Shown here: piece after piece, positions 1-64,000 of the stretch
Layout: each line of letters begins with the position of its first letter
How positions within the stretch are numbered: position 1 is the stretch's first letter
From: Chryseobacterium binzhouense
GTDB lineage: Bacteria > Bacteroidota > Bacteroidia > Flavobacteriales > Weeksellaceae
Assembly: GCF_007474545.1 (NCBI RefSeq)
Contig: NZ_VKOG01000001.1
Location: forward strand, 1,201,463 to 1,265,462
Direction: 5' to 3'
DNA: 64,000 nucleotides
Notes under the pieces: generated by a model
Database searches by the model: none
Told to the model about the DNA's origin: nothing
Seen by the model: only the letters and a program-made list of their open reading frames with translations
Position numbers and translations under genes: made by a program

Positions 1-27
1 ATACAAACTAAACTGATTCGCATTTCT

Positions 28-50
28 TATATTTGCTAAACACAAATATA
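28..50. promoter_or_regulatory. Candidate face-to-face promoter -7 elements
   Basis: TATATTTG at 28-35 on the plus strand and the same octamer on the minus strand at 43-50 both fit the Bacteroidota -7 consensus TAnnTTTG. The plus-strand copy lies 20 bases before the first gene. I see no clear -33 TTTG at the expected distance, so only the -7 boxes support this. The minus-strand copy would serve a gene left of the window. Confidence 0.35.
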
Positions 51-54
51 CTTT

Positions 55-1050
55 ATGGCTATAAAAATTCCTAAATTTATCCTGAAAATTCAAGAGTTTC
101 TTGATGATTTGCATATTCCAGTACTCGGAATATCGCTTTGGCAGCTGTTTCAGATTTATTTTGCAGGAGTTTTTAAAGGAAAAATAGGGAAGAAGGCAGC
201 TGCAATCTCCTGGAGTTTTACGCTGAGTCTTTTTCCGTTTCTTCTGTTTCTGCTTTCCGTTTTGCCTTATATGCCGCATTATGATAAACTTCAGTTTTAT
301 ATTTTTGAAGTTTTGATGAGTAATATTTTTCCGTCTAATATTGAGGGAGATGTTAGAGGATATATTCAGGAAAATATTATTCCTAACATGAAGGGAATAA
401 GTAATTTGACTATACTTATTGCTTTGGTTTTTGCCACAAACGGAACTTTTTCCATCATCAGTGGCTTTAATGAAAATTCTAAGGAGAAATTACCGGACAT
501 CAAAGAATTTATTCTTTCATTCTTTATTACGATAGGCTTTGTAAGTGTTGTTTTTTTATGTCTGTTTGGAGTCTATTATGCTGAAGTTGTTCTCAAACAA
601 TTTAAGCCGGCTTATGATTTGTCATGGTTTGTGAAAAACCTTTCCAAGCTGATTGGTTTCGTTTCATTTCCTATATTTTTCTTTTTACTCTTAACTTTAT
701 TTTACTGGTTAGGAACAGTGAAAATTGCAAGATTCCGACAGGCAATTCCGGGAGCGATCCTTACAACTGTTTTGTTTATTCTTACAACCTATCTCTTTAC
801 TCTTTATGTAAAAAATGTGGCACGATACAACGTATTATATGGTTCTATTGGAAGTATGATTTTGCTGATGATCTGGATCAATGTAAATGTTTATCTTCTT
901 CTCTTTGGAAATGAACTGAATATGGCACTTCGCAAATTGAGAATAGAGAAGCTTCTTTCGGATGAGATCAAAAGAAAGACTAAAAGTTATCACGCCGAAA
1001 CTACCGAGCCAAATCTTGAAAGCGATGAAGAGCACAGGAGAGAAAAATAG
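55..1050 (+). CDS. YihY/UPF0761 family inner-membrane protein
   Basis: Predicted polytopic inner-membrane protein of 331 residues, of the YihY (formerly BrkB) family, whose transport or other role is not settled. After a cytoplasmic stretch of about 35 residues with the family-typical segment KKAAAISWSFTLSLFPF, about six hydrophobic segments follow to roughly residue 285, ending with GSMILLMIWINVNVYLLLFGNELN. The last 40 residues are charged (RKLRIEKLL, EEHRREK) and probably cytoplasmic. The length is normal for the family. The start is the first ATG after a candidate -7 box. The next gene is convergent, ending three bases beyond. Family assignment is firm; function is not. Confidence 0.85.
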   Translation: MAIKIPKFILKIQEFLDDLHIPVLGISLWQLFQIYFAGVFKGKIGKKAAAISWSFTLSLFPFLLFLLSVLPYMPHYDKLQFYIFEVLMSNIFPSNIEGDVRGYIQENIIPNMKGISNLTILIALVFATNGTFSIISGFNENSKEKLPDIKEFILSFFITIGFVSVVFLCLFGVYYAEVVLKQFKPAYDLSWFVKNLSKLIGFVSFPIFFFLLLTLFYWLGTVKIARFRQAIPGAILTTVLFILTTYLFTLYVKNVARYNVLYGSIGSMILLMIWINVNVYLLLFGNELNMALRKLRIEKLLSDEIKRKTKSYHAETTEPNLESDEEHRREK

Positions 1051-1053
1051 CAA

Positions 1054-1983
1054 TTACTCCTGTAAATTTCTGATACATTTTTCCCTTATATCCCATATTT
1101 CATCAAAACTTCTGTCTATTTTATTATTGCTTAGCCAGTCTTTTATAAAACTCTGATGGTATTCAACTTTAAAAATCTCTACTTGTTCAGGTTCAATTTC
1201 GATTTCCTGAATGATGTACTTTTTGAGATTGTTAATATCAGAATTTTGAGTGGTAACATCAAACCTTTCATTATTGATCATTAAATAGCAATGTGCTTCC
1301 GGGATAAAATCCAGATGATGATCCTGTAATATATTTCCAATTTTAGGAGTATTCAGATGATTCATTTTGTACATTCCTAAAATGAGCTTCACATTATCAA
1401 TATGATTAAGCTTGGCAATTTTTCGTAAAAAAGCATGTTTTGAACTGCAGGTTCCTCTGTTCTCTTTTAATACTAATGATAAGTCATATCTGTTTGAATT
1501 TCTACCGTAGGGAAGCTGTTTTATAAAGTTAACTGCTTCGCTCCAAGTTCTGATGTTTTTTTGTAATATTAAGCTTGTCAGTTCATCATCAGAAAATAAA
1601 GCAATTTGTTTAGTAGAAATAATGATTTTGTATCCATCAGGATCAGAAAATAATATTCCGTTATTTTCCCAATAAGGATTTCTTGGTTTTTCCTGCTGAA
1701 TATGATTGCTTTTTAATTTTCCTATAAAATTTTGATATTCCAAGTCCGAATTTACATAAAACACCAAAGCATCGTCTTGATCAAAAACACTTTTGGGTGA
1801 CTCTTCCGATGCTGTAAACTCTAAATGCCAATCTGTATTTTCGAGTCCTAAAAATATACCGTTATATCCGTTATGGTTTTCAAAAGATCCTAGTTTGTTA
1901 AGACCAATAATTTTGGTATAAAAAATTTCAATACAATGAAGATCCCGGGTGTGTCTGGCAAATCTTAATATCATTTTGGACAA
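1054..1983 (-). CDS. VOC-like domain fused to a transglutaminase-like domain, function unknown
   Basis: Two parts can be seen in these 309 residues. Residues 1-125 look like a glyoxalase/VOC fold: RFARHTRDLHCIEIFYTKIIG at the start, GLENTDWHLEF in the middle and LFSDPDGYKIIIS at the end. Residues 130-309 look like a small transglutaminase/papain-like domain with Cys179 in RGTCSSKHAF, His231 in EAHCYLM and Asp242 in RFDVT as a plausible triad. No signal peptide is seen, so it is probably cytoplasmic. It ends two bases from the nhaA stop on the same strand and could be cotranscribed with it. Each domain call rests on motif reading only; the substrate is unknown. Confidence 0.6.
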   Translation of the reverse strand: MSKMILRFARHTRDLHCIEIFYTKIIGLNKLGSFENHNGYNGIFLGLENTDWHLEFTASEESPKSVFDQDDALVFYVNSDLEYQNFIGKLKSNHIQQEKPRNPYWENNGILFSDPDGYKIIISTKQIALFSDDELTSLILQKNIRTWSEAVNFIKQLPYGRNSNRYDLSLVLKENRGTCSSKHAFLRKIAKLNHIDNVKLILGMYKMNHLNTPKIGNILQDHHLDFIPEAHCYLMINNERFDVTTQNSDINNLKKYIIQEIEIEPEQVEIFKVEYHQSFIKDWLSNNKIDRSFDEIWDIREKCIRNLQE

Positions 1984-1985
1984 AA

Positions 1986-3182
1986 TTAATTTTGAGCCAA
2001 TTCCATCTCTTCATCATCGTCTTCTTCAATATTTTTTGATCTGCTCAGAATAAAATACCCTAAAACAGCTGCCAGAAAAGAGGCTATCAATATCGCAAAT
2101 TTGGCTTCATCCTGAATGTCAATCTGATGTTTAAATGAAAGTAGAGCAATAAAAATTGACATCGTAAATCCTATTCCTGCCAAAAGACCTACACCCATCA
2201 TCTGGCTCCAAGAACTATTGTGCGGGAGCGAACTGATTTTTAATTTAACCGCAATAAAAGAAAGAAGATTAATACCAATCAGTTTACCTAAAACAAGCCC
2301 ACAAATGATTCCTAATCCCAAACTGCTGAATAAGCCATCTGTCATTCCGCTTTTGAATGCTATATTGGTGTTTGTCAACGCAAAAATAGGCATAATGATA
2401 AAACTTACCGGAAAATGCAGAGATCGCTCCAGCTTTTCTAAGGGAGAAATTTTTATGTTGGAAACATTCGTAGGAATGCTAAACGCCAGCAAAACTCCTG
2501 CAATAGTCGCATGAATCCCTGAATGGTGCAGATAATACCACAAAAAGATTCCCGGAATAATGTAAAAGATAATTCTTTTAATTTTTAAATAATTAAGTGC
2601 AAATAAGAATGCTGTAATGCCCAGCGAAAGCCAGAGGTTCATCCATTGTATTTCATCAGTATAGAAAATAGCAATAACCAGAATGGCTCCAAGATCATCA
2701 ACAATTGCCAACGCAGCAAGAAATATTTTCAGCGAAGAAGGAACTCTTTTTCCCAACATGGAAATAATTGCCAATGAAAATGCAATATCTGTTGCCATAG
2801 GAATTCCCCAGCCTTTGCTGTAAGCTGTACCATTATTGAAAAGACTGTATATCACCGCGGGAACCAGCATTCCGCCAATGGCGGCAAAAATCGGAAGAGA
2901 GGCATTTTTAAATGAAGATAATTCGCCTTCTACCAACTCTCTTTTGATTTCTAATCCTACCAGGAGAAAAAATACAGACATTAAGCCATCATTGATCCAA
3001 ATACTTATCGGATACTGTAGATGAAGACTTTCTATCCCGATTTTTGTATCTAAAAATATCTGAAAATGTTCACCTAAACCTGTATTGGCAATGATGAGCG
3101 CCAATATTACACAGCAAATAAGCAAAATACCTGATGACTGGCTGCTTTGAAAAAATTTTTTGAAATATACAGATAACTTCAT
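1986..3182 (-). CDS. nhaA: Na+/H+ antiporter NhaA
   Basis: Electrogenic sodium/proton antiporter of the inner membrane, used for sodium and pH homeostasis. The 398 residues match the family length. Recognisable parts are the N-terminal helix after FKKFFQSSQSSG, the stretch DGLMSVFFLLVGLEIKREL, the MATDIAFSLAI segment and LAIVDDLGAILVIAIFY, which carry the conserved aspartates (the paired DD corresponds to the ion-binding site in NhaA), and LAGIGFTMSIFIALL near the C-terminus. The final acidic tail EEDDDEEMELAQN is a lineage-specific extension. It lies 11 bases downstream of rel on the same strand. Confidence 0.95.
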   Translation of the reverse strand: MKLSVYFKKFFQSSQSSGILLICCVILALIIANTGLGEHFQIFLDTKIGIESLHLQYPISIWINDGLMSVFFLLVGLEIKRELVEGELSSFKNASLPIFAAIGGMLVPAVIYSLFNNGTAYSKGWGIPMATDIAFSLAIISMLGKRVPSSLKIFLAALAIVDDLGAILVIAIFYTDEIQWMNLWLSLGITAFLFALNYLKIKRIIFYIIPGIFLWYYLHHSGIHATIAGVLLAFSIPTNVSNIKISPLEKLERSLHFPVSFIIMPIFALTNTNIAFKSGMTDGLFSSLGLGIICGLVLGKLIGINLLSFIAVKLKISSLPHNSSWSQMMGVGLLAGIGFTMSIFIALLSFKHQIDIQDEAKFAILIASFLAAVLGYFILSRSKNIEEDDDEEMELAQN

Positions 3183-3193
3183 TCTTTATGATT

Positions 3194-5398
3194 TTACAGC
3201 CTTCTGATACGGGAAATTCCGTCGATGGCTTTCAATTTTTTAAAGGTTTCCTCAAGCTGACCTTTGTGTTTTACTTCTAGATTGATGGTTCCGGTAAAAA
3301 TTCCGTCATTAGACTCTATAGACATACTTTTCATATCCATTCCCATTGCGCCGCTGATAACGGTGGTAATGTCATTGATCATTCCCATCCTGTCGAGTCC
3401 TTCAATCTCTATTTTGATACGGTTTTTAAAACTTTCCTCATTTACCCATTTTGCAGGAATTACCCTGTAATCATACTGAGCTCTGAGGTTGATCGCATTC
3501 GGGCAGTTGTCATTATGTACCTTAATGCCTTCGGAAATGGTAATAAATCCGAAAATTTTATCTCCCGGAATTACCGTACAGCATTTAGCATACGTATAAT
3601 TGAGTTTTTCTTCATCCTTTCCGAAGACAATCATGTCGAGATTTATTTCTTTTGAGTCTTCGTAGTTCGGATTTTTGTTGGAAGTTCTCTTGAATCGCGA
3701 AAGCAGATTGTTGAATACGTTTTTGCTTTCAATATATTTTCTCAGACTACTTGCATCAAGCTCATTGGTCTGAAATTTAAGAAATAATTCCTGCGAACTT
3801 TTAAGATTAAAGAATTTCTGAAGTTTGTTGATTTCCTCATCATTAAAATTAATTTTTGCATGGCGAAGTTTTCTTTGTAAGATTTCTTTCCCTTCTTCTA
3901 CAAAAGAATTTTTCTGAGAATTAAGGAAACTTTTTATTTTAGATTTTGCTTTTGAAGTCACCACAAAATCCAGCCAGTCAAATTTTGGTTTTTGATTTTG
4001 TGAAGATAAAATATCTACCTGATCTCCATTTTGCAATACGTAAGAAATTGGAACAAGCTTTCCGTTGATTTTGGCTCCCAAACATTTCATTCCCAGATCG
4101 GTATGTACCGAAAATGCAAAATCAAGCGCTGTTGCATTGGTCGGAAGAATCTTAATTTCCCCTTTTGGTGTAAAAACAAAAACTTCTTTAGAATAAAGAT
4201 TTAGTTTTATATTGTCTAATAATTCTGTGGTAGTCAGATTTTGCTGCTGTTCAAGAACTTCACGGATCTCTGTTACCCATTTCTCAAAGTTCCTGTCATC
4301 ATGACTTTGTTTGTAGCCTTCTTTGTATTTGTAATGTGCGGCAACACCTTTTTCGGCAATATCATCCATTCTTTCCGAACGGATCTGAACCTCAATCCAT
4401 TTTTTATCAGGACCTAAAACGGTAAGGTGTAAACTTTCATATCCTGTGGAACGGGGCTGTGTGATCCAGTCTCTCATTCGGGAGGGATTGCTGTGATATA
4501 CGTCGGTTACAATAGAATAAATTTTCCAGGCAAGGAACTTTTCGTTTTTCGCATCTGATTTGTAAATAATTCTAATGGCGTAATTATCAAAAACTTCCTC
4601 AAACGGAACACCCTGTTTCAGCATTTTTCTGTAAATAGAAGAAATTGCTTTCGCACGGCCTTTAATGCTTACATTCAGACCTTCTTCCTGCAGCCTTTCG
4701 GAAACTTCTTTTTTAAATTCTTCAATATATCTTTCCCGATTTTCCTTTGCCAGTTCAAGTTTTTCGGTAATTTCGCTGTAAACTTCGGGGTTATTATATT
4801 TCAGAGAAAGATCTTCCAGCTCAGATTTTATGTTGTACAATCCCAGTCTGTGAGCCATTGGGGCATAAATATACACCGTTTCAGAAGCAATTTTTTTCTG
4901 CTTATCGGGTGCCATGCTTTCCAGAGTTCTCATATTATGAAGACGGTCTGCAATTTTGATCAGAATTACTCTGAAATCTTCTGAGAGAGTCAGTAAAAGT
5001 TTTCTGTAATTTTCAGACTGCACAGAAATATTCTGATGATTCATAATAGAAATCTTCGTGAGACCGTTTACAATACCTGCAATTCTCTCTCCGAATATCT
5101 TTTTTAAATCTTCATACGTATAATCGGAATCTTCAATCACATCATGCAGTAATGCACAGGCAATAGAAGTAGCACCCAGACCGATTTCTTTTGCAACAAT
5201 TTTTGCAACTGCGATAGGGTGGTATATATAGGGTTCGCCCGATTTTCTCCTCTGATCTTTGTGCGCATCCAGCGCAATATCAAAAGCCTTACGGATAAGC
5301 TTGTTGTTTTCCTCATCCAAAGTCCTATATGTATTAGAAATCAGGTCTTTATACCGTGCTAAAATTTCTTTGTTTTCTTGCTCCAAATCGTAACTCAT
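3194..5398 (-). CDS. rel: Bifunctional (p)ppGpp synthetase/hydrolase (Rel/SpoT)
   Basis: Makes and degrades the alarmone (p)ppGpp in the stringent response. The 734 residues hold the full long RSH layout: HD hydrolase domain (about 30-190, with His60 in YIYHPIAVA and the HD pair at 85-86 in LLHDVIED), synthetase domain (about 240-360, with GRAKAISSIYRKM and STGYESLHLTV), TGS domain (about 400-460, VFTPKGEI and AFSVHTDLG), the cysteine-bearing helical/zinc-finger region (TYAKCCTVIPGDKI) and a C-terminal ACT domain. The intact HD motif argues for hydrolase activity as well. A candidate -7 box, TACTTTCG on the minus strand at 5422-5429, lies upstream. nhaA follows after 11 bases. Confidence 0.95.
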   Translation of the reverse strand: MSYDLEQENKEILARYKDLISNTYRTLDEENNKLIRKAFDIALDAHKDQRRKSGEPYIYHPIAVAKIVAKEIGLGATSIACALLHDVIEDSDYTYEDLKKIFGERIAGIVNGLTKISIMNHQNISVQSENYRKLLLTLSEDFRVILIKIADRLHNMRTLESMAPDKQKKIASETVYIYAPMAHRLGLYNIKSELEDLSLKYNNPEVYSEITEKLELAKENRERYIEEFKKEVSERLQEEGLNVSIKGRAKAISSIYRKMLKQGVPFEEVFDNYAIRIIYKSDAKNEKFLAWKIYSIVTDVYHSNPSRMRDWITQPRSTGYESLHLTVLGPDKKWIEVQIRSERMDDIAEKGVAAHYKYKEGYKQSHDDRNFEKWVTEIREVLEQQQNLTTTELLDNIKLNLYSKEVFVFTPKGEIKILPTNATALDFAFSVHTDLGMKCLGAKINGKLVPISYVLQNGDQVDILSSQNQKPKFDWLDFVVTSKAKSKIKSFLNSQKNSFVEEGKEILQRKLRHAKINFNDEEINKLQKFFNLKSSQELFLKFQTNELDASSLRKYIESKNVFNNLLSRFKRTSNKNPNYEDSKEINLDMIVFGKDEEKLNYTYAKCCTVIPGDKIFGFITISEGIKVHNDNCPNAINLRAQYDYRVIPAKWVNEESFKNRIKIEIEGLDRMGMINDITTVISGAMGMDMKSMSIESNDGIFTGTINLEVKHKGQLEETFKKLKAIDGISRIRRL

Positions 5399-5461
5399 CT
5401 GTGTAAAAGCTTTATTGGAACGAAAGTACGAAAAAATAAGGATTTTCCCGGGTTACACAAC

Positions 5462-5489
5462 AAAAAATCCGCAGAAAAATATCTACGGA
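5462..5489 (-). terminator. Rho-independent terminator after the 5525-5887 gene
   Basis: On the minus strand the arm TCCGTAG and the arm CTGCGGA (one G-T pair) enclose an eight-base loop, followed by TTTTTTG. It lies between the end of the 5525-5887 gene and the start of rel, so it separates the two transcripts. Confidence 0.6.
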
Positions 5490-5524
5490 CTCCGGTTAAA
5501 AGTTTTTATCTTTTGGTTAGTTTT

Positions 5525-5887
5525 TTAGGCTTTCACTTCAGAGGTAATTCCATCATGCTGAACTTTTATTCTGACATTCGGGCTGTTGTGAATTTCGGCT
5601 TTGCACCGTGCATCTATCAGTTTTTTAAGATGACTGTACGAAGCCTGGTTGATACTCATGTTTTCAAATAAATAAGTCTTAAGAACCTGATTCTGATCAA
5701 AAATGTGCCTGATTTTTTCGGTCAGATCTCTGTTCTTTATTTCTACACTCACCAACAACTGGGAGTTATGATCCTCACTAAGATAAACAATATACTCGGA
5801 ATCCCGAATGCCTGAACTTTCCAGTTCCAGCTCGAGTTTTTTGTAATCATTCTGATGGCTGAACATTCCTGCTAAGATACTCGACAT
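5525..5887 (-). CDS. Conserved small hypothetical protein
   Basis: A 120-residue soluble protein that I do not recognise. It begins MSSILAGMFSHQNDYKKLE and has mixed helix/strand character, without signal peptide, membrane segment or cysteine cluster. Its segment EYIVYLSEDHNSQLLVSVEI followed by a charged helix and a basic C-terminal strand (VRIKVQHDG) suggests a compact alpha/beta fold. It is monocistronic: a terminator follows and more than 180 non-coding bases separate it from acs upstream. Its codon use fits the neighbours, which supports a real gene. No function is proposed. Confidence 0.6.
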   Translation of the reverse strand: MSSILAGMFSHQNDYKKLELELESSGIRDSEYIVYLSEDHNSQLLVSVEIKNRDLTEKIRHIFDQNQVLKTYLFENMSINQASYSHLKKLIDARCKAEIHNSPNVRIKVQHDGITSEVKA

Positions 5888-6015
5888 ATTACTTTTGTTT
5901 TGGTATCTAAAGGTAGTAATAATTTTAATATCATTAAAAAATTTTTAATAAAATTTATAATATTTTATTTTATCTATAAAAAATTAATAAAATTTAAGAT
6001 GTTGTCTATTTTCGC

Positions 6016-6046
6016 AAATAAAAAACTCTGCTCAGCAGCAGAGTTT
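6016..6046 (-). terminator. Terminator after acs
   Basis: A perfect 10-bp stem (AAACTCTGCT at 6023-6032 and AGCAGAGTTT at 6037-6046, loop CAGC). Read on the minus strand it is followed by a run of T. It sits 23 bases past the acs stop codon. Confidence 0.8.
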
Positions 6047-6068
6047 AATGTTTATATCTGAACGGATT

Positions 6069-7976
6069 TTAAATCCTTTCGTTTTTGATTTCTTCAACGA
6101 TTTCAGGATTCAACAAAGTGGTGATGTCTCCAAAATTGCTGAAATCTCCTTCAGCGATTTTTCTTAAGATTCTACGCATAATTTTTCCTGAACGAGTCTT
6201 CGGAAGTCCGGAAACAAATTGTATTTTATCAAGCTTAGCAATCGGACCGATCTGGTCTGAAATCAGTTGATTAATTTCTTTTTTCAGATTGTCCTTATCT
6301 CTGCTTTCTCCGGATTCTTTCAGAATAACAAAACCATACAGTGCGCTTCCTTTAATATCGTGCGGGAAACCAACAATCGCTGATTCTGCAACTGCAGGAT
6401 GTTCATTAATGCTGTCTTCAATAGGAGCGGTTCCCAGATTATGTCCGGAAACAATCACTACATCATCTACACGACCTGTGATTCTGTAATAGCCAACCTC
6501 ATCCCGCAAAGCACCGTCTCCTGTGAAATATTTCCCTGGAAAAGCCGTAAAATACGTTTCCTTGTATCTTTGATGATCTCCCCAAATAGTTCTTGCAATT
6601 CCCGGCCACGGAAAACGGATACAAAGATTTCCTGTAACCTGATTTCCTGTAATTTCATTGCGTTTATCATCCATCAAGACGGGTTGAATTCCCGGTAAAG
6701 GAAGCGTTGCATAGGTTGGTTTTGTAGGCGTAACGAAAGGGAGAGGAGAGATCATGATTCCTCCGGTTTCTGTCTGCCACCAGGTATCAACAATCGGACA
6801 TTTTTTGTTACCCACATGATCGTTAAACCAATGCCAAGCTTCATCATTAATAGGTTCTCCAACAGAACCGATTACTTTTAACGAGCTTAAATCGTGTTTG
6901 TCTACCCATTCTGAACTTTCTTTGGCCAGAGAACGGATCGCAGTAGGAGCCGTGTAAAATTGTGTAATTTTATGTTTTTCAATCACTTCCCAGAATCTGT
7001 CAGGTTCAGGATAGGTAGGAACGCCTTCGAAAATGACCGTTGTTGCCCCGTTAAGAAGCGGTCCGTAAAGAATGTAGGAATGTCCTGTAATCCAGCCGAT
7101 ATCTGCGGTACACCAATAAATATCATTTTCTTTATAATTGAATACATTTTTAAAAGTATACGCGGTGTACACCATATATCCGGCGCAGGTGTGAAGCATT
7201 CCTTTAGGTTTTCCCGTAGAACCGGAAGTATACAGGATGAACAGCGGATCTTCTGCATCCATAATTACGGTAACGAAATCCGGAGAGGCGTTTTCGTAAA
7301 GATCTTTCATCCAGAAATCTCTATGCTCCTTCATTTTTACTTCATTATGAGTTCTTTTTACCACTAAAACTTTTTCTACACTTGGTGTTTTTTCCAGAGC
7401 TTCGTCTACAATGCTTTTCAGATCCAGAACTTTGTTTCCTCTGTAACTTCCGTCTGAAGTGATGACCATTTTTGCTCCGCAGTCATTTACCCTTGAAGAA
7501 ACTGCTGAAGCAGAAAATCCTGCGAAAATAACGGAATGAACAGCTCCAAGTTTTGCACAAGCGAGCATTGTTATAGCCAGTTCCGGAATCATCGGAAGAT
7601 AAATGCAGACTCTGTCGCCCTTTTCGATGCCCATTTCACGAAGAACATTGGCGGTTTTGTTCACTCTTTTGTAGAGTTCGTTGTAAGAAATATGCTGTGC
7701 TTCTTCTTTCGGATCGTTCGGTTCCCAGATGATTGCCATTTTATCGCCTCTTACCGCTAAGTGTCTGTCGATGCAGTTTTTGGTAATATTTAATTTTGCA
7801 TTTTTAAACCACGAAATTTTGGCTTCATTCATATCGTATTTTACGACCTTGCTCCATCTCTGGTACCACACGAAATTTTCATCTGCAATTTTGTCCCAGA
7901 ATTTTTTAGGATTTTTGATCGATTTTTTATACTCTTCAAAATATTGCGGTAAGTTTTCTATCTGATAGTTTCTCAT
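6069..7976 (-). CDS. acs: Acetyl-CoA synthetase
   Basis: AMP-forming acetate-CoA ligase that activates acetate through acetyl-adenylate. The 635 residues carry the ANL-superfamily motifs: the P-loop-like LYTSGSTGKPKGMLH, DTWWQTETGG, YFTGDGALRDEVGYYRITGRVDDVV and the C-terminal PKTRSGKIMRRILRK, whose lysine after SG is the catalytic and acetylation-controlled residue in the family. The block downstream on this strand is all catabolic or transport genes for short acids, including a CrbS-like kinase at 11229-13934, which in Vibrio and Pseudomonas controls acs. Length and start are typical for the family. Confidence 0.95.
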   Translation of the reverse strand: MRNYQIENLPQYFEEYKKSIKNPKKFWDKIADENFVWYQRWSKVVKYDMNEAKISWFKNAKLNITKNCIDRHLAVRGDKMAIIWEPNDPKEEAQHISYNELYKRVNKTANVLREMGIEKGDRVCIYLPMIPELAITMLACAKLGAVHSVIFAGFSASAVSSRVNDCGAKMVITSDGSYRGNKVLDLKSIVDEALEKTPSVEKVLVVKRTHNEVKMKEHRDFWMKDLYENASPDFVTVIMDAEDPLFILYTSGSTGKPKGMLHTCAGYMVYTAYTFKNVFNYKENDIYWCTADIGWITGHSYILYGPLLNGATTVIFEGVPTYPEPDRFWEVIEKHKITQFYTAPTAIRSLAKESSEWVDKHDLSSLKVIGSVGEPINDEAWHWFNDHVGNKKCPIVDTWWQTETGGIMISPLPFVTPTKPTYATLPLPGIQPVLMDDKRNEITGNQVTGNLCIRFPWPGIARTIWGDHQRYKETYFTAFPGKYFTGDGALRDEVGYYRITGRVDDVVIVSGHNLGTAPIEDSINEHPAVAESAIVGFPHDIKGSALYGFVILKESGESRDKDNLKKEINQLISDQIGPIAKLDKIQFVSGLPKTRSGKIMRRILRKIAEGDFSNFGDITTLLNPEIVEEIKNERI

Positions 7977-8044
7977 ATCCTTTCTTTTTTGAAATTTTAT
8001 TATTTAAATTTTTAGTCTCTTTTAAAGTCTGTTTAAACTTTTAT

Positions 8045-8212
8045 TTAACCGCGAAATTCACAAAAGATGAACTAAACCTTTATTTAAAGTTGATCATTAT
8101 ACATCAAAAAGGTAACAATAGTTTTTAAAAATCTTTGATTTTTATTCTTTTGAGCACTTTAATTATTATAGAAATTCACTTTAATACTGTCTTTTGCGAC
8201 TTTTGTGGTTAA
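8045..8212. repeat. Imperfect inverted-repeat pair filling the acs upstream gap
   Basis: The 22-base arm at 8045-8066 (TTAACCGCGAAATTCACAAA then AG) recurs inverted at 8191-8212 with about four mismatches. The enclosed 124 bases hold no gene. It may be a small non-coding insertion, or a coincidence of a frequent intergenic motif. The acs promoter must lie in or next to it. Confidence 0.35.
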
Positions 8213-8241
8213 TCCTGAAATAGTTTAAACAATTTTATATT

Positions 8242-10128
8242 TTATCTCCTGTAGTCTCCAATTTTCTCCTGAATCTCTTCAATAATCTTTTCGTCATCAA
8301 TCGTTGAAGGAATCTGAAATTCTTTTCCGTCCAGTAAAGTTCGGATCAGTTTTCTTAAAATTTTTCCCGAACGGGTTTTAGGCAAGCGTTTTACAACCAT
8401 CACATTTTTAAGACAGGCAACAGCGCCTATTTTTTCACGGACTATTTTTACGATGTCTTTTTCTACCTGATCTTCAGAAACAGCAGATCCATTTTTTAAA
8501 ACAACCGTTGCAAAAGGAATCTGCCCTTTCAGTTCGTCATCAATTCCGACTACGGCACATTCTGCAACATCGGGATGAGAGGAAACAATTTCTTCCATTT
8601 CGGAAGTGGAAAGGCGGTGTCCTGCAACATTAATGACATCATCCACTCTTCCGGTAATGAAAATATAGCCGTCTTCATCTTTTATGGCTCCGTCTCCGGA
8701 AAAATAATAGCCTTTGTACTGCGAAAGATAACTTTTCTCAAAACGGTCATAATCTTTCCAGATTCCCAGCAAAGCTCCGGGAGGAAGCGGTAATTTTATA
8801 ACTAAATAACCTTCATGATGCGCATCCAGTTCATAACCGTTTTCATCGAAAATTTTAATATCATAGCCGGGAATTGGTTTTCCTGCGGAAGCTCTTTTGA
8901 TTTTGTAGTCTTCATTAAAAGTCATTAAACCCAGCATTGGCGAACCAGATTCTGTCTGCCACCAGTGATCGATTGCCGGAACGCCGATATGTTCAACAAA
9001 CCAGTCCAGAGTGGCGACATCACATCTTTCTCCTGCTAAAAACTGTTTTTTGAAGTGGCTTAAATCATACTTTTTCACCAATTCTCCGTTCGGATCTTCT
9101 TTTTTGATGGCTCTGATAGCAGTTGGAGCGGTAAACATTGCTGCTACTTTGTATTCGGAAATAATTCTCCAGAATGTTCCGGCATCGGGCGTCATAATTG
9201 GTTTTCCTTCAAAAATAATAGTGGTATTTCTGTTAATTAGCGGACCGTAAACGGTATAACTGTGACCAACTGCCCATCCAAAATCGGAAGCTGCCCAAAA
9301 AGTTTCTCCCTGTTCGATTCCATAAATATATTTCATCGAAAACTTCAGCGCAGTTGCATAACCTCCCGTATCTCTTGCAACGCCTTTTGGCTTTCCTGTC
9401 GTTCCGGAAGTATACAGCAAATAAAGTGGGTGAGTGGATTCTACTGAAACACAACCCTCAGGTTCTGAATTCTGAACCAGATTTTCATAATTAATTAGCC
9501 CATCAAACATTTCATGTTGATTGTCAACTAATTTTCTGTTGTAGACAATAATATGATCCACTTTATCCTGTGCCAGTTCGATCGCTTTTTCTACCAAAGG
9601 CAGATACGGAATTCTTTTTGCAATTTCGACTCCTGCGGTTGCTGTAATTAATGCTTTTGGTTTACAGTCATCAATTCTCACCACCAGTTCATGTGGCGCA
9701 AAACCTCCAAAAACCACATTATGAATCACCCCGATTCTCGCACACGCAAGCATGGAAAATAATGTCTGCGGAATCATCGGCATATAAATAACTGCGGTAT
9801 CGCCTTTTTTTAAACCTAAAGAAATTAATCCTCCTGCCAATTTTGAAATTTCCTCTTTGGCTTCATTGAATGTGTAGGTTTGCTTTTGGTTCGTTACCGG
9901 AGAATCGTAAAGAACCGCAACCTGATCTCCAAAACCATCTTCAATATGTTTATCAATGCATAAATAACACATATTGAGTTTCCCGTCCGGAAACCACTGA
10001 TTGTATTGGTTTTCATCACTAGAAATAATGGTTTTCGGGAACTCAAACCAACTGATTTCCTGAGCCTGTTCTTTCCAGAAATTCTCTTTATCTTCTATGC
10101 TTTGTTTAAATAAAATATCTGTATTCAT
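8242..10128 (-). CDS. prpE: Propionyl-CoA synthetase-like acyl-CoA synthetase
   Basis: AMP-forming acyl-CoA ligase, probably for propionate. It shares the ANL motifs with acs (LYTSGTTGKPKGVARDTGG, DHWWQTESGS, YFSGDGAIKDEDGYIFITGRVDDV, LPKTRSGKILRKLIR). The stretch ARDTGGYATALKFSMKYIYG is the pattern I associate with PrpE and not with Acs, which has a shorter different segment there. I chose ATG at 10128, giving 628 residues, because it has an A-rich leader and MNTDILFK fits the family start. A GTG at 10173 in the same frame would add 15 residues. It faces the same way as acs and may have arisen as a related enzyme for a longer acid. Confidence 0.75.
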   Translation of the reverse strand: MNTDILFKQSIEDKENFWKEQAQEISWFEFPKTIISSDENQYNQWFPDGKLNMCYLCIDKHIEDGFGDQVAVLYDSPVTNQKQTYTFNEAKEEISKLAGGLISLGLKKGDTAVIYMPMIPQTLFSMLACARIGVIHNVVFGGFAPHELVVRIDDCKPKALITATAGVEIAKRIPYLPLVEKAIELAQDKVDHIIVYNRKLVDNQHEMFDGLINYENLVQNSEPEGCVSVESTHPLYLLYTSGTTGKPKGVARDTGGYATALKFSMKYIYGIEQGETFWAASDFGWAVGHSYTVYGPLINRNTTIIFEGKPIMTPDAGTFWRIISEYKVAAMFTAPTAIRAIKKEDPNGELVKKYDLSHFKKQFLAGERCDVATLDWFVEHIGVPAIDHWWQTESGSPMLGLMTFNEDYKIKRASAGKPIPGYDIKIFDENGYELDAHHEGYLVIKLPLPPGALLGIWKDYDRFEKSYLSQYKGYYFSGDGAIKDEDGYIFITGRVDDVINVAGHRLSTSEMEEIVSSHPDVAECAVVGIDDELKGQIPFATVVLKNGSAVSEDQVEKDIVKIVREKIGAVACLKNVMVVKRLPKTRSGKILRKLIRTLLDGKEFQIPSTIDDEKIIEEIQEKIGDYRR

Positions 10129-10229
10129 ATTAGTTTTTTTGTTTGAAACACGAGTGCCACTAATTTTTCTCACAGTATAAATAATGGTTACGTTATTAGT
10201 GTAAATCTGAGTTCTTATTTGTGTTTACA

Positions 10230-10589
10230 TTAAAACATTTCTTCTATTTGCTGTATCAGTTTCTTTATCGAGTAAGGTTTTGTAATGTATGCATCGGCTC
10301 CCATACTCAGACCTTTTTCAATGTCTTTCGGATTGTTTTTAGCACTTAGGAAAAGAACTTTTGTGTTTTTTAGTTTTTCATCCTGTTTAATGATTTCTAA
10401 AGTGCTGTATCCGTCGAGATTCGGCATCATAATATCCAGTAAAATGACATCGGGAGTCATTGTTTTCAGAAATTCCAGGACTTCTGTTCCGTCTCTTGCA
10501 ATAAATACGTCGTATCCGTTTTTCTTAAAGCTGTATTCCAGCGACATTAATATTTTGTGCTCGTCATCGGCAATGATTATCTTCTTCAT
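10230..10589 (-). CDS. Stand-alone CheY-like response regulator receiver
   Basis: A 119-residue protein made only of a receiver domain. The acidic pocket is in IIIADDEHK, the phospho-acceptor is Asp52 in VILLDIMMPNLDG, the switch residue is the serine in VLFLSAKN and the conserved lysine is in YITKPYSIKKL. There is no DNA-binding or enzymatic output domain. It is divided from the histidine kinase at 11229-13934 by a transposase gene, yet lies on the same strand and next to the acyl-CoA synthetases, so it is a likely phosphorylation partner. How the signal would reach transcription is not visible in the window. Confidence 0.85.
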   Translation of the reverse strand: MKKIIIADDEHKILMSLEYSFKKNGYDVFIARDGTEVLEFLKTMTPDVILLDIMMPNLDGYSTLEIIKQDEKLKNTKVLFLSAKNNPKDIEKGLSMGADAYITKPYSIKKLIQQIEEMF

Positions 10590-10634
10590 ATTGTGGTTGT
10601 CTTATTGTTCAACTGCATTGTTTTTGTTTTGGGA

Positions 10635-10679
10635 GAACCCGAAGGGTTCAATTTAAATAGCCGTAGGTAAAACCTATGG
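10635..10679 (+). repeat. REP-like double palindrome, left side of the transposase gene
   Basis: Two hairpins: GAACCC-GAA-GGGTTC at 10635-10649 and CCGTAGGT-AAA-ACCTATGG at 10661-10679, joined by AATTTAAATAG. The same pair of hairpins occurs at 20241-20284 and 20310-20354, and in inverted, interrupted form at 11192-11264. Three-base loops rich in A/GAA and placement beside a RAYT gene are typical of REP elements. A degenerate copy (CCCGTAAGGGTTGAATTT) lies at about 10709. Confidence 0.75.
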
Positions 10680-10728
10680 AATGAGGATTGTGATTCGCAT
10701 CATACCATCCCGTAAGGGTTGAATTTTA

Positions 10729-11166
10729 TTAATTTAATTCCGACTCAATTCCATGTTCTGTTAAAAGTCTTTTAAATTCATCATCAAAAGTTTCTGTTTT
10801 ATGGTGATGTTTTTGATTTTTTATATAATTTATAATAATTTCTTTTTCTTTTATTGAGCTGGTAAAGGCTCCATATCCTTCCTGCCACCCTGAGAATTCA
10901 GGAAACAGCCCCGTTTCTTTCATCCATAAATTAGAGACAACTTTTATATCCTTTACAAGATTGCTGAGAGTGATATTCGGATGAACGTCACAAAAAATAT
11001 GGATGTGATCAGGCATTCCGTTAATTCTATATAATTTACATTTTTTATTTTTTAAAATTCCCCAAATATATTTGTATAACTCTGATTCATTTTCTTCATT
11101 AATTGTTTGTTCCCTATGTTTGGTTCCGAAAACAATATGATAAAATATTTGTCGATACGTTCCCAT
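10729..11166 (-). CDS. REP-associated tyrosine transposase (IS200-like Y1 HUH family)
   Basis: Single-domain HUH nuclease of 145 residues, counted from ATG at 11166, which starts the family-typical GTYRQIFYHIVFGTKHRE. The HUH pair is His54 and His56 in MPDHIHIF, and Tyr114 in IINYIKNQKHHH is the expected nucleophile. An in-frame upstream extension to 11232 would be translated from the REP sequence and is unlikely. REP palindromes in opposite orientation flank the gene, and two more copies lie near 20.3 kb, so this is probably the enzyme that spread them. Such proteins are usually single-copy and domesticated. It interrupts the acetate block between receiver and kinase. Confidence 0.85.
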   Translation of the reverse strand: MGTYRQIFYHIVFGTKHREQTINEENESELYKYIWGILKNKKCKLYRINGMPDHIHIFCDVHPNITLSNLVKDIKVVSNLWMKETGLFPEFSGWQEGYGAFTSSIKEKEIIINYIKNQKHHHKTETFDDEFKRLLTEHGIESELN

Positions 11167-11191
11167 TTTCTCATTTGTGTTTATTTTATTT

Positions 11192-11264
11192 CCATAGGTT
11201 TGGCTTCGCCGAATCAAGTTCCTTGATTTCACCTACGGCTACTGTTATTGAACTCTTCGCGTTC
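11192..11264 (-). repeat. Interrupted REP element overlapping the kinase 3' end
   Basis: Inverted copy of the REP unit: CCATAGGTTT at 11192, then an inserted stretch, then TTTCACCTACGG and CTACTGTTATT, and GAAC-TCTTCGC-GTTC at 11250-11264. The insertion splits the second palindrome after its TGAAA (minus strand) and is itself made of small hairpins (TCAAG-GAA-CTTGA and GGC-GAA-GCC). The stop codon and last residues of the kinase (EEFNNSSRR) are encoded by this element. Confidence 0.7.
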
Positions 11265-13934
11265 TCCGCCTTTTGGTAGAGCAATTGTAAAAGTCACACC
11301 CAATCCGCTGTTTTCAGCTTTTATGATTCCGGTATGGGCTTCAATAATTCTTTTTGAAATAGCAAGTCCAAGACCGCTTCCGGAAGGTTTTCTTATGTTT
11401 TGGTTCTTTGATTGATAAAACTTATCAAAAATAAGCTCAAGATCTTCTTCGGGAATAAGTTTCCCGGTATTGAAAATCGTTATGTTCAGATCATTATCTT
11501 TCTCAAAAAACTTGGTCTGAATAGTTCCCTGTTCGTCTGTAAATTTCAAAGCATTTCCTAAAATATTCTGAAATAACTGAATAATTCTTGCTTCATCATA
11601 TTCAAATAAATACTGATTAAGAAGATTGACTTCACTTATATGAATGTTTTTCTGCTTAATAAGATGGATAATTGGATTCAATGCTTTTTTATACGTTTCC
11701 AGAATATTATTTTTCTGAATGTGCAAAGCAATTTCGCCATGCTGAAGTTTATCCAGATACAGGATATCATTAATAATTTCGCTCAAACGGTCAGATTCAG
11801 TGATGATATTGTTTAAAAATTCTCTTTTAATTTCTAAAGGAATATCGTCGTCATCGGCTAAAATTTCTCCGGCTGATCGAATGGCTGTAATCGGAGTCCG
11901 CAATTCGTGGGCAACAGAATCTAAAAAGTCATCTTTCTGTCGGTCTTTGATGATTAAATTCTCATTGGCTGCAGTAAGATCATGAGAAAGCTGTTTGAGT
12001 TCTTCAGATTTTTCGGTCAGTTTTTTATTCAGAATGATGTTTTCCTTAGACTCTTCAAGGATATTTAAAACTTCTTTCAGAGAAATTTTATCTTCTTTGG
12101 TAACGCCTTCAATTAAAATTTTAGCAGAAGCTGTCCCAATTCTTCCTGCCAGAAGATTTTCAGAAAACTTAATAAATCTTGAGTCTGCGGTTTCTTCCTG
12201 AGTATCAATATTATATTTGATATTGAAGATCCGCATTGCCTGTTCGGTCTTCTTTTTACCTAAAAAACGTTCCAGAATATTTTTAATATCAGAAACATAA
12301 GCCGTTCCTCTCCAGATAAAAGCATTTTCATGATTTTGGATGTATTTATCAATGTCAACATATAGTTCGGCAAAATTCCTTTCACGATAGTTTCCTTTCA
12401 TGCTTACCGACAAAATTGTGAATAAACCTGTGTTTACCAGAATAGACCAAAAGAAAATTTCCGGAATACGGTCTAAAAATGCAATATCAAAAAACTGGAA
12501 AGCATCATACATATCCCGTAAAATTACTTTCAGTTCTTGATTGTAAGAAAAATAATACTGAGGAATAATTAAGCCGAAATAACAGATAATTAAACCAGCT
12601 ATAAGTCCGGTAATTGCGCCTTTATAGCTTCCTCTTCTCCAGAATATCGCACCGAAAAATGCGGGAGCCAACTGTGCGATAACCACAAAAGAAATCAATC
12701 CCACAGAATCGAGCGAAGTCTTCAGAATAAAATATTTATAAAAAACAAAGGCTAAAATAATTAGTCCAAAAATTGAAAACTTTCGGATATTGGTAATGTT
12801 TCGTGTGTTTTGAGTTTCATTTTCTGCTTTAAATTTGCCTAATAATCCATAAGGAATAATCAGGTTGTTGGAAAGCATGATGGATAATGTAATGGACGAA
12901 ATAATAATCATCGAAATTGATGAACTTAAACCACCAAGAAATACCAAAACGGTGATTAAAGTATTATCAAAATATTGCGGAATTAAAATGGAATAAAACT
13001 CCGGATTCACATTCTGACCATCAAAAAGCAATCTTCCGCCCCATGCAATAGGAAAAATAAAAACAGTGAAAACCAATAAATACAATGGGAAAAACCAAAT
13101 GGCAGTTTTGATGTGTTTTTCCTGTCTGTTTTCTACAATAGCCGTATGAAACTGTCTTGGAAGAATACAGATTGCTGTTCCGGAAATCATACAGAGAACC
13201 ATCCAGTTCATGGCGTCTTCCAGTCCGTTGAAAGTGTTTTTAGCCTTAAAATCAGGGAATTTACTTGCCTTGCTGTAAAGATCTGAAAATCCGTCAAATG
13301 CGAAATAGATCACAAATAAACCTAAAATAATAATGAAAAACAGTTTAAGAAAGCTTTCTAAAGCTATTGCTGAAATAATTCCTGATCTCTTTTCTGAAGC
13401 ATCCACATATTTTGTTCCATAATAAGAAGAAAATACCGCAATTAAAACAACGACAAAAGTTGCGCTGTCATTTAAAATGTTTTTAGATATTGCTGTTTCG
13501 GTTACTAAATGAAAGGTTTCGGAAATTGCTCTTATCTGTAATCCGATATATGGAATAATTGCTAAAATACACACCAAAGTGATAATAGCACTGAAACTTC
13601 TGCTATTTCCGTATCGTAAAGAGATAAAATCTGCAAGACTGCTTATTTTGTTGATTCTTGAAATACGGACAATCCTTGTGTTGATATAAATCCATGCCGG
13701 AATAATGATAACCGGACCAATATAAATAGTAAGGTAATTGAGTCCGCTTGTCGCAGCAACGCCAATGCTTCCATAATACGTCCATGCAGTACAGTATACA
13801 GCAAGAGACAAAGCGTAGATGTATGGATTATTGATCCAGAACTTACTTTTTTTCTTCTCAGCAAAATACGCAACAAGAAACAGAAGAGCCAGATAAATAA
13901 GAACAACAGTAAATAATGCGAAACTATTCATCAT
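11229..13934 (-). CDS. Solute:sodium-symporter-domain sensor histidine kinase (CrbS-like)
   Basis: Membrane sensor kinase of 901 residues. Residues 1 to about 520 are an SLC5/SSF transporter-like domain of many hydrophobic segments (AWTYYGSIGVAATSGLNYLTIYIG, LPRQFHTAIVENRQEKH, LAPAFFGAIFWRRGSYKGAITG). A linker with a coiled-coil-like stretch (NKKLTEKSEELKQLSHDL) leads to a HisKA domain with His676 in VAHELRTPITAIRSAGEIL and a HATPase domain ending GSGLGLAISKRIIEAHTG. CrbS, of the same build, controls acs in Vibrio and Pseudomonas; the acs and prpE genes lie just beyond. The last residues are encoded by a REP element. The start overlaps the next small gene by 11 bases, suggesting translational coupling. 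Confidence 0.9.
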   Translation of the reverse strand: MMNSFALFTVVLIYLALLFLVAYFAEKKKSKFWINNPYIYALSLAVYCTAWTYYGSIGVAATSGLNYLTIYIGPVIIIPAWIYINTRIVRISRINKISSLADFISLRYGNSRSFSAIITLVCILAIIPYIGLQIRAISETFHLVTETAISKNILNDSATFVVVLIAVFSSYYGTKYVDASEKRSGIISAIALESFLKLFFIIILGLFVIYFAFDGFSDLYSKASKFPDFKAKNTFNGLEDAMNWMVLCMISGTAICILPRQFHTAIVENRQEKHIKTAIWFFPLYLLVFTVFIFPIAWGGRLLFDGQNVNPEFYSILIPQYFDNTLITVLVFLGGLSSSISMIIISSITLSIMLSNNLIIPYGLLGKFKAENETQNTRNITNIRKFSIFGLIILAFVFYKYFILKTSLDSVGLISFVVIAQLAPAFFGAIFWRRGSYKGAITGLIAGLIICYFGLIIPQYYFSYNQELKVILRDMYDAFQFFDIAFLDRIPEIFFWSILVNTGLFTILSVSMKGNYRERNFAELYVDIDKYIQNHENAFIWRGTAYVSDIKNILERFLGKKKTEQAMRIFNIKYNIDTQEETADSRFIKFSENLLAGRIGTASAKILIEGVTKEDKISLKEVLNILEESKENIILNKKLTEKSEELKQLSHDLTAANENLIIKDRQKDDFLDSVAHELRTPITAIRSAGEILADDDDIPLEIKREFLNNIITESDRLSEIINDILYLDKLQHGEIALHIQKNNILETYKKALNPIIHLIKQKNIHISEVNLLNQYLFEYDEARIIQLFQNILGNALKFTDEQGTIQTKFFEKDNDLNITIFNTGKLIPEEDLELIFDKFYQSKNQNIRKPSGSGLGLAISKRIIEAHTGIIKAENSGLGVTFTIALPKGGEREEFNNSSRR

Positions 13935-14118
13935 ATTTTTTTACAATGAAGAAAGAAATCATAATAGAAATCATCCAGACAGAAAAAACATACACCAGAA
14001 TTCTTGGAAAACCTAAAACCTCTTTCTCGCTGTTGAAAAGCAGGGAGACAGGAATACTGAAAGCAATCAGCAGACCTATACACAGGATAATCAGTTTTTG
14101 TTCGTGACGTTTTTTCAT
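13924..14118 (-). CDS. Small two-helix membrane protein coupled to the sensor kinase
   Basis: A 64-residue protein with two hydrophobic helices (LIILCIGLLIAFSIPVSLLF and ILVYVFSVWMISIMISFFIV) and a charged N-terminus, MKKRHEQK. Its end overlaps the kinase start by 11 bases in another frame, the usual sign of coupled translation. Small proteins of this kind often accompany SSF-type transporters and CrbS-like kinases, so an accessory subunit role is plausible but inferred. No family name is claimed. Confidence 0.7.
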   Translation of the reverse strand: MKKRHEQKLIILCIGLLIAFSIPVSLLFNSEKEVLGFPRILVYVFSVWMISIMISFFIVKKYDE

Positions 14119-14163
14119 GATTGAATGATGAATTTATTATAATTGGTAAACATTGATTAGAAA

Positions 14164-14197
14164 GATAATTGATGAATAGAATCATTCATCAATTATC
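14164..14197. promoter_or_regulatory. Perfect 14-bp inverted repeat between two small genes
   Basis: GATAATTGATGAAT at 14164-14177 is repeated inverted at 14184-14197 with a six-base spacer. No T-run follows on the minus strand, so it is a weak terminator candidate; an mRNA processing or stabilising hairpin, or a protein site, is equally possible. Confidence 0.45.
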
Positions 14198-14213
14198 ATC
14201 TAACATTTATAAT

Positions 14214-14438
14214 TTACTTATCGTCAGAATATTCTCCTGTCAAAGAGTAATATCCAAAAATTGCCATTCCGCCGGAGACGATAGGAACCAGAATGAAAAG
14301 TATAATGATTCCGAATACAAGATCTTCCTGCTTACCCGATGTTATTTTTGGGACACCCATTACTGTTATTCCCAGATAAGCTACCGCAAGAGCGATAAGG
14401 ATCCATACAATGCCTAATATTTTTTTTAATCCGTTCAT
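14214..14438 (-). CDS. Small membrane protein accompanying the MFS transporter
   Basis: A 74-residue protein with two hydrophobic helices (ILGIVWILIALAVAYLGITVMG and VFGIIILFILVPIVSGGMAIFGYYSL) joined by the polar loop PKITSGKQEDL. It lies 45 bases downstream of the MFS gene on the same strand and upstream of the kinase pair. I believe this is a Bacteroidota family often found beside MFS genes (annotated DUF6814), but that is from memory. An accessory role for the transporter is inferred from context alone. Confidence 0.7.
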   Translation of the reverse strand: MNGLKKILGIVWILIALAVAYLGITVMGVPKITSGKQEDLVFGIIILFILVPIVSGGMAIFGYYSLTGEYSDDK

Positions 14439-14483
14439 TTTAGTTTGATTTAAAATTAGTAATTTTTTTGATGATAATTTCTG

Positions 14484-16064
14484 TTAATCGTGGATATTGC
14501 TGTTTTTATTTTTGAGATAAATCAATCCGATGATTAAACAGACTCCTGCTACACCGATAGGATACCAAAGTCCTTCAAGATACCATGTTGCATGTCCTGC
14601 TTCTTTTCCGGTAGTTACAAGATAAGTGGCAACAGCAGGAAGCAAGCCCCCAAATACACCATTACCAATGTGGTACGGAAGAGACATCGATGTATAACGA
14701 ATTCTCACAGGGAACATTTCAACCAGGAATGCCGCAATAGGCCCGTAAACCATCGTTACAAAAATCACCTGAATAAAGATAAGGAAAACCAGATACCATT
14801 TTGTGCTGTCACTTAAGGTAACGGATTTTGATACTTTAGGCTCTTCAGCTTTTCCATCCTTCATTACCGGACCGTTGATCGACCAATGAACAATACTGTC
14901 TTTTTTAATTAAAGTTCCGTCGGTATAAACTGTTTCTTTATGGAAAGTGATCAGGCTGTCTGCTGCAATTTCTTTATGAACTTTGGCGGTTCTGTTTTCA
15001 GTAATACCATTATCGGCAACTGTTTTTGCTTCTATATTAATGCTTTTGTACATAGCGTCATAAATCGGTCTGTACGCTAAAATAGCAATCAGCATTCCAG
15101 TCATCATGATGGCTTTTCTTCCTACTTTATCAGACAGCCATCCGAAAAACACAAAAAACGGAGTTCCTAAAAACAATGCGGTTGCCATTAAAGAATCTAC
15201 CTGTGCAGATTCCACATTCATCACTTTTTGAAGGAAGCTCATGGCGTAGAATTGTCCGGTGTACCAGATTACTCCCTGTCCCATTGCTGCTCCAAATAAG
15301 GCAAGCAAAACAAATTTGAAATTAAATTTATTTCCGAAGCTTTCTTTTAAAGGGTTTTTTGAAGTTTTCCCTTCACTTTTAGCTTTTGCAAACAAAGGAG
15401 ATTCTTTCATGTTTTTTCTGATGATATAAGAAACACCCACCATAAGAATCGAAATCCAGAACGGAACTCTCCATCCCCAAGTGTCAAATTCTTCTGCTGA
15501 AAGTGAACTTTTCGTAACAAGAATAACAATCAGAGAGATAAAAAGTCCTGCTGTAGCGGTAGTCTGAATCCACGATGTCCAGTAACCTCTTCTGTGTGGC
15601 TGTGCATATTCTGCGACATACGTTGCAGCACCGCCGTATTCACCTCCTAAAGCCAGACCTTGTAAAAGTCTTAAAATTAAAACCAAAACAGGTGCTAAAA
15701 ACCCTATAGTTTCATAGCTGGGAATACACCCGATCAGGAATGTTGAGAAGCCCATAATTAATAAAGTGACCAGAAAAGTATATTTTCTGCCAATAATATC
15801 TCCTAATCTTCCGAAGAATAAAGCTCCGAATGGTCTTACGACAAAACCTGCCGCAAAAGTTGCCAATGTAGATAAAAATGCTGCGGTAGGATTGTCTGCA
15901 GGGAAAAATTTGGTTGCCAAAACAATGGCAAGACTTCCGAAAATATAGAAATCATACCATTCTATAAGGGTTCCGAGAGATGACGCTGTAATAACGCTCC
16001 AGATGGTGCGGTTTTTCTGCTTTTCAGTCATATTCTCATAGCTGTCGTGATGTTGCTGGTTCAT
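14484..16064 (-). CDS. MFS transporter of the metabolite:H+ symporter type
   Basis: Major facilitator of 526 residues with 12 predicted helices. The pattern SSLGTLIEWYDFYIFGSLA, RPFGALFFGRLGDIIGRKYT, RLLQGLALGGEYGGAATYVAEYA and the late FPVRIRYTSMSLPYHIGNGVFGG is that of the MHS family (proline, betaine, alpha-ketoglutarate, short acids). Unusually, about 80 polar residues (roughly 338-418, including KVHKEIAADSLITFHK) are inserted between two late helices. With acs, prpE and the CrbS-like kinase nearby, uptake of acetate, propionate or a related acid is the best guess. It lies 35 bases downstream of the porin and is probably cotranscribed with it. Confidence 0.85.
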   Translation of the reverse strand: MNQQHHDSYENMTEKQKNRTIWSVITASSLGTLIEWYDFYIFGSLAIVLATKFFPADNPTAAFLSTLATFAAGFVVRPFGALFFGRLGDIIGRKYTFLVTLLIMGFSTFLIGCIPSYETIGFLAPVLVLILRLLQGLALGGEYGGAATYVAEYAQPHRRGYWTSWIQTTATAGLFISLIVILVTKSSLSAEEFDTWGWRVPFWISILMVGVSYIIRKNMKESPLFAKAKSEGKTSKNPLKESFGNKFNFKFVLLALFGAAMGQGVIWYTGQFYAMSFLQKVMNVESAQVDSLMATALFLGTPFFVFFGWLSDKVGRKAIMMTGMLIAILAYRPIYDAMYKSINIEAKTVADNGITENRTAKVHKEIAADSLITFHKETVYTDGTLIKKDSIVHWSINGPVMKDGKAEEPKVSKSVTLSDSTKWYLVFLIFIQVIFVTMVYGPIAAFLVEMFPVRIRYTSMSLPYHIGNGVFGGLLPAVATYLVTTGKEAGHATWYLEGLWYPIGVAGVCLIIGLIYLKNKNSNIHD

Positions 16065-16099
16065 ATTACTAGATTTATTTTTTAATTAAGAATGAAATT

Positions 16100-17479
16100 T
16101 TAGAGATAAATTTGGAGCTGGATAATAAACTCTCCTTTAGAAGTCGGGCTTTCAGTCGGACTTGTGAAAACAGGTCTCGTAGAATATTGAGTGGTAACCT
16201 TTGCATGATGCCCATCTAAAAACCAGTTGGCTCCTACATCAAACTGAGAAGAAGATTTCTCATAAGCATCAAAATTTTTGTGAGTATAAGCTGCGAACGG
16301 CTGAATTCTGATTTTTGGCTTTTCTGCCTGACTTGGCAGTAATAATCCCGCCTGAGCGTAGATGATGTCACCTGTACCTATCATCGGCTGTAGATTTCCC
16401 GGTCCGGCTATTGCACGTTGACCGACAAAGTTGGGATCATTGGCTGCAACGTTCATGATTCCTAGGTTTCTTACATAATTAGGTCCGAATTGATAGTTAA
16501 AATAACCTGCGTATGCAGAAACAGCCATTTTGTTTTTAGCATTTCCCAAAGGAATATCTGCAAAAGCATCGGCAGAAAGTAAGGTGATATCGTGTTTTTC
16601 AATATTGGAATTTACTGAAGTTCTGGTTCCTTCTTTTTGATGATAAAAGCCGGCACCCAAATTGAAAACTTTTTTGGTTCCCAGATAAGAACCTACTTTA
16701 TACGGCAGTATATTCGATTCTGAATCTAAGAACTGATATTCAAAATAACCTGCTTTAGACCAGTTGGGGTTTCCGTTATTATCAACAGCAACAGCGTTGT
16801 TGGGATTTAAAGTGTTGGCTGGAGTAAGATCGGTTGCAAATGGTTTATTCAAACTCATTCTGTACTCAAATTTTCCGTATTTTCCTTTTGCAAAAATTCC
16901 CATTTGTCTTGCAAACTGATCAGAATTATCAATTAAAGGCCAACTGAAAATAGGGGAGTCTACGGTAAGAAAATTTAATGTTGATCCCATGGTCATACGA
17001 GAAAGTCCCATGTAATAGTGAAGTCCACCTCCTAAAGTGAGACTGAATTTTCCTGCTTCTCCCGGTAAAATAACAGCATATTCATTCCAAGCATCATGAA
17101 AGAAAAGCTGGGGTTTTTTACCGTTTCCATAGCTTCCTGTTCCTGATGTTCCAGTTGCTCCGCCGTTGATAAAGGTTTGGTTGTTGATTCCAAAATGCGT
17201 TAAAATCGTATAACGCTTCGTAATTTGAGCGTAAGCCAATGCTCTCAGTCTTCGGTTTCCCAAATTCCAGGTGTTGTCAGTAGGTTCGCCACCAACCATA
17301 CTTCCGGGGTTCATGTCAGAGTTTCTGATCCAAAACTGATCCCACAGAATAAAACGTACATATTTATCTCCATTAGGATTGAGATTTATTTTTAAACCAC
17401 TCCCGTAATCTGGAGAACCTTGTGAATATAAAGAACTGCTGATTAAAGCTAATCCAATAAAACTTAATATTTTCTTCAT
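16100..17479 (-). CDS. Outer-membrane porin-like beta-barrel protein
   Basis: Begins with a signal peptide (MKKILSFIGLALISSSLYSQ, cleavage probably after the serine/glutamine region). The 459 residues are rich in alternating strands and end in the aromatic/hydrophobic strand EFIIQLQIYL, as outer-membrane barrels do. The segment KYVRFILWDQFWIRNSDMNPG and later RMTMGSTLNFLTVD are in the style of Bacteroidota porins. It is the first gene of the transporter operon, so it would supply the outer-membrane route for the acid taken up by the MFS protein. Substrate is inferred from context. Confidence 0.75.
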   Translation of the reverse strand: MKKILSFIGLALISSSLYSQGSPDYGSGLKINLNPNGDKYVRFILWDQFWIRNSDMNPGSMVGGEPTDNTWNLGNRRLRALAYAQITKRYTILTHFGINNQTFINGGATGTSGTGSYGNGKKPQLFFHDAWNEYAVILPGEAGKFSLTLGGGLHYYMGLSRMTMGSTLNFLTVDSPIFSWPLIDNSDQFARQMGIFAKGKYGKFEYRMSLNKPFATDLTPANTLNPNNAVAVDNNGNPNWSKAGYFEYQFLDSESNILPYKVGSYLGTKKVFNLGAGFYHQKEGTRTSVNSNIEKHDITLLSADAFADIPLGNAKNKMAVSAYAGYFNYQFGPNYVRNLGIMNVAANDPNFVGQRAIAGPGNLQPMIGTGDIIYAQAGLLLPSQAEKPKIRIQPFAAYTHKNFDAYEKSSSQFDVGANWFLDGHHAKVTTQYSTRPVFTSPTESPTSKGEFIIQLQIYL

Positions 17480-17655
17480 AAATTATTAATTTTTTGGCTA
17501 TTATTTTGTGAAAGCCAAATTGGAATTAATAATTTAGTTATAAAAATTTAATATATATTTATGCTAATAGTATAGTTTTTAATTTTAAATCATTAATTAT
17601 GAGCTGAAAAATTGTTCTTATAAATTATCTTTTTAAATTAATAAATAAAGATTTT

Positions 17656-17806
17656 TGAATGTCCGTTTTTAATCATAACGCTAAAATCAGCAGTCATTTT
17701 GTCATTCCGGAGGAATCTCAACACACTGAAAATAAAGCAGTTTAGATTCCTCCGGAATGACAAACAAACTGTTAAAAACTAAATTATTACTAATTACGGA
17801 CATTCA
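17656..17806. repeat. Nested palindromic (MITE-like) element
   Basis: Occupies the 418-base gap between the porin start and the next gene. The outer arms are TGAATGTCCG (17656-17665) and CGGACATTCA (17797-17806). The inner arms are perfect over 21 bases, at 17698-17718 and 17744-17764, centred on GTCATTCCGGAGGAATCT. A diverged relative lies at 22821-22905. The rest of the gap is A/T-rich and shows no gene. Confidence 0.65.
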
Positions 17807-17897
17807 TATAAAGTTTTGATTAATAGTTTTTTAAATGAATTAATTCTATTTTAATAGAACTTAAAATTTATACTTAATAACTTATAACTTCTGAAAA

Positions 17898-18314
17898 CTA
17901 TTTTTTAAATCTCTCCCATTTAATGAGCATATATTTGTCTGCAAACTGAGTGATAATTAATCCTGAATTTTTCAGATTTTCTTCTTTACTCATATATTCA
18001 ATCAGCTCATTTTGTTTTAGGATTTTATATACCGGATGAAATTCAGAATGCGGGGGTCTTGTAATATTGTATTTCTTGATCCACGAACTGACTGTCACAT
18101 GAGAAACGCCAATAATTCTTTCAATTTCACGAAAACTCAATCCCTCGAGATAGAGCTGTAAAGCTTTGGTTACGTAGTAATCGTCTATTTGTTTTCCCAG
18201 TTTTTTTACCGTGAAATAATAGTTGCAGTCTTTGCATAGAAAGCGTTGTTTGTTGTTTACAATTCCGCTTTTAACCACTTTGTCTGTGTTGCATTTCGGA
18301 CAGCGATTTTCCAT
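17898..18314 (-). CDS. InsA-like zinc-ribbon/HTH protein, possibly domesticated
   Basis: A 138-residue protein with an N-terminal zinc ribbon (CPKCN at 5-9 and CKDCNYYF about 20 residues later) and a helix-turn-helix (GLSFREIERIIGVSHVTVSSWIKKY). This is the DNA-binding part of IS1-type transposases (InsA), but no DDE domain or IS ends lie next to it. The C-terminal 50 residues (KQNELIEYMSKEENL, LIITQFADKYMLIKWERFKK) are unfamiliar. A minus-strand -7 box TATATTTG lies at 18331-18338. It may be a captured regulator rather than a transposase. Confidence 0.7.
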   Translation of the reverse strand: MENRCPKCNTDKVVKSGIVNNKQRFLCKDCNYYFTVKKLGKQIDDYYVTKALQLYLEGLSFREIERIIGVSHVTVSSWIKKYNITRPPHSEFHPVYKILKQNELIEYMSKEENLKNSGLIITQFADKYMLIKWERFKK

Positions 18315-18474
18315 AGCTATATCTTTTTAGCAAATATATAATAATTTAGCAAAATATTAATTTCATGTAAAGATAAAATTACCTGTTTATTAACTTTATT
18401 CAATAAAATTATCTTTTTTATTTGTTTTTTATAGAAATTATATTTTAAATTTACCAAAAAATTTAGATAAATAA

Positions 18475-19071
18475 ATGGAAATAGAAGTTTCCTCATCCAT
18501 ACATCTGAAGTATGTGAGTGAAATACAGCAGGAAATGTACGATTCTGCACAGCGCAGAGGAACGGGGATTGCCAAACGTTCCATCAAGTATCTCAGTAAA
18601 AAAATTACTGAAGGTAACGCTGTAGTTGCCACTGATAAAGGAAAGTGGGTAGGTTTCTGTTATATAGAAACATGGTCTCACGGACAGTTTGTTGCTAATT
18701 CCGGGCTTATTGTCTCACCGGAATTCAGGCATTTGGGAGTGGCGACCTTAATCAAGGACAAAGTATTCGCTTTATCCCGAAATAAATATCCGGATGCTAA
18801 AATTTTCGGTTTAACTACAGGTTTGGCGGTTATGAAGATCAACAGCGATTTAGGATATAAACCCGTTATTTATTCTGAACTTACTCAGGATGAAGAATTC
18901 TGGAACGGCTGCAAAAGCTGCGTGAATTATGATATTTTAATGAAAAAAGAACGGAAAAACTGCCTTTGTACAGCAATGCTTTTCGTTCCCGATAATACAA
19001 AAAACAGCACTGAAAATAATCAGTCTGAAAACAGATACAATAATGAGCAAGAAAGTAGTTTTAGCATTTAG
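18475..19071 (+). CDS. GNAT N-acetyltransferase, first gene of the arginine cluster
   Basis: A 198-residue acyltransferase of the GNAT fold. The acyl-CoA binding loop is the segment SPEFRHLGVATLIKDKVFALS, preceded by the strand GQFVANSGLIV. The C-terminus is polar and low in complexity (NSTENNQSENRYNNEQ). Its position before argG and the 29-base overlap with it suggest translational coupling and a role in N-acylating glutamate, the missing first step of this cluster (argA function). That role is inferred from context; no argA or argJ of usual type is present in the window. Confidence 0.75.
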   Translation: MEIEVSSSIHLKYVSEIQQEMYDSAQRRGTGIAKRSIKYLSKKITEGNAVVATDKGKWVGFCYIETWSHGQFVANSGLIVSPEFRHLGVATLIKDKVFALSRNKYPDAKIFGLTTGLAVMKINSDLGYKPVIYSELTQDEEFWNGCKSCVNYDILMKKERKNCLCTAMLFVPDNTKNSTENNQSENRYNNEQESSFSI

Positions 19072-20236
19072 CGGAGGTCTTGATACCTCTTACTGCGCCA
19101 AATATCTCAGCGAAACACTGGGATATGATGTGTATGCAGTTACTGTAAACACCGGAGGTTTTTCCAAAGATGAAGAGAAAGAACTGGAGAAAAAAGCCCT
19201 GAATCTTGGGGTAAAAGAATACAGGTGCGTTGATGCTCAGGAAGATTATTACAATTCTTGCGTAAAATATCTGATTTTCGGAAATGTTCTGAAAAACAAC
19301 ACCTATCCTTTGTCTGTAAGTGCAGAGCGTACCATTCAGGCGCAGGAAATTGCAAAATATGCGATCGAAATCGGAGCGGATGCAATTGCCCATGGAAGTA
19401 CGGGAGCGGGAAATGATCAGGTTCGTTTTGATCTCATTTTTCAGGTAATGTGTCCGAATGTTGAGATCATTACGCCGATTCGTGATATGGCTCTTTCCCG
19501 TGAAGAGGAAATTGAGTTTTTGAAAAGCCACGGTTATGAAATGGAATTTCAGAAAGCACAATATTCTGTCAATAAAGGACTTTGGGGAACTTCAGTTGGC
19601 GGAAAGGAAACGCTGACTTCAAGAAATTATCTTCCTGAAGAAGCTTTTCCTTCACAAATTAAAGAAAATCAACCTTCCGAAATGGAAATTGAATTTAAAA
19701 ATGGTGAAGTTGTAGCAGTGAATGGCGAAAAATTTGAACATTCGGTTTACGCAATTCAGAAAATCGAAAAATTGGCTTCTGCTTACGGAATCGGTCGTGA
19801 TGTTCATGTGGGAGACACCATTGTCGGAATCAAAGGAAGAGTAGGTTTCGAGGCTGCAGCAGCTTCAGTGATTATTAAAGCGCATCATTTATTAGAAAAG
19901 CATACGCTTTCAAAATATCAGCAGATGATGAAATCCCAATTATCAGACTGGTACGGAAACTGGCTTCACGAAGCGCTTTTCTTAGATCCTGTGATGAGAA
20001 ATATCGAGTCTTTTCTTATTGATTCTCAAAAAACAGTCAGCGGAAAAGTATTTGTAACCCTTCATCCTTATCGATTTATTTTAAACGGAATTGAATCTGA
20101 ACATGATTTGATGTCAGACAAATTCGGAAGCTACGGAGAAGCAAACAGGGCATGGACAGGCGAAGATGTGAAAGGCTACACAAAGATTGTTAGCAATTCC
20201 CTGAATATATATCATCAGATTAATTCAGCATTATGA
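19043..20236 (+). CDS. argG: Argininosuccinate synthase
   Basis: Joins citrulline and aspartate with ATP to give argininosuccinate. The 397 residues begin with the PP-loop motif VVLAFSGGLDTSYCAKYL and contain HGSTGAGNDQVRFD and KGRVGFEAAAA, all standard for the family. The start lies 29 bases inside the end of the GNAT gene in another frame. The gene is followed at once by two REP copies. Confidence 0.95.
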   Translation: MSKKVVLAFSGGLDTSYCAKYLSETLGYDVYAVTVNTGGFSKDEEKELEKKALNLGVKEYRCVDAQEDYYNSCVKYLIFGNVLKNNTYPLSVSAERTIQAQEIAKYAIEIGADAIAHGSTGAGNDQVRFDLIFQVMCPNVEIITPIRDMALSREEEIEFLKSHGYEMEFQKAQYSVNKGLWGTSVGGKETLTSRNYLPEEAFPSQIKENQPSEMEIEFKNGEVVAVNGEKFEHSVYAIQKIEKLASAYGIGRDVHVGDTIVGIKGRVGFEAAAASVIIKAHHLLEKHTLSKYQQMMKSQLSDWYGNWLHEALFLDPVMRNIESFLIDSQKTVSGKVFVTLHPYRFILNGIESEHDLMSDKFGSYGEANRAWTGEDVKGYTKIVSNSLNIYHQINSAL

Positions 20237-20240
20237 TGAT

Positions 20241-20284
20241 GAACCCGAAGGGTTCAATATGAGTAGCCATAGGTGAAACCTATG
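20241..20284 (+). repeat. REP-like element, copy 1 between argG and argC
   Basis: GAACCC-GAA-GGGTTC at 20241-20255, then a linker, then CCATAGGT-GAA-ACCTATG to 20284. It has the same orientation as the next copy, 25 bases further on, forming a tandem pair. It may also act as an mRNA-stabilising hairpin after argG. Confidence 0.75.
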
Positions 20285-20309
20285 TATTAAAAAGATCAAC
20301 ATAAACAAA

Positions 20310-20354
20310 GAACCCGAAGGGTTCAATAGCAGTAGCCGTAGGTGAAACCTATGG
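20310..20354 (+). repeat. REP-like element, copy 2, reaching into the argC start
   Basis: GAACCC-GAA-GGGTTC at 20310-20324, then CCGTAGGT-GAA-ACCTATGG ending at 20354. The ATG in its last arm (20351) is in frame with argC. Confidence 0.75.
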
Positions 20355-20365
20355 CAAAAATAAAA

Positions 20366-21340
20366 ATGATTGAAATTAACAAAACAGCAGGAATCATCGG
20401 AGCCAACGGTTACACAGGAAGCGAACTGGTTCGTCTGCTGGCTTTTCATCCCAATGTATCATTGAGCTTTTTATATAGCCGTTCAAATTCAGGAACAAAA
20501 ATTTCAGATTTGTACCCGGATTTAACGATGGTTTGTGAAATGATTTTGACTGATCAGTCTGAAGAAGTCGATATTTTGTTTCTATGCCTTCCTCACAGAG
20601 AAAGTCAGAATTGGCTGATTCAGAATTCCGTAAAAGATGAAACATTGGTGATTGATTTAGGAAACGATTTTCGCCTCGATGGAAACTTTGGAAACAGAAA
20701 TTTTATCTACGGATTGCCTGAAATCAATAAAAAACAACTTTCAGGAGCAAAAAGTATTGCCAATCCGGGATGTTTTGCCACAGCAATTCAGCTCGCTCTA
20801 CTTCCTTTAGCTAAAAAAGGTTTGTTGAATGAAGTCTACACAACGGGAATCACAGGTTCCACAGGTGCAGGTCAGTCTTTACAGGCAACCACGCATTTTA
20901 CTTGGAGGAACGATAATATTTCAGCGTATAAAACTTTAACACACCAACATGTGGATGAGATTTTACAGCAATTAATTTCTTTTAATAACCAGAAAATTAG
21001 TCTCAATTTTATTCCATGGAGAGGAGATTTTGCCAGAGGAATTTTTACGAGTTCTACAATAAAGACAGATTTAGAACTTTCACAGATCTATCAGTTGTTC
21101 GAGGATTTTTATGCAGATGAGCCTTTTGTACAGGTAAGCGAAAAAGCAATTGATTTAAAGCAGGTTGTCAATACCAATCGCTGTGTGATACAGGTTGAAA
21201 AATGTGGGAATGTTGCGGTCATTCACTCAGCGATTGACAATTTGTTGAAAGGCGCTTCCGGACAGGCAGTTCAAAACATGAATATTGCCATGGGTTGGGA
21301 AGAAAATTTAGGATTAAACTTAAAACCAATTGCGTTTTAA
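20366..21340 (+). CDS. argC: N-acetyl(or acyl)-gamma-glutamyl-phosphate reductase
   Basis: NADPH-dependent reduction of acyl-glutamyl phosphate to the semialdehyde. The dinucleotide motif is GIIGANGYTGSELVRLL at the N-terminus, and the catalytic cysteine is in the segment SIANPGCFATAIQLALLPL. HFTWRNDNISAYKTLTHQHVDEI is also typical. I chose ATG at 20366 (MIEINKTAG) because it has an A-rich leader and lies outside the repeat. ATG 20351 inside the REP copy is an in-frame alternative that adds five residues. Confidence 0.9.
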   Translation: MIEINKTAGIIGANGYTGSELVRLLAFHPNVSLSFLYSRSNSGTKISDLYPDLTMVCEMILTDQSEEVDILFLCLPHRESQNWLIQNSVKDETLVIDLGNDFRLDGNFGNRNFIYGLPEINKKQLSGAKSIANPGCFATAIQLALLPLAKKGLLNEVYTTGITGSTGAGQSLQATTHFTWRNDNISAYKTLTHQHVDEILQQLISFNNQKISLNFIPWRGDFARGIFTSSTIKTDLELSQIYQLFEDFYADEPFVQVSEKAIDLKQVVNTNRCVIQVEKCGNVAVIHSAIDNLLKGASGQAVQNMNIAMGWEENLGLNLKPIAF

Positions 21341-21409
21341 AAGAAAACTTTAAAAGTCAATTGTCAAATGGTCAATCGTAAATTTTTTGCAATTCGAGTT
21401 AAACTGACT

Positions 21410-21558
21410 TAGGAAAATGGAGCGTTAAGAAAATTTAAATTTAATCCGTTAAGAAATTCCCACTGTTTGGTTTTGGGAATTTTAGGATTCAATTTAAATT
21501 TTTAGCGAAAGTTTCCAAGTCTTGAACTTTTGTTTCTTTTGCTTCAAGGCAAAAGAAA
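21410..21558 (+). repeat. Interspersed intergenic repeat, short copy
   Basis: Fills most of the 319-base gap between argC and argD. It shares, in order, TAGGAAAATGGAGCGTTAAG, TTCCCACTGTTTG, TTTGGGAATTTTAG, TTTAGCGAAAGTTTCC, AAGTCTTGAA and the hairpin TTTCTTTTG-cttcaagg-CAAAAGAAA with the copy at 26006-26252, which has extra blocks. No gene is seen in the rest of the gap. Confidence 0.65.
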
Positions 21559-21659
21559 TTAATTAAAAATAAAGATGAAGCTGTCAATAAGTCAATAATG
21601 AATTTTAAAAAATTCGAATTGCAAAACCAGCAGCTGTCAACCAAAAACCATCAACTAAG

Positions 21660-22799
21660 ATGAATTTATTCAACGTATACCCATTATTCAACATCAATCC
21701 GGTAAAAGCGCAGGGATCATTTCTCTGGGACGATAAAGGAGAAAAATATCTTGATTTTTACGGAGGTCACGCGGTGATTTCTATCGGACACAACCATCCG
21801 CATTATAAAGCTCAGTTAAAAAATCAATTAGATAAAATATCTTTCTATTCAAATTCAGTTCAGAATGAATTGCAAACTGAATTGGCTGAAAAATTGGGAA
21901 AACTTTCAGGTTTGGAAGATTACAATTTGTTTTTATGTAATTCAGGAGCAGAAGCGAACGAAAATGCTTTAAAACTGGCTTCTTTCCACAATGGAAAAAA
22001 TAATGTGCTGTATTTTTCCGGTTCATTTCACGGAAGAACTTCGGCAGCAGTTTCGGTAACGGACAATCCCAAAATTGTAGCTCCGGTGAATTATGATGAA
22101 AGATTCATTAAATCTGAATGGAACAATATAGAACAGCTTGAAGAAGTTTTTGAAAAATGTGGAAATGAAATTTCATCCGTCATTATTGAAGGAATTCAAG
22201 GGGTTGGCGGAATTATGATTCCAACGGTTAAATTTTTAACTAAAATCAAAGAATTGTGCGAAAAATACAATGCTGTTTTGATTTTGGATGAAGTTCAGTC
22301 AGGATACGGAAGAAGTGGCTATTTCTTTGCCCATCAGGAATTTGGAATTGAAGCAGATATCATCACCACGGCAAAAGGAATGGGAAATGGTTTCCCGATT
22401 GGCGGCGTTTTGATTCACCCGAAGTTTCAGGCAAATAATGGTTTATTGGGAACGACTTTTGGCGGAAATCATTTAGCCTGTGTTGCGGCAATTGCGGTTT
22501 TAGACGTCATGAAAGATGAAAATCTTATCGAAAATGCTCAGAAAATGGGCGAATATATTGAAAATGAAATTAAGAATTTTTTACATATCAAAAACATCCG
22601 AAGGAAAGGCTTGATGATTGGGATTGAACTCGACAGAGACTGCTCGGAAGTGAGGAACAGCCTCTTGTACAATCATCATATTTTCACAGGAAACTCTAAT
22701 GATAAAGCGGTCTTAAGGATTCTTCCGGCGCTTAACATTAAGAAAGAAGAAACGGATCTTTTTATTAATGCTTTGAAAGAAGTATTGGAGAATATTTAA
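21660..22799 (+). CDS. argD: Acetylornithine/succinylornithine aminotransferase
   Basis: PLP enzyme of aminotransferase class III, 379 residues, that converts N-acyl-glutamate semialdehyde to N-acyl-ornithine. Visible are YLDFYGGHAVISIGHNHP, NSGAEANENALKLA, LILDEVQSGYGRSG and the PLP-lysine region TTAKGMGNGFPIGG. The enzyme lies between argC and the carbamoyltransferase as expected. The long repeat-filled gap before it suggests its own promoter, or readthrough. Confidence 0.92.
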   Translation: MNLFNVYPLFNINPVKAQGSFLWDDKGEKYLDFYGGHAVISIGHNHPHYKAQLKNQLDKISFYSNSVQNELQTELAEKLGKLSGLEDYNLFLCNSGAEANENALKLASFHNGKNNVLYFSGSFHGRTSAAVSVTDNPKIVAPVNYDERFIKSEWNNIEQLEEVFEKCGNEISSVIIEGIQGVGGIMIPTVKFLTKIKELCEKYNAVLILDEVQSGYGRSGYFFAHQEFGIEADIITTAKGMGNGFPIGGVLIHPKFQANNGLLGTTFGGNHLACVAAIAVLDVMKDENLIENAQKMGEYIENEIKNFLHIKNIRRKGLMIGIELDRDCSEVRNSLLYNHHIFTGNSNDKAVLRILPALNIKKEETDLFINALKEVLENI

Positions 22800-22820
22800 G
22801 CTGTGAAAATTTTACGAGAT

Positions 22821-22905
22821 GTCATTCTGACAAAGGAAGAATCTGTTAATATTATAAATTATCAAAAAGAGATTCCTCACTACAATTTGTTTCGTTCAGA
22901 ATGGC
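22821..22905. repeat. Degenerate palindromic element (relative of 17656-17806)
   Basis: GTCATTCTGACAAAGGAAGA followed by ATCT at the left, AGATTCCTC in the middle and TCAGAATGGC at the right form imperfect inverted arms. The core words GTCATTC, GAATCT and AGATTCC are shared with the element at 17656-17806. Confidence 0.45.
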
Positions 22906-22924
22906 AAACACAACTATCATTAGC

Positions 22925-23000
22925 CGAGTGAAACGCCCTTGCGAACGAAAATGTTTTTATTTAATAAAACAAAGCTTTGCGACCATAGCGTTAAAAACTC
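22925..23000 (+). repeat. Diverged 75-base repeat, copy 1
   Basis: Starts CGAGTGAAACGCCCTTGC and about 45 bases later has GCGACCATAGCGTTA. The same two words, with one or two changes each, lie at the same distance at 58783-58855. It fills the rest of the gap before the carbamoyltransferase gene. Confidence 0.5.
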
Positions 23001-23087
23001 CGAATAATAGATAAGAAAAAAAATCCTTAAAAACAATTCAAAATAAAATGGATATTCCATTTTTCCATTGAAAAAAGAAATTATCAA

Positions 23088-24044
23088 ATGAAAAAATTCA
23101 CCTCTGTAAGTGACGTTGAAAACTTACAGCAAATCATAAAAAAAGCTTTACAAATTAAAGAAAATCCTCTTTCAGAACCCGAAAAAGGAAAAGGAAAAAC
23201 AATAGGACTTGTCTTTTTAAATTCAAGTTTGAGAACCCGTTTAAGCAGTCAGATTGCGGCTCAGAATTTAGGATTAAATGTTTTAACCTTAAATGCAGCA
23301 CAGGAAGCATGGAATCTGGAATTTGCAGACGGCGCAGTAATGAATGGCGATACAGTTGAACATATCAAAGATGCAATTGAAGTTTTAAATCAGTATTGCG
23401 ATATTATTGCAGTTCGTTGTTTTGCAGGAATGAAAAGCAAGGAAGATGATGTGAATGAAAGCATTCTCAGCCAGTTCGAGCAACATGCAAAAGTCCCAGT
23501 TATTTCTCTTGAATCTGCGACACGTCACCCTTTACAAAGTCTGGCAGATTGCATCACCATTACTGAAAACTGGCAGGAAAAGCGTAAACCGAAAGTAGTT
23601 TTAACCTGGGCGCCTCACATCAAGCCCATTGCTCATGCGGTGGGAAACTCTTTCGCTGAATGGATGCAGGGAATGGATGTGGAATTGGTAATCGCTAATC
23701 CTGAAGGATATGATTTAGATAAAAACTTCACAAAAGATGTAAAAGTAATCCATAATCAGGAAGAAGCATTGAAAGATGCCGATTTTATCTATGTTAAAAA
23801 CTGGTCGTCTTTTGATGATTATGCTAAAATGCCTGAAGTGAAAGAAAACTGGATGCTGACGAATGAAAAATTAGTAAATACCAATCAGGCAAAGGTAATG
23901 CACTGTCTTCCGGTTCGCCGTAATGTAGAGTTGAGTGATGAGGTGATGGATGGTGAAAATTCAATCATTTATCAGCAGGCAAAAAACCGAATTTTCTCTG
24001 CACAGGCTGTTTTTTCTGAAATTTTAGATGAATTGAATTCTTAA
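23088..24044 (+). CDS. argF': N-acyl-ornithine carbamoyltransferase (succinyl/acetylornithine type)
   Basis: Carbamoylates an N-acylated ornithine, the Bacteroidota variant of the ornithine transcarbamylase step. The 318 residues align along their length with the Bacteroides fragilis N-succinylornithine enzyme as I remember it: FLNSSLRTRLSSQ (carbamoyl-phosphate site), ATRHPLQSLAD, VLTWAPHIKPI and MHCLPVRRNVELSD. Residue 90 is the published discriminator between succinyl (Pro) and acetyl (Glu in the Xanthomonas enzyme) substrates; here it is Val in NGDTVEHI. Which acyl group is used is therefore open. The following argE would remove it. Confidence 0.9.
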   Translation: MKKFTSVSDVENLQQIIKKALQIKENPLSEPEKGKGKTIGLVFLNSSLRTRLSSQIAAQNLGLNVLTLNAAQEAWNLEFADGAVMNGDTVEHIKDAIEVLNQYCDIIAVRCFAGMKSKEDDVNESILSQFEQHAKVPVISLESATRHPLQSLADCITITENWQEKRKPKVVLTWAPHIKPIAHAVGNSFAEWMQGMDVELVIANPEGYDLDKNFTKDVKVIHNQEEALKDADFIYVKNWSSFDDYAKMPEVKENWMLTNEKLVNTNQAKVMHCLPVRRNVELSDEVMDGENSIIYQQAKNRIFSAQAVFSEILDELNS

Positions 24045-24050
24045 TAAATC

Positions 24051-24083
24051 AAACCTCATAGGTTTTTAAAACCTATGAGGTTT
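24051..24083 (+). terminator. Perfect 15-bp hairpin between argF' and argB
   Basis: AAACCTCATAGGTTT at 24051-24065 and AAACCTATGAGGTTT at 24069-24083 with a three-base loop. Only a short T-run follows on either strand, so it may be a partial terminator or an mRNA-processing hairpin inside the arg operon. Confidence 0.55.
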
Positions 24084-24099
24084 CCAAAAAAGATTTGTA

Positions 24100-24894
24100 A
24101 TGAAAGAAAAGTTATACATCATAAAAATTGGCGGGGCATTAATTGATGACGAGGAGTTGTTAGAACAATTTTTAGAGCAATTTGCAGAAATTCAGGAAAA
24201 GAAAATCCTGGTACATGGAGGAGGAAAACTGGCAACAACTTTAGCCGATAAACTGGGAATTGAACAGAAGCTCATAAACGGAAGAAGAATAACCGATAAA
24301 GATACGTTGGATATTGTTGCAATGGTGTATGCGGGAGGAATCAACAAAAATATTGTAGCAAAACTTCAGCAGAAAAAATGCAAAGCCATTGGATTTTCTG
24401 GTGCGGATGCGAATTTAATTAAAGCCAAAAAAAGAGAACACGCCGAAATAGATTTCGGATTTGTGGGAGATATCACAGAGAAAAGCGTGAACAGAAAATT
24501 AATTTCAAAATTGCTGAAACTGGAACTTGTTCCTGTATTTTCGGCAATTACCCACGATAAAAAAGGACACCTTTTCAATACCAATGCAGATACAATCGCT
24601 TCGGTAATTGCACAGGCTTTATCTGTAAAGTATGATGTGGAATTGTTATACTGCTTTGATAAAGAAGGTGTTTTAGAAGATGTAAACAATCCTGAATCTG
24701 TTATTAAAAATATTTCCGAAGTAGAATTTTCAGCCCTAAAAGAGGACGGAAAACTTCATAAAGGAATTCTTCCCAAACTTGAAAATGCTTTAGGAGCGGT
24801 GAAAAATAATGTCAATAAGGTATTCTTAATTAAAGACACCGAACTAAAAAACCATATAGAAAACGATCATGCAGGAACTGAAATCTGTTTATAG
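24100..24894 (+). CDS. argB: Acetylglutamate kinase
   Basis: Phosphorylates N-acyl-glutamate, the second step of the route. The 264 residues begin YIIKIGGALIDD and contain VHGGGKLATTLADKLG, NGRRITDKDTLDIVAMVYAG and FNTNADTIASVIAQAL, all typical of the amino-acid kinase family. The N-terminal helix of arginine-inhibited kinases is absent, so feedback inhibition is not predicted from sequence. Its end overlaps argE by 26 bases, indicating translational coupling. Confidence 0.93.
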   Translation: MKEKLYIIKIGGALIDDEELLEQFLEQFAEIQEKKILVHGGGKLATTLADKLGIEQKLINGRRITDKDTLDIVAMVYAGGINKNIVAKLQQKKCKAIGFSGADANLIKAKKREHAEIDFGFVGDITEKSVNRKLISKLLKLELVPVFSAITHDKKGHLFNTNADTIASVIAQALSVKYDVELLYCFDKEGVLEDVNNPESVIKNISEVEFSALKEDGKLHKGILPKLENALGAVKNNVNKVFLIKDTELKNHIENDHAGTEICL

Positions 24895-25951
24895 CAAAGA
24901 AGAATTGCGGGATAATGCCATTGAATTTTTAAAAAAGCTGATTGAGATTCCGTCATTCAGCAAAGATGAATACAATACGTCAGTGGAAATTGAAAATTTT
25001 TTCAAAAAACATCAGATTCCTACAAAACGTTTTAAAAATAACGTTTGGGCGGTAAATAAAAATTTTGATGTCTTCAAACCGTCAATTTTGCTGAACACGC
25101 ATCACGATACCGTAAAACCCAACAAAGCATATACTTTGGATCCGTTTGTTCCGATCGAAAAAGACGGAAAATTATTCGGACTGGGAAGTAATGATGCGGG
25201 AGCTTCTCTGGTTTCTATGGCGCAGGTTTTTTTACATTTTTATCATCAGGAAAATTTACAATATAACTTAATTATTGCTTTGACGGCAGAGGAGGAGATT
25301 TCAGGTTTTGACGGGATTGAAGCCTTATTTCCCCAATTACCCAATATCGAATTCGCCATTGTAGGGGAACCCACGCAGATGAATCTGGCGATTGCAGAAA
25401 AAGGACTTTTGGTAATTGATGGTGAAATGAAAGGCACTCCTTCTCACGCCGCTCATCCAAACAATGATAATTCTATTGTGAAATGCATGGAAGATTTGCA
25501 GAATATTCTGAATTTCAGATTTCCAAAAGTTTCAGATTATTTGGGTGAGATTAAAGTGACATTGTCAGGAATTCATGCCGGAGTTCAGCATAATGTCGTT
25601 CCGGAATCCTGTACTTTCACTTTGGATGTAAGAGTTACAGACGAATATTCCAATAAAGAGGTATTCGAAATCATCCAGTCGCAGATGAAATCTACTTTAA
25701 CGGCAAGATCTTTCCGATTAAATTCTTCTAAAATTGAAATGGATCATCCTTTTGTAAAAGCAGGTTTGGAAATCGGGAGGACAACGTATGGTTCGCCAAC
25801 CTCATCGGATCAGGCAATCATTCCCTGCACTTCCGTAAAGCTCGGTCCCGGTGATAGTACCCGTTCTCACACCGCTGATGAATACATTTATATAAAGGAA
25901 ATTGAGGAGGGAATTGAGATTTATATTCAGATTTTGGAAAAGATTTTATAG
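24869..25951 (+). CDS. argE: Acetylornithine deacetylase-type M20 peptidase
   Basis: Metal-dependent hydrolase that removes the acyl group at the end of the N-acyl branch. The 360 residues show M20 motifs: LLNTHHDTVKP (metal His and Asp), LGSNDAGASLVSMAQ, LTAEEEISGFDG (catalytic Glu pair) and LGPGDSTRSHTADEYIYIKEIEEG with the late metal His. Because the carbamoyltransferase works on the acylated substrate, this enzyme probably acts on N-acyl-citrulline rather than on N-acyl-ornithine. That is an inference from the route. Overlaps argB by 26 bases. Confidence 0.88.
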   Translation: MQELKSVYSKEELRDNAIEFLKKLIEIPSFSKDEYNTSVEIENFFKKHQIPTKRFKNNVWAVNKNFDVFKPSILLNTHHDTVKPNKAYTLDPFVPIEKDGKLFGLGSNDAGASLVSMAQVFLHFYHQENLQYNLIIALTAEEEISGFDGIEALFPQLPNIEFAIVGEPTQMNLAIAEKGLLVIDGEMKGTPSHAAHPNNDNSIVKCMEDLQNILNFRFPKVSDYLGEIKVTLSGIHAGVQHNVVPESCTFTLDVRVTDEYSNKEVFEIIQSQMKSTLTARSFRLNSSKIEMDHPFVKAGLEIGRTTYGSPTSSDQAIIPCTSVKLGPGDSTRSHTADEYIYIKEIEEGIEIYIQILEKIL

Positions 25952-26005
25952 GCTGGAAGCGGGAAGATTGATGATGGAAGTCTATGAAGCATAAAAATAT
26001 CAACC

Positions 26006-26252
26006 TAGGAAAATGAAGCGTTAAGAAAAATAGTTTTATGAACGTTAAGAAAATCCCACTGTTTGAGTGCGACGGAAATATCGAATCGAAGAACCAATAT
26101 TCAATTCGCACGAGTTTTGGGATTTTTAGAGAATAAAAATATTTTTTAGCGAAAGTTTCCAGTCTTGAAATAACATTCGCCGAATTTATGGAGGCAATTT
26201 TTGTTTCTTTTGTTTGACTACGTCGAATCTTCGATTTCAAGACAAAAGAAAA
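26006..26252 (+). repeat. Interspersed intergenic repeat, long copy
   Basis: Occupies the 325-base gap between argE and argH. It carries the same ordered blocks as 21410-21558 plus three added stretches, each with an inner palindrome, for example GAGTGCGA paired with TTCGCAC. It ends in a TTTCTTTTG to CAAAAGAAA hairpin that is opened by an insert. No gene is seen in the gap. Confidence 0.65.
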
Positions 26253-26276
26253 TTTTAAAATCAAAAAAGAAATTTT

Positions 26277-27581
26277 ATGAAAAAAATATGGCAAAAAGAC
26301 GATAACGCCACTAATATATTAGTCAACACATTCACAGTTGGAAAAGATCTTGATTTTGATGAACGTTTGGCAAAATACGATGTCAAAGGTTCAATGGCGC
26401 ATTGCAAAATGTTGTCGGAAGTCGGGATTATTTCTGTTGAAGAATCAGAGCAAATGTTATTTGTTTTAAAAGAAATTTTAGACGATATCGAAAACGGAAT
26501 CTTTCAAATCGATAAGAATGCAGAAGATATTCATTCTCAGATTGAATCAATTTTAATTGAAAAATTAGGCGATATCGGAAAGAAAATTCACACGGCGCGA
26601 TCTAGAAACGATCAGGTTTTACTGGATATTAAATTGTATTTATTAGATGAAATTCGTGAGATTACATTATTAACAGACGAATTCTTTCAGATATTAATCA
26701 AACTGGCGGAACAGCATAAGAATGTTTTGCTTCCGGGATACACGCATTTACAGATTGCGATGCCTTCTTCATTCGGATTGTGGTTTGGAGCTTATGCAGA
26801 AGCATTTTTAGATGATATAGAAATGTTGTTTTCGGTTAAAAATATCATCAATAAAAATCCTTTGGGCTCTGCGGCAGGTTACGGTTCATCGTTCCCGATT
26901 GACCGTGAAAGCACAACATATAATTTAGGCTTTCAGTCGATGAATTACAATTCGGTTTACGCTCAGATGACGCGTGGAAAGTCTGAGAAAATGCTGTCGA
27001 TGGCAATGGCGACTTTAGCCGGAACATTAGGGAAATTTTCTTACGATGTTTGTCTGTATTTAAGTCAGAACTTTGATTTCATCAGCTTTCCGAAGAAATT
27101 TACCACAGGAAGCAGCATTATGCCTCACAAGAAAAATCCGGATATTTTTGAGTTGGTTCGTGCGCGCTGCAACAGAATACAGTCTTTGCCGAATGAGTTT
27201 ATTTTGCTCACAAATAACCTTCCTTCAGGCTATCACAGAGATATGCAGCTTACAAAAGAAATTCTTTTCCCTGCGATTGATTCTTTAAAAGAATGTCTGG
27301 AGATTTTAAATTATACGTTGCCTAATATTCAGGTGAAAGACGGCATTTTGGAAGATGAAAAGTACAAATATCTTTTCAGCGTAGAGAAAATCAATGAAGA
27401 AGTAAAAAACGGGAGTTCATTCCGTGATGCCTATGTAAAAGTAGGGCAGGAGATTGAAAATAATGCGTTCGATTTTGAAATTGGAAATTTAAATCATACA
27501 CATCAGGGAAGTATCGGAAATCTTTGTTTGGATAAGATTGAATATCAGTTTAATAAATGGAAAAATAAATTGTTGAGTTGA
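26277..27581 (+). CDS. argH: Argininosuccinate lyase
   Basis: Splits argininosuccinate into arginine and fumarate, the last step. The 434 residues contain DIHSQIESILIEKLG, TARSRNDQVLLDIKLYL and the fumarase-superfamily signature GSSIMPHKKNPDIFEL. The start follows an A-rich leader just after the long repeat. The protein is somewhat shorter than the E. coli enzyme, which is usual in this phylum. The gene closes the plus-strand arg cluster. Confidence 0.95.
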   Translation: MKKIWQKDDNATNILVNTFTVGKDLDFDERLAKYDVKGSMAHCKMLSEVGIISVEESEQMLFVLKEILDDIENGIFQIDKNAEDIHSQIESILIEKLGDIGKKIHTARSRNDQVLLDIKLYLLDEIREITLLTDEFFQILIKLAEQHKNVLLPGYTHLQIAMPSSFGLWFGAYAEAFLDDIEMLFSVKNIINKNPLGSAAGYGSSFPIDRESTTYNLGFQSMNYNSVYAQMTRGKSEKMLSMAMATLAGTLGKFSYDVCLYLSQNFDFISFPKKFTTGSSIMPHKKNPDIFELVRARCNRIQSLPNEFILLTNNLPSGYHRDMQLTKEILFPAIDSLKECLEILNYTLPNIQVKDGILEDEKYKYLFSVEKINEEVKNGSSFRDAYVKVGQEIENNAFDFEIGNLNHTHQGSIGNLCLDKIEYQFNKWKNKLLS

Positions 27582-27696
27582 TTTATTTTAAACCATTAAG
27601 ATTCATTTAAGGAGTTAAAAAAATTAAGAGATATAGGATTTTTGATATAATTCGCTTAAAAATTTAATTTCTTAATTAAAATCTTAATGGTTCAAT

Positions 27697-28158
27697 TTAA
27701 CCCAAATCAATCTTAAACTTAGTAGACTTCTTCACCTCATGAAGCACAATAGAACTGTGATATTGCCCAATACTCGGAATATTAGAAATGACATTTACGG
27801 TAAACTCGTTATAAGAGTTGATGTCTTTGGCAATAATTTTTAGCATATAATCGTATTCGCCGGAAAGACTAATGATTTCCTGAACTTCATCATGCTGCAT
27901 AATGTTTTTCTCAAAAGTCTCTAAAACTTTTTTAGACTGTTCTTTAAGACGGACATTACAGTAAACGACAATATTTAAGCCCAGTTTTTCACGGTTGAGA
28001 AGACCCACATATTTTTCGATGATTCCCTGTTTCTCCAGCTGTTTAATGCGTTCGTAAGTCGGCGTAAAGGTGAGACCGATTTTTTCTGAAATTTCCTTAA
28101 CAGAATGCGTAGAGTCTTCCTGAATGATGCTGAGAATCATTTTGTCTTTTAAATCCAT
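27697..28158 (-). CDS. Lrp/AsnC family transcriptional regulator
   Basis: A 153-residue feast/famine regulator. An N-terminal helix-turn-helix (DKMILSIIQEDSTHSVKEISEKIGLTFTPTYERIKQLEKQGIIEKYVG) leads to a ligand-binding RAM domain (residues about 65-150) with EVQEIISLSGEYDYMLKI, the typical effector site. It is convergent with argH and divergent from pyrB, so it is well placed to act on arginine or pyrimidine genes, though nothing in the sequence proves the target. A possible minus-strand -7 box, TATTTTTG, lies at 28182-28189. Confidence 0.92.
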   Translation of the reverse strand: MDLKDKMILSIIQEDSTHSVKEISEKIGLTFTPTYERIKQLEKQGIIEKYVGLLNREKLGLNIVVYCNVRLKEQSKKVLETFEKNIMQHDEVQEIISLSGEYDYMLKIIAKDINSYNEFTVNVISNIPSIGQYHSSIVLHEVKKSTKFKIDLG

Positions 28159-28243
28159 ATATAATGAAGGTTGAATGGTAACAAAAATAATATATAAAAA
28201 TGAAATAGGAAAAAGAATATTCTAATTAAATCCACTTTAGAGT

Positions 28244-28274
28244 TTTGTCATTTTACAGAATTGTTATATCTTTG
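28244..28274 (+). promoter_or_regulatory. pyrB promoter
   Basis: TTTG at 28244-28247, a 19-base spacer, then TATCTTTG at 28267-28274. This is an exact match to the Bacteroidota vegetative promoter (TTTG, 19-21 bases, TAnnTTTG). Transcription should start near 28279-28282, at or just before the ATG of the leader peptide. Confidence 0.85.
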
Positions 28275-28280
28275 CACCTA

Positions 28281-28352
28281 ATGAATAACACAGTATTTAT
28301 ATCATTAGAATTACCGGGCGTAGACGCCCTTTACGATATTTATTTATTTTAA
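28281..28352 (+). CDS. Putative pyrB leader peptide (23 residues)
   Basis: ATG at 28281 opens a 23-codon frame, reading [19 protein letters not shown] then IYLF, that stops one base before the terminator stem. Its last codons (CTT TAC GAT ATT TAT TTA TTT) form the U-rich stretch expected in a UTP-sensing leader, as in the enterobacterial pyrBI leader peptide. The ATG lies at the predicted transcript start, so translation would be leaderless, the main doubt about it. The gap 28159-28401 otherwise holds only the promoter and attenuator. Confidence 0.5.
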
Positions 28353-28381
28353 GCGAAGATATTTTCTTCGCTTTTTTTTTT
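28316..28381 (+). promoter_or_regulatory. pyrB transcription attenuator
   Basis: Three parts in series. GGGCG-TAGA-CGCCC (28316-28329) is a pause-type hairpin. A U-rich stretch follows (28330-28350). Then comes a Rho-independent terminator with stem GCGAAGA/TCTTCGC (28353-28359 and 28365-28371), extendable by two A-T pairs, and a run of 10 T. The terminator lies upstream of pyrB, so it can only act as an attenuator. The order matches the known pyrBI model, in which low UTP slows polymerase and a close ribosome prevents the terminator. Confidence 0.75.
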
Positions 28382-28401
28382 GTAAAAAATTTAAAGACAA
28401 T

Positions 28402-29292
28402 ATGTTTACGATTACAGAACTAAGCAACGAGAGAATCAACAGTATAGTAACAGAAGCTTTGGCTTTTGCGAACGGAAAAACTGCCAAAATTGATGGAGAA
28501 GTTTTCTGTTCCAATCTTTTCTTCGAAGACAGTACCAGAACGAAAACAAGTTTTGATATTGCCGAAAGAAAATTAGGATTGCAGGTCGTTCCTTTTGATG
28601 CATCAAACAGTTCTGTGAATAAAGGGGAAAGTCTTTATGATACAGTAAGAACAATTGAAAGTCTTGGAGTAAATCTGGTGGTGATCAGAGATAAAAAAGA
28701 CCGATATTTTGATGAATTAAATGATATTAAAATTCCCATAATCAACGGGGGAGACGGAACGGGAAATCACCCTTCACAATGTATGTTGGATTTGATGACG
28801 ATTTATCAGGAATTCGGAAAATTCGAAGGGTTGAAAATAGGAATTGTCGGAGACGTTAAACACAGCAGAGTTGCCAATTCCAATGCCGAAGCTTTAAGAA
28901 GACTGGGCGCAAAAGTTTACTTTTCAGGACCTGAACAATGGTTTGATGAAGGTGCTTTAATCAACGGAACCTACTTATCTGTTGATGAAATGATAAAAGA
29001 TGTTGATGTGTTGATGCTATTGAGAATTCAGCATGAAAGACACGATGCAAAAATGAGTTTTTCTGCTTCGGAATATCACAGAAAATATGGTTTAACAAAA
29101 GAAAGAGAAAGAGCCATGAAAAAAGAAGCTATTATTATGCATCCTGCACCGATTAACAGAGGAGTTGAAATTGATGATGATTTAGTAGAATGTGAACGTT
29201 CAAGAGTTTTCAAGCAAATGCAGAACGGTGTTTTCGCAAGAATGGCAATTTTAAAAGAAGCTTTGGAAAAAGAAGGCTATACTTTTAAATAA
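28402..29292 (+). CDS. pyrB: Aspartate carbamoyltransferase catalytic chain
   Basis: First committed step of pyrimidine synthesis, joining carbamoyl phosphate and aspartate. The 296 residues contain [20 protein letters not shown] (carbamoyl-phosphate loop), [36 protein letters not shown] and [13 protein letters not shown]. No pyrI regulatory chain is adjacent, so control is more likely by the upstream attenuator than by a regulatory subunit. It precedes carA by about 190 bases. Confidence 0.95.
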
Positions 29293-29479
29293 ACGAGATT
29301 CACGATACGAGTTTCAAGTGTAAATAAAACCGACCACAAATTCCCATCCAAAGGAGGGGGGCGGAAATTCAGAATGAATTTTTGACGGGGTAGCTTAAAA
29401 GTAAAATAGAAAGAAATAAAAATAACAGAATGATGAAGTCTAACTTCTAATTTCTAAAATCTAATATCTAATTTAAAAA
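29293..29479. other. pyrB-carA intergenic region with repeat fragments
   Basis: No gene. It contains a G-rich block (CCATCCAAAGGAGGGGGGCG, about 29346-29365) with GAAATTCAGAATGAATTTTT after it, a mosaic I recognise as common between flavobacterial genes. Just before carA is a TCTAA-rich stretch (about 29437-29475) that recurs around the four-helix-bundle gene at 30596. Confidence 0.4.
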
Positions 29480-30553
29480 ATGAAGAAAAAGTTAATACTG
29501 GAGTCCGGTGAAGTGTTTCATGGAGAAGGTTTCGGAGCAGACTTGGAAACTGCAGGAGAAGTAGTTTTCAATACCGGAATGACAGGGTATCAGGAACTGA
29601 TCTCAGATCCGTCTTATTGTGGTCAGATTGTTTGTATGACTTACCCGCTGATTGGAAACTATGGGATTAATAGAGATGATTACGAGAGTATTGAGCCGGC
29701 TATTAAAGGTCTTATCGTAAAAGAACTTTGTGATCTGCCATCTAATTTCCGTACTCAGATTACTTTAGATGAATTATTTAAAAAGAAAAACCTTTCAGGA
29801 ATTTCAGGAATTGATACAAGAAGACTGACAAGAATTCTTCGTAATTCCGGAGTGGTGAAAGGAAAAATTGTAAATGCTGATGCCGCCGCAAATACTGTTG
29901 TAGCAGAATTAAAAGGAACAACGTTCCCAACTAATCAGGTGGAACAGGTTTCAACAAAAACATCTTATGCAAATCCGGGAAGAGGTTTAAAAGTTGTTTT
30001 AGTGGATTTTGGATCAAAATTGGGGATTATCAGAGAATTATCTCAAAGAAACTGTGATATTACAGTGGTTTCTCATGATACAACGGCGGAAGAAATTCTA
30101 TTGATGCATCCAGACGGAATCATGCTTTCAAACGGTCCCGGAGATCCTGAAGATAACCAACCTGCTTTAGAAATGATTCGAGGTTTATTAGGGAAAGTTC
30201 CAATTTTCGGAATCTGTTTAGGGCATCAATTGATCGGTTTGGCTTGTGGAGCGAAAACTTTTAAGTTGAAATTCGGACATAGAGGTGGAAATCACCCGGT
30301 TTTAGATTTAGTAAAAAACAAAGTAGCAATTACTTCTCAGAATCACGGTTATGCCGTTGATCAGGAAAGTTTGAAAGATACAGAATTAATCGAAACGCAT
30401 ATCGCACTGAACGACAGAACAAACGAAGGTCTGAAACACAAAATTCACCCGTGCTTCTCAGTTCAGTATCACCCTGAAGCAAGTCCGGGTCCTGAAGATG
30501 CGAATTATTTGTTTGATGATTTCATTACTTTGATGGAAGATTTTAAAAAATAA
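29480..30553 (+). CDS. carA: Carbamoyl-phosphate synthase small chain
   Basis: Glutaminase subunit that feeds ammonia to CarB; the product serves both pyrB and the arginine carbamoyltransferase in this window. The N-terminal domain begins LILESGEVFHGEGFGAD. The class I amidotransferase domain holds Cys246 in FGICLGHQLIGLACGA and the His/Glu of the triad in SVQYHPEASPGPED near the C-terminus. At 357 residues it is of normal length. The start is preceded by an A-rich leader. Confidence 0.95.
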   Translation: MKKKLILESGEVFHGEGFGADLETAGEVVFNTGMTGYQELISDPSYCGQIVCMTYPLIGNYGINRDDYESIEPAIKGLIVKELCDLPSNFRTQITLDELFKKKNLSGISGIDTRRLTRILRNSGVVKGKIVNADAAANTVVAELKGTTFPTNQVEQVSTKTSYANPGRGLKVVLVDFGSKLGIIRELSQRNCDITVVSHDTTAEEILLMHPDGIMLSNGPGDPEDNQPALEMIRGLLGKVPIFGICLGHQLIGLACGAKTFKLKFGHRGGNHPVLDLVKNKVAITSQNHGYAVDQESLKDTELIETHIALNDRTNEGLKHKIHPCFSVQYHPEASPGPEDANYLFDDFITLMEDFKK

Positions 30554-30595
30554 TTTAGATTTCAGACATTAGACATCAGATAACAGACTTTTTAT

Positions 30596-30949
30596 ATGCA
30601 TAATTTTGAGAGATTAATTTTTTGGCAGAAATCAATAGAACTTGCAAAAGAGGTCTATATTATTTGTGCTGATTTACCAAGAGATGAAAAATTTGGTTTG
30701 ATTTCTCAGATTAAAAGATCAGTTGTTTCTATTCCGTCAAATATTGCGGAAGGAGCAGGAAGAAACAATGATAGAGAATTTTACCATTTCCTTGGAATTG
30801 CAAATGCTTCCTCTTTTGAATTGCAGACACAATTAATATTAACAAGAGAATTGGGTTTACTTAATGCAGAAAAAGTCAACAGTTTAATATCAGATCTGAA
30901 TGAAATTCAACGAATGATTTATACATTTAAATCTAATCTTAAAAAGTAA
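30596..30949 (+). CDS. Four-helix-bundle protein (S23 / rRNA intervening-sequence family)
   Basis: A 117-residue helical protein with the family pattern FERLIFWQKSIELAKEVY, LISQIKRSVVSIPSNIAEGAGR and FYHFLGIANASSFELQTQL. These proteins are scattered in Bacteroidota genomes and in rRNA intervening sequences; their function is unknown. It lies between carA and carB, 42 bases after one and 59 before the other. TCTGA/TCTAA-rich stretches on both sides (about 30556-30590 and 30962-30998) suggest it arrived as a small cassette. Confidence 0.8.
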   Translation: MHNFERLIFWQKSIELAKEVYIICADLPRDEKFGLISQIKRSVVSIPSNIAEGAGRNNDREFYHFLGIANASSFELQTQLILTRELGLLNAEKVNSLISDLNEIQRMIYTFKSNLKK

Positions 30950-31008
30950 ACACAATATTGGAAGTCTAAAATCTGAAATCTGACTTCTAATATCTAAAAA
31001 CAAAAAAA

Positions 31009-34000
31009 ATGGCAAAACGTAACGACATAAAAACAATTTTAGTAATCGGTTCAGGACCCATCATCATTGGTCAGGCGGCGGAATTTGATTACGCAGGAAC
31101 GCAAGCTTGTCTGTCTTTGAGAGAAGAAGGCTACAAGGTAATTTTGATCAATTCAAACCCTGCAACGATTATGACAGATGTCGAAATCGCGGATAAAGTA
31201 TATATTGAGCCGATTTCATTTCAGTTTGTAAGTCACATCATCAGAAAAGAACGTCCCGATGCACTTTTACCAACGCTTGGCGGACAAACCGGTCTGAATA
31301 TGGCGGTAGAACTGGAAAAATCAGGGATTCTTGAAGAATGTAAAGTTGAGGTTTTGGGAACAAAACTTTCAGCCATCAACAGAGCGGAAGACAGAGATTT
31401 GTTCCGTGAATTGATGAGAGAACTCAATGAACCGGTTCCGGAATCTGATATTGTAAACACAGTAGAAGGAGCATTAAGATTTGCTGAAGAAATTGGTTAT
31501 CCTGTAATTGTTCGTCCTGCCTTCACGATGGGTGGAACAGGTGGAGGAATTGCTGCCAACGAAACAGAATTAAAAGAAATTGCCGAATTAGGATTGAAGC
31601 ATAGTCCTGTTACCCAATGTTTAATTGAAAGATCAATCGCGGGTTTCAAAGAAATAGAATATGAAGTAATGCGTGATGCAAATGACAATGCGATTGTAGT
31701 TTGTAACATGGAAAATATAGATCCTGTAGGAGTTCACACAGGAGATTCAATTGTTGTTGCACCATCTCAAACGCTTTCAGACAGAGAATATCAATTGTTG
31801 AGAAACGCTTCTTTGAAGATCATCAGAGCTTTAGGAATCGAAGGTGGATGCAACGTACAGCTGGCTTTAGACCCGCATTCATTCGATTATTATATCATTG
31901 AGGTGAATCCGAGAGTTTCCCGTTCATCAGCTTTAGCATCAAAAGCAACAGGGTATCCGATTGCTAAAATTGCGGCTAAAATTGCAGTAGGATTGACTTT
32001 AGATGAAATCATGAACCCAGTTACGGGGAAAACATATGCTTGTTTTGAGCCTGCTTTGGATTATGTAGTCACTAAATTCCCAAGATTCCCTTTCGATAAA
32101 TTTGAAACAGCGGACAGAAGATTGTCAACACAAATGAAAGCAACAGGTGAAGTGATGGCAATCGGAAGAAATTTCGAGGAATCTTTACAGAAAGCAATTC
32201 GCTCATTAGAAACAGGAATCAGACATTTAGGTTTAAAGAAAAAACAGGCAGAAGCTTTAACAGACGAAGAAATCGAAAGAAGAATCAGAGTTTGTGATGA
32301 CGAAAGATTATTCATCATCGGTGATGCTTTAAGAAAAGGGTACGATTGGGAACAGATCGTAGAATGGAGCAAAATAGATAAGTTTTTCATCTGGAAAATC
32401 AAAAAATTAATTGATTTTGAAAAAACAATTGCTGATAATAAATTTGATGTTAAAACTTTAATTGAAGCTAAAAAATTAGGTTTTGCAGACTTAAATATTG
32501 CTCATCTTTGGGAAGTTTCTCAGAGAGAAGTATTCAACTTCAGAAAAGAAAACGGAATTATGCCGGTGTACAAAATGGTAGATACCTGCGCCGCAGAATT
32601 CGAGTCTGAAACTCCTTATTTTTATGGAACTTACGAAGAAGAAAACGAATCTGTAGTTTCAAATAAAGACAAAATTATCGTTCTGGGTTCTGGTCCGATC
32701 AGAATCGGGCAGGGTGTTGAGTTTGATTACGCAACGGTTCATTCAGTTTGGGCAATCAAAGAAATGGGTTATGAGGCAATTATCATCAACAATAACCCCG
32801 AAACAGTTTCAACTGACTTCTCGATTTCAGATAAATTATACTTCGAACCTTTAACGGAAGAAGACGTAATGAACATCATTGAGTTGGAAAAACCAAAAGG
32901 TGTTGTGGTACAATTCGGAGGACAGACAGCGATCAATTTAGCAGATAAATTAGCCGCTCACGGAGTACAGATTTTAGGAACTTCTCTGGAGGATCTAGAC
33001 AGAGCGGAAAACAGAGATAAGTTTGAAAAAGCACTTCAGGAAATGCAGATTCCGCAGCCGTTAGGAAAAACGTCCACTTCAAAAGAAGAAGCGATAAAAA
33101 TTGCCAACGAGATCGGTTATCCGGTATTAGTTCGTCCGAGCTATGTTTTAGGAGGAAGAGCAATGGAAATTGTGTACACGGAAACAGAACTGGCGCACTA
33201 CATGGAAAATGCAGTTGAAGCAAGTCCTGAACATCCTGTCTTGGTCGACAAATATATGGTTGGAAAAGAAGTAGAAATTGATGCGATCTGCGACGGTGAA
33301 ACGGTAATCATTCCGGGAATTATGGAACATATCGAAAGAGCGGGCGTTCACTCCGGAGACTCAATTGCAGTATATCCTCCACAGAATATTTCACAAAGCG
33401 AGATCGAAACTTTGGTTGACTATACAAAGAGATTGGCAAAAGGATTAAACGTGATCGGATTGATGAACATACAATACGTTCTTTTCGAAGGAAACGTTTA
33501 TGTGATCGAGGTAAACCCAAGATCATCGAGAACCGTTCCTTTCTTATCTAAAATAACGGAAGTTCCGATGGCAAATTTAGCTACCAAAGCGATCTTAGGT
33601 CAGAAACTGAAAGATTTAGGCTACGAAAGCGGACTGGTTCCAAATAAAGAAGGTGTTTTTGTGAAAGTTCCGGTATTCTCTTTCTCAAAATTAACAAAAG
33701 TAGATATCTCTTTAGGACCTGAAATGAAGTCTACAGGAGAAGTTATGGGGAAAGACACGACTCTGGAAAAAGCTTTATACAAAGGATTGGTTGCAGCAGG
33801 AAGAAAAGTTCCGATGCACGGTTCAATCTTGTTCACAGTTGCAGATAAACATAAGCAGGAAGCAGCGGATCTGGCAGCAAGATTCCACGAAGTTGGTTTC
33901 AGAATCTGGGCAACGGAAGGAACGGCAAAATTCTTTGAAGAAAAAGGAATTCCTTGCAAAATAGGATACAAAATCGGGGAGGAGAGTGTCAACCTGATCG

Positions 34001-34191
34001 ACCTGATCCAAAAAGGAAAAGTACAATATGTTGTCAATACCATGACGAAAGGAAAACAGTCGGAAAGAGACGGTTTCCAGATCAGAAGAATGAGTGTGGA
34101 AAACGGTGTTCCTTGTTTAACGTCTATGGACACGGTTGAAGCCATCTTAAAAGTAATCGAAAGCATGAGTTTTAAAATGGAGACGATGTAA
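31009..34191 (+). CDS. carB: Carbamoyl-phosphate synthase large chain
   Basis: Makes carbamoyl phosphate from bicarbonate, ammonia and two ATP. The 1060 residues show two ATP-grasp halves. The first begins [24 protein letters not shown], with [16 protein letters not shown]. The second begins [23 protein letters not shown], with [16 protein letters not shown]. An MGS-like allosteric domain is at the end (about 930-1060). The duplicated layout and length are normal. It ends the pyrimidine transcript before a strong terminator. Confidence 0.96.
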
Positions 34192-34223
34192 TTGTCGGAA
34201 ATTTTAATGATTTACCATAAATC

Positions 34224-34259
34224 AACCTTACAGATTTTTAAAGTCTGTGAGGTTTTTTT
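34224..34259 (+). terminator. Terminator after carB
   Basis: AACCTTACAGA (34224-34234) pairs with TCTGTGAGGTT (34244-34254) with one G-T pair, followed by seven T. The 327-base gap up to the protease gene otherwise shows no convincing gene; a 74-codon frame at 34192 starts with TTG, runs through this hairpin and was rejected. Confidence 0.8.
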
Positions 34260-34518
34260 ATTTGAATTACCGAAAATTCTGAAAAAGGAATACAAATTAT
34301 TTTTGATTCTGAAAAAGGAATTCATTGATGTCTCGGAAGAAGATAATCAACAAGCATCAAAATATCACACAAAAGTGCTATTTTTTACAAAGTTGATATT
34401 GAATAACTTCGGATAAATATTTCAGGAAAATGTTGTGAATTATTTTAAATTACAGTAACTTTTTTTCTGTAATTTATAAGTGACTTTTTATTGACTAATA
34501 ACCTTTAAAACTTATATT

Positions 34519-37269
34519 ATGTTTAACTCTTTTAATGCTGCCGAAACAAAAGCAATTATTGTTGATAAGCTTGTGAATCAATACGGTCAGATTATCAAAG
34601 ATCAAAGCAAGCTAGAAGAAGCAAGGCTGCTGAATCACCCGCTTATTGATCTTGAAGATAATCAGAAGCGTGTAGAAACCAGAATAGCTCGTGAGAATCT
34701 TAATTTCAATCTTGGAATTGAAAGGATTATTGAAGAAAATGATTTGGTTGACATTGTCAATCTTTCTAAAATACTAAAAATATCTCAGTCTGTCTGCCGA
34801 ATTTTACATAATAACAAACCTGTGGGAACGGGTTTTTTAATCAACGGAAATATTTTAGTTACCAACAATCATGTGATTTCCAGTGAAGTAGAGTGTACAA
34901 ATATTAAGGCTGAATTTTTCTATGAACTTGATGAGGAAGGTAGAATACTGAATCCGGTACAGTTCAGACCAGAACCTAAAGCTTTCTTTTTTACTTCACA
35001 CATCAAAAAGAGTCCTGAAGATGAATTTTCCGGACTAGATTTTACCATGGTTGCGCTTGAAGAAATTAATCTTAGAGGAAAAAAAATTACAGATATTCCT
35101 TCTTTAGAACTGGATGGAAATATTGGTAAAATTATCAAAGGTGAAACCTGCATAATCATTCAGCATCCTAATGGTCAGCCAAAAAAGATTTCGCTAAACA
35201 ATAATTCTTTCTTTTCTGAAAATCAGGATCAGATTATTTATGAAACCGATTCTTTGCCGGGTTCATCAGGTTCACCGGTTTTAGCATTAGGAACGTGCGA
35301 AGTGGTAGCACTACATCAGACCGGGGTTCCAAAAATGGATGAAAACGGAAATCCTCTTACCAAATACGGAACTGTTGCCAACTCAGAAACTCCTGATGAG
35401 GATATTGAATGGGTAGGAAATGCCGGAATCAGAATCAGCAGAATACTGGAGTTTCTTCAAAAGAAAAATTTTGATAAGCCGGCTCATAATACTAAAAAAA
35501 ATGAAATTCTTGCAAGAACCAATAAAGCTAAAAAAGAGTTGGACGAAGTAGTAGAAAATCAGCCTGAAATATCTCTTACAGATGTTAAGAATGAAGCACA
35601 GAAGCTAAAAAATTCTGCATCAGATGCTAAATTGAAAGATGAAAATAAATCTGCAGCCGCTTTTGAAAAATTTCCGTTTATTATCCTGGCAAAAAACAAC
35701 CCTGAAAATTTCGAAAATCTTGAAGCTGAACTGAAACTTAATTATGGTAATGACTTTAGTCTTTACCTTGCAACTCCTGTCTCTGCAAAAGAAAATGAAG
35801 AAGAACTTTTTGTATTGAATATTTCTTCTGAAGGCAAAAATCCAAACGAATTTGCCAGAGAATTACTTTCATTAAAAGAGATTATTCATGCAGAATATGA
35901 TAGTGAGATTTATCTCAACATGGAAGTAACGTATGACAATGATTTGAAAGCTTTTGAAAGCTCTGGTTCTAAAGATTTTAATAATGAACAGCATTTTCTT
36001 GAGCTGTATAGCCAAACCAGCAAATATGTAAAAGGTAAAACCAAAGAACAGTACAGACAATGGAACTGGAAAGCTGTGAATTATAACTCAGCGATTACCG
36101 ATACTATAGGAGATTCCATAAAAATTGTTCAGTTTGATACCGGATATTCTCATCATCCGAAAAATCATGGTGCTTTTAATCTTTCAGAAGATTTTGATTT
36201 TGTAGACGATGATGATAATTCCAGAGAAGAGGAGCATCGCAAGATTACTTTGGCAGATTACGGTCACGGAGCCCGTACAGGAAGCATTATTATAGGAAAT
36301 CTTTATTCTGATGCAGAGGAAAACGGCAATTGCGGATTACTGCAGCAAAACGGAATAAAACTTATCCCTTATCGTGTTGCCCAGGATGTCCTGATTTTAG
36401 GAAGACAGGCAGAACTGGCAAAAGCTGTAGATGCTGCTATTGCCACGGGCGCAAAAGTAATTACCACGAGTATGGGACTTCCTCCAACGATGACAACATA
36501 CAATCTGGCAAAAAAAGTTTATGAGAAAGGAATTATATGGTGCTGTGCTGCAGGAAATGAAGTAAGAGAAGTGGTAGCACCGGCAGTACATCCCGGAACT
36601 ATTGCAGTCGCCGCCTCAAATCCGGATGATAAAGAATGGAAAGGCTCTTCAAGAGGGAAAATGGTTGATATTACAGCACCGGGAATGCATATGTATGTTC
36701 CGAAGTTTTTAAAAGAAAGCACAGGCTTATTCCGCTACGGAATGGGGTATGGTCACGGTACAAGTTATGCAACACCTCACGTTTCATCTGCAGCTGTTCT
36801 CTGGCTTTACAAAAACAGAGAAAAACTGAAAAACTATCATGGCTTTCAGATTATTGAAGCTTTCAGAACTTGTCTGAAAAGTTCGGCAAGAACACAGCAT
36901 CATCTTCCTGTAAATTTTGGAGCAGGTATTTTAGATATTGATAAACTTTTAAAAACAGAACTCCCGGATAGCTCAGACTTGATTGATGCTTACATAGATG
37001 AAGACATCAGCAGAGTTGCGATGACATTCAGAACCGTAGGAGAAAGCCTTAAAATGTTATGGAATGGAATTTTGAGAGGAATCAAAAAAGGAATTACTAA
37101 GGAAGAAAGCCTTATTGCCGAAGAATATGAAATGTCTGATCATGCTAAAAAAATTATTGAGCAGAATTCACCAACAGGATATTCAGCAAAGGAAAGCATA
37201 ACAAATCCTAATGTAAACAGAACTCTTGAAACATTCAACCTGATAAGAGAAAAAGTAGTTAATTCTTAA
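34519..37269 (+). CDS. Double protease: trypsin-like domain fused to subtilisin-like domain
   Basis: A 916-residue protein with two separate serine-protease triads. Residues 1-95 are helical and charged, ending ERIIEENDLVDIVNLSK, like the leader region of some conflict-system trypsins. The trypsin-like domain (about 95-310) has His118 in LVTNNHVISS, Asp174 in GLDFTMVAL and Ser250 in LPGSSGSPVLAL. A linker of about 200 residues follows (about 325-530, rich in Lys/Glu/Asn). The S8 domain (about 530-800) has Asp540 in IVQFDTGYS, His583 in DYGHGARTG, Asn680 in CCAAGNEVRE and Ser749 in GHGTSYATPHVS. There is no signal peptide, so it is probably cytoplasmic. It forms an operon with the next gene, 11 bases away. 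Role unknown. Confidence 0.85.
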   Translation: MFNSFNAAETKAIIVDKLVNQYGQIIKDQSKLEEARLLNHPLIDLEDNQKRVETRIARENLNFNLGIERIIEENDLVDIVNLSKILKISQSVCRILHNNKPVGTGFLINGNILVTNNHVISSEVECTNIKAEFFYELDEEGRILNPVQFRPEPKAFFFTSHIKKSPEDEFSGLDFTMVALEEINLRGKKITDIPSLELDGNIGKIIKGETCIIIQHPNGQPKKISLNNNSFFSENQDQIIYETDSLPGSSGSPVLALGTCEVVALHQTGVPKMDENGNPLTKYGTVANSETPDEDIEWVGNAGIRISRILEFLQKKNFDKPAHNTKKNEILARTNKAKKELDEVVENQPEISLTDVKNEAQKLKNSASDAKLKDENKSAAAFEKFPFIILAKNNPENFENLEAELKLNYGNDFSLYLATPVSAKENEEELFVLNISSEGKNPNEFARELLSLKEIIHAEYDSEIYLNMEVTYDNDLKAFESSGSKDFNNEQHFLELYSQTSKYVKGKTKEQYRQWNWKAVNYNSAITDTIGDSIKIVQFDTGYSHHPKNHGAFNLSEDFDFVDDDDNSREEEHRKITLADYGHGARTGSIIIGNLYSDAEENGNCGLLQQNGIKLIPYRVAQDVLILGRQAELAKAVDAAIATGAKVITTSMGLPPTMTTYNLAKKVYEKGIIWCCAAGNEVREVVAPAVHPGTIAVAASNPDDKEWKGSSRGKMVDITAPGMHMYVPKFLKESTGLFRYGMGYGHGTSYATPHVSSAAVLWLYKNREKLKNYHGFQIIEAFRTCLKSSARTQHHLPVNFGAGILDIDKLLKTELPDSSDLIDAYIDEDISRVAMTFRTVGESLKMLWNGILRGIKKGITKEESLIAEEYEMSDHAKKIIEQNSPTGYSAKESITNPNVNRTLETFNLIREKVVNS

Positions 37270-37280
37270 AAAATACAGAT

Positions 37281-38933
37281 ATGAAAAATATTTTTGATTT
37301 TCATTTTCATTTGTTATTCAAGCATTTGATCAGTATAAAAGATAATGGTCGTCTTCCTCTTGATTCCAACTTCAAAACAAAAGGATTGATGAGTGCGATA
37401 GATGAGTTTATGGGAAATGCATTCGACAGTCAGTCATCACCTCAGATGGTAAAAAACAGCCAGCTCGGATATGGAGTAACAGCACTGATGGCGATGGAAT
37501 ATGCTTTTGCAGAAAATATCAATGGCTTTTTCAAAGGGTTCAGTCCGTCAAAACTTCCCATCAACTGGAGTTTTATAGACCGAGTAAAAAACAGGGAAAC
37601 CACCTATTTTGATTTATTTAAAGAAGAAATTGCTTATTATCAATCAAATTTTACCAATTTAGAAAAAGATTTCAATATCCGCTTTATCAGCAGGAAACAA
37701 AAACCGGCAGAAGATATTTTCAGCAACCAGCAATATACTTACCTTGCGTTTTCTGTAGAAGGAGCACACAATTTTTCTGATGCAAGAATCAGAGAGTCTG
37801 GAGCTGTTACAGATCCCGGAAAATGTTATCGTGAGATTCAGGATGATAAAAATAATGTAGATTTATTCAGTATCAATCTTGTTCATCTCAGCGAAATTCC
37901 CGAGCAGCATATGTGTGGTTTTGCTCAGGCTCTCAACGGAACAGCTCAAACAGCATTCCGGAGCGAAGATTTTATCCCGAAATCCGGCTTTGGAATTTCA
38001 GATAAAGGTAAAGATTTTATCCGTTCAGTTTTTCTGCATCCTTATCCTTCTCTTATTGATGTAAAACATATGAGTGTATTTTCCCGCCACAAATTTTATC
38101 AGTTTCGCGAAGAATTGGGAGAAGAACATCCCGAAACGCTCAGACTTCCGATTATTTCATCGCATACAGGTTTTACATTTTCCTCGATCAAAGATTTTGT
38201 AGAGCAGAAAAATTACCGTTCAGGTTTCAGGTATGTTCAGGGCAAAACAATTTGTGAAATTCAGGCTAAAAACAGATTTATCGGTAAAACAGATTTTCTG
38301 CTGAATAATAAACTGTTTGCCAATCCCTGGACCATTAATTTATTTGATGAAGAGATAATAGAAATTATGCGCAGCAACGGACTCATCGGAATTTCGATGG
38401 ATCAGCGTATTCTGGGTGCAGCCAAAGGTACTGCAGATGGAATAAGACCTGAATATTTTAAAGATCCTGAAGCTATCCCGCTCTACGAATGGCGAAAATG
38501 GTTCAAAGAGGGAACTTTTGACCTGAAAGAATCTATGACAGCCACTCAGGGATATAAAACCGACCGTCAGATAAGACATATTTATCTTTTATGTGCACAT
38601 ATTATTTATGCAGTACGGTTGGGATATGCTGAGATGAATTGGGTGGGAGAGCGTAGTCCGTGGGATCACATCTGTATAGGTTCTGATTATGACGGATTGA
38701 TTAATCCCATAAATCCGTATGATGATATTACCAATATCGGAAAACTAAGAAATGATCTGCTGGTTTATTTGCCAGTTGTCGATAAACGTCTGGAGCCTCT
38801 TAGCGAAATAAAAGTTTTTAAAAATACAGGTTCAGAATCAATTCAGGACAGTTATCTTGAGGAATGTGTTGACAAATTTCTTTCTGAAAATGGCAAAAAG
38901 TTTTTGAAAAGATACCTCAATAACTGGTATTAA
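37281..38933 (+). CDS. Amidohydrolase/M19 dipeptidase-like metalloenzyme, partner of the double protease
   Basis: A 550-residue predicted metal hydrolase. The N-terminus reads MKNIFDFHFH, with His8 and His10 as the HxH metal pair. Glu160 in AFSVEGAHNFSD, a histidine in PIISSHTGFTFSS and the late HICIGSDYDGLINP follow the order of ligands in the M19 membrane-dipeptidase family (Glu bridge, His, Asp). It is about 150 residues longer than common M19 enzymes. No signal peptide or membrane anchor is seen. It starts 11 bases after the double protease and ends before a terminator, so the two form a closed two-gene unit. Substrate unknown; peptide fragments made by the protease are one possibility. 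Confidence 0.7.
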   Translation: MKNIFDFHFHLLFKHLISIKDNGRLPLDSNFKTKGLMSAIDEFMGNAFDSQSSPQMVKNSQLGYGVTALMAMEYAFAENINGFFKGFSPSKLPINWSFIDRVKNRETTYFDLFKEEIAYYQSNFTNLEKDFNIRFISRKQKPAEDIFSNQQYTYLAFSVEGAHNFSDARIRESGAVTDPGKCYREIQDDKNNVDLFSINLVHLSEIPEQHMCGFAQALNGTAQTAFRSEDFIPKSGFGISDKGKDFIRSVFLHPYPSLIDVKHMSVFSRHKFYQFREELGEEHPETLRLPIISSHTGFTFSSIKDFVEQKNYRSGFRYVQGKTICEIQAKNRFIGKTDFLLNNKLFANPWTINLFDEEIIEIMRSNGLIGISMDQRILGAAKGTADGIRPEYFKDPEAIPLYEWRKWFKEGTFDLKESMTATQGYKTDRQIRHIYLLCAHIIYAVRLGYAEMNWVGERSPWDHICIGSDYDGLINPINPYDDITNIGKLRNDLLVYLPVVDKRLEPLSEIKVFKNTGSESIQDSYLEECVDKFLSENGKKFLKRYLNNWY

Positions 38934-38999
38934 TATTAAAAATGAATTTAATCTGATGTTTAATTGAAAACTTATGTTAACTCCCAACCAATATTTTTT

Positions 39000-39032
39000 A
39001 GCCCTGTGATTATATTACAGGGCTTATTTTTT
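39000..39032 (+). terminator. Terminator of the protease operon
   Basis: AGCCCTGT (39000-39007) and ACAGGGCT (39017-39024) form an eight-base-pair stem with a nine-base loop, then TATTTTTT. Confidence 0.8.
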
Positions 39033-39065
39033 ATAAATCTGACGAAATTTAACTAAATTGGTGTT

Positions 39066-39551
39066 ATGGAATATAATGCAATATCTCAGAATACATCATT
39101 TGAAATTAAAGCAGGCAGCCAGATTCTTGGTAAGCTCACTTATGGTAATTGGTTTAAATTTAATGCAGAAATGGAAATTGCCGGTGAAAAATATGATGTT
39201 GAACCGAAAGGCTTCTGGAAAAAGAATATTGAAATAAAAAATGATGCAGAAATTATCGCTGATATAAAGATGAACTGGGACGGAGATTTAATCATAAGAA
39301 TGAAATCATCAGGTAAAGAGGAGGAATTTGTATTAAAACACTCGGGCTTTTTTAAGGAGAAGTTCATTCTGACCAATGATCAAAACGAAGATTTACTCAT
39401 CTTTAAAGCATCCTATCGTTGGGTAGACATGATCTATAACTATCACATCACCAGTTCAGAAAATTTTGAGGCTATTCCGGGTAAAACTTTATTGCTTTTC
39501 ATCACTTTATATGCTGCCAATTATTTTATGTGGATCTCTGCATCAATTTAA
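39066..39551 (+). CDS. Hypothetical protein with beta-rich body and C-terminal hydrophobic helix
   Basis: A 161-residue protein with repeated short strands (FEIKAGSQILGKLTYGNWF, MEIAGEKYDVEPKGFW, DGDLIIRMKSSGKEEEFVLKH), resembling the rolled-sheet style of LURP/scramblase-like domains. The C-terminal hydrophobic segment KTLLLFITLYAANYFMWIS is a likely membrane anchor. It has its own short leader after the protease-operon terminator, so it is probably not part of that operon. The fold suggestion is weak and no function is claimed. Confidence 0.6.
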   Translation: MEYNAISQNTSFEIKAGSQILGKLTYGNWFKFNAEMEIAGEKYDVEPKGFWKKNIEIKNDAEIIADIKMNWDGDLIIRMKSSGKEEEFVLKHSGFFKEKFILTNDQNEDLLIFKASYRWVDMIYNYHITSSENFEAIPGKTLLLFITLYAANYFMWISASI

Positions 39552-39630
39552 TTGTGACTACACTAAAAATATTAATTTTCTCTCACATTTGAATTAAAAT
39601 AATTATCTTCGGATCATCAAATAAAACCTA

Positions 39631-40782
39631 ATGACGAAACACCAACAGCGGGTCGTTGAAGTGAAGCATTTTTTCGACAATAAAGATACTGTTCTCGGGT
39701 TCAGAAAACTGATGGATTGTGCCATGGATACCCAAAACATGGACATCTACAAAGAAGCAATTGAGCTTACAGACTGGAAGGAAAAATATCCTGACTATAC
39801 CGAAGAACTTATTCAGAAATCAAACGATCTGCTTCTCAAAATTGAAAAAATCCCTGTTCAGGAGCATCCGTTGGAACCCTCTGTTCTTCGGGCAAGAAAC
39901 ATTATGAAATCTTACGGAAGCAACCGCTTTTCGCTGGGACCGGTTTCTGTAGAAATCAACAAAGGTCAGGTATACGGTTTGGTAGGGGAGAACGGTAATG
40001 GCAAGACGACACTTTTGAGAATTTTAGCCAAAGAAATTTCTTACAATGAAGGCGAACTCAATTATTCATTTAATAATCAGCCCGAAAATGATTTCGATCT
40101 TCGTACGAAACTGGTCTATATTCCGCAGCGAACAGAAAAATGGTATGGAAGCCTGAAAGACAATTTGAAATTTGTACTTTCCAATTACGGAATTTCTCCT
40201 GAAGAAAATGAAACCAGAACTCTGATGATGATTGCCCGTCTTGGTTTGTGGAATTATAAACATTTGAAATGGAGCGAGCTTTCTTCCGGTTATAAAATGC
40301 GGTTTGAGCTAGCAAGGACGCTGTTGAGAAAGCCCGAGATTCTTTTGCTGGATGAGCCTTTGGCAAATTTGGATGTTTTGGCGCAGCAGGTCATTCTGGA
40401 AGATTTAAAATCAATTGCCAATTCTGTAAATAATCCCATTGCTTTGATTCTCAGTTCGCAGCAGCTGTATGAGGTGGAGAAGATTTCAGATAAAGTCATT
40501 TTCCTGAAAAATGGGCAGTACAAAGATAATTCTGAACTTCAGAATACCGAAAATTCCCATCTGATCATCGAAATTGACACCCCGGAATCCCGTGAAAAAC
40601 TGCTGGAAATTTTCAGAGATTTTAATCCTGAAAAACTGAACTTCAACGGAGGTATTTTTGTAGCATATTTCCCTTCTGAAACTAAGTTTTCGGAGGTGAT
40701 GAAAGCCTTAGGAAACGCCGGAGCAGAAATTGTGTATATCCGAAATATTTCTTCTTCTACCAGAAGATTTTTCGTGAGTTAA
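39631..40782 (+). CDS. ABC transporter ATP-binding protein with an N-terminal helical domain
   Basis: A 383-residue ATPase. Residues 1-85 form a charged helical region not found in ordinary ABC ATPases. The ATPase core follows with Walker A GENGNGKTTLLR, signature LSSGYKMRFELARTLL, Walker B ILLLDEPLANLD and a serine (SSQQ) where the switch histidine usually stands. The last 80 residues (LIIEIDTPESREKLLEIF) form a small accessory domain. A -7 box TATCTTCG at 39604-39611 is likely its promoter. The next gene, 19 bases on, encodes a large membrane protein that could be its permease. Confidence 0.85.
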   Translation: MTKHQQRVVEVKHFFDNKDTVLGFRKLMDCAMDTQNMDIYKEAIELTDWKEKYPDYTEELIQKSNDLLLKIEKIPVQEHPLEPSVLRARNIMKSYGSNRFSLGPVSVEINKGQVYGLVGENGNGKTTLLRILAKEISYNEGELNYSFNNQPENDFDLRTKLVYIPQRTEKWYGSLKDNLKFVLSNYGISPEENETRTLMMIARLGLWNYKHLKWSELSSGYKMRFELARTLLRKPEILLLDEPLANLDVLAQQVILEDLKSIANSVNNPIALILSSQQLYEVEKISDKVIFLKNGQYKDNSELQNTENSHLIIEIDTPESREKLLEIFRDFNPEKLNFNGGIFVAYFPSETKFSEVMKALGNAGAEIVYIRNISSSTRRFFVS

Positions 40783-40801
40783 TCTTCCTTAATCTAAAAA
40801 A

Positions 40802-42676
40802 ATGCAAAAAATAAATCAATTCAATCAATATCTGCTTGAAAAATATCCTACAATCTGGAATACCAGAATCGTGTGGATGCTTTTAGGAAGCTTAGCAGTA
40901 CATATTCTGTTTTTCGTGATAGGTTATCTTTCACATATAGATCCTGTTTCACTGCAAAAATACAGCGTGAAAAATGATTATTATACAGATGGAGTTATCT
41001 TTATACATCTTATTATCTCTATTCTGATGATTGTAGGCTGGCTTCTCATGATGTTTAAAAACAACGCTTTCAAAAATTTTTATCCGTCCTCAAAGGGTAA
41101 ACTTTTTGTCCAGTTTGTACAGTACTTTATCATCATTTTCGCAAGTACAACTTTTTTCTTTTCCTATATGGTTGGCTTCAGATTGTTTATTAATCAGAAG
41201 TATTCTGACGAGGAAATGTCGAAAAATATTGATATCATCAACAGAGTACATCCTTTTCTTTCACAAAATCTGGAAAGTTACACGCTGGAAAACCGTCTTT
41301 TTCCCAAACCTTTCAACGATTTGTATTGTGAAACGGATATTGATGATATTGACAGAAACAAAAAATATTTTGTGTATTATGACAGGGTTTATCAGTTTAA
41401 CTCTGTATATTCCAAAACTTCATTCAAGAGAAACAAAAAAAATGAATTTATCATTCCTGAACCCGAAGCTTCACTGAAAACACCTATTGCATATTCCGAC
41501 ACAAAAGAAAAATCTCAGATTTTTTATTTCAAAAAAGAGGTAGTGGACGTTTCTCCTTATATTAAAACAACAGGACTTACGTATTACAATTTCTCAAATA
41601 TACTGTATGACCATAACTTTCAAGCTTATGATGATGGAGTTTCAGCGATTGAGATCGATTATTATTACAACAAAGACTCTCCTGATCATACTTTAAAAAA
41701 CAAAAAAGCCATAATCAACCAGAAAACCGCAGAACTTCTAGACAGAAAAAATCCTGCTGAGCTGGAAAAATTACTGACAGATTTTCTTGTCATTTCTAAA
41801 AAATATAGAGTTAAAAATAATCTTGAGGCAAAAAGCTGGGTAAAAATGATTTATACTCCCCAAAATCCTGATTTTGAAGTGCGGTATTTCATTAAAGACT
41901 ATCAGCCTCGCATAAATGAAGATGATGAATACTATGATTCTGATATTGTAGTTGATTCAGTTTCTAATGCTATAGATGAATATGGAAATATTGTGACTGA
42001 CAGTGTGAAAATACGTCAATTTAATCCTGAAATTAATAATCAGGTCTCTCCGCAGGATTATTTTAAAAACAATGTCACCGATTATTATTACTGTACAGAT
42101 CATATGAAAGAGCTGTTGGAAAATGTAGACAGGGTAAAAAATGAAGACTTCTTTTCAGAAAATGTTCATATTTATATCTGGATTGCATTTTTTCTTTCAA
42201 CTTTTATTTTCAGTTTCAGAATTACAGGACTTAAATCCCTTCTGTTCAGTGTAATCAGCGCAGGATTACTTGTTTTGGCGATTACGTTGGTCATCGTAAT
42301 GTACACTGCAGTTACAGGGCTTAAAGAAGAGTTTTTCGTTTTATATTTTTTGCTGCTGGTTTCACTGGTCATCCTTCTTATCCCGATTTTTAAAATAGAA
42401 TCTTTAAGCAAAGTGGTTTCTTCTATTTTTGTTAATATTTCTATGAATGGTTTTGTGCTCTTTCTTCTTTTGATTTTTGGAATTATCAATATGCATCAAA
42501 AAGCAATGTGCGGTGTAGAGATTTATGACAGCTATGATATTTCTCAGACTAAAACCTGTGTCACGGTATTTGATTATTTAGGACTTGGAATAAGCTATAT
42601 TCTACTTCTCGGAGGATTTATCTTTATGTATTTCTATACCTCTGTTCTCCAAAGATGGAAGGCGATGCCGGAATAA
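40802..42676 (+). CDS. Large membrane protein paired with the ABC ATPase
   Basis: A 624-residue protein with three hydrophobic helices in the first 130 residues (MLLGSLAVHILFFVIGYL, GVIFIHLIISILMIVGWLLM, FIIIFASTTFFFSYMVGFRLFI). A polar domain of about 320 residues comes next, then about six more helices at the C-terminus. This build, two membrane halves around a large soluble domain, fits an ABC-2-like permease, and the gene follows the ATPase by 19 bases. I do not recognise a family. The substrate is unknown. Confidence 0.65.
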   Translation: MQKINQFNQYLLEKYPTIWNTRIVWMLLGSLAVHILFFVIGYLSHIDPVSLQKYSVKNDYYTDGVIFIHLIISILMIVGWLLMMFKNNAFKNFYPSSKGKLFVQFVQYFIIIFASTTFFFSYMVGFRLFINQKYSDEEMSKNIDIINRVHPFLSQNLESYTLENRLFPKPFNDLYCETDIDDIDRNKKYFVYYDRVYQFNSVYSKTSFKRNKKNEFIIPEPEASLKTPIAYSDTKEKSQIFYFKKEVVDVSPYIKTTGLTYYNFSNILYDHNFQAYDDGVSAIEIDYYYNKDSPDHTLKNKKAIINQKTAELLDRKNPAELEKLLTDFLVISKKYRVKNNLEAKSWVKMIYTPQNPDFEVRYFIKDYQPRINEDDEYYDSDIVVDSVSNAIDEYGNIVTDSVKIRQFNPEINNQVSPQDYFKNNVTDYYYCTDHMKELLENVDRVKNEDFFSENVHIYIWIAFFLSTFIFSFRITGLKSLLFSVISAGLLVLAITLVIVMYTAVTGLKEEFFVLYFLLLVSLVILLIPIFKIESLSKVVSSIFVNISMNGFVLFLLLIFGIINMHQKAMCGVEIYDSYDISQTKTCVTVFDYLGLGISYILLLGGFIFMYFYTSVLQRWKAMPE

Positions 42677-42695
42677 TTTTATCAATAACAATATT

Positions 42696-42732
42696 TAAAC
42701 CTCGTAATTCATGTATGAGGTTTAATTTTATT
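42696..42732 (+). terminator. Terminator after the ABC/membrane protein operon
   Basis: TAAACCTCGTA (42696-42706) and TATGAGGTTTA (42714-42724) form an 11-base stem with one G-T pair, followed by ATTTTATTT. Confidence 0.65.
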
Positions 42733-42742
42733 TACAACAGCC

Positions 42743-43267
42743 ATGAATATCATTAAAACACTTCTTGACGCTCATATTTTTCAGACTAAAAAAACGGTGA
42801 AGCGTAATCAGTTTTTGAAGTTAAGCGGAGAAAAAGACACGAATATTTATTTTATTGAAAAAGGGAGTGTCAGAATTTTTATAAATGATCAGAACGAAGA
42901 GCGTATCATCCGTTTTGGCTATGAAGGAAATATCATTGTATCTTTAGACTCATTCCTGTCTGGAAATCCTTCTGATTTTTGCATTCAGGCAATCAAAAAA
43001 ACCGAAGTCCTCATTGCCGGAAAAAAAGACTTCTACGACTTTATTCAGTCTTCAGGAGAAAACCTGAAATTGTGGATTGTAATTCTGGAAGATCTTGTCC
43101 TGCAACAAATTGAAAGAGAAAAAGACCTGCTCATCAGCTCTCCAAAAGAACGCTATGAAAGGGTACTGAAAAGAAGTCCGCAGCTTTTTCAGCAAATCCC
43201 GGATAAATATATTGCCAATTATCTCAGAATGTCACCTGAAACTCTTTCAAGGCTCAAAAAATCTTGA
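42743..43267 (+). CDS. Crp/Fnr family transcriptional regulator
   Basis: A 174-residue regulator with an N-terminal cyclic-nucleotide-binding-like beta roll (LKLSGEKDTNIYFIEKGSVRIFI, IIRFGYEGNIIVSLDSFLSG) and a long dimer helix. The C-terminal helix-turn-helix is short (IANYLRMSPETLSRLKKS), typical of the small Bacteroidota Crp-like proteins. No cysteine cluster for iron-sulfur sensing is seen. The effector is unknown. It may be cotranscribed with the DinB gene, whose start lies about 54 bases on. Confidence 0.85.
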   Translation: MNIIKTLLDAHIFQTKKTVKRNQFLKLSGEKDTNIYFIEKGSVRIFINDQNEERIIRFGYEGNIIVSLDSFLSGNPSDFCIQAIKKTEVLIAGKKDFYDFIQSSGENLKLWIVILEDLVLQQIEREKDLLISSPKERYERVLKRSPQLFQQIPDKYIANYLRMSPETLSRLKKS

Positions 43268-43320
43268 TTCCGATCAATATTTATCATTTCTCAAAGCCGG
43301 ATCTTTGCCATAAAATTGAC

Positions 43321-43866
43321 ATGAAAATGAATACACGACAATTGATTGATGACCTGAAAAGTATTACGCAGGATAATCTGAATTTTGCTGAAAAACTTCT
43401 CAGTCAACCTGATGAGAAACTCAATTTCAGGCTTTCAGAAAAGAGCTGGAGTATTTTGGAGTGTCTGGAACATCTTAATTTGTACGGAAGATTTTACCTG
43501 CCTGAAATAAGAAACAGCATTCAGAATTCTGATACCAGATTTACAGAGGTTTTCAGTTCCGGAATCTTGGGAAATTATTTTGCTAAATCAATGCTGCCGA
43601 AGCAGAAACTCAATAAAATGAAAACTTTCAAAAGTATGAATCCTATTCACAGCAATCTGGATAGAAAAGTGCTAAACGAGTTTATTGCCCAGCAAAAACA
43701 GATGACAGAACTTTTAAATGATGCTGAAAATGTAAATTTAAATACAATAAAAACCAGAATCAGCATTTCAAGTTTTATAAGGCTGAAACTGGGAGATACC
43801 TTCCGCTTTGTCATTTATCATAATCTGAGACATATCGAACAGGCAAAAAGAATTCTAGAAATTTAA
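43321..43866 (+). CDS. DinB-like four-helix metalloprotein
   Basis: About 181 residues from ATG at 43321 (or 43327). The fold is the DinB/YfiT four-helix bundle: SEKSWSILECLEHLNLYGRFYLPEI near the N-terminus and FVIYHNLRHIEQAKRIL at the C-terminus supply the spaced metal histidines. The reading frame continues upstream to a TTG at 43264, but that part (IPINIYHFSKPDLCHK) lacks family character and overlaps the preceding stop. GATCTTTG at about 43298 resembles a -7 box, which also favours the later start. Possible thiol transferase or metal hydrolase. Confidence 0.75.
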   Translation: MKMNTRQLIDDLKSITQDNLNFAEKLLSQPDEKLNFRLSEKSWSILECLEHLNLYGRFYLPEIRNSIQNSDTRFTEVFSSGILGNYFAKSMLPKQKLNKMKTFKSMNPIHSNLDRKVLNEFIAQQKQMTELLNDAENVNLNTIKTRISISSFIRLKLGDTFRFVIYHNLRHIEQAKRILEI

Positions 43867-43933
43867 CAAATTTTATCAAAACCAAAAAGCTATTTATGAA
43901 CTTGATTTTGTATTTTTAAGCAAATTTTAAAAA

Positions 43934-44539
43934 GTGAAAAAATTATTATTTGCAGTTTGTATATCAGCTTCTGCCATGGCTTTTGCACAGGATTATTCTG
44001 TACCGGCAGCAAGCCCGCGACAAAAAGTTGAGCAGCAGTTTTCGATGTCTAAAATTACCGTAGATTACGGAAGACCGGGAGTAAAGGGAAGAAAAATATT
44101 TGGTGAGCTCGTTCCTTATGGTCAGGTTTGGAGAGCAGGAGCCAACTCATCTACAAAGATCACTTTCGGGCAGTCGGTTAATTTTGGTGGTAAAACAGTT
44201 CAGGCAGGAACGTATGGATTATTTATCGTCCCAACTGAAAAAGAATGGAAAGTAATCTTAAACAAAGACTTCCAGCAATGGGGAGCTTATACGTATGATC
44301 CAAAACAGGATGTGGTAGATGTTACGGTTCCGGTAAATACATTGGCAGACAAACAGGAATGGTTTGAAATTACTTTAAATCCTACTGATGAAAACTCTGG
44401 AAATCTTGTCATTAAATGGGATATGGCTCAAGCTGAGATTCCTTTAAGACCGGCCAAACCAGATGCGGTAACCAAAATTGCAGAAAAGCTGAAAGAGATT
44501 AAAAAAATTGAATCTGAGGCGGCAAAATCTAAAGGATAA
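43934..44539 (+). CDS. DUF2911 family secreted protein
   Basis: A 201-residue protein starting with GTG and a signal peptide (KKLLFAVCISASAMAFAQ). The body carries the DUF2911 pattern VDYGRPGVKGRKIFGELVPYGQVWRAGAN and WKVILNKDFQQWGAYTYDPKQDVV. The C-terminal 30 residues are lysine-rich and helical (IAEKLKEIKKIESEAAKSKG). The family is common in Bacteroidota and lacks a known function; periplasmic location is predicted. It is monocistronic with its own terminator. Confidence 0.88.
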   Translation: MKKLLFAVCISASAMAFAQDYSVPAASPRQKVEQQFSMSKITVDYGRPGVKGRKIFGELVPYGQVWRAGANSSTKITFGQSVNFGGKTVQAGTYGLFIVPTEKEWKVILNKDFQQWGAYTYDPKQDVVDVTVPVNTLADKQEWFEITLNPTDENSGNLVIKWDMAQAEIPLRPAKPDAVTKIAEKLKEIKKIESEAAKSKG

Positions 44540-44556
44540 TGCTATAAACAATACAG

Positions 44557-44583
44557 ATCCCCTTTACAACGAGGGGATTTTTT
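44557..44583 (+). terminator. Terminator after the DUF2911 gene
   Basis: ATCCCCT (44557-44563) pairs with AGGGGAT (44572-44578), followed by six T. Confidence 0.75.
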
Positions 44584-44632
44584 GAACCTTGAATCTGTCA
44601 TCATAATATTTAGTTTTTAAAAATATTTATAT

Positions 44633-45004
44633 ATGAAAAAATATAAAATCCAGAAATCACCCTTTGTAGTTCCCACCAACGATGGTAAGCTTATTCAGGA
44701 ACATTGGGGAAACTCAACAGAAAATCCCAATATTTCTATTGCGCACATGATTGCGCCTCCCAATTGGAGCGAACCGCACCAAACTCCTGAATTCGATGAA
44801 TTTACACTTATCATCTCCGGGAAAAAACAATTTGAAATCGACGGCGAAATAGTAGTTTTAGAAAAAGGACAAAGTATTATGATCGAAAAAGGAGCAAGAA
44901 TACGTTACAGCAATCCTTTTCCGGAAGAATGCGAGTATATTGCTATCTGCCTTCCTGCATTTTCTATGGAAAAAGTAAACCGGGAAGATGAAGGAGTAGA
45001 TTGA
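44633..45004 (+). CDS. Cupin-domain protein
   Basis: A 123-residue single-domain cupin. Motif 1 is in APPNWSEPHQTPEFDEFTLIISG, where the usual second histidine is replaced by Gln, and motif 2 is in EKGQSIMIEKGARIRYSNPFPEE, where no histidine is present. A weakened metal site is therefore likely, so it may be a binding protein rather than a dioxygenase. Its neighbours give no clue to the substrate. Confidence 0.8.
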   Translation: MKKYKIQKSPFVVPTNDGKLIQEHWGNSTENPNISIAHMIAPPNWSEPHQTPEFDEFTLIISGKKQFEIDGEIVVLEKGQSIMIEKGARIRYSNPFPEECEYIAICLPAFSMEKVNREDEGVD

Positions 45005-45088
45005 TGTAAAATAATATAACAGTGCAGCAATTATTTTCTATTGTTACACTGTTAGATTTCTACTTTGTTATATTGTATAGTTGTTTTA

Positions 45089-45832
45089 TTACTTAAGGAT
45101 TTCTTTCAGAAATAAAAGTGTATGATTCCATGCTCTTTTTGCCATTACAGGATTATAATCAGGAGATTTCGGGTCTGTAAAAGTATGTTTTGAATTAGCA
45201 TACGTAATGATCTGCCAATCTGCTTTTCCGGCTTTCATTTCTTTTACGAGATTATCATAATCTTCTTTGGTAACGCTTTGGTCTTCCGCAGGATTTTCAA
45301 CCAGAACTTTTGTCAGAATCTCCCTGTTTTCTCTGGATGGGTCTTTTCCGATACTTCCATGAATAGAGATCACACCGGCTACGGGAAGCTGTCCTCTTGC
45401 AGACTCCAAAGCGCCTGTTCCTCCGAAACAATAGCCAATTACTGCAATTTTTTCAGGAACTGCACCATTTTTCTTCAGCTGTTCCAAAGCTAATGCAATT
45501 CTTTTCTGATAATCGTTAAAATTCTTCTTGTAATAGCCTGAACTTTTTGCTGCCGATGCATTATCCGTCGGAATATTTCCTTCACCGTAAATATCAGCAA
45601 TGAAAGCAATATAACCTTGTTTTTCCAGATCTGCAGCCGCTGTTTTGGCTTCATCGTCAATCCCTTTCCAGGCGGGGAGAATCAATACTCCTGGAAGTTT
45701 TTTCCCTGCATTTGCAGTAATCATTCCGTTCAGCTTTTGCGAACCATCCTGGTAAGAAACATTTTTAAGATTCTGACTCAAAACACTTCCTGATGTCATC
45801 ATAAATGCAGATAGTAAAATTGTGCGTATCAT
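45089..45832 (-). CDS. Dienelactone hydrolase family protein, exported
   Basis: An alpha/beta hydrolase of 247 residues with an N-terminal signal peptide (MIRTILLSAFMMTSGSVLSQ). The nucleophile is the cysteine in IAVIGYCFGGTGALESA, as in dienelactone hydrolases. A glutamate in ILPAWKGIDDEAK and the acid/His pair near the end (NPAEDQSVTKEDY, ANSKHTFTDP) complete the active site. Export to the periplasm is predicted. The physiological substrate is unknown. Confidence 0.88.
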   Translation of the reverse strand: MIRTILLSAFMMTSGSVLSQNLKNVSYQDGSQKLNGMITANAGKKLPGVLILPAWKGIDDEAKTAAADLEKQGYIAFIADIYGEGNIPTDNASAAKSSGYYKKNFNDYQKRIALALEQLKKNGAVPEKIAVIGYCFGGTGALESARGQLPVAGVISIHGSIGKDPSRENREILTKVLVENPAEDQSVTKEDYDNLVKEMKAGKADWQIITYANSKHTFTDPKSPDYNPVMAKRAWNHTLLFLKEILK

Positions 45833-45909
45833 ATTTTGTTATTTTGTTGATGTCAATCTTTTCATTACAGCTCCTGAAATTTTGATGACTGTATTTCAGG
45901 TTCATTATT

Positions 45910-46005
45910 TTCAGGAGCTTTTTCCCGCTTTCCGCTGTATCTTTTTTAAACGAACTCCGCTTTGCTTCGTTCGCTCAAAAAAGGATGCCGCTCCAATTGG
46001 GGCTA
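45910..46005. repeat. Imperfect palindromic intergenic element
   Basis: The gap 45833-46072 contains ATCTTTTTTAAACGAAC (45939-45955) facing GTTCGCTCAAAAAAGGAT (45969-45986), with C-rich flanks TTTTTCCCGCTTTCCGC and GCCGCTCCAATTGGGGC. I recognise this mosaic as frequent between flavobacterial genes. No gene is seen in the gap. Confidence 0.5.
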
Positions 46006-46072
46006 TTTAATTTCGGTGAATGAACAAGCAAAAATCGTACTCAAAATTTTAAAAAAACATTTCTTTGAGATT

Positions 46073-46504
46073 TCATCTAGGCTTTATAAAAAGATACTCG
46101 CCGTTTTCATAATATGCATGAATATGCTGTAATCCGTTTGTAAGAACAATTTCTGAAGCTCCGATAACAGAGTTGTATCTTGCAGTTTGCTCAAAGGTTT
46201 TTTCAGTCAGTTTAATCTGAGGTGCTTTGCATTCGATCAAAATTTTAGGTTCTGTTTTTTCGGTAATCAGAAGATCTATTCGTTTCGTTAAGCCATTCAG
46301 CAAGATCTTTTTTTCCGTAATCAAAGCAGAAGCAGAGTAAGCTTTTACCGTAAGATAATAGTGAACCCAATGCTGTCGTACCCATTCTTCAGGAGTAAGC
46401 AAAAGATAAGTTTTGCGCACCAGATCATAGATAAAAAACTTATCTTTGTCTTTCTTGAATTTAAAATCAAAAGTTTCCTGAAAATTCAGTTTGGGAAGTT
46501 CCAT
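46073..46504 (-). CDS. HsdR-N-like nuclease-fold protein
   Basis: A 143-residue protein whose pattern RIDLLITEKTEPKILIECKAPQ carries the D...E-x-K signature of PD-(D/E)XK nucleases, as in the N-terminal domain of type I restriction HsdR. The preceding TPEEWVRQHWVHYYL is also typical of these small conserved proteins. It is not next to the type I locus of this window. It is divergent from holA with only nine bases between the two start codons. Its role is unknown; a housekeeping one is suggested by its company. Confidence 0.82.
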   Translation of the reverse strand: MELPKLNFQETFDFKFKKDKDKFFIYDLVRKTYLLLTPEEWVRQHWVHYYLTVKAYSASALITEKKILLNGLTKRIDLLITEKTEPKILIECKAPQIKLTEKTFEQTARYNSVIGASEIVLTNGLQHIHAYYENGEYLFIKPR

Positions 46505-46513
46505 TAGTAAAAG

Positions 46514-47551
46514 ATGAAAGAATTAGATTTAATCCTCAAAAATATTAAAAATAAAGAAGTTCTGCCGATTTATTTTTTTCATGGAGAAGAACCTTACTTT
46601 ATTGATCTTGCCGTAAAAGCTCTGGAAAATGATTTTCTGGAAGAAGACGAAAAAGCTTTCAACCAAACTGTTGTTTACGGAAAAGATACCACATATCAGG
46701 AAGTTCTTTCACTGGCAAGGCAGTTTCCGATGATGGGTGATAAGCAGGTTATCATCGTAAAAGAAGCTCAGGATCTGAAATTTACCGAAAATGAAAGCAA
46801 TGCATTGGAAGCGTATATTCAGAACGCAGTTCCTTCTACTGTTTTAGTTTTTGCCCATAAACATAAAAAGCTGGACAGCCGTAAAAAGGTTACCAAGCTT
46901 CTTGAAAAATCCGGAACATTGTTTCTGAGTGAATCTGTAAAAGAAAATCATCTCCCGAAATGGATTGCAGACGAATGCATTAAACTGAGCATTAAAACGG
47001 CTCCCAATATTTCGCATCTTCTTGCAGAATATCTTGGTAATGATCTTTCCAGAATTGCCAATGAACTGAATAAGCTTAAAATCATCCTTAAGCAAGGGGA
47101 TATTTTAGACGGAACGGTGGTAGAAAATCACATCGGAATCAGCAAAGAATTTAATGTTTTTGAATTACAGAAAGCTTTAGGAACAAAAAATGCCAATGCA
47201 GCCTTTAAGATTGCTCATTTTATGGGTAAAAATCCGAAAAACAATCCGTTTGTGATGATGCTGGCGAGTTTATACAGCTATTTTTCCAATATAATTATCT
47301 ACAATACTATGGCAGGACAGCCTCCGCAGGTTATAGCTTCTCAAATGGGAATCAATCCTTATTTTATTAAAGATTATGCCGAAGCAGCCAGATTATATCC
47401 GCTAAAGCATTCTACCAGAGTTATTTCTATTTTACGGGAGTTTGATATGAAAGGAAAAGGACTTGGAGCAGTTAATATGACTGAAGCTGAACTTATTAAA
47501 GAGTTAGTGTACAAAATCATTAATGTGGATAAAATTAAGATGAAAGTGTGA
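46514..47551 (+). CDS. holA: DNA polymerase III subunit delta
   Basis: Clamp-loader subunit of 345 residues. The start PIYFFHGEEPYFIDLAVKALE, the segment FPMMGDKQVIIVKEAQDL and the middle LAEYLGNDLSRIANELNKL are typical of HolA, whose sequence is otherwise loosely conserved. The C-terminal collar domain is helical. The A-rich leader lies within the start of the divergent HsdR-N-like gene. Confidence 0.92.
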   Translation: MKELDLILKNIKNKEVLPIYFFHGEEPYFIDLAVKALENDFLEEDEKAFNQTVVYGKDTTYQEVLSLARQFPMMGDKQVIIVKEAQDLKFTENESNALEAYIQNAVPSTVLVFAHKHKKLDSRKKVTKLLEKSGTLFLSESVKENHLPKWIADECIKLSIKTAPNISHLLAEYLGNDLSRIANELNKLKIILKQGDILDGTVVENHIGISKEFNVFELQKALGTKNANAAFKIAHFMGKNPKNNPFVMMLASLYSYFSNIIIYNTMAGQPPQVIASQMGINPYFIKDYAEAARLYPLKHSTRVISILREFDMKGKGLGAVNMTEAELIKELVYKIINVDKIKMKV

Positions 47552-47742
47552 AAATGAATAGTGAATAGTTAATTCTTTCATTTTGACATTTCTTCAAATG
47601 AAAATTCACAATTCATTCATTAACTTTAAAATCGACCATTCGCATATCAGATATTGACAACTATCATCAAAATAAATTTAATTAGAAAGTAAAATTTACG
47701 AACTTAGCATCCGAAATTTTTAAAATTATTGATAAACAGATT

Positions 47743-48684
47743 ATGGAGCAAAATATTTTAGATTGTATAATAGTAGGATCCGGACCTTCTGGTTTTACCG
47801 CAGCAATTTATGCCGCAAGAGCAGACCTGAAACCCGAATTATACACAGGTCTTGAGCCCGGTGGACAATTGACTACCACTACTGAGGTGGATAATTTTCC
47901 GGGATATCCTGCAGGAATTACCGGTCCTGAAATGATGATGGATCTTCAGAAACAGGCGGAAAGATTTGACACAAAAGTACATTACGAACTGATTACAAAA
48001 GCCGAATTCTCCCGTGAAATCGGCGGAGTTCACAAGTTGTATGCAGGAAATAAAGAGATTTTTGCAAAAACGGTTATTATTTCTACCGGAGCTACAGCAA
48101 AATATCTAGGTCTTGATGATGAAAAAAAATACGCAGGAGGAGGAGTTTCAGCTTGTGCAACCTGTGACGGTTTCTTTTATAAAGGAAAAGATGTTGTAGT
48201 AGTGGGAGCAGGTGATACTGCCGCAGAGGAAGCCACTTATCTTGCGAAATTATGCAGAAAAGTGACTATGCTTGTAAGAAAAGATGTCTTCAGAGCCTCT
48301 AAAGCAATGATTCACAGAGTGGAAAATACTCCGAATATTGAAGTGAAATTCCATCATGAACTGATAGGAATAGAAGGCGCCAATAATCTGGTAGAAAAAG
48401 CAGTGATTATCAATAATCAGACACAGGAAAAGTCTACTGTTGATGTAGAAGGAATTTTTATTGCTATCGGCCACAAACCGAATACCGATGTATTTGTTGG
48501 TCAGGTTGATTTGGATGAAAACGGATATATCATCACCGAAAAAGGCTCTACAAGAACCAATCTTCCGGGAGTATTTGCAGCAGGAGATGTACAGGATCAC
48601 ATCTACAGACAGGCAATTACGGCAGCCGGAAGCGGCTGTATGGCAGCAATGGATGCCGAAAAATATCTTGCCGAACTGGAATAA
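47743..48684 (+). CDS. trxB: Thioredoxin reductase
   Basis: NADPH-dependent flavoenzyme of 313 residues that reduces thioredoxin. It has the FAD motif VGSGPSGFTAAIYAARA, the redox pair Cys138 and Cys141 in SACATCDGFFYKG, the NADPH motif VVVGAGDTAAEEATYLA and the late FAD segment GVFAAGDVQDHIYRQAITAAGSGC. It is monocistronic. It ends before a bidirectional terminator shared with the convergent gene. Confidence 0.95.
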   Translation: MEQNILDCIIVGSGPSGFTAAIYAARADLKPELYTGLEPGGQLTTTTEVDNFPGYPAGITGPEMMMDLQKQAERFDTKVHYELITKAEFSREIGGVHKLYAGNKEIFAKTVIISTGATAKYLGLDDEKKYAGGGVSACATCDGFFYKGKDVVVVGAGDTAAEEATYLAKLCRKVTMLVRKDVFRASKAMIHRVENTPNIEVKFHHELIGIEGANNLVEKAVIINNQTQEKSTVDVEGIFIAIGHKPNTDVFVGQVDLDENGYIITEKGSTRTNLPGVFAAGDVQDHIYRQAITAAGSGCMAAMDAEKYLAELE

Positions 48685-48711
48685 TATAAGGATACTCTTA
48701 ATTATATAAGC

Positions 48712-48745
48712 AAAAAACCGCCTTTCAAAAGATTGGCGGTTTTAT
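48712..48745. terminator. Bidirectional terminator between trxB and the MG2/plug gene
   Basis: AAAACCGCC (48714-48722) and GGCGGTTTT (48735-48743) form a perfect nine-base stem. It has T-runs on both strands and sits between two convergent genes. Confidence 0.8.
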
Positions 48746-48782
48746 ACTTTATTAAATTAAGTTACACATGCTTTTCGAGTAA

Positions 48783-51200
48783 TTATTTACTCTGATCAAG
48801 CACTTTATTATAATACAGAAGATCATTATTTTCATCAAAGCCAATAATAATTACTTTAAACTTTTTTGCATCATCGTTATTATACCATTGGATAACAGTT
48901 GACTCAGACGGTTTACTTTCCACATACGGATTCCAGTAAAGAACATCTCTTTTATCCTGAGCAATGTTCCTAAGACGTTCATCCTCGTAAATATTATTGA
49001 TAAAAGGCACTTCTTTATCGTAGCCGGTAAGTTTGATTTCAGTTAGTGTAGATGGCAGAGTAGGATCTATGGTTGCTCCCGTGGTACCGCCGCGTTTGGT
49101 ATAAATTGCAATAGCTCCGTCTCCGCCTCCAAAGTTTCCTGCAAAACTTCCACGGATAACTTTTATCATCGCAATAGAAGGAACCGGAATGGTGGATATC
49201 TGTGATGCATCCATTCTCATTTCATCAAGAAAAAATGCAATAGGACTCCCTCTGAAACTGGCAGTATAATTTCCTCCCTGCATTTGAATCTGCAAGCCGG
49301 CAACCCGTCCCTGTAACCATTGTAATATATTAAAAGAAGCCTGTGCTCCCATATTATCATTTACAAAATCAAAAACCACCTCATTATTACTTTTAAATAA
49401 CGGACTGCTGAGTTCACTATTAAGTTTTTTTGTAAGATCTTTCTTTTGAGCTTTTATAGTAACTTCCTCAATTAATGTTACTTTTTCATTAATCTCTGCT
49501 GTACTGCTTTTGTTAACAATAGCTCTTTCTATCTCTTGAGAAATTTTATCACCTTTATTACGGGGTACCAGCTGATATTGTGTTTTTGGAAGGTTTATGT
49601 TCAGTGGCAGAAATGAAAAGTTTGGCTGAAAATAAACCTGTACTGCGTTTTTTGTAGCTTTTTCACTATTCAGCTGATAAGAAAATTTCATGTCCTCTTC
49701 AAAAATCAAACCGTTCAAGGTAAACAGACCATCTTTATTGGTGGTAACAACATTATATTTTATCCCCTGATTCGGCATTTTAAATATAAGGTTTATTTCT
49801 GCTTCTGAAGCAGGTTTTCCCAGCTGCATAGCTTTTCCTTTATAGGAAAGATACATTTCAGGTTTATATTTGATAAATGGGAAATTCCCCGCTATGATTG
49901 TTTGCCAGCTAAAGCGGTTCCACTTTTCAGTGATGAGCAAAGCATCTAAAGCTTCAAAATTTCGGTCAGAAGTAAAATATTGTGAAGGTTTGTAAATCTT
50001 TGAAGTAAGATCACCCGTAAGCCATAATTTAGAAGGAAGACTTTCTTCTGATTCATTATTTTCTGCCTCACCATCCATAACAGCAATAGTATAAGAGTCA
50101 ATTGCTTTATTCTGATCAATATTAAAAGAATTGCTGTCTCTTGTTTTGGTACTGAGCGTAATATTTTTTAAAGAGGGCTTATTGATTTTCAAAATTTGCG
50201 GTTGTACGAAACAAAGTCTTTGGGCAACAATGCTTTCCTTATCGTCAAATACTGTAAGATTCAGAATGCCATTGATCAATTGATTAGTAGGGATTGAATA
50301 TTCCAGATCTGATATTTTACTGATTTTAGCTTTGTATACAAGCTGATTGTTTATTGTACCTAAAACTTTAAATTGAGAATCAGCGGTAATATTTTTAGAT
50401 TTAAGGGTAAATTTTATAGCATCATTGTCGCTCTTTACCTGCAGATTAATGCCCGAAGAAGCTACCTGAGGTAGGCTGATTATCTGTTTTTTTCCACTTG
50501 TGTCTGATATATTTACCTGATAAACTTTTCCTGATTGTGGTATGAAACTAAACGATCCTACATTTTGGTCGAATCCTTTGAAACTCACAATTTTCTTATC
50601 GGGATTTGAAGATTCGGTTACATATCCTTCCCATTCTGACGGAGTTTCACCTTTAGACTTCAATCTTACAGCAAATTTGGTCTGAATACCGTCAATAAAC
50701 GTTCCGCTTTCAGGAAAAACTTCACCAGTCCATGGTGATATGGTGTCTTTAACAAGTTTTTCCGGCGAAGATGGATTATAGACCAAAATTGGCTGTATTT
50801 CATTAAAATCATCGCTAAAATTACCCATCCAGGTAGTATAGGCTCTTAGATAATATACATCTTCTTTCAGATCTTCCGGTAATGTGATGCTTCCGCTGCC
50901 TTTACCTTTGATCAGGGGATATAGCTTTTTGCTGATTAACTTTTTGTTCTGATCGTATAACTCAATAAAAATGCTTGTGGAAATTGTGGATGGACTGTAT
51001 CCTTCAAAAACGAAAGAAGTAAACCACAGATTTTCACCGGCGACAAAACTGTTTTTACTTAATAGAAGATGTATTTTTTCCTGTGGATAATTTTCTTCAA
51101 ATTTCTTCAGGGCGGCTTCAGCTTTATCCTGGGCAAAACAGAAATTGGCAGTTGCCATAAGAACACCGAGACTGATTTTTCTTGAAATACTAAAATTCAT
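48783..51200 (-). CDS. Exported protein with MG2-like N-terminus and TonB plug-like domain
   Basis: About 805 residues from ATG at 51200, which starts a signal peptide (MNFSISRKISLGVLMATA, then NFCFAQ). The N-terminal part has macroglobulin-like strands (LLSKNSFVAGENLWFTSFVF). The middle has a carboxypeptidase-regulatory-like segment. Around residues 625-720 lies a TonB plug-like domain (ILQWLQGRVAGLQIQ, FFLDEMRMD, IEMIKV-type strand IAMIKVIRGSFAGNFGGG). There is no barrel domain, so it is not a receptor in itself. Such proteins are frequent in Bacteroidota; the role is unknown. An upstream in-frame start at 51248 was rejected because it would spoil the signal peptide. Confidence 0.8.
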   Translation of the reverse strand: MNFSISRKISLGVLMATANFCFAQDKAEAALKKFEENYPQEKIHLLLSKNSFVAGENLWFTSFVFEGYSPSTISTSIFIELYDQNKKLISKKLYPLIKGKGSGSITLPEDLKEDVYYLRAYTTWMGNFSDDFNEIQPILVYNPSSPEKLVKDTISPWTGEVFPESGTFIDGIQTKFAVRLKSKGETPSEWEGYVTESSNPDKKIVSFKGFDQNVGSFSFIPQSGKVYQVNISDTSGKKQIISLPQVASSGINLQVKSDNDAIKFTLKSKNITADSQFKVLGTINNQLVYKAKISKISDLEYSIPTNQLINGILNLTVFDDKESIVAQRLCFVQPQILKINKPSLKNITLSTKTRDSNSFNIDQNKAIDSYTIAVMDGEAENNESEESLPSKLWLTGDLTSKIYKPSQYFTSDRNFEALDALLITEKWNRFSWQTIIAGNFPFIKYKPEMYLSYKGKAMQLGKPASEAEINLIFKMPNQGIKYNVVTTNKDGLFTLNGLIFEEDMKFSYQLNSEKATKNAVQVYFQPNFSFLPLNINLPKTQYQLVPRNKGDKISQEIERAIVNKSSTAEINEKVTLIEEVTIKAQKKDLTKKLNSELSSPLFKSNNEVVFDFVNDNMGAQASFNILQWLQGRVAGLQIQMQGGNYTASFRGSPIAFFLDEMRMDASQISTIPVPSIAMIKVIRGSFAGNFGGGDGAIAIYTKRGGTTGATIDPTLPSTLTEIKLTGYDKEVPFINNIYEDERLRNIAQDKRDVLYWNPYVESKPSESTVIQWYNNDDAKKFKVIIIGFDENNDLLYYNKVLDQSK

Positions 51201-51355
51201 AAACTGTTGTGTTTTTTTAATCCCACAAAAATACATTTTATCTTTCAATAGAGAAATAGAGTATTTTATTTTAAATAAAGCGAAAAGGGTAACAAAGATA
51301 CCGGCTATACTGAAGCCTTCAAAAAACCGTGCTAATTAAGAATTGCTTAGTATTC

Positions 51356-51430
51356 AATAAAAGAAGGCGAGTTGCCCCGCCTTAAATGTTTTCACAACGG
51401 AATAATCCTTATTGTGAATTGCTTTCGGAT
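51356..51430 (-). ncRNA. tracrRNA of the type II-C CRISPR system
   Basis: On the minus strand the sequence GAAAGCAATTCACAA (51412-51426) is complementary to the 15 bases that follow the first base of the CRISPR repeat as read on the minus strand. It is followed by AATAAGGATTATTCCG, a nexus-like hairpin common in II-C tracrRNAs, and then by a terminator with stem AAGGCG/CGCCTT and tail CTTTTATT. A -7 box, TAAATTTG on the minus strand at about 51432-51439, lies just upstream, so the RNA should begin within a few bases of the anti-repeat. The remaining bases of the 51201-51530 gap carry the cas9 leader. Confidence 0.85.
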
Positions 51431-51462
51431 ACAAATTTAGAAAAATAATTTTTTATCTTGTT

Positions 51463-51476
51463 TACGGTTTTCCGTA
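51463..51476. promoter_or_regulatory. 14-bp palindrome between tracrRNA and cas9
   Basis: TACGGTTTTCCGTA (arms TACGG and CCGTA) lies between the two divergent transcripts. The identical 14 bases occur upstream of hsdM at 59760-59773. It is a candidate operator. Confidence 0.5.
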
Positions 51477-51530
51477 TTTTAATAAAAAATATTCTTTTTA
51501 CTTTTATGCAATTTCAAAAACTCAATAATT

Positions 51531-54500
51531 ATGACTAAAAATATACTTGGACTAGACTTGGGAGTTTCTTCAATTGGCTGGGCTTATGTTCAGGAAGATA
51601 CTAAAAATCCTGAAAATAATAAAATAGTAAAGCTGGGAGTTCGTGTAAATCCATTAACCGTTGATGAACAATTAAATTTTGAAAAAGGAAAGCCAATTAC
51701 AACCAATGCAGGAAGAACTTTAGCCAGAAGTGCGAGAAGAAATCTTCAACGGTTTAAGTTAAGAAGAGCCAATCTTATTGATGTTTTAAAGAAAAATAAT
51801 ATTCTTAAAGAATCTGACTTACTTGCCGAAGTTGGCGAAAATTCAACATTTCAGACTCAGGAATTAAGAGCAAAGGCAGCAAGAGAAAAAATAGAACTTT
51901 CAGAATTTGCCAGAGTTTTGCTTCTTATCAATAAAAAAAGAGGATATAAAAGCAGCCGTAAAGCTAAAAATGAAGAGGAAGGACAGATTATAGACGGAAT
52001 GGCTGTTGCCAAAAAATTGTATGAAGAGAATATAACACCCGGAGAATATTCATTTCAACTTTTACAGCAGGGAAAAAAACAGTTGCCAGATTTTTACCGT
52101 TCAGATTTACAGGCTGAATTTGATAAAGTATGGAATTTTCAGAAGCAATATTATTCAGAAATCTTAACCGATGACCTTTATAAAGAATTACAAGGCAAAA
52201 ATAAAAATGCAACTTGGGCAATTATGAAAGAGCCATTTTCTCTAGTTGGGATTAAACAAACCGGAACAATGCAGGAGAAGAAAGTTGAAAAATACTTTTG
52301 GAGAAGCGAAGCGGTAAAAAAGCAATTGGATTTTGAAAGTCTCGCTGTTGTATTTCAGGAAATTAACAGCAATCTGAATAATTCTAGCGGTTATTTAGGG
52401 GCGATTAGTGATCGAAGTAAAGAGCTTTATTTTCATAATCAAACGGTCGGAGAATATTTATTTCAGCAGTTGAAAGAAAACCCTCATACAAAGTTTAAAA
52501 ATCAGGTTTTCTACAGACAGGATTACTTGGATGAATTTGAGAAGATATGGGAAACTCAATCAAAATATTATAAACAACTAACGAAAGAATTAAAGGAAGA
52601 AATTCGGGATATTATCATTTTCTATCAGAGGAAGCTCAAATCACAGAAAGGTTTAATCAGTATCTGTGAGTTTGAAAACCGAGAAATTGAAATTATAGAA
52701 AATGGAAAAAAAAAAAAAGAAAACTGTTGGGCTAAAAGTGGCACCAAAATCTTCTCCTTTGTTTCAGGAATTTAAAATCTGGCAGGTTCTGAATAATTTA
52801 CAATTTCAAAATTTAGATACAAAGGAAATATTCCCAGTAGATTTAGATTTCAAGCAATCTATTTTTGATGAGGTGAATATCAAAGGAAAGCTTTCTGCAA
52901 AAGATGTTTTAGATCTTGTTGGTTATTCAGGAAAAGAATGGAAAACTAATTTCAAAGATATTGAAGGAAATTATACTAATGAAAATTTATATACTGCTTT
53001 TCTAAAGATTATTGCCAGTGAAGGAATAGAATTCCCAAAAGAATTTAAATTGACCATTGATGACGAAATTAAAGTTTCTAAAGTAAATGCTTCTGCAGAA
53101 ATTATAAAATTATTTGTCAGAGAAAAGTTTTCAGGATTAGGAATTGGTACTTCTATTCTGGATTTTAATCCGGAATTGGAAGGAACTGATTTTGAAAAAC
53201 AGGCTTCTTATCAACTGTGGCATTTACTGTATTCTTATGAAGGCGATGATTCCCCTTCCGGAAACGAAAAATTGTATGAATTGTTGGCAAAAAAATTTGG
53301 TTTCAAAAGAGAACATTCCAAAATATTAGCTGAAATTGGTTTTTCTCAGGATTATGGAAGTTTGAGCTCTAAGGGAATGCGAAAGATTTATCCTTACATT
53401 AAAGAGCATAAATACAGCGTAGCTTGTAATTATGCAGGTTACAATCATTCTAAAAATTCTTTGACCAAAGAGCAATTGGAGAACCGGATTTTGAAAGAAC
53501 AATTGGATATTCTTCCTAAAAATTCTTTACGAAATCCAGTAGTTGAAAAGATTTTGAATCAAATGATCAATCTTGTCAATGAAGTTTCAAAGGAATATGG
53601 AAAACCTGATGAAGTAAGAATTGAGTTATCGCGAGAACTCAAACTTAATGCGGAAGAACGTGCTACGATGACTTCTGAAATTAATAAAGCGACTATACAA
53701 CATCAGAAATATGCAGAAATTTTGCAAAGAGAATTTGGCATAAAAAGTCCTTCAAGAAATGATATTATCCGTTATAAATTATACTTGGAATTGGCAAATA
53801 ACGGCTTTAAAGATCTGTATACAGATGTAAAAATTGAAAGAGAAAATTTATTTACAGATAAGTACGATATTGATCACATCATTCCTCAGTCCCGATTCTT
53901 TGATGATAGTTTCTCCAATAAAGTCTTAGTTCCGAGAAGTGCTAATCTTAAAAAAGGAAATTTTACGGCTTTCGATTATCTTGAGAATGAAGGAAAAGAA
54001 AAATTAGAGAAATTTCTTAATGTCATAAAAGATCTTTATGATAAAGGTTTTATAACCAAAGCAAAATATGAAAAACTTCAGAAAAAAGGCATTGAAATAG
54101 GAGATGGTTTTATCGAAAGAGATTTACGTAATACTCAATACATCGCCAAAAAAGCTAAAGAAATACTTTTTGGGATAACCAATGCTGTTGTTTCTACTTC
54201 GGGAAGAATTACCGATAAACTTCGGGAAGACTGGAATCTTGTTAATACAATGAAAGAACTTAATCTCGAAAAGTACAGAAAATTAGGTTTAACGGAATTA
54301 ATTACAAATTCCAAAGGAGAGGAAAAAGAAAGAATCATTGATTGGACGAAGAGAAATGACCATCGTCATCACGCAATGGATGCTTTAACGGTTGCTTTTA
54401 CTACCCACAGTCACATCCAATATCTGAATTATTTGAATGCAAGAAAAAATGAAGCTCATAAAGAACATAAAATAATTACAAATATTGAAAATAGCATTAC

Positions 54501-55728
54501 AGAAATTGTAGAAAAGAAAAACGGATCAAAAGAAAGAAGATTCAAATTACCGATTAAAAATTTCCGTATTGAAGCCAAAAAACAATTGGAGGAAGTTCTG
54601 ATTTCTCATAAAGCTAAAAATAAAGTAGTTACCAAAAACATTAATAAAATTAAGAAAAAAGGAAGTATAATTGCAAAAACAGAATTGACTCCTAGAGGAC
54701 AGCTTCATAAAGAAACAATTTACGGAAGTTCGAAATTTCTTAAAACAAAAGAAGAAAAAATATCTGGAAAATTTGATTTAGAAATGATTCAAAAAGTTCA
54801 AAATGAAAAATATAGAAATGCTCTACTAAAAAGATTACAGGAGTTTGACGAAGATTCTAAAAAAGCATTCACCGGAAAAAATGTTATTTCTAAAAATCCA
54901 ATATTTCTTAATGCTGAAAAAACGGAACAATTACCTGAAACCGTAACTTTAGCTTGGTATGAAACAGGTTATACCATCAGAAAAGTTGTTAATCCGGATA
55001 ATTTTAAAGATTTTAAAAATATTGAAAAAGTTATTGATAAAGGAGTTCGTGATATTCTAACCGAAAGGTTAAAAGAATATAACGGCAACTCTAAAGAAGC
55101 CTTTTCAGATTTGGAAAAGAATCCGATCTGGTTTAACAAATCAAAAGGAATTTCAATAAAGACCGTTACTATTACAGGAATAAATAATGCCGAAGTTTTA
55201 CATTACAAAAAAGATCATTTAGGAAGAGAAATTTTAGATGAAAATGGTCAAAGGATAGCCGTAGATTTCGTAAGTACAGGAAATAATCATCACGTTGCAA
55301 TTTATGAAGATGAAAATGGAAACCTACAGGAGAAAGTTGTGAGTTTTTATGAAGCTGTTGAAAGAGTAAATCAGAATTTACCAATTATTGACAAAGAATA
55401 TAATTCTGAGTTAGGTTGGAAATTCTTATTTACAATGAAACAGAATGAAATGTTTTTATTTCCATCAGAAGATTTTGATCCGAAAGAAGCAGATTTATTT
55501 GATGATAAAAATCTGAGTTTGATTTCTAGAAATCTTTTTAGAGTGCAAAAGTTCGGATCATTGCTTTCTGGATTTTGGTTTAGACATCATTTAGAAACAA
55601 GTGTAGATGTAAACTCTGTGTTAAGAGGTACGTCATATAAAGTAATTCAAAGCTCTAATAATTTGAGATCTATTGTAAAAGTAAGGCTTAACCATTTAGG
55701 CAAAATTGTTCAAATAGGAGAATATTAA
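51531..55728 (+). pseudogene. cas9: Type II-C Cas9, split by a one-base excess in an A13 run
   Basis: RNA-guided DNA endonuclease. Two overlapping frames, 51531-52775 and 52702-55728, join at an A13 tract (52706-52718). With one A fewer they give a single protein of 1398 residues. Numbered in that joined protein: RuvC-I Asp9 in LGLDLGVSSIGWAY, the arginine-rich bridge helix near residue 65 (RRNLQRFKLRRANL), a REC lobe, the break at Gly392, RuvC-II Glu698 in VRIELSREL, HNH His782 in YDIDHIIPQS with NKVLV after it, and RuvC-III His947/Asp950 in HHAMDALTVAF. All catalytic residues are intact and no other stop is seen. It is recent decay, phase variation, slippage or a read error; the sequence alone cannot tell. 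tracrRNA lies upstream, and cas1 starts 10 bases after the stop. Confidence 0.88.
52706..52718 (+). repeat. A13 homopolymer at the cas9 frame break
   Basis: Thirteen A in a row, bounded by GG and G. Removing one A restores the reading frame. Runs of this length are prone to replication slippage, transcriptional slippage and sequencing error. Confidence 0.9.
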
Positions 55729-55738
55729 AGTTTAAGAT

Positions 55739-56632
55739 ATGATCACCCGCTCCATCTACATCGGCAATCCTGCCTATCTTAAGCTCAAAGACGAGCAGAT
55801 GAAAATCCTATGTCCGGAAACCAAAACGGAAAAGGGGAGTGTTCCTGTGGAAGATTTGGGATTGTTGATGCTGGATCATTACCAGATTACTATTTCTCAT
55901 CATCTGATTCAGAAAATGATGGGAAATAATGTTGTGGTCGTAAGTTGTGACGCACATCATTTGCCACACGGAATAATGCTTCCGCTATATGGCCATACCG
56001 AACATTCCGATCGTGTAAAAGATCAACTGGAAGCCAGTGAACCGCTGAAAAAGCAGCTTTGGAAACAGACGGTGGAATGCAAGATCGAAAATCAGAAAAA
56101 TGTTCTTATGAAACTGGGGAATTACTATGAACCGATGATTGAATATCAGAGAAATGTAAAATCCGGCGACGTTACGAATATGGAAGGGATTGCGGCGCAG
56201 CATTACTGGAAATACCTCATTAGTCTGGACTTTTTGAGACAGCGTTTCGGAGATTCACCCAATCAGTTTTTCAATTTTGGATATGCCGTACTCAGAAGCG
56301 TTGTCGCAAGAGCCATCGTAGAAACCGGACTGTTGCCTGTTCTCGGTATTTTTCATAAAAATAAATACAATCCGTATTGCCTTGCCGATGATTTAATGGA
56401 ACCTTACCGTCCGTTTGTTGATCTACTCGTGATGCAGTGGCTGAAAGTTCATCCGAATACTGAAGAACTGACGAAAGAATTTAAAGCGCATATTCTCCAG
56501 ATTGCGACCAAAGATGTGCGTATTGATGATAAAACAAGACCGTTGCTGGTTGCAGTAAAAACAACGGCTTCGTCGCTTTACAAATGTTACACAGGAGAAA
56601 AGCGACTGATTTCCTATCCGGAATTGATGTAA
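55739..56632 (+). CDS. cas1: CRISPR-associated endonuclease Cas1
   Basis: Integrase of spacer acquisition, 297 residues, of the type II form. The N-terminal beta domain begins with TRSIYIGNPAYLKLKDEQMKI. The catalytic helical domain shows MEGIAAQHYWKYLI (metal Glu), VARAIVETGLLPVLGIFHKNKYNPYCLADDLMEPYRP (metal His and Asp region). It follows cas9 by 10 bases and would be translated even if Cas9 is broken. No csn2 or cas4 is present, which places the locus in subtype II-C. Confidence 0.95.
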   Translation: MITRSIYIGNPAYLKLKDEQMKILCPETKTEKGSVPVEDLGLLMLDHYQITISHHLIQKMMGNNVVVVSCDAHHLPHGIMLPLYGHTEHSDRVKDQLEASEPLKKQLWKQTVECKIENQKNVLMKLGNYYEPMIEYQRNVKSGDVTNMEGIAAQHYWKYLISLDFLRQRFGDSPNQFFNFGYAVLRSVVARAIVETGLLPVLGIFHKNKYNPYCLADDLMEPYRPFVDLLVMQWLKVHPNTEELTKEFKAHILQIATKDVRIDDKTRPLLVAVKTTASSLYKCYTGEKRLISYPELM

Positions 56633-56667
56633 TTTTTTTATGGCAGCTTTATCCGCCTGTAGTTTAT

Positions 56668-56757
56668 CCTGAGCGGAGTCGAAGGGTTCCCGCTTTTTTG
56701 CAGATTTCCCACCGCATTTTTCCAACGTTAAAATCTGCAAAAAGAGCTCCACTCAGG
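56668..56757. repeat. 90-base palindromic insertion between cas1 and cas2
   Basis: Outer arms CCTGAGCGGAGTC (56668-56680) and GAGCTCCACTCAGG (56744-56757), inner arms TTTTTTGCAGATTT (56694-56707) and AAAATCTGCAAAAA (56730-56743). It fills the unusual 168-base gap between two genes that normally abut. It is a probable MITE-like or REP-type insertion. Confidence 0.6.
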
Positions 56758-56791
56758 TCGGGCTGCGACCATTACGATAAACAAACAATAG

Positions 56792-57139
<348 letters not shown>

Positions 57140-57163
57140 ATTTTAAATCCTGCAAACAAAATA

Positions 57164-57186
57164 AACCCACTGTAATTCAGTGGGTT
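57164..57186. terminator. Hairpin between cas2 and the CRISPR array
   Basis: AACCCACTG (57164-57172) and CAGTGGGTT (57178-57186) form a perfect nine-base stem. T-rich sequence follows on the minus strand (TATTTTGTTTG) and a shorter one on the plus strand. It could end both the cas transcript and a minus-strand array transcript. Confidence 0.7.
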
Positions 57187-57196
57187 AAATTTTGAG

Positions 57197-58072
57197 GTTG
57201 TGTCATATCTCAAAGATACTCAAAAATGAAAGCAATTCACAACGGTATGCAACTCAAACTCCTTAAACTTGAGTTGTGTCATATCTCAAAGATACTCAAA
57301 AATGAAAGCAATTCACAACCAGAAAGCCTCAATCTTTAAAAAGTTTGCAGTTGTGTCATATCTCAAAGATACTCAAAAATGAAAGCAATTCACAACGTAA
57401 CCGATGGCACAGGCACAAGGTTAGCAGTTGTGTCATATCTCAAAGATACTCAAAAATGAAAGCAATTCACAACTAAATTCTGTAATGTTTGTTTCTTCGG
57501 TCGGTTGTGTCATATCTCAAAGATACTCAAAAATGAAAGCAATTCACAACGAGGAAAGTTAAAACCACTAATCATCAAGTGTTGTGTCATATCTCAAAGA
57601 TACTCAAAAATGAAAGCAATTCACAACGCTTCTTGTAATTCTAATCGTGAAAGCTTAGTTGTGTCATATCTCAAAGATACTCAAAAATGAAAGCAATTCA
57701 CAACAACGTATATAATTCAAATTTTTTTGAAGTTGTTGTGTCATATCTCAAAGATACTCAAAAATGAAAGCAATTCACAACATAAGGCTTCAAGAAACAA
57801 AAACATAAAGAGTTGTGTCATATCTCAAAGATACTCAAAAATGAAAGCAATTCACAACAATTTTTAACTTCAAGAAGAATTTCAACCCGTTGTGTCATAT
57901 CTCAAAGATACTCAAAAATGAAAGCAATTCACAACGCGCTAATCTGCCATGTAGAAGACCCGCCCGTTGTGTCATATCTCAAAGATACTCAAAAATGAAA
58001 TCTAGCTTGGCAATTAGCGTTGGCGATTCGGCGAAGCCAAAGCAATTCAGAGCCTAGCCGATCAATTCACAA
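57197..58072 (-). CRISPR. Type II-C CRISPR array, 10 spacers
   Basis: Ten identical 47-base repeats start at 57197, 57273, 57350, 57427, 57504, 57581, 57658, 57735, 57812 and 57889, and an eleventh, starting at 57966, is interrupted after 35 bases. Spacers are 30 bases, except the first (57244-57272), which is 29. Each repeat begins GTTGTGTCATATCTC and ends GAAAGCAATTCACAAC. I give the minus strand because the tracrRNA anti-repeat pairs with the repeat end read in that direction (GTTGTGAATTGCTTTC) and because every repeat contains TATCTTTG on the minus strand, an exact -7 box, about 14 bases before the adjoining spacer. Confidence 0.95.
58001..58062. mobile_element. 62-base palindromic insertion in the last CRISPR repeat
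   Basis: After AAAAATGAAA (ending 58000) the repeat should continue GCAATTCACAAC. Instead 62 bases follow and CAATTCACAA resumes at 58063. The insert is an imperfect palindrome (AATTAGCGTTGGC facing GCCAAAGCAATT) and contains GATTCGGCGAAGCC. CAATTCA also occurs at its inner right side (58043-58049), which may be a target duplication. Confidence 0.6.
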
Positions 58073-58280
58073 TTGACTGATTCACAAAATAAGCTCTTGT
58101 GTTACGTGATAAATATAAAATCAGAAAATTAAAACAACTGAAAAGATTCAGCAATAAATAAAAATAGCGAGTCAAAACTGTTTTTAAAGCAATAAAAATA
58201 ATAAATAGGTATCACTTATCGTTAAAGGATCAAAACACTTTGATATGACATAGAAATACTTTGTTTAAAAATGCTTTACA

Positions 58281-58556
58281 ATGATGAAAATAAAATCAGC
58301 CAGCCAGCTCACGGATGAGCAGTTTAAAGATATGGTGCTTCTTATACTTTCAGAACTGCTCAATCTCAATCACAAAACTAATCATACTCACCCTGAATAT
58401 TATGACAGCGCAGATGTAAAGCAGCTGCTCAAGATCAGTGACCGCACTTTGCAGCGGTTGAGAAAATCAGGTGAGATACCGCATATCAAGATCGGAGGGA
58501 AAATATACTATCCAAAATCATTTTTCACTGAAAGATCAAAAAATCACTCTAAATAA
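58281..58556 (+). CDS. Small helix-turn-helix DNA-binding protein
   Basis: A 91-residue protein of the excisionase/MerR-like HTH type common in Bacteroidota. The C-terminal half reads YYDSADVKQLLKISDRTLQRLRKSGEIPHIKIGGKIYYPKSFF, the usual winged-helix pattern with a basic wing. The N-terminal half is helical (LTDEQFKDMVLLILSELLNL). In mobile elements such proteins control excision; here no integrase is present. It lies alone, about 210 bases past the array. Confidence 0.82.
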   Translation: MMKIKSASQLTDEQFKDMVLLILSELLNLNHKTNHTHPEYYDSADVKQLLKISDRTLQRLRKSGEIPHIKIGGKIYYPKSFFTERSKNHSK

Positions 58557-59074
58557 TAATTTAGCAGGAGGTTCAACCGGTATATAATACAGCCTAAATT
58601 CTATTGAGGCTGTATCATACAATTCCAATAAATTAAACATTTTTCGTTCATCCGACTAAGAAATATAGATCAGAACAATCATAAGTTGAGGATTACAATT
58701 CTTATTCGAAACAACCGTATTAGGAATTTATTCTGAAGCCATCAAATGATTTCTAAAATACATCCATACGCTGCTCATTTGTCGAGTGGAACGCCCTTGC
58801 TTACTCAGACATTCTTAAGAATTTTAAAAAAATTAGCGACATAGTGTTACCATAAATCCTTTTAAGTTTCCACTATCAACTAATCCACCTTCGGAAAAAG
58901 GATGTTTTTTCCGAAGAATACCTGAGTAATTCCCGAAGAACACCCGAAACAACCACGACTAAGCCAGAAAAAATAAGTCATTCAAAGCCAAATACAGCCA
59001 AACCTGTTCAGACTGGTTTAAAAAACCATTTTCTGTGCTACCTTCGTGTCACTAATCATAAAAAACAGAAAAAA
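58557..59074. other. 518-base gap between the HTH gene and the DUF6266 gene
   Basis: No gene is seen. It holds the diverged repeat 58783-58855 (CGAGTGGAACGCCCTTGC, then GCGACATAGTGTTA), related to 22925-23000. It also holds a hairpin with arms CTTCGGAAAAA (58889-58899) and TTTTTCCGAAG (58906-58916). Near its end is a probable promoter with -7 box TACCTTCG (59039-59046) for the DUF6266 gene. Confidence 0.55.
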
Positions 59075-59716
59075 ATGGCAAGAATAACAAAAGGAATCCT
59101 TGGAGGATTTTCAGGAAAAGTTGGAACCATCGTAGGAGCCAACTGGCGCGGTCAGGACATTATCCGAAGCATCCCGAAACCCAGCAGCAGACCGCCGAGC
59201 GAAAAACAGCTTTTACAGCAGAACAAATTCAAACTGGTGATAAGTTTTCTGCAGCCGCTCAGAAATATCCAGTCGAGATATTTCGGGTCGGGGAGTGGTT
59301 CTAAATCGAGAGTCAATATGGCGGCTTCGTATACCATTAATGAAGCGGTACAAGTAACAGCAGATGTTCCTTCTCTGGTGTACAACAAAATTCTGATTAC
59401 CAAAGGTGATCTTACCGGTTTTCAGAATGTGACCGCTTCAGCGCAGTCCGGCAACCAGATCAGCCTGAGTTGGGAAGACAATTCTCTACAGGGAAATGCT
59501 TCTACAACCGACAGCATCAGCATCGTCTGTTATGGTGAAGAACTCGGCAGATTTGAAATTTTTGAATCGGTGGCGTTGCGTCCGGATCTCAGTGTAAATA
59601 TCACGCTTCCGTCTGACTGCAACGGTAAAGCGATGGAAGTGTATGCCTTCATCAGCAACGAAATGCAGACTTCAGCATCCACGAGTTTCTATCTCGGACA
59701 AATTCAGATGATTTAA
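59075..59716 (+). CDS. DUF6266 family protein
   Basis: A 213-residue protein that begins MARITKGILGGFSGKVGTIVG followed by ANWRGQDIIRSIPKPSSRPPS, the hallmark of the Bacteroidota DUF6266 family (name recalled from memory). The C-terminal two thirds is beta-rich with a fibronectin-like rhythm (NQISLSWEDNSLQGNASTTDSISIVCYGEE). No signal peptide is seen. The phage-tail-like N-terminus and its place between CRISPR and restriction genes are suggestive, but no function is known. Confidence 0.75.
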   Translation: MARITKGILGGFSGKVGTIVGANWRGQDIIRSIPKPSSRPPSEKQLLQQNKFKLVISFLQPLRNIQSRYFGSGSGSKSRVNMAASYTINEAVQVTADVPSLVYNKILITKGDLTGFQNVTASAQSGNQISLSWEDNSLQGNASTTDSISIVCYGEELGRFEIFESVALRPDLSVNITLPSDCNGKAMEVYAFISNEMQTSASTSFYLGQIQMI

Positions 59717-59720
59717 ACTA

Positions 59721-59752
59721 AAAAAAATTCACTCGAAAGGGTGAATTTTTTT
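59721..59752 (+). terminator. Terminator after the DUF6266 gene
   Basis: AAAAAAATTCAC (59721-59732) and GTGAATTTTTTT (59741-59752) form a perfect 12-base stem with an eight-base loop, ending in a T-run. Confidence 0.85.
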
Positions 59753-59759
59753 ATGCTAA

Positions 59760-59804
59760 TACGGTTTTCCGTAGTGGTCGCGTTTGGTTTTTTGGTTATA
59801 TTTG
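59760..59804 (+). promoter_or_regulatory. hsdM promoter with 14-bp palindrome
   Basis: TACGGTTTTCCGTA at 59760-59773 is identical to the palindrome at 51463-51476. It lies 23 bases upstream of TATATTTG (59797-59804), an exact -7 box. No good -33 TTTG is at the usual distance, so the palindrome may bind an activator or repressor. Confidence 0.6.
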
Positions 59805-59846
59805 GCGAAATATCAAATAACCAAGAATTTTAATTAAGGATTATAA

Positions 59847-61415
59847 ATGTCAGAAGAACAGAAACGTCAGTTGCAGCAGCAACTTTGGAATATAGCGAAT
59901 ACTTTAAGAGGTAAAATGGATGCGGATGAATTCCGTGATTATATCTTAGGATTTATTTTCTATAAATATCTTTCAGAGAAAATACATTTTACGGCTAACA
60001 AAATTTTATTAGATTCGGGTGAAGATGTTGATTACAATGATGTTGATGAAAATACTGAAGAAGGAAAAGAAATTGTAGAAGCCATTTATGAAGAAGTCGT
60101 TGAAGACTTAGGGTATTTCCTGAAACCTTCGGAACTTTTCAGTAATATTGCCAAAAAAGGACATCAGAAGCAGGAAGGGAAATCTAATTTTATTCTGGCT
60201 GAACTTACAAAAATCCTTAATAATATTGAGCAATCCACATTAGGGACAAACAGTGAAGATGATTTTGAAGGGCTTTTCGATGATTTGGATCTGACTTCGG
60301 CAAAATTAGGAAGGACAGAAGACGAGAAAAATACTTTAATCTCCAAAGTGCTGTATCATTTGGATGATATTGATTTCAATTTATCAGATACCAATGCCGA
60401 TGTTTTAGGAGATGCTTATGAATATCTGATTGCCCAATTTGCCAGTGGAGCAGGGAAGAAGGCGGGGGAATTCTATACTCCGCAACAGGTTTCCTCTATA
60501 TTGGCGAGAATTGTAACCAGCAGAAAAGCACATTTAAAATCTGTATACGACCCGACCTGCGGAAGTGGTTCGTTGCTTTTGCGGGTTGCGCGTGAAGCAA
60601 AAGTAAGTGATTTTTACGGTCAGGAAATGAATCGTACGACGTACAACTTAGCGAGAATGAATATGATTCTTCACGGGGTCAATTACAGCAATTTTGATAT
60701 CCGTCAGGAAGATACGCTTGAAAAACCTCAGCATTTAGATAAAACATTTGATGCAATTGTCGCCAATCCACCTTTCTCTGCAAAATGGAGTGCCAATGAG
60801 CTTCATCTTTTGGATGAAAGATTTTCACAGTATGGAAAATTAGCACCATCTTCAAAAGCAGATTTTGCTTTTATCCAGCATATGATTCATCATCTGGATG
60901 AAAACGGAATTATGGCTGTCGTAATGCCTCACGGCGTTCTGTTCCGTGGTGCAGCCGAATTGGTGATTAGAAAATATCTGATTAAAGAAAAGAATTATCT
61001 GGATGCCGTGATTGGTTTGCCTTCTAACATTTTCTTTGGAACAAGTATTCCTACCTGCATTTTAGTCTTTAAGAAATGCCGTGAAGCTGATGAAGACATT
61101 TTATTTGTCGATGCCAGCAAAGAGTTTGAAAAACAGAAAAATCAAAATGTATTGCTTAATGCTCATATCAATAAAATTGTTGAGACTTACCAAAACCGTA
61201 CGATAACTGAAAAATTCAGTCATAAAGCGACATTGCAGGAAGTGGCTGATAATGATTACAATCTAAATATTCCTCGTTATGTTGATACTTTTGAGGAAGA
61301 AGAGGAAATTGATATTCAAGCGGTAATGGCAGAAATTAAGGAGCTTGAAGCAAAGCGTTCTCAACTAGATTCTGAAATTGAAGTTTATTTGAAAGAATTG
61401 GGACTTGTTTTTTAA
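59847..61415 (+). CDS. hsdM: Type I restriction-modification methyltransferase subunit
   Basis: N6-adenine methyltransferase of 522 residues. An N-terminal helical domain (QQQLWNIANTLRGKMDADEFRDYILGFIFYKYLSEK) is followed by the catalytic domain with the entry segment GEFYTPQQVSSILARIV, SAM motif I DPTCGSGSLLL (235-245) and catalytic NPPF (307-310). A helical C-terminus (AVMAEIKELEAKRSQLDSEI) should contact HsdS. It lies 40 bases before hsdS. No hsdR is in the window; it may lie to the right. Confidence 0.95.
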   Translation: MSEEQKRQLQQQLWNIANTLRGKMDADEFRDYILGFIFYKYLSEKIHFTANKILLDSGEDVDYNDVDENTEEGKEIVEAIYEEVVEDLGYFLKPSELFSNIAKKGHQKQEGKSNFILAELTKILNNIEQSTLGTNSEDDFEGLFDDLDLTSAKLGRTEDEKNTLISKVLYHLDDIDFNLSDTNADVLGDAYEYLIAQFASGAGKKAGEFYTPQQVSSILARIVTSRKAHLKSVYDPTCGSGSLLLRVAREAKVSDFYGQEMNRTTYNLARMNMILHGVNYSNFDIRQEDTLEKPQHLDKTFDAIVANPPFSAKWSANELHLLDERFSQYGKLAPSSKADFAFIQHMIHHLDENGIMAVVMPHGVLFRGAAELVIRKYLIKEKNYLDAVIGLPSNIFFGTSIPTCILVFKKCREADEDILFVDASKEFEKQKNQNVLLNAHINKIVETYQNRTITEKFSHKATLQEVADNDYNLNIPRYVDTFEEEEEIDIQAVMAEIKELEAKRSQLDSEIEVYLKELGLVF

Positions 61416-61455
61416 TAATCCTTAATGTTTATAGCTAATACAAAGAATTATTAAG

Positions 61456-62655
61456 ATGAAAAAACAAGATACAAATATGGGTAATTTTCCTAATTTACGA
61501 TTTCCGGAGTTTGAAGGGGAATGGGAAATGAAAAAGTTGGGTGATGTGGGAGATGTAAAAATGTGCAGAAGAATTTTTAATGATGAAACTTCAACTATTG
61601 GAGAAATTCCCTTTTTTAAAATTGGATCTTTTGGAAAAAAAGCTGATGCATTTATATCTAAAAATTTATACTTGGATTATAAAAATAGGTTTCCTTTTCC
61701 AAAAAAAGGCGATATTTTAATTTCCGCTGCAGGAACTATTGGCAGAACTGTTATATATAATGGAGAAGATGCATATTATCAAGATTCTAATATTGTTTGG
61801 ATTGATAATGATAATGCAAAAGTTATAAATGAGTTTTTATTTCATATTTTGCAAATTGTTAAATATAATACAGAAGGAGGAACTATTCAAAGATTATATA
61901 ACAATATTTTAAAATCTACAAAATTCAATTGTCCTACAATTTTGGAACAAAAGAAAATTTCAAATTTTTTAGATATAATTAATACAAGAATCCAAACCCA
62001 AAAGAAAATAATTGAACAATTAGAAACCTTAATGAAAGAAAGTCGTGAAAATATATTTTTACAGAAAATAAGATTTAAAGATGATGATTTTTCAAAATGG
62101 GAGGAGAAAAAGCTTGGTGATATCTTGATTGAATCAAATGAAAAATCAATAAAAAATAATCAACATAGGGTTATTTCTTCTACTGCAAAAGGATTATTTC
62201 ATCAAGATGATTATTTTACACGAGATATTGCAAGTCAAGACAACACAGGATATAAAATTTTGAAAAAACAACAATTGGTTTTTAGTCCTCAAAATCTATG
62301 GCTTGGAAACATAAATATTAATATGGATTTTGAAATAGGTTTAGTATCTCCATCGTATAAGATTTTTAATTTTAATACAAATTTAACTTCCCATAATTAT
62401 TGTAACTTTTTCCTAAAGACTTCCTTAATGCTATTTGAATATGCGCAATCTTCTATACAAGGTGCAAGCGTTGTAAGAAGAAATTTGGATTTAAATATGT
62501 TTTACAATATTAAAATTTTATTACCTTCAAAAAAAGAACAAACCAAAATCGCTAATTTTCTTTCTTCTATTCAAGAAAAAATAGAAATGGAAAAACAAAT
62601 TTTAAAAAAGTTAGAACTTCAGAAGAAGTTTCTTTTGGCTAATCTATTTGTTTGA
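61456..62655 (+). CDS. hsdS: Type I specificity subunit, expressed copy
   Basis: DNA-recognition subunit of 399 residues with two target-recognition domains. The first begins NLRFPEFEGEWEMKKLGDV, the first spacer helix is QKKISNFLDIINTRIQTQKKIIEQLETL (about 175-200), the second domain begins SKWEEKKLGDIL, and the second helix is at the end (KEQTKIANFLSSIQEKIEMEKQIL). It lies directly after hsdM, so it is the copy that is translated with it. A 34-bp sequence in the central helix (62001-62034) recurs inverted in the opposing hsdS. Confidence 0.92.
   Translation: MKKQDTNMGNFPNLRFPEFEGEWEMKKLGDVGDVKMCRRIFNDETSTIGEIPFFKIGSFGKKADAFISKNLYLDYKNRFPFPKKGDILISAAGTIGRTVIYNGEDAYYQDSNIVWIDNDNAKVINEFLFHILQIVKYNTEGGTIQRLYNNILKSTKFNCPTILEQKKISNFLDIINTRIQTQKKIIEQLETLMKESRENIFLQKIRFKDDDFSKWEEKKLGDILIESNEKSIKNNQHRVISSTAKGLFHQDDYFTRDIASQDNTGYKILKKQQLVFSPQNLWLGNININMDFEIGLVSPSYKIFNFNTNLTSHNYCNFFLKTSLMLFEYAQSSIQGASVVRRNLDLNMFYNIKILLPSKKEQTKIANFLSSIQEKIEMEKQILKKLELQKKFLLANLFV
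62001..62034 (+). repeat. 34-bp inverted repeat, copy in first hsdS
   Basis: Starts AAAGAAAATAATTGAACAAT and ends TAGAAACCTTAATG. It is identical in inverted orientation to 63287-63320. A second shared word, AGATTTAAAGATGA, follows 36 bases later (62071-62084) and at the matching distance in the other gene (63237-63250). Confidence 0.9.
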
Positions 62656-62663
62656 TAAAAAAT

Positions 62664-62696
62664 AAGCCTTGTCAAGGTTTTAAACTTTGACAAGGC
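62664..62696. terminator. Hairpin between the convergent hsdS genes
   Basis: AGCCTTGTCAAGG and CTTTGACAAGGCT form a 13-base stem with one mismatch. It sits midway between the two stop codons and could end both transcripts. Confidence 0.7.
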
Positions 62697-62716
62697 TCTT
62701 CCGAAAACAAAAAATT

Positions 62717-63934
62717 TTAAACAAAAAGATTTTGTAATAAATATTTTTTCTGATTTTCGTATTGAGCAAGTAATTCTTTTTCCAAATTGATTTTATCGTC
62801 CAATCTTCTAAAAAAGTTTACTATTTCATCTTGTTCTTCTAATGAAGGAATTTTAAATTTTTCGTTTTTATAATCTTTAAAATAAATGTGTGGAATTGTA
62901 CTTCCAGTTATGTACTTTTTAAAATTGATTCTTGAAAGAATTAAAAACAAGAAATATAAATTTACATTTTTAGATTTTATTATATCCAAAGTTCCTAAAA
63001 CAGATGATTTTCCTTTGCAATAATGTAATCTTCCAACACCAGCTCCATCTTTAATGATTGATATATAATCATTTTCAACTTCATAAAAGTTAATTTGCTT
63101 TAAAATTCCTGTTGCACTGTAAATTGGATAATCTCCATAATTATCTTCTATTTTGTTTGCGGAAATACTAGAAGACTGTTTTTCGCAAATATTTTCCAAT
63201 TTAACTTTTTGCCAATTTGGAAACTTATTTCCTTTCTCATCTTTAAATCTCAATTGTTGCTCAAACAAAAAATCTTTTAGATTTGACATTAAGGTTTCTA
63301 ATTGTTCAATTATTTTCTTTGAACATAATATCCTTTTATCTAAAAGAGACAGAAATTCAGAAATCTTTTTTTGTTCTGAAATTGAGGGAAAGGATAAGTA
63401 AATATTACAAATCCTACCTACATTAATACTTAATACCTTAGAACCCTGAGCTTCCCTTTTTATTTGATTTCTAACAAAATCAGATTTTAATAAATACCCA
63501 AGAAAGCCTTTAGAGAAATTATTTTTTTGTGGTCGTGCTAAAAGAGTATGCAAACCAGAAAGTAATTTTTCTCCGTTAAGATTTGTAATTTCAATACTTT
63601 TCCCAACATCGTTCAAATCTTCAGATGCATCTGCAAAAATTACATCCCCTTCTTGACAATAAAAATCTTTTGAAATCCTATTAAGAGAAATATCTTCATT
63701 TATATAAGGAACATTTTCTTTTTCTAAGTCAAAAAGAGTTTGAAATTTAGTATGAATATCTCCATAGTGAATATTTTTTACAATTCCTGATTCATAATTG
63801 AGATTATCTCTTGAATAAGAATTAGTTACTTTGAAAGTCATTAGGTCTCCAAGTTTCTTATTTTCCCATTCATCACTAAATTCCGAAAACCTCAATTTAG
63901 GTACGCTTCCATAATTAGGAAACATAAAGTTCAA
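62717..63934 (-). CDS. hsdS: Type I specificity subunit, opposing (silent) copy
   Basis: A second full-length specificity subunit of 405 residues, convergent with the first. Its two recognition domains begin VPKLRFSEFSDEWENKKLGDL and FPNWQKVKLENI and differ from those of the first copy. The spacer helices (EQKKISEFLSLLDKRILCSKKIIEQLETLM and EQDEIVNFFRRLDDKINLEKELL) are similar. It has no hsdM upstream on its strand and only 66 bases of window before it, so it may be a silent cassette, or it may belong to genes beyond the right edge. Confidence 0.9.
   Translation of the reverse strand: MNFMFPNYGSVPKLRFSEFSDEWENKKLGDLMTFKVTNSYSRDNLNYESGIVKNIHYGDIHTKFQTLFDLEKENVPYINEDISLNRISKDFYCQEGDVIFADASEDLNDVGKSIEITNLNGEKLLSGLHTLLARPQKNNFSKGFLGYLLKSDFVRNQIKREAQGSKVLSINVGRICNIYLSFPSISEQKKISEFLSLLDKRILCSKKIIEQLETLMSNLKDFLFEQQLRFKDEKGNKFPNWQKVKLENICEKQSSSISANKIEDNYGDYPIYSATGILKQINFYEVENDYISIIKDGAGVGRLHYCKGKSSVLGTLDIIKSKNVNLYFLFLILSRINFKKYITGSTIPHIYFKDYKNEKFKIPSLEEQDEIVNFFRRLDDKINLEKELLAQYENQKKYLLQNLFV
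63287..63320 (-). repeat. 34-bp inverted repeat, copy in second hsdS
   Basis: Exact inverted match of 62001-62034. It encodes the same central-helix segment KKIIEQLETLM. The two copies bound about 1.25 kb that contain the C-terminal halves of both hsdS genes. Confidence 0.9.
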
Positions 63935-64000
63935 TTTTCCCCAAGTACATTAGGGAGTTTTTATCTCATTAATTCTCAGTCTTGACGATTTTATGGTAAA

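Follow-up and report, generated by a model that had tools for sequence, protein, structure and literature searches.

A Chryseobacterium binzhouense gene pair encoding a two-protease protein and an M19-fold metallohydrolase: a possible latent protease module of the bacterial conflict kind

Organization of the gene pair

A stretch of 64,000 nucleotides from Chryseobacterium binzhouense (the window) contains a unit of two genes on its forward strand. The first gene encodes P1, a protein with a trypsin-like and a subtilisin domain, and the second encodes P2, a predicted metallohydrolase of the M19 fold (Table 1). The coordinates and lengths of both reading frames, the gap of 11 bases between them and the residue numbers had been given in an original prediction made from the sequence alone, and all of these values were correct.

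Table 1. Features of the gene pair in the window
Feature	Position	Strand	Basis
P1 (916 aa): helical leader, trypsin-like domain, propeptide, subtilisin, helical tail	34519..37269	+	
P1 residues 1-95, helical leader, model confidence low to moderate	34519..34803	+	predicted model
P1 residues 97-320, trypsin-like domain, H118/D174/S250	34807..35478	+	Pfam, alignment
P1 residues 383-470, I9-type propeptide (strand-helix-strand-strand-helix-strand)	35665..35928	+	predicted model
P1 residues 509-818, subtilisin (S8), D540/H583/N680/S749	36043..36972	+	Pfam, alignment, model
P1 residues 819-916, C-terminal helical tail	36973..37266	+	paired homologs, predicted model
P2 (550 aa): M19-fold metallohydrolase, DxHxH motif	37281..38933	+	
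Terminator-like hairpin, 3' of carB and 5' of P1	34224..34262	+	
Terminator-like hairpin, 3' of P2	39000..39032	+	

The pair is preceded by carB (31009-34191) and bordered downstream by a 161-aa gene of unassigned function. Apart from these two, the window neighbors recognized with Pfam and NCBIfam include an ABC ATPase and a membrane protein. Terminators had been predicted on both sides of the unit, and two stable hairpins followed by T-rich sequence are present, one 5' of P1 (folded part 34224-34254, -16.7 kcal/mol, z -6.5) and one 3' of P2 (39000-39024, -16.0 kcal/mol, z -4.9); the first is probably part of the carB unit. The hairpins stand out because of these folding energies and not by the pattern count, as the 2 sites returned by a terminator pattern scan alone are fewer than the 3.1 that shuffled sequences gave on average.

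The gene content after carB (34192-34518 in the window; L204-L217) varies among 14 genomes of the same genus when 1.5 kb are compared. Some of the neighbors at this position are common to several of these genomes and some resemble toxin-antitoxin genes by eye; the spot is possibly a small insertion hot spot. The window also contains a Type II CRISPR-Cas locus (51531-58019). Its cas9-like frames form two pieces that overlap (51531-52775 and 52702-55728; RuvC_III and HNH_4 are in the latter), and cas9 looks interrupted near 52.7 kb. They are followed by genes that we take to be cas1 (55739-56632) and cas2 (56801-57139), and by a CRISPR array from 57197 with 11 repeats at 76-77-base spacing.

Domain composition of P1

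Pfam matches were obtained in P1 for Trypsin_2 (residues 103-265, E 2.1e-12) and Peptidase_S8 (residues 533-803, E 4.4e-26). Residues H118, D174, S250, D540, H583 and N680 are kept in 25/25 aligned copies and S749 in 24/25, which upholds the predicted presence of two complete triads in one chain save for this single loss. The exception is found in Kaistella palustris (L072, also L033), where position 749 is Gly and both the trypsin triad and the pairing with P2 are retained. Chance reading frames and a false triad were considered and rejected in view of residue conservation and purifying selection. The C-terminal helical tail is found in most paired homologs.

Structure prediction added a feature that was absent from the original prediction. 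In the model, residues 383-816 take the form of a pro-subtilisin before processing, with a clear structure match, and the likenesses include pro-subtilisin E and pro-Tk-subtilisin, with the propeptide docked on the S8 domain. The I9-like propeptide (approximately residues 383-470) is thus placed by the model between both proteases; no Pfam propeptide match was obtained in P1. The Asp/His/Ser triad and the oxyanion Asn of a subtilisin are present in the alignment, and the docking of a ferredoxin-like propeptide on the catalytic domain is a feature of the predicted model. In contrast to pro-subtilisins, P1 has no visible signal peptide, and a leader and an unrelated second protease domain precede its propeptide. 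Flexible linkers are predicted at about residues 340-382 and 465-505. The model of whole P1 is of moderate quality (pLDDT 69, pTM 0.54) with uncertain domain packing.

Two statements about the N-terminus agreed with the data. Leader helices were modelled within residues 5-91 with low to moderate confidence (mean pLDDT of 40-81 per ten-residue block over residues 1-90), and reading the N-terminal sequence by eye revealed no hydrophobic stretch that would indicate a signal peptide. That both domains adopt protease folds is supported for the subtilisin by the pro-subtilisin structure match, while the matches returned for whole P1 were taken up by this part and the trypsin domain is assigned by its sequence. 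Judging from the model, P1 looks like a latent subtilisin placed behind a trypsin domain.

P2 is a distant member of the M19 fold

In enzymes of the M19 family, the first strand bears a metal motif of the form HxD. P2 matches Peptidase_M19 with E 3.1e-5 and 23.7 bits, which is below the curated cut-off of 26, and the profile matches 25/25 P2 members at E<=0.1 (best 8.8e-11). A structure search with the predicted model identified the M19 fold, and a PDB profile match (E 0.03) was to a far-off sequence. The predicted M19/amidohydrolase-like gene downstream of P1 is therefore seen in the modelled fold together with a weak Pfam score. Residues H8, H10, H263, H295 and D469 are kept in 25/25 aligned copies, and E160 and H202 in 24/25 (L070 is without both). 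Unlike the HxD of M19 membrane or renal dipeptidases such as Lmo2462 (3lu2) and the human enzyme (1itq), the metal motif is HxH in 25/25 paired copies; P2 further differs from these dipeptidases by its length of about 520-600 aa, its distant sequence and the absence of a visible signal or anchor. Among 55 further P2-type proteins, 49 contain HxH, 5 are pieces without this end and 1 has HND. The latter is a relative of 366 aa (L105:1733-2833), which adjoins an HxH M19-type gene (2948-4549) on the opposite strand.

The model of P2 has two low-confidence loops (residues 218-225 and 413-426). Such loops would fit the alternative that P2 is the main toxin and P1 no more than its activating protease, with the subtilisin domain making the cut in an exact analogy to HamM activation. 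The loops are short and poorly conserved, with E417 as one near-invariant residue, which argues against this quite unlikely alternative. HamM-style gating of P2 was considered and put aside, as no conserved cleavage site is evident in these loops.

Distribution and inheritance of the pair

A P2-alignment scan of 84,980 genomes placed the best 80 of 91 relatives in 78 loci. An intact P1 gene lies directly upstream on the same strand in 24 of these loci, one is a broken pair (L051), and 53 show no P1 upstream, including five in which the gene starts less than 300 bases from a contig end (L077, L086, L100, L113, L125). P2 is encoded beside every intact P1 that was inspected, although the 24 loci were all located through P2. 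In a genus sample, full-length P1 was detected in 8/149 genomes and P2 adjoins it in 8/8, so that the expectation that homologs keep the pair together was borne out. The complete pair was present in 10/198 genomes of a family sample. P1 was found in 7 of 60 relatives of one Kaistella-type genome, all of one genus, and in 1/395 genomes of a phylum-wide sample, this being the genome of the window itself.

The trees of P1 and P2 agree save for local positions, and the distances of the two proteins are correlated (r 0.967; 0/2000 permutations as high). The pair is inherited together. The window clade clusters with Chitinophaga copies, apart from the copies that its own family has in Kaistella/Leaf404 (support of 100 in both trees; the P2 tree run warns of long branches that meet elsewhere in that tree). 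Judging by this grouping, the pair was probably moved horizontally. The nearest named copy is that of C. echinoideorum with 92-93% identity. Comparison of the window copy with L050 gave dN/dS values of 0.079 for P1 and 0.069 for P2, which indicates purifying selection; in the other comparisons dS was near or above 1, or saturated.

These data bear on two of the alternatives. Fixed gene order and co-inheritance are consistent with P2 being the toxin that P1 activates, while the 53 P2-type loci without P1, five of them at contig ends, among the best 80 of 91 relatives speak against it. The pair could also serve intracellular peptide salvage or stress proteolysis, in which P1 would degrade proteins and P2, acting as a true dipeptidase, would finish the peptides with no self-toxicity intended. 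The dipeptidase fold modelled for P2 and the purifying selection fit such a role, which is nevertheless unlikely given the very patchy, probably horizontal distribution within the genus and the phylum; in our judgement, a twin-protease zymogen would also be unneeded for such a pathway.

Remnants of the pair were observed twice. Genome G154 keeps a 222-aa piece that matches the end of P2 and no more of the pair; judged by neighbor gene lengths, this piece looks to be at the site where G194 carries the pair. A broken copy is present in Chryseobacterium sp. E1 (L051/L202), which may be an assembly error because carB is likewise split in this genome, whose completeness is 75%. Phage or plasmid cargo was rejected on the basis of the matches obtained in such records. 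P2 gave no match in a phage collection of 50,697 records, and a pattern-limited scan of viral contigs returned 93 stretches that fit two peptide patterns, none of which encodes a relative. P2 was matched in 1/72,556 plasmid records; P1 matched 207 plasmid records, and in just one of them the match covers 80% or more of the protein.

Genomic neighborhoods in other lineages

Genes for peptidoglycan (PG) binding or hydrolysis accompany the pair in several lineages. A PG-binding/CHAP gene lies directly beside it on the same strand at two Chitinophaga loci, as does a PG-binding/Amidase_2 gene at three Zobellia loci; in the one examined (L066), a trypsin gene precedes the latter. Also on the same strand, Amidase_2 genes flank the pair on either side in a plasmid of Hymenobacter; in Rufibacter it is adjoined by a PG-binding gene and then a patatin gene. 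P2-type genes without P1 adjoin CHAP and patatin (L075), caspase-GDSL-CHAT (L081), Amidase_2 (L096) or patatin (L104) genes. The neighbor set of P2, which comprises PG hydrolases, patatin and caspase proteins, would be typical of lytic or death effectors. It counts against a salvage function of the pair.

Seven PG query proteins gave no match near the pair in the window clade (L049, L050, L052), the Kaistella/Leaf404 clade, Spirosoma/Rudanella, C. niastensis, L062 and the Hymenobacteraceae loci L060, L065 and L069, so that PG hydrolases are optional partners at most. They made up 10/292 genes near P2-type genes and 3/682 far from them (Fisher p 6e-4), a value that is biased because the seven queries were chosen from near genes and that is descriptive only.

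Two further neighborhoods were recorded. In Larkinella rosea, a 1398-aa caspase-GDSL-CHAT protein is encoded directly downstream of a P2-type gene (L081:10752-14948), and two genes of 1435 and 583 aa without Pfam match lie upstream of the Rufibacter pair (L056:16-4323 and 4358-6109). The occurrence of a P2-type enzyme beside a caspase-CHAT protein is also in favor of P2 as the toxin.

P1 and P2 might instead belong to an antibacterial or lytic effector set that acts on other cells or in lysis release, as cargo of a contractile-injection or bacteriocin-like kind. The adjoining PG-binding CHAP and amidase proteins, the patatin and the two large Pfam-less proteins in Rufibacter would be in accord with such cargo. 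This explanation is improbable, as the unit in the window consists of two genes bounded by hairpins and Pfam scanning of the window neighbors revealed no secretion, injection or immunity gene.

Maturation of a RiPP-like product, with subtilisin and trypsin trimming a precursor and P2 trimming dipeptides, is very improbable. An NCBIfam match to a PatA-type subtilisin (32.4 bits, far below the cut-off of 421) and a lantibiotic dehydratase gene approximately 5 kb downstream on the Hymenobacter plasmid, past transposase genes, point in this direction. Against it, few genes besides P1 and P2 recur between lineages in a neighbor BLAST of 15 loci that assigned no functions, and the trypsin part has its kin among trypsin-NucA proteins.

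Clustering near defense genes, a check proposed with the original prediction, was not seen in a PADLOC scan of 90 of the 143 listed neighbors. The scan took in 12 loci out of the 24 with an intact P1 and gave scattered matches with no repeated defense partner and no consistent defense-island signal, which is compatible with the salvage alternative. The matches listed cover 25 of 86 families. A single L069 protein is matched as well by many of these listed models (type IIG enzyme, methyltransferases, PglX, DrmMI); the other models named are IetA, RT_UG29 reverse transcriptase, RTasDnaG-like and mad3, each with a single member, and dGTPase, which has two. Within the window, Pfam and NCBIfam analysis of the genes next to the pair detected no STAND/NLR sensor.

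Relationship to known conflict systems

Matches to P1 with 29-38% identity, trypsin-endonuclease proteins among them, start at about residues 27-66 and run through the trypsin domain, and the early leader lies outside these matches. In some of these relatives a DNA/RNA non-specific endonuclease follows the matched part, whereas in others this part occurs in a different setting. It had been noted in the original prediction that trypsin-like domains occur in conflict systems, and the trypsin part of P1 is indeed akin to trypsin-NucA proteins of predicted systems of this kind. This kinship weighs against both the salvage and the RiPP explanation. Within the genus of the window, a different genome also encodes a trypsin-NucA protein (L197). 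A 327-aa protein that matches the P1 trypsin model is encoded approximately 3 kb away from a P2-type gene that has no P1 (L099:13673 onward), and an 807-aa protein that combines caspase (C14) and subtilisin (S8) domains adjoins a 1164-aa gene in a same-genus genome (L200:3781-6204).

Single proteins with the reverse order, S8 and then trypsin, are encoded on Polaromonas and Ruegeria plasmids, and both match the PADLOC models nacht and subtilase. The genes that follow the S8-trypsin gene are, in Polaromonas, one for a trypsin-AAA protein and one annotated as ATP-binding and, in Ruegeria, one annotated as trypsin-like and one hypothetical.

The sections of Kaur et al. 2020 (PMC7159879) that were considered describe, as System 3, NucA-trypsin conflict systems that include trypsin-NucA fusions and some chains in which trypsin and S8 domains flank NucA, and suggest that the effectors may attack peptidoglycan; the words dipeptidase and amidohydrolase are absent from the main text. 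As far as these sections go, a trypsin-like core (Trypsin_2) is common to P1 and System 3. The pair differs by its fixed M19-fold partner and by the absence of NucA (Endonuclease_NS) from P1, P2 and three downstream genes analyzed with Pfam. LypABC of Caulobacter is described in the available part of PMC13236601 as a CARD-NLR system in which LypC combines trypsin and endonuclease domains and lysis requires the protease serine and not the nuclease residues. Compared with this description, the Polaromonas operon shows a likeness of layout, and no CARD-trypsin-ATPase or NLR gene lies beside the pair in the window. Two Paracoccus proteins of the CARD-NLR look, a trypsin protein and the ATPase encoded next to it, gave no match when the genome of the window was searched without a positive control.

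The accessible portion of PMC12799240 reports exchanged, co-evolving nuclease-protease pairs in Hachiman and AVAST, and Canu. The present pair resembles those of Hachiman and AVAST in that a protease gene is fixed beside a metal-dependent hydrolase and in that its two genes evolve together and were probably exchanged as a pair. Within that portion, it differs in that its partner is a TIM-barrel M19 enzyme and not the MBL-fold nuclease of HamM/Avs1a-type pairs, in that its protease is a trypsin-propeptide-subtilisin chain that is not sensor-fused, and in that no conserved gating site such as that of HamM was found in P2. Membership in the NucA-trypsin, CARD-NLR and nuclease-protease-pair groups was rejected, as the pair is in each case without a defining part. 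With regard to the refuting case named with the original prediction, no characterized system of the same composition was found described in the openly licensed PMC literature, as far as the portions drawn on extend; LypABC and the nuclease-protease pairs are similar to it. The style of module, protease-triggered conflict, is known, and the combination of parts looks to be one that these portions do not describe.

A putative protease-gated module

The pair may represent a latent module in which a two-stage protease is joined by a metallohydrolase and which serves bacterial conflict or programmed death, a reading that we consider about evenly balanced; its function would most likely be that of a zymogen-gated cell-death or lysis module. 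P1 would be produced as an inactive cytosolic zymogen, and a trigger would be sensed by, or would recruit, the leader-trypsin module. Trypsin cleavage or self-processing of the subtilisin at the modelled linkers (approximately residues 340-382 and 465-505) would then lead to loss of the predicted I9-type propeptide, and the freed subtilisin would act as the executioner. P2 would be a second effector or would be switched on by P1, and endolysin-like PG hydrolases or a patatin phospholipase may join in some lineages. In the end, the cell that produces the pair would probably be damaged or lysed. The location of the propeptide between the proteases provides a concrete reason for one protease to unlock the other.

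The cascade of the original prediction is retained with regard to the two proteases in a cytosolic-looking chain, the fixed partner and the conflict kinship, to which the propeptide is added. Two of its steps, the hydrolysis of released peptides by P2 and the cleavage of the subtilisin part by trypsin in a presumed order, are not supported so far, and neither is a role in phage defense. The module reading is weakened because neither a sensor in the window nor a repeated defense neighbor was found, because P2 shows no conserved cleavage site and the window clade no PG partner, and because one copy has lost S749 and one P2 (L070) is without E160 and H202. A narrower version, in which P1 and P2 form a minimal, sensor-less death module, is tentative and well short of an even chance. 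It would unite a trypsin initiator and a pro-subtilisin executioner in one polypeptide, with an HxH M19-fold lethal or lysis effector that also serves caspase-CHAT, patatin and endolysin-like sets in Bacteroidota.

In the sections of the related conflict-system literature that were considered, a dipeptidase-fold enzyme is not described as an effector. If the reading proposed here is true, such an enzyme would join the effectors of conflict systems, and a bacterial protease cascade would be compressible into one chain with a built-in inhibitor, a counterpart in bacteria to the initiator and executioner caspases. PMC12799240, in the portion available, offers the best experimental template for a pair of this type. 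The pair provides a small two-gene unit for asking how NLR-free proteolysis can be triggered.
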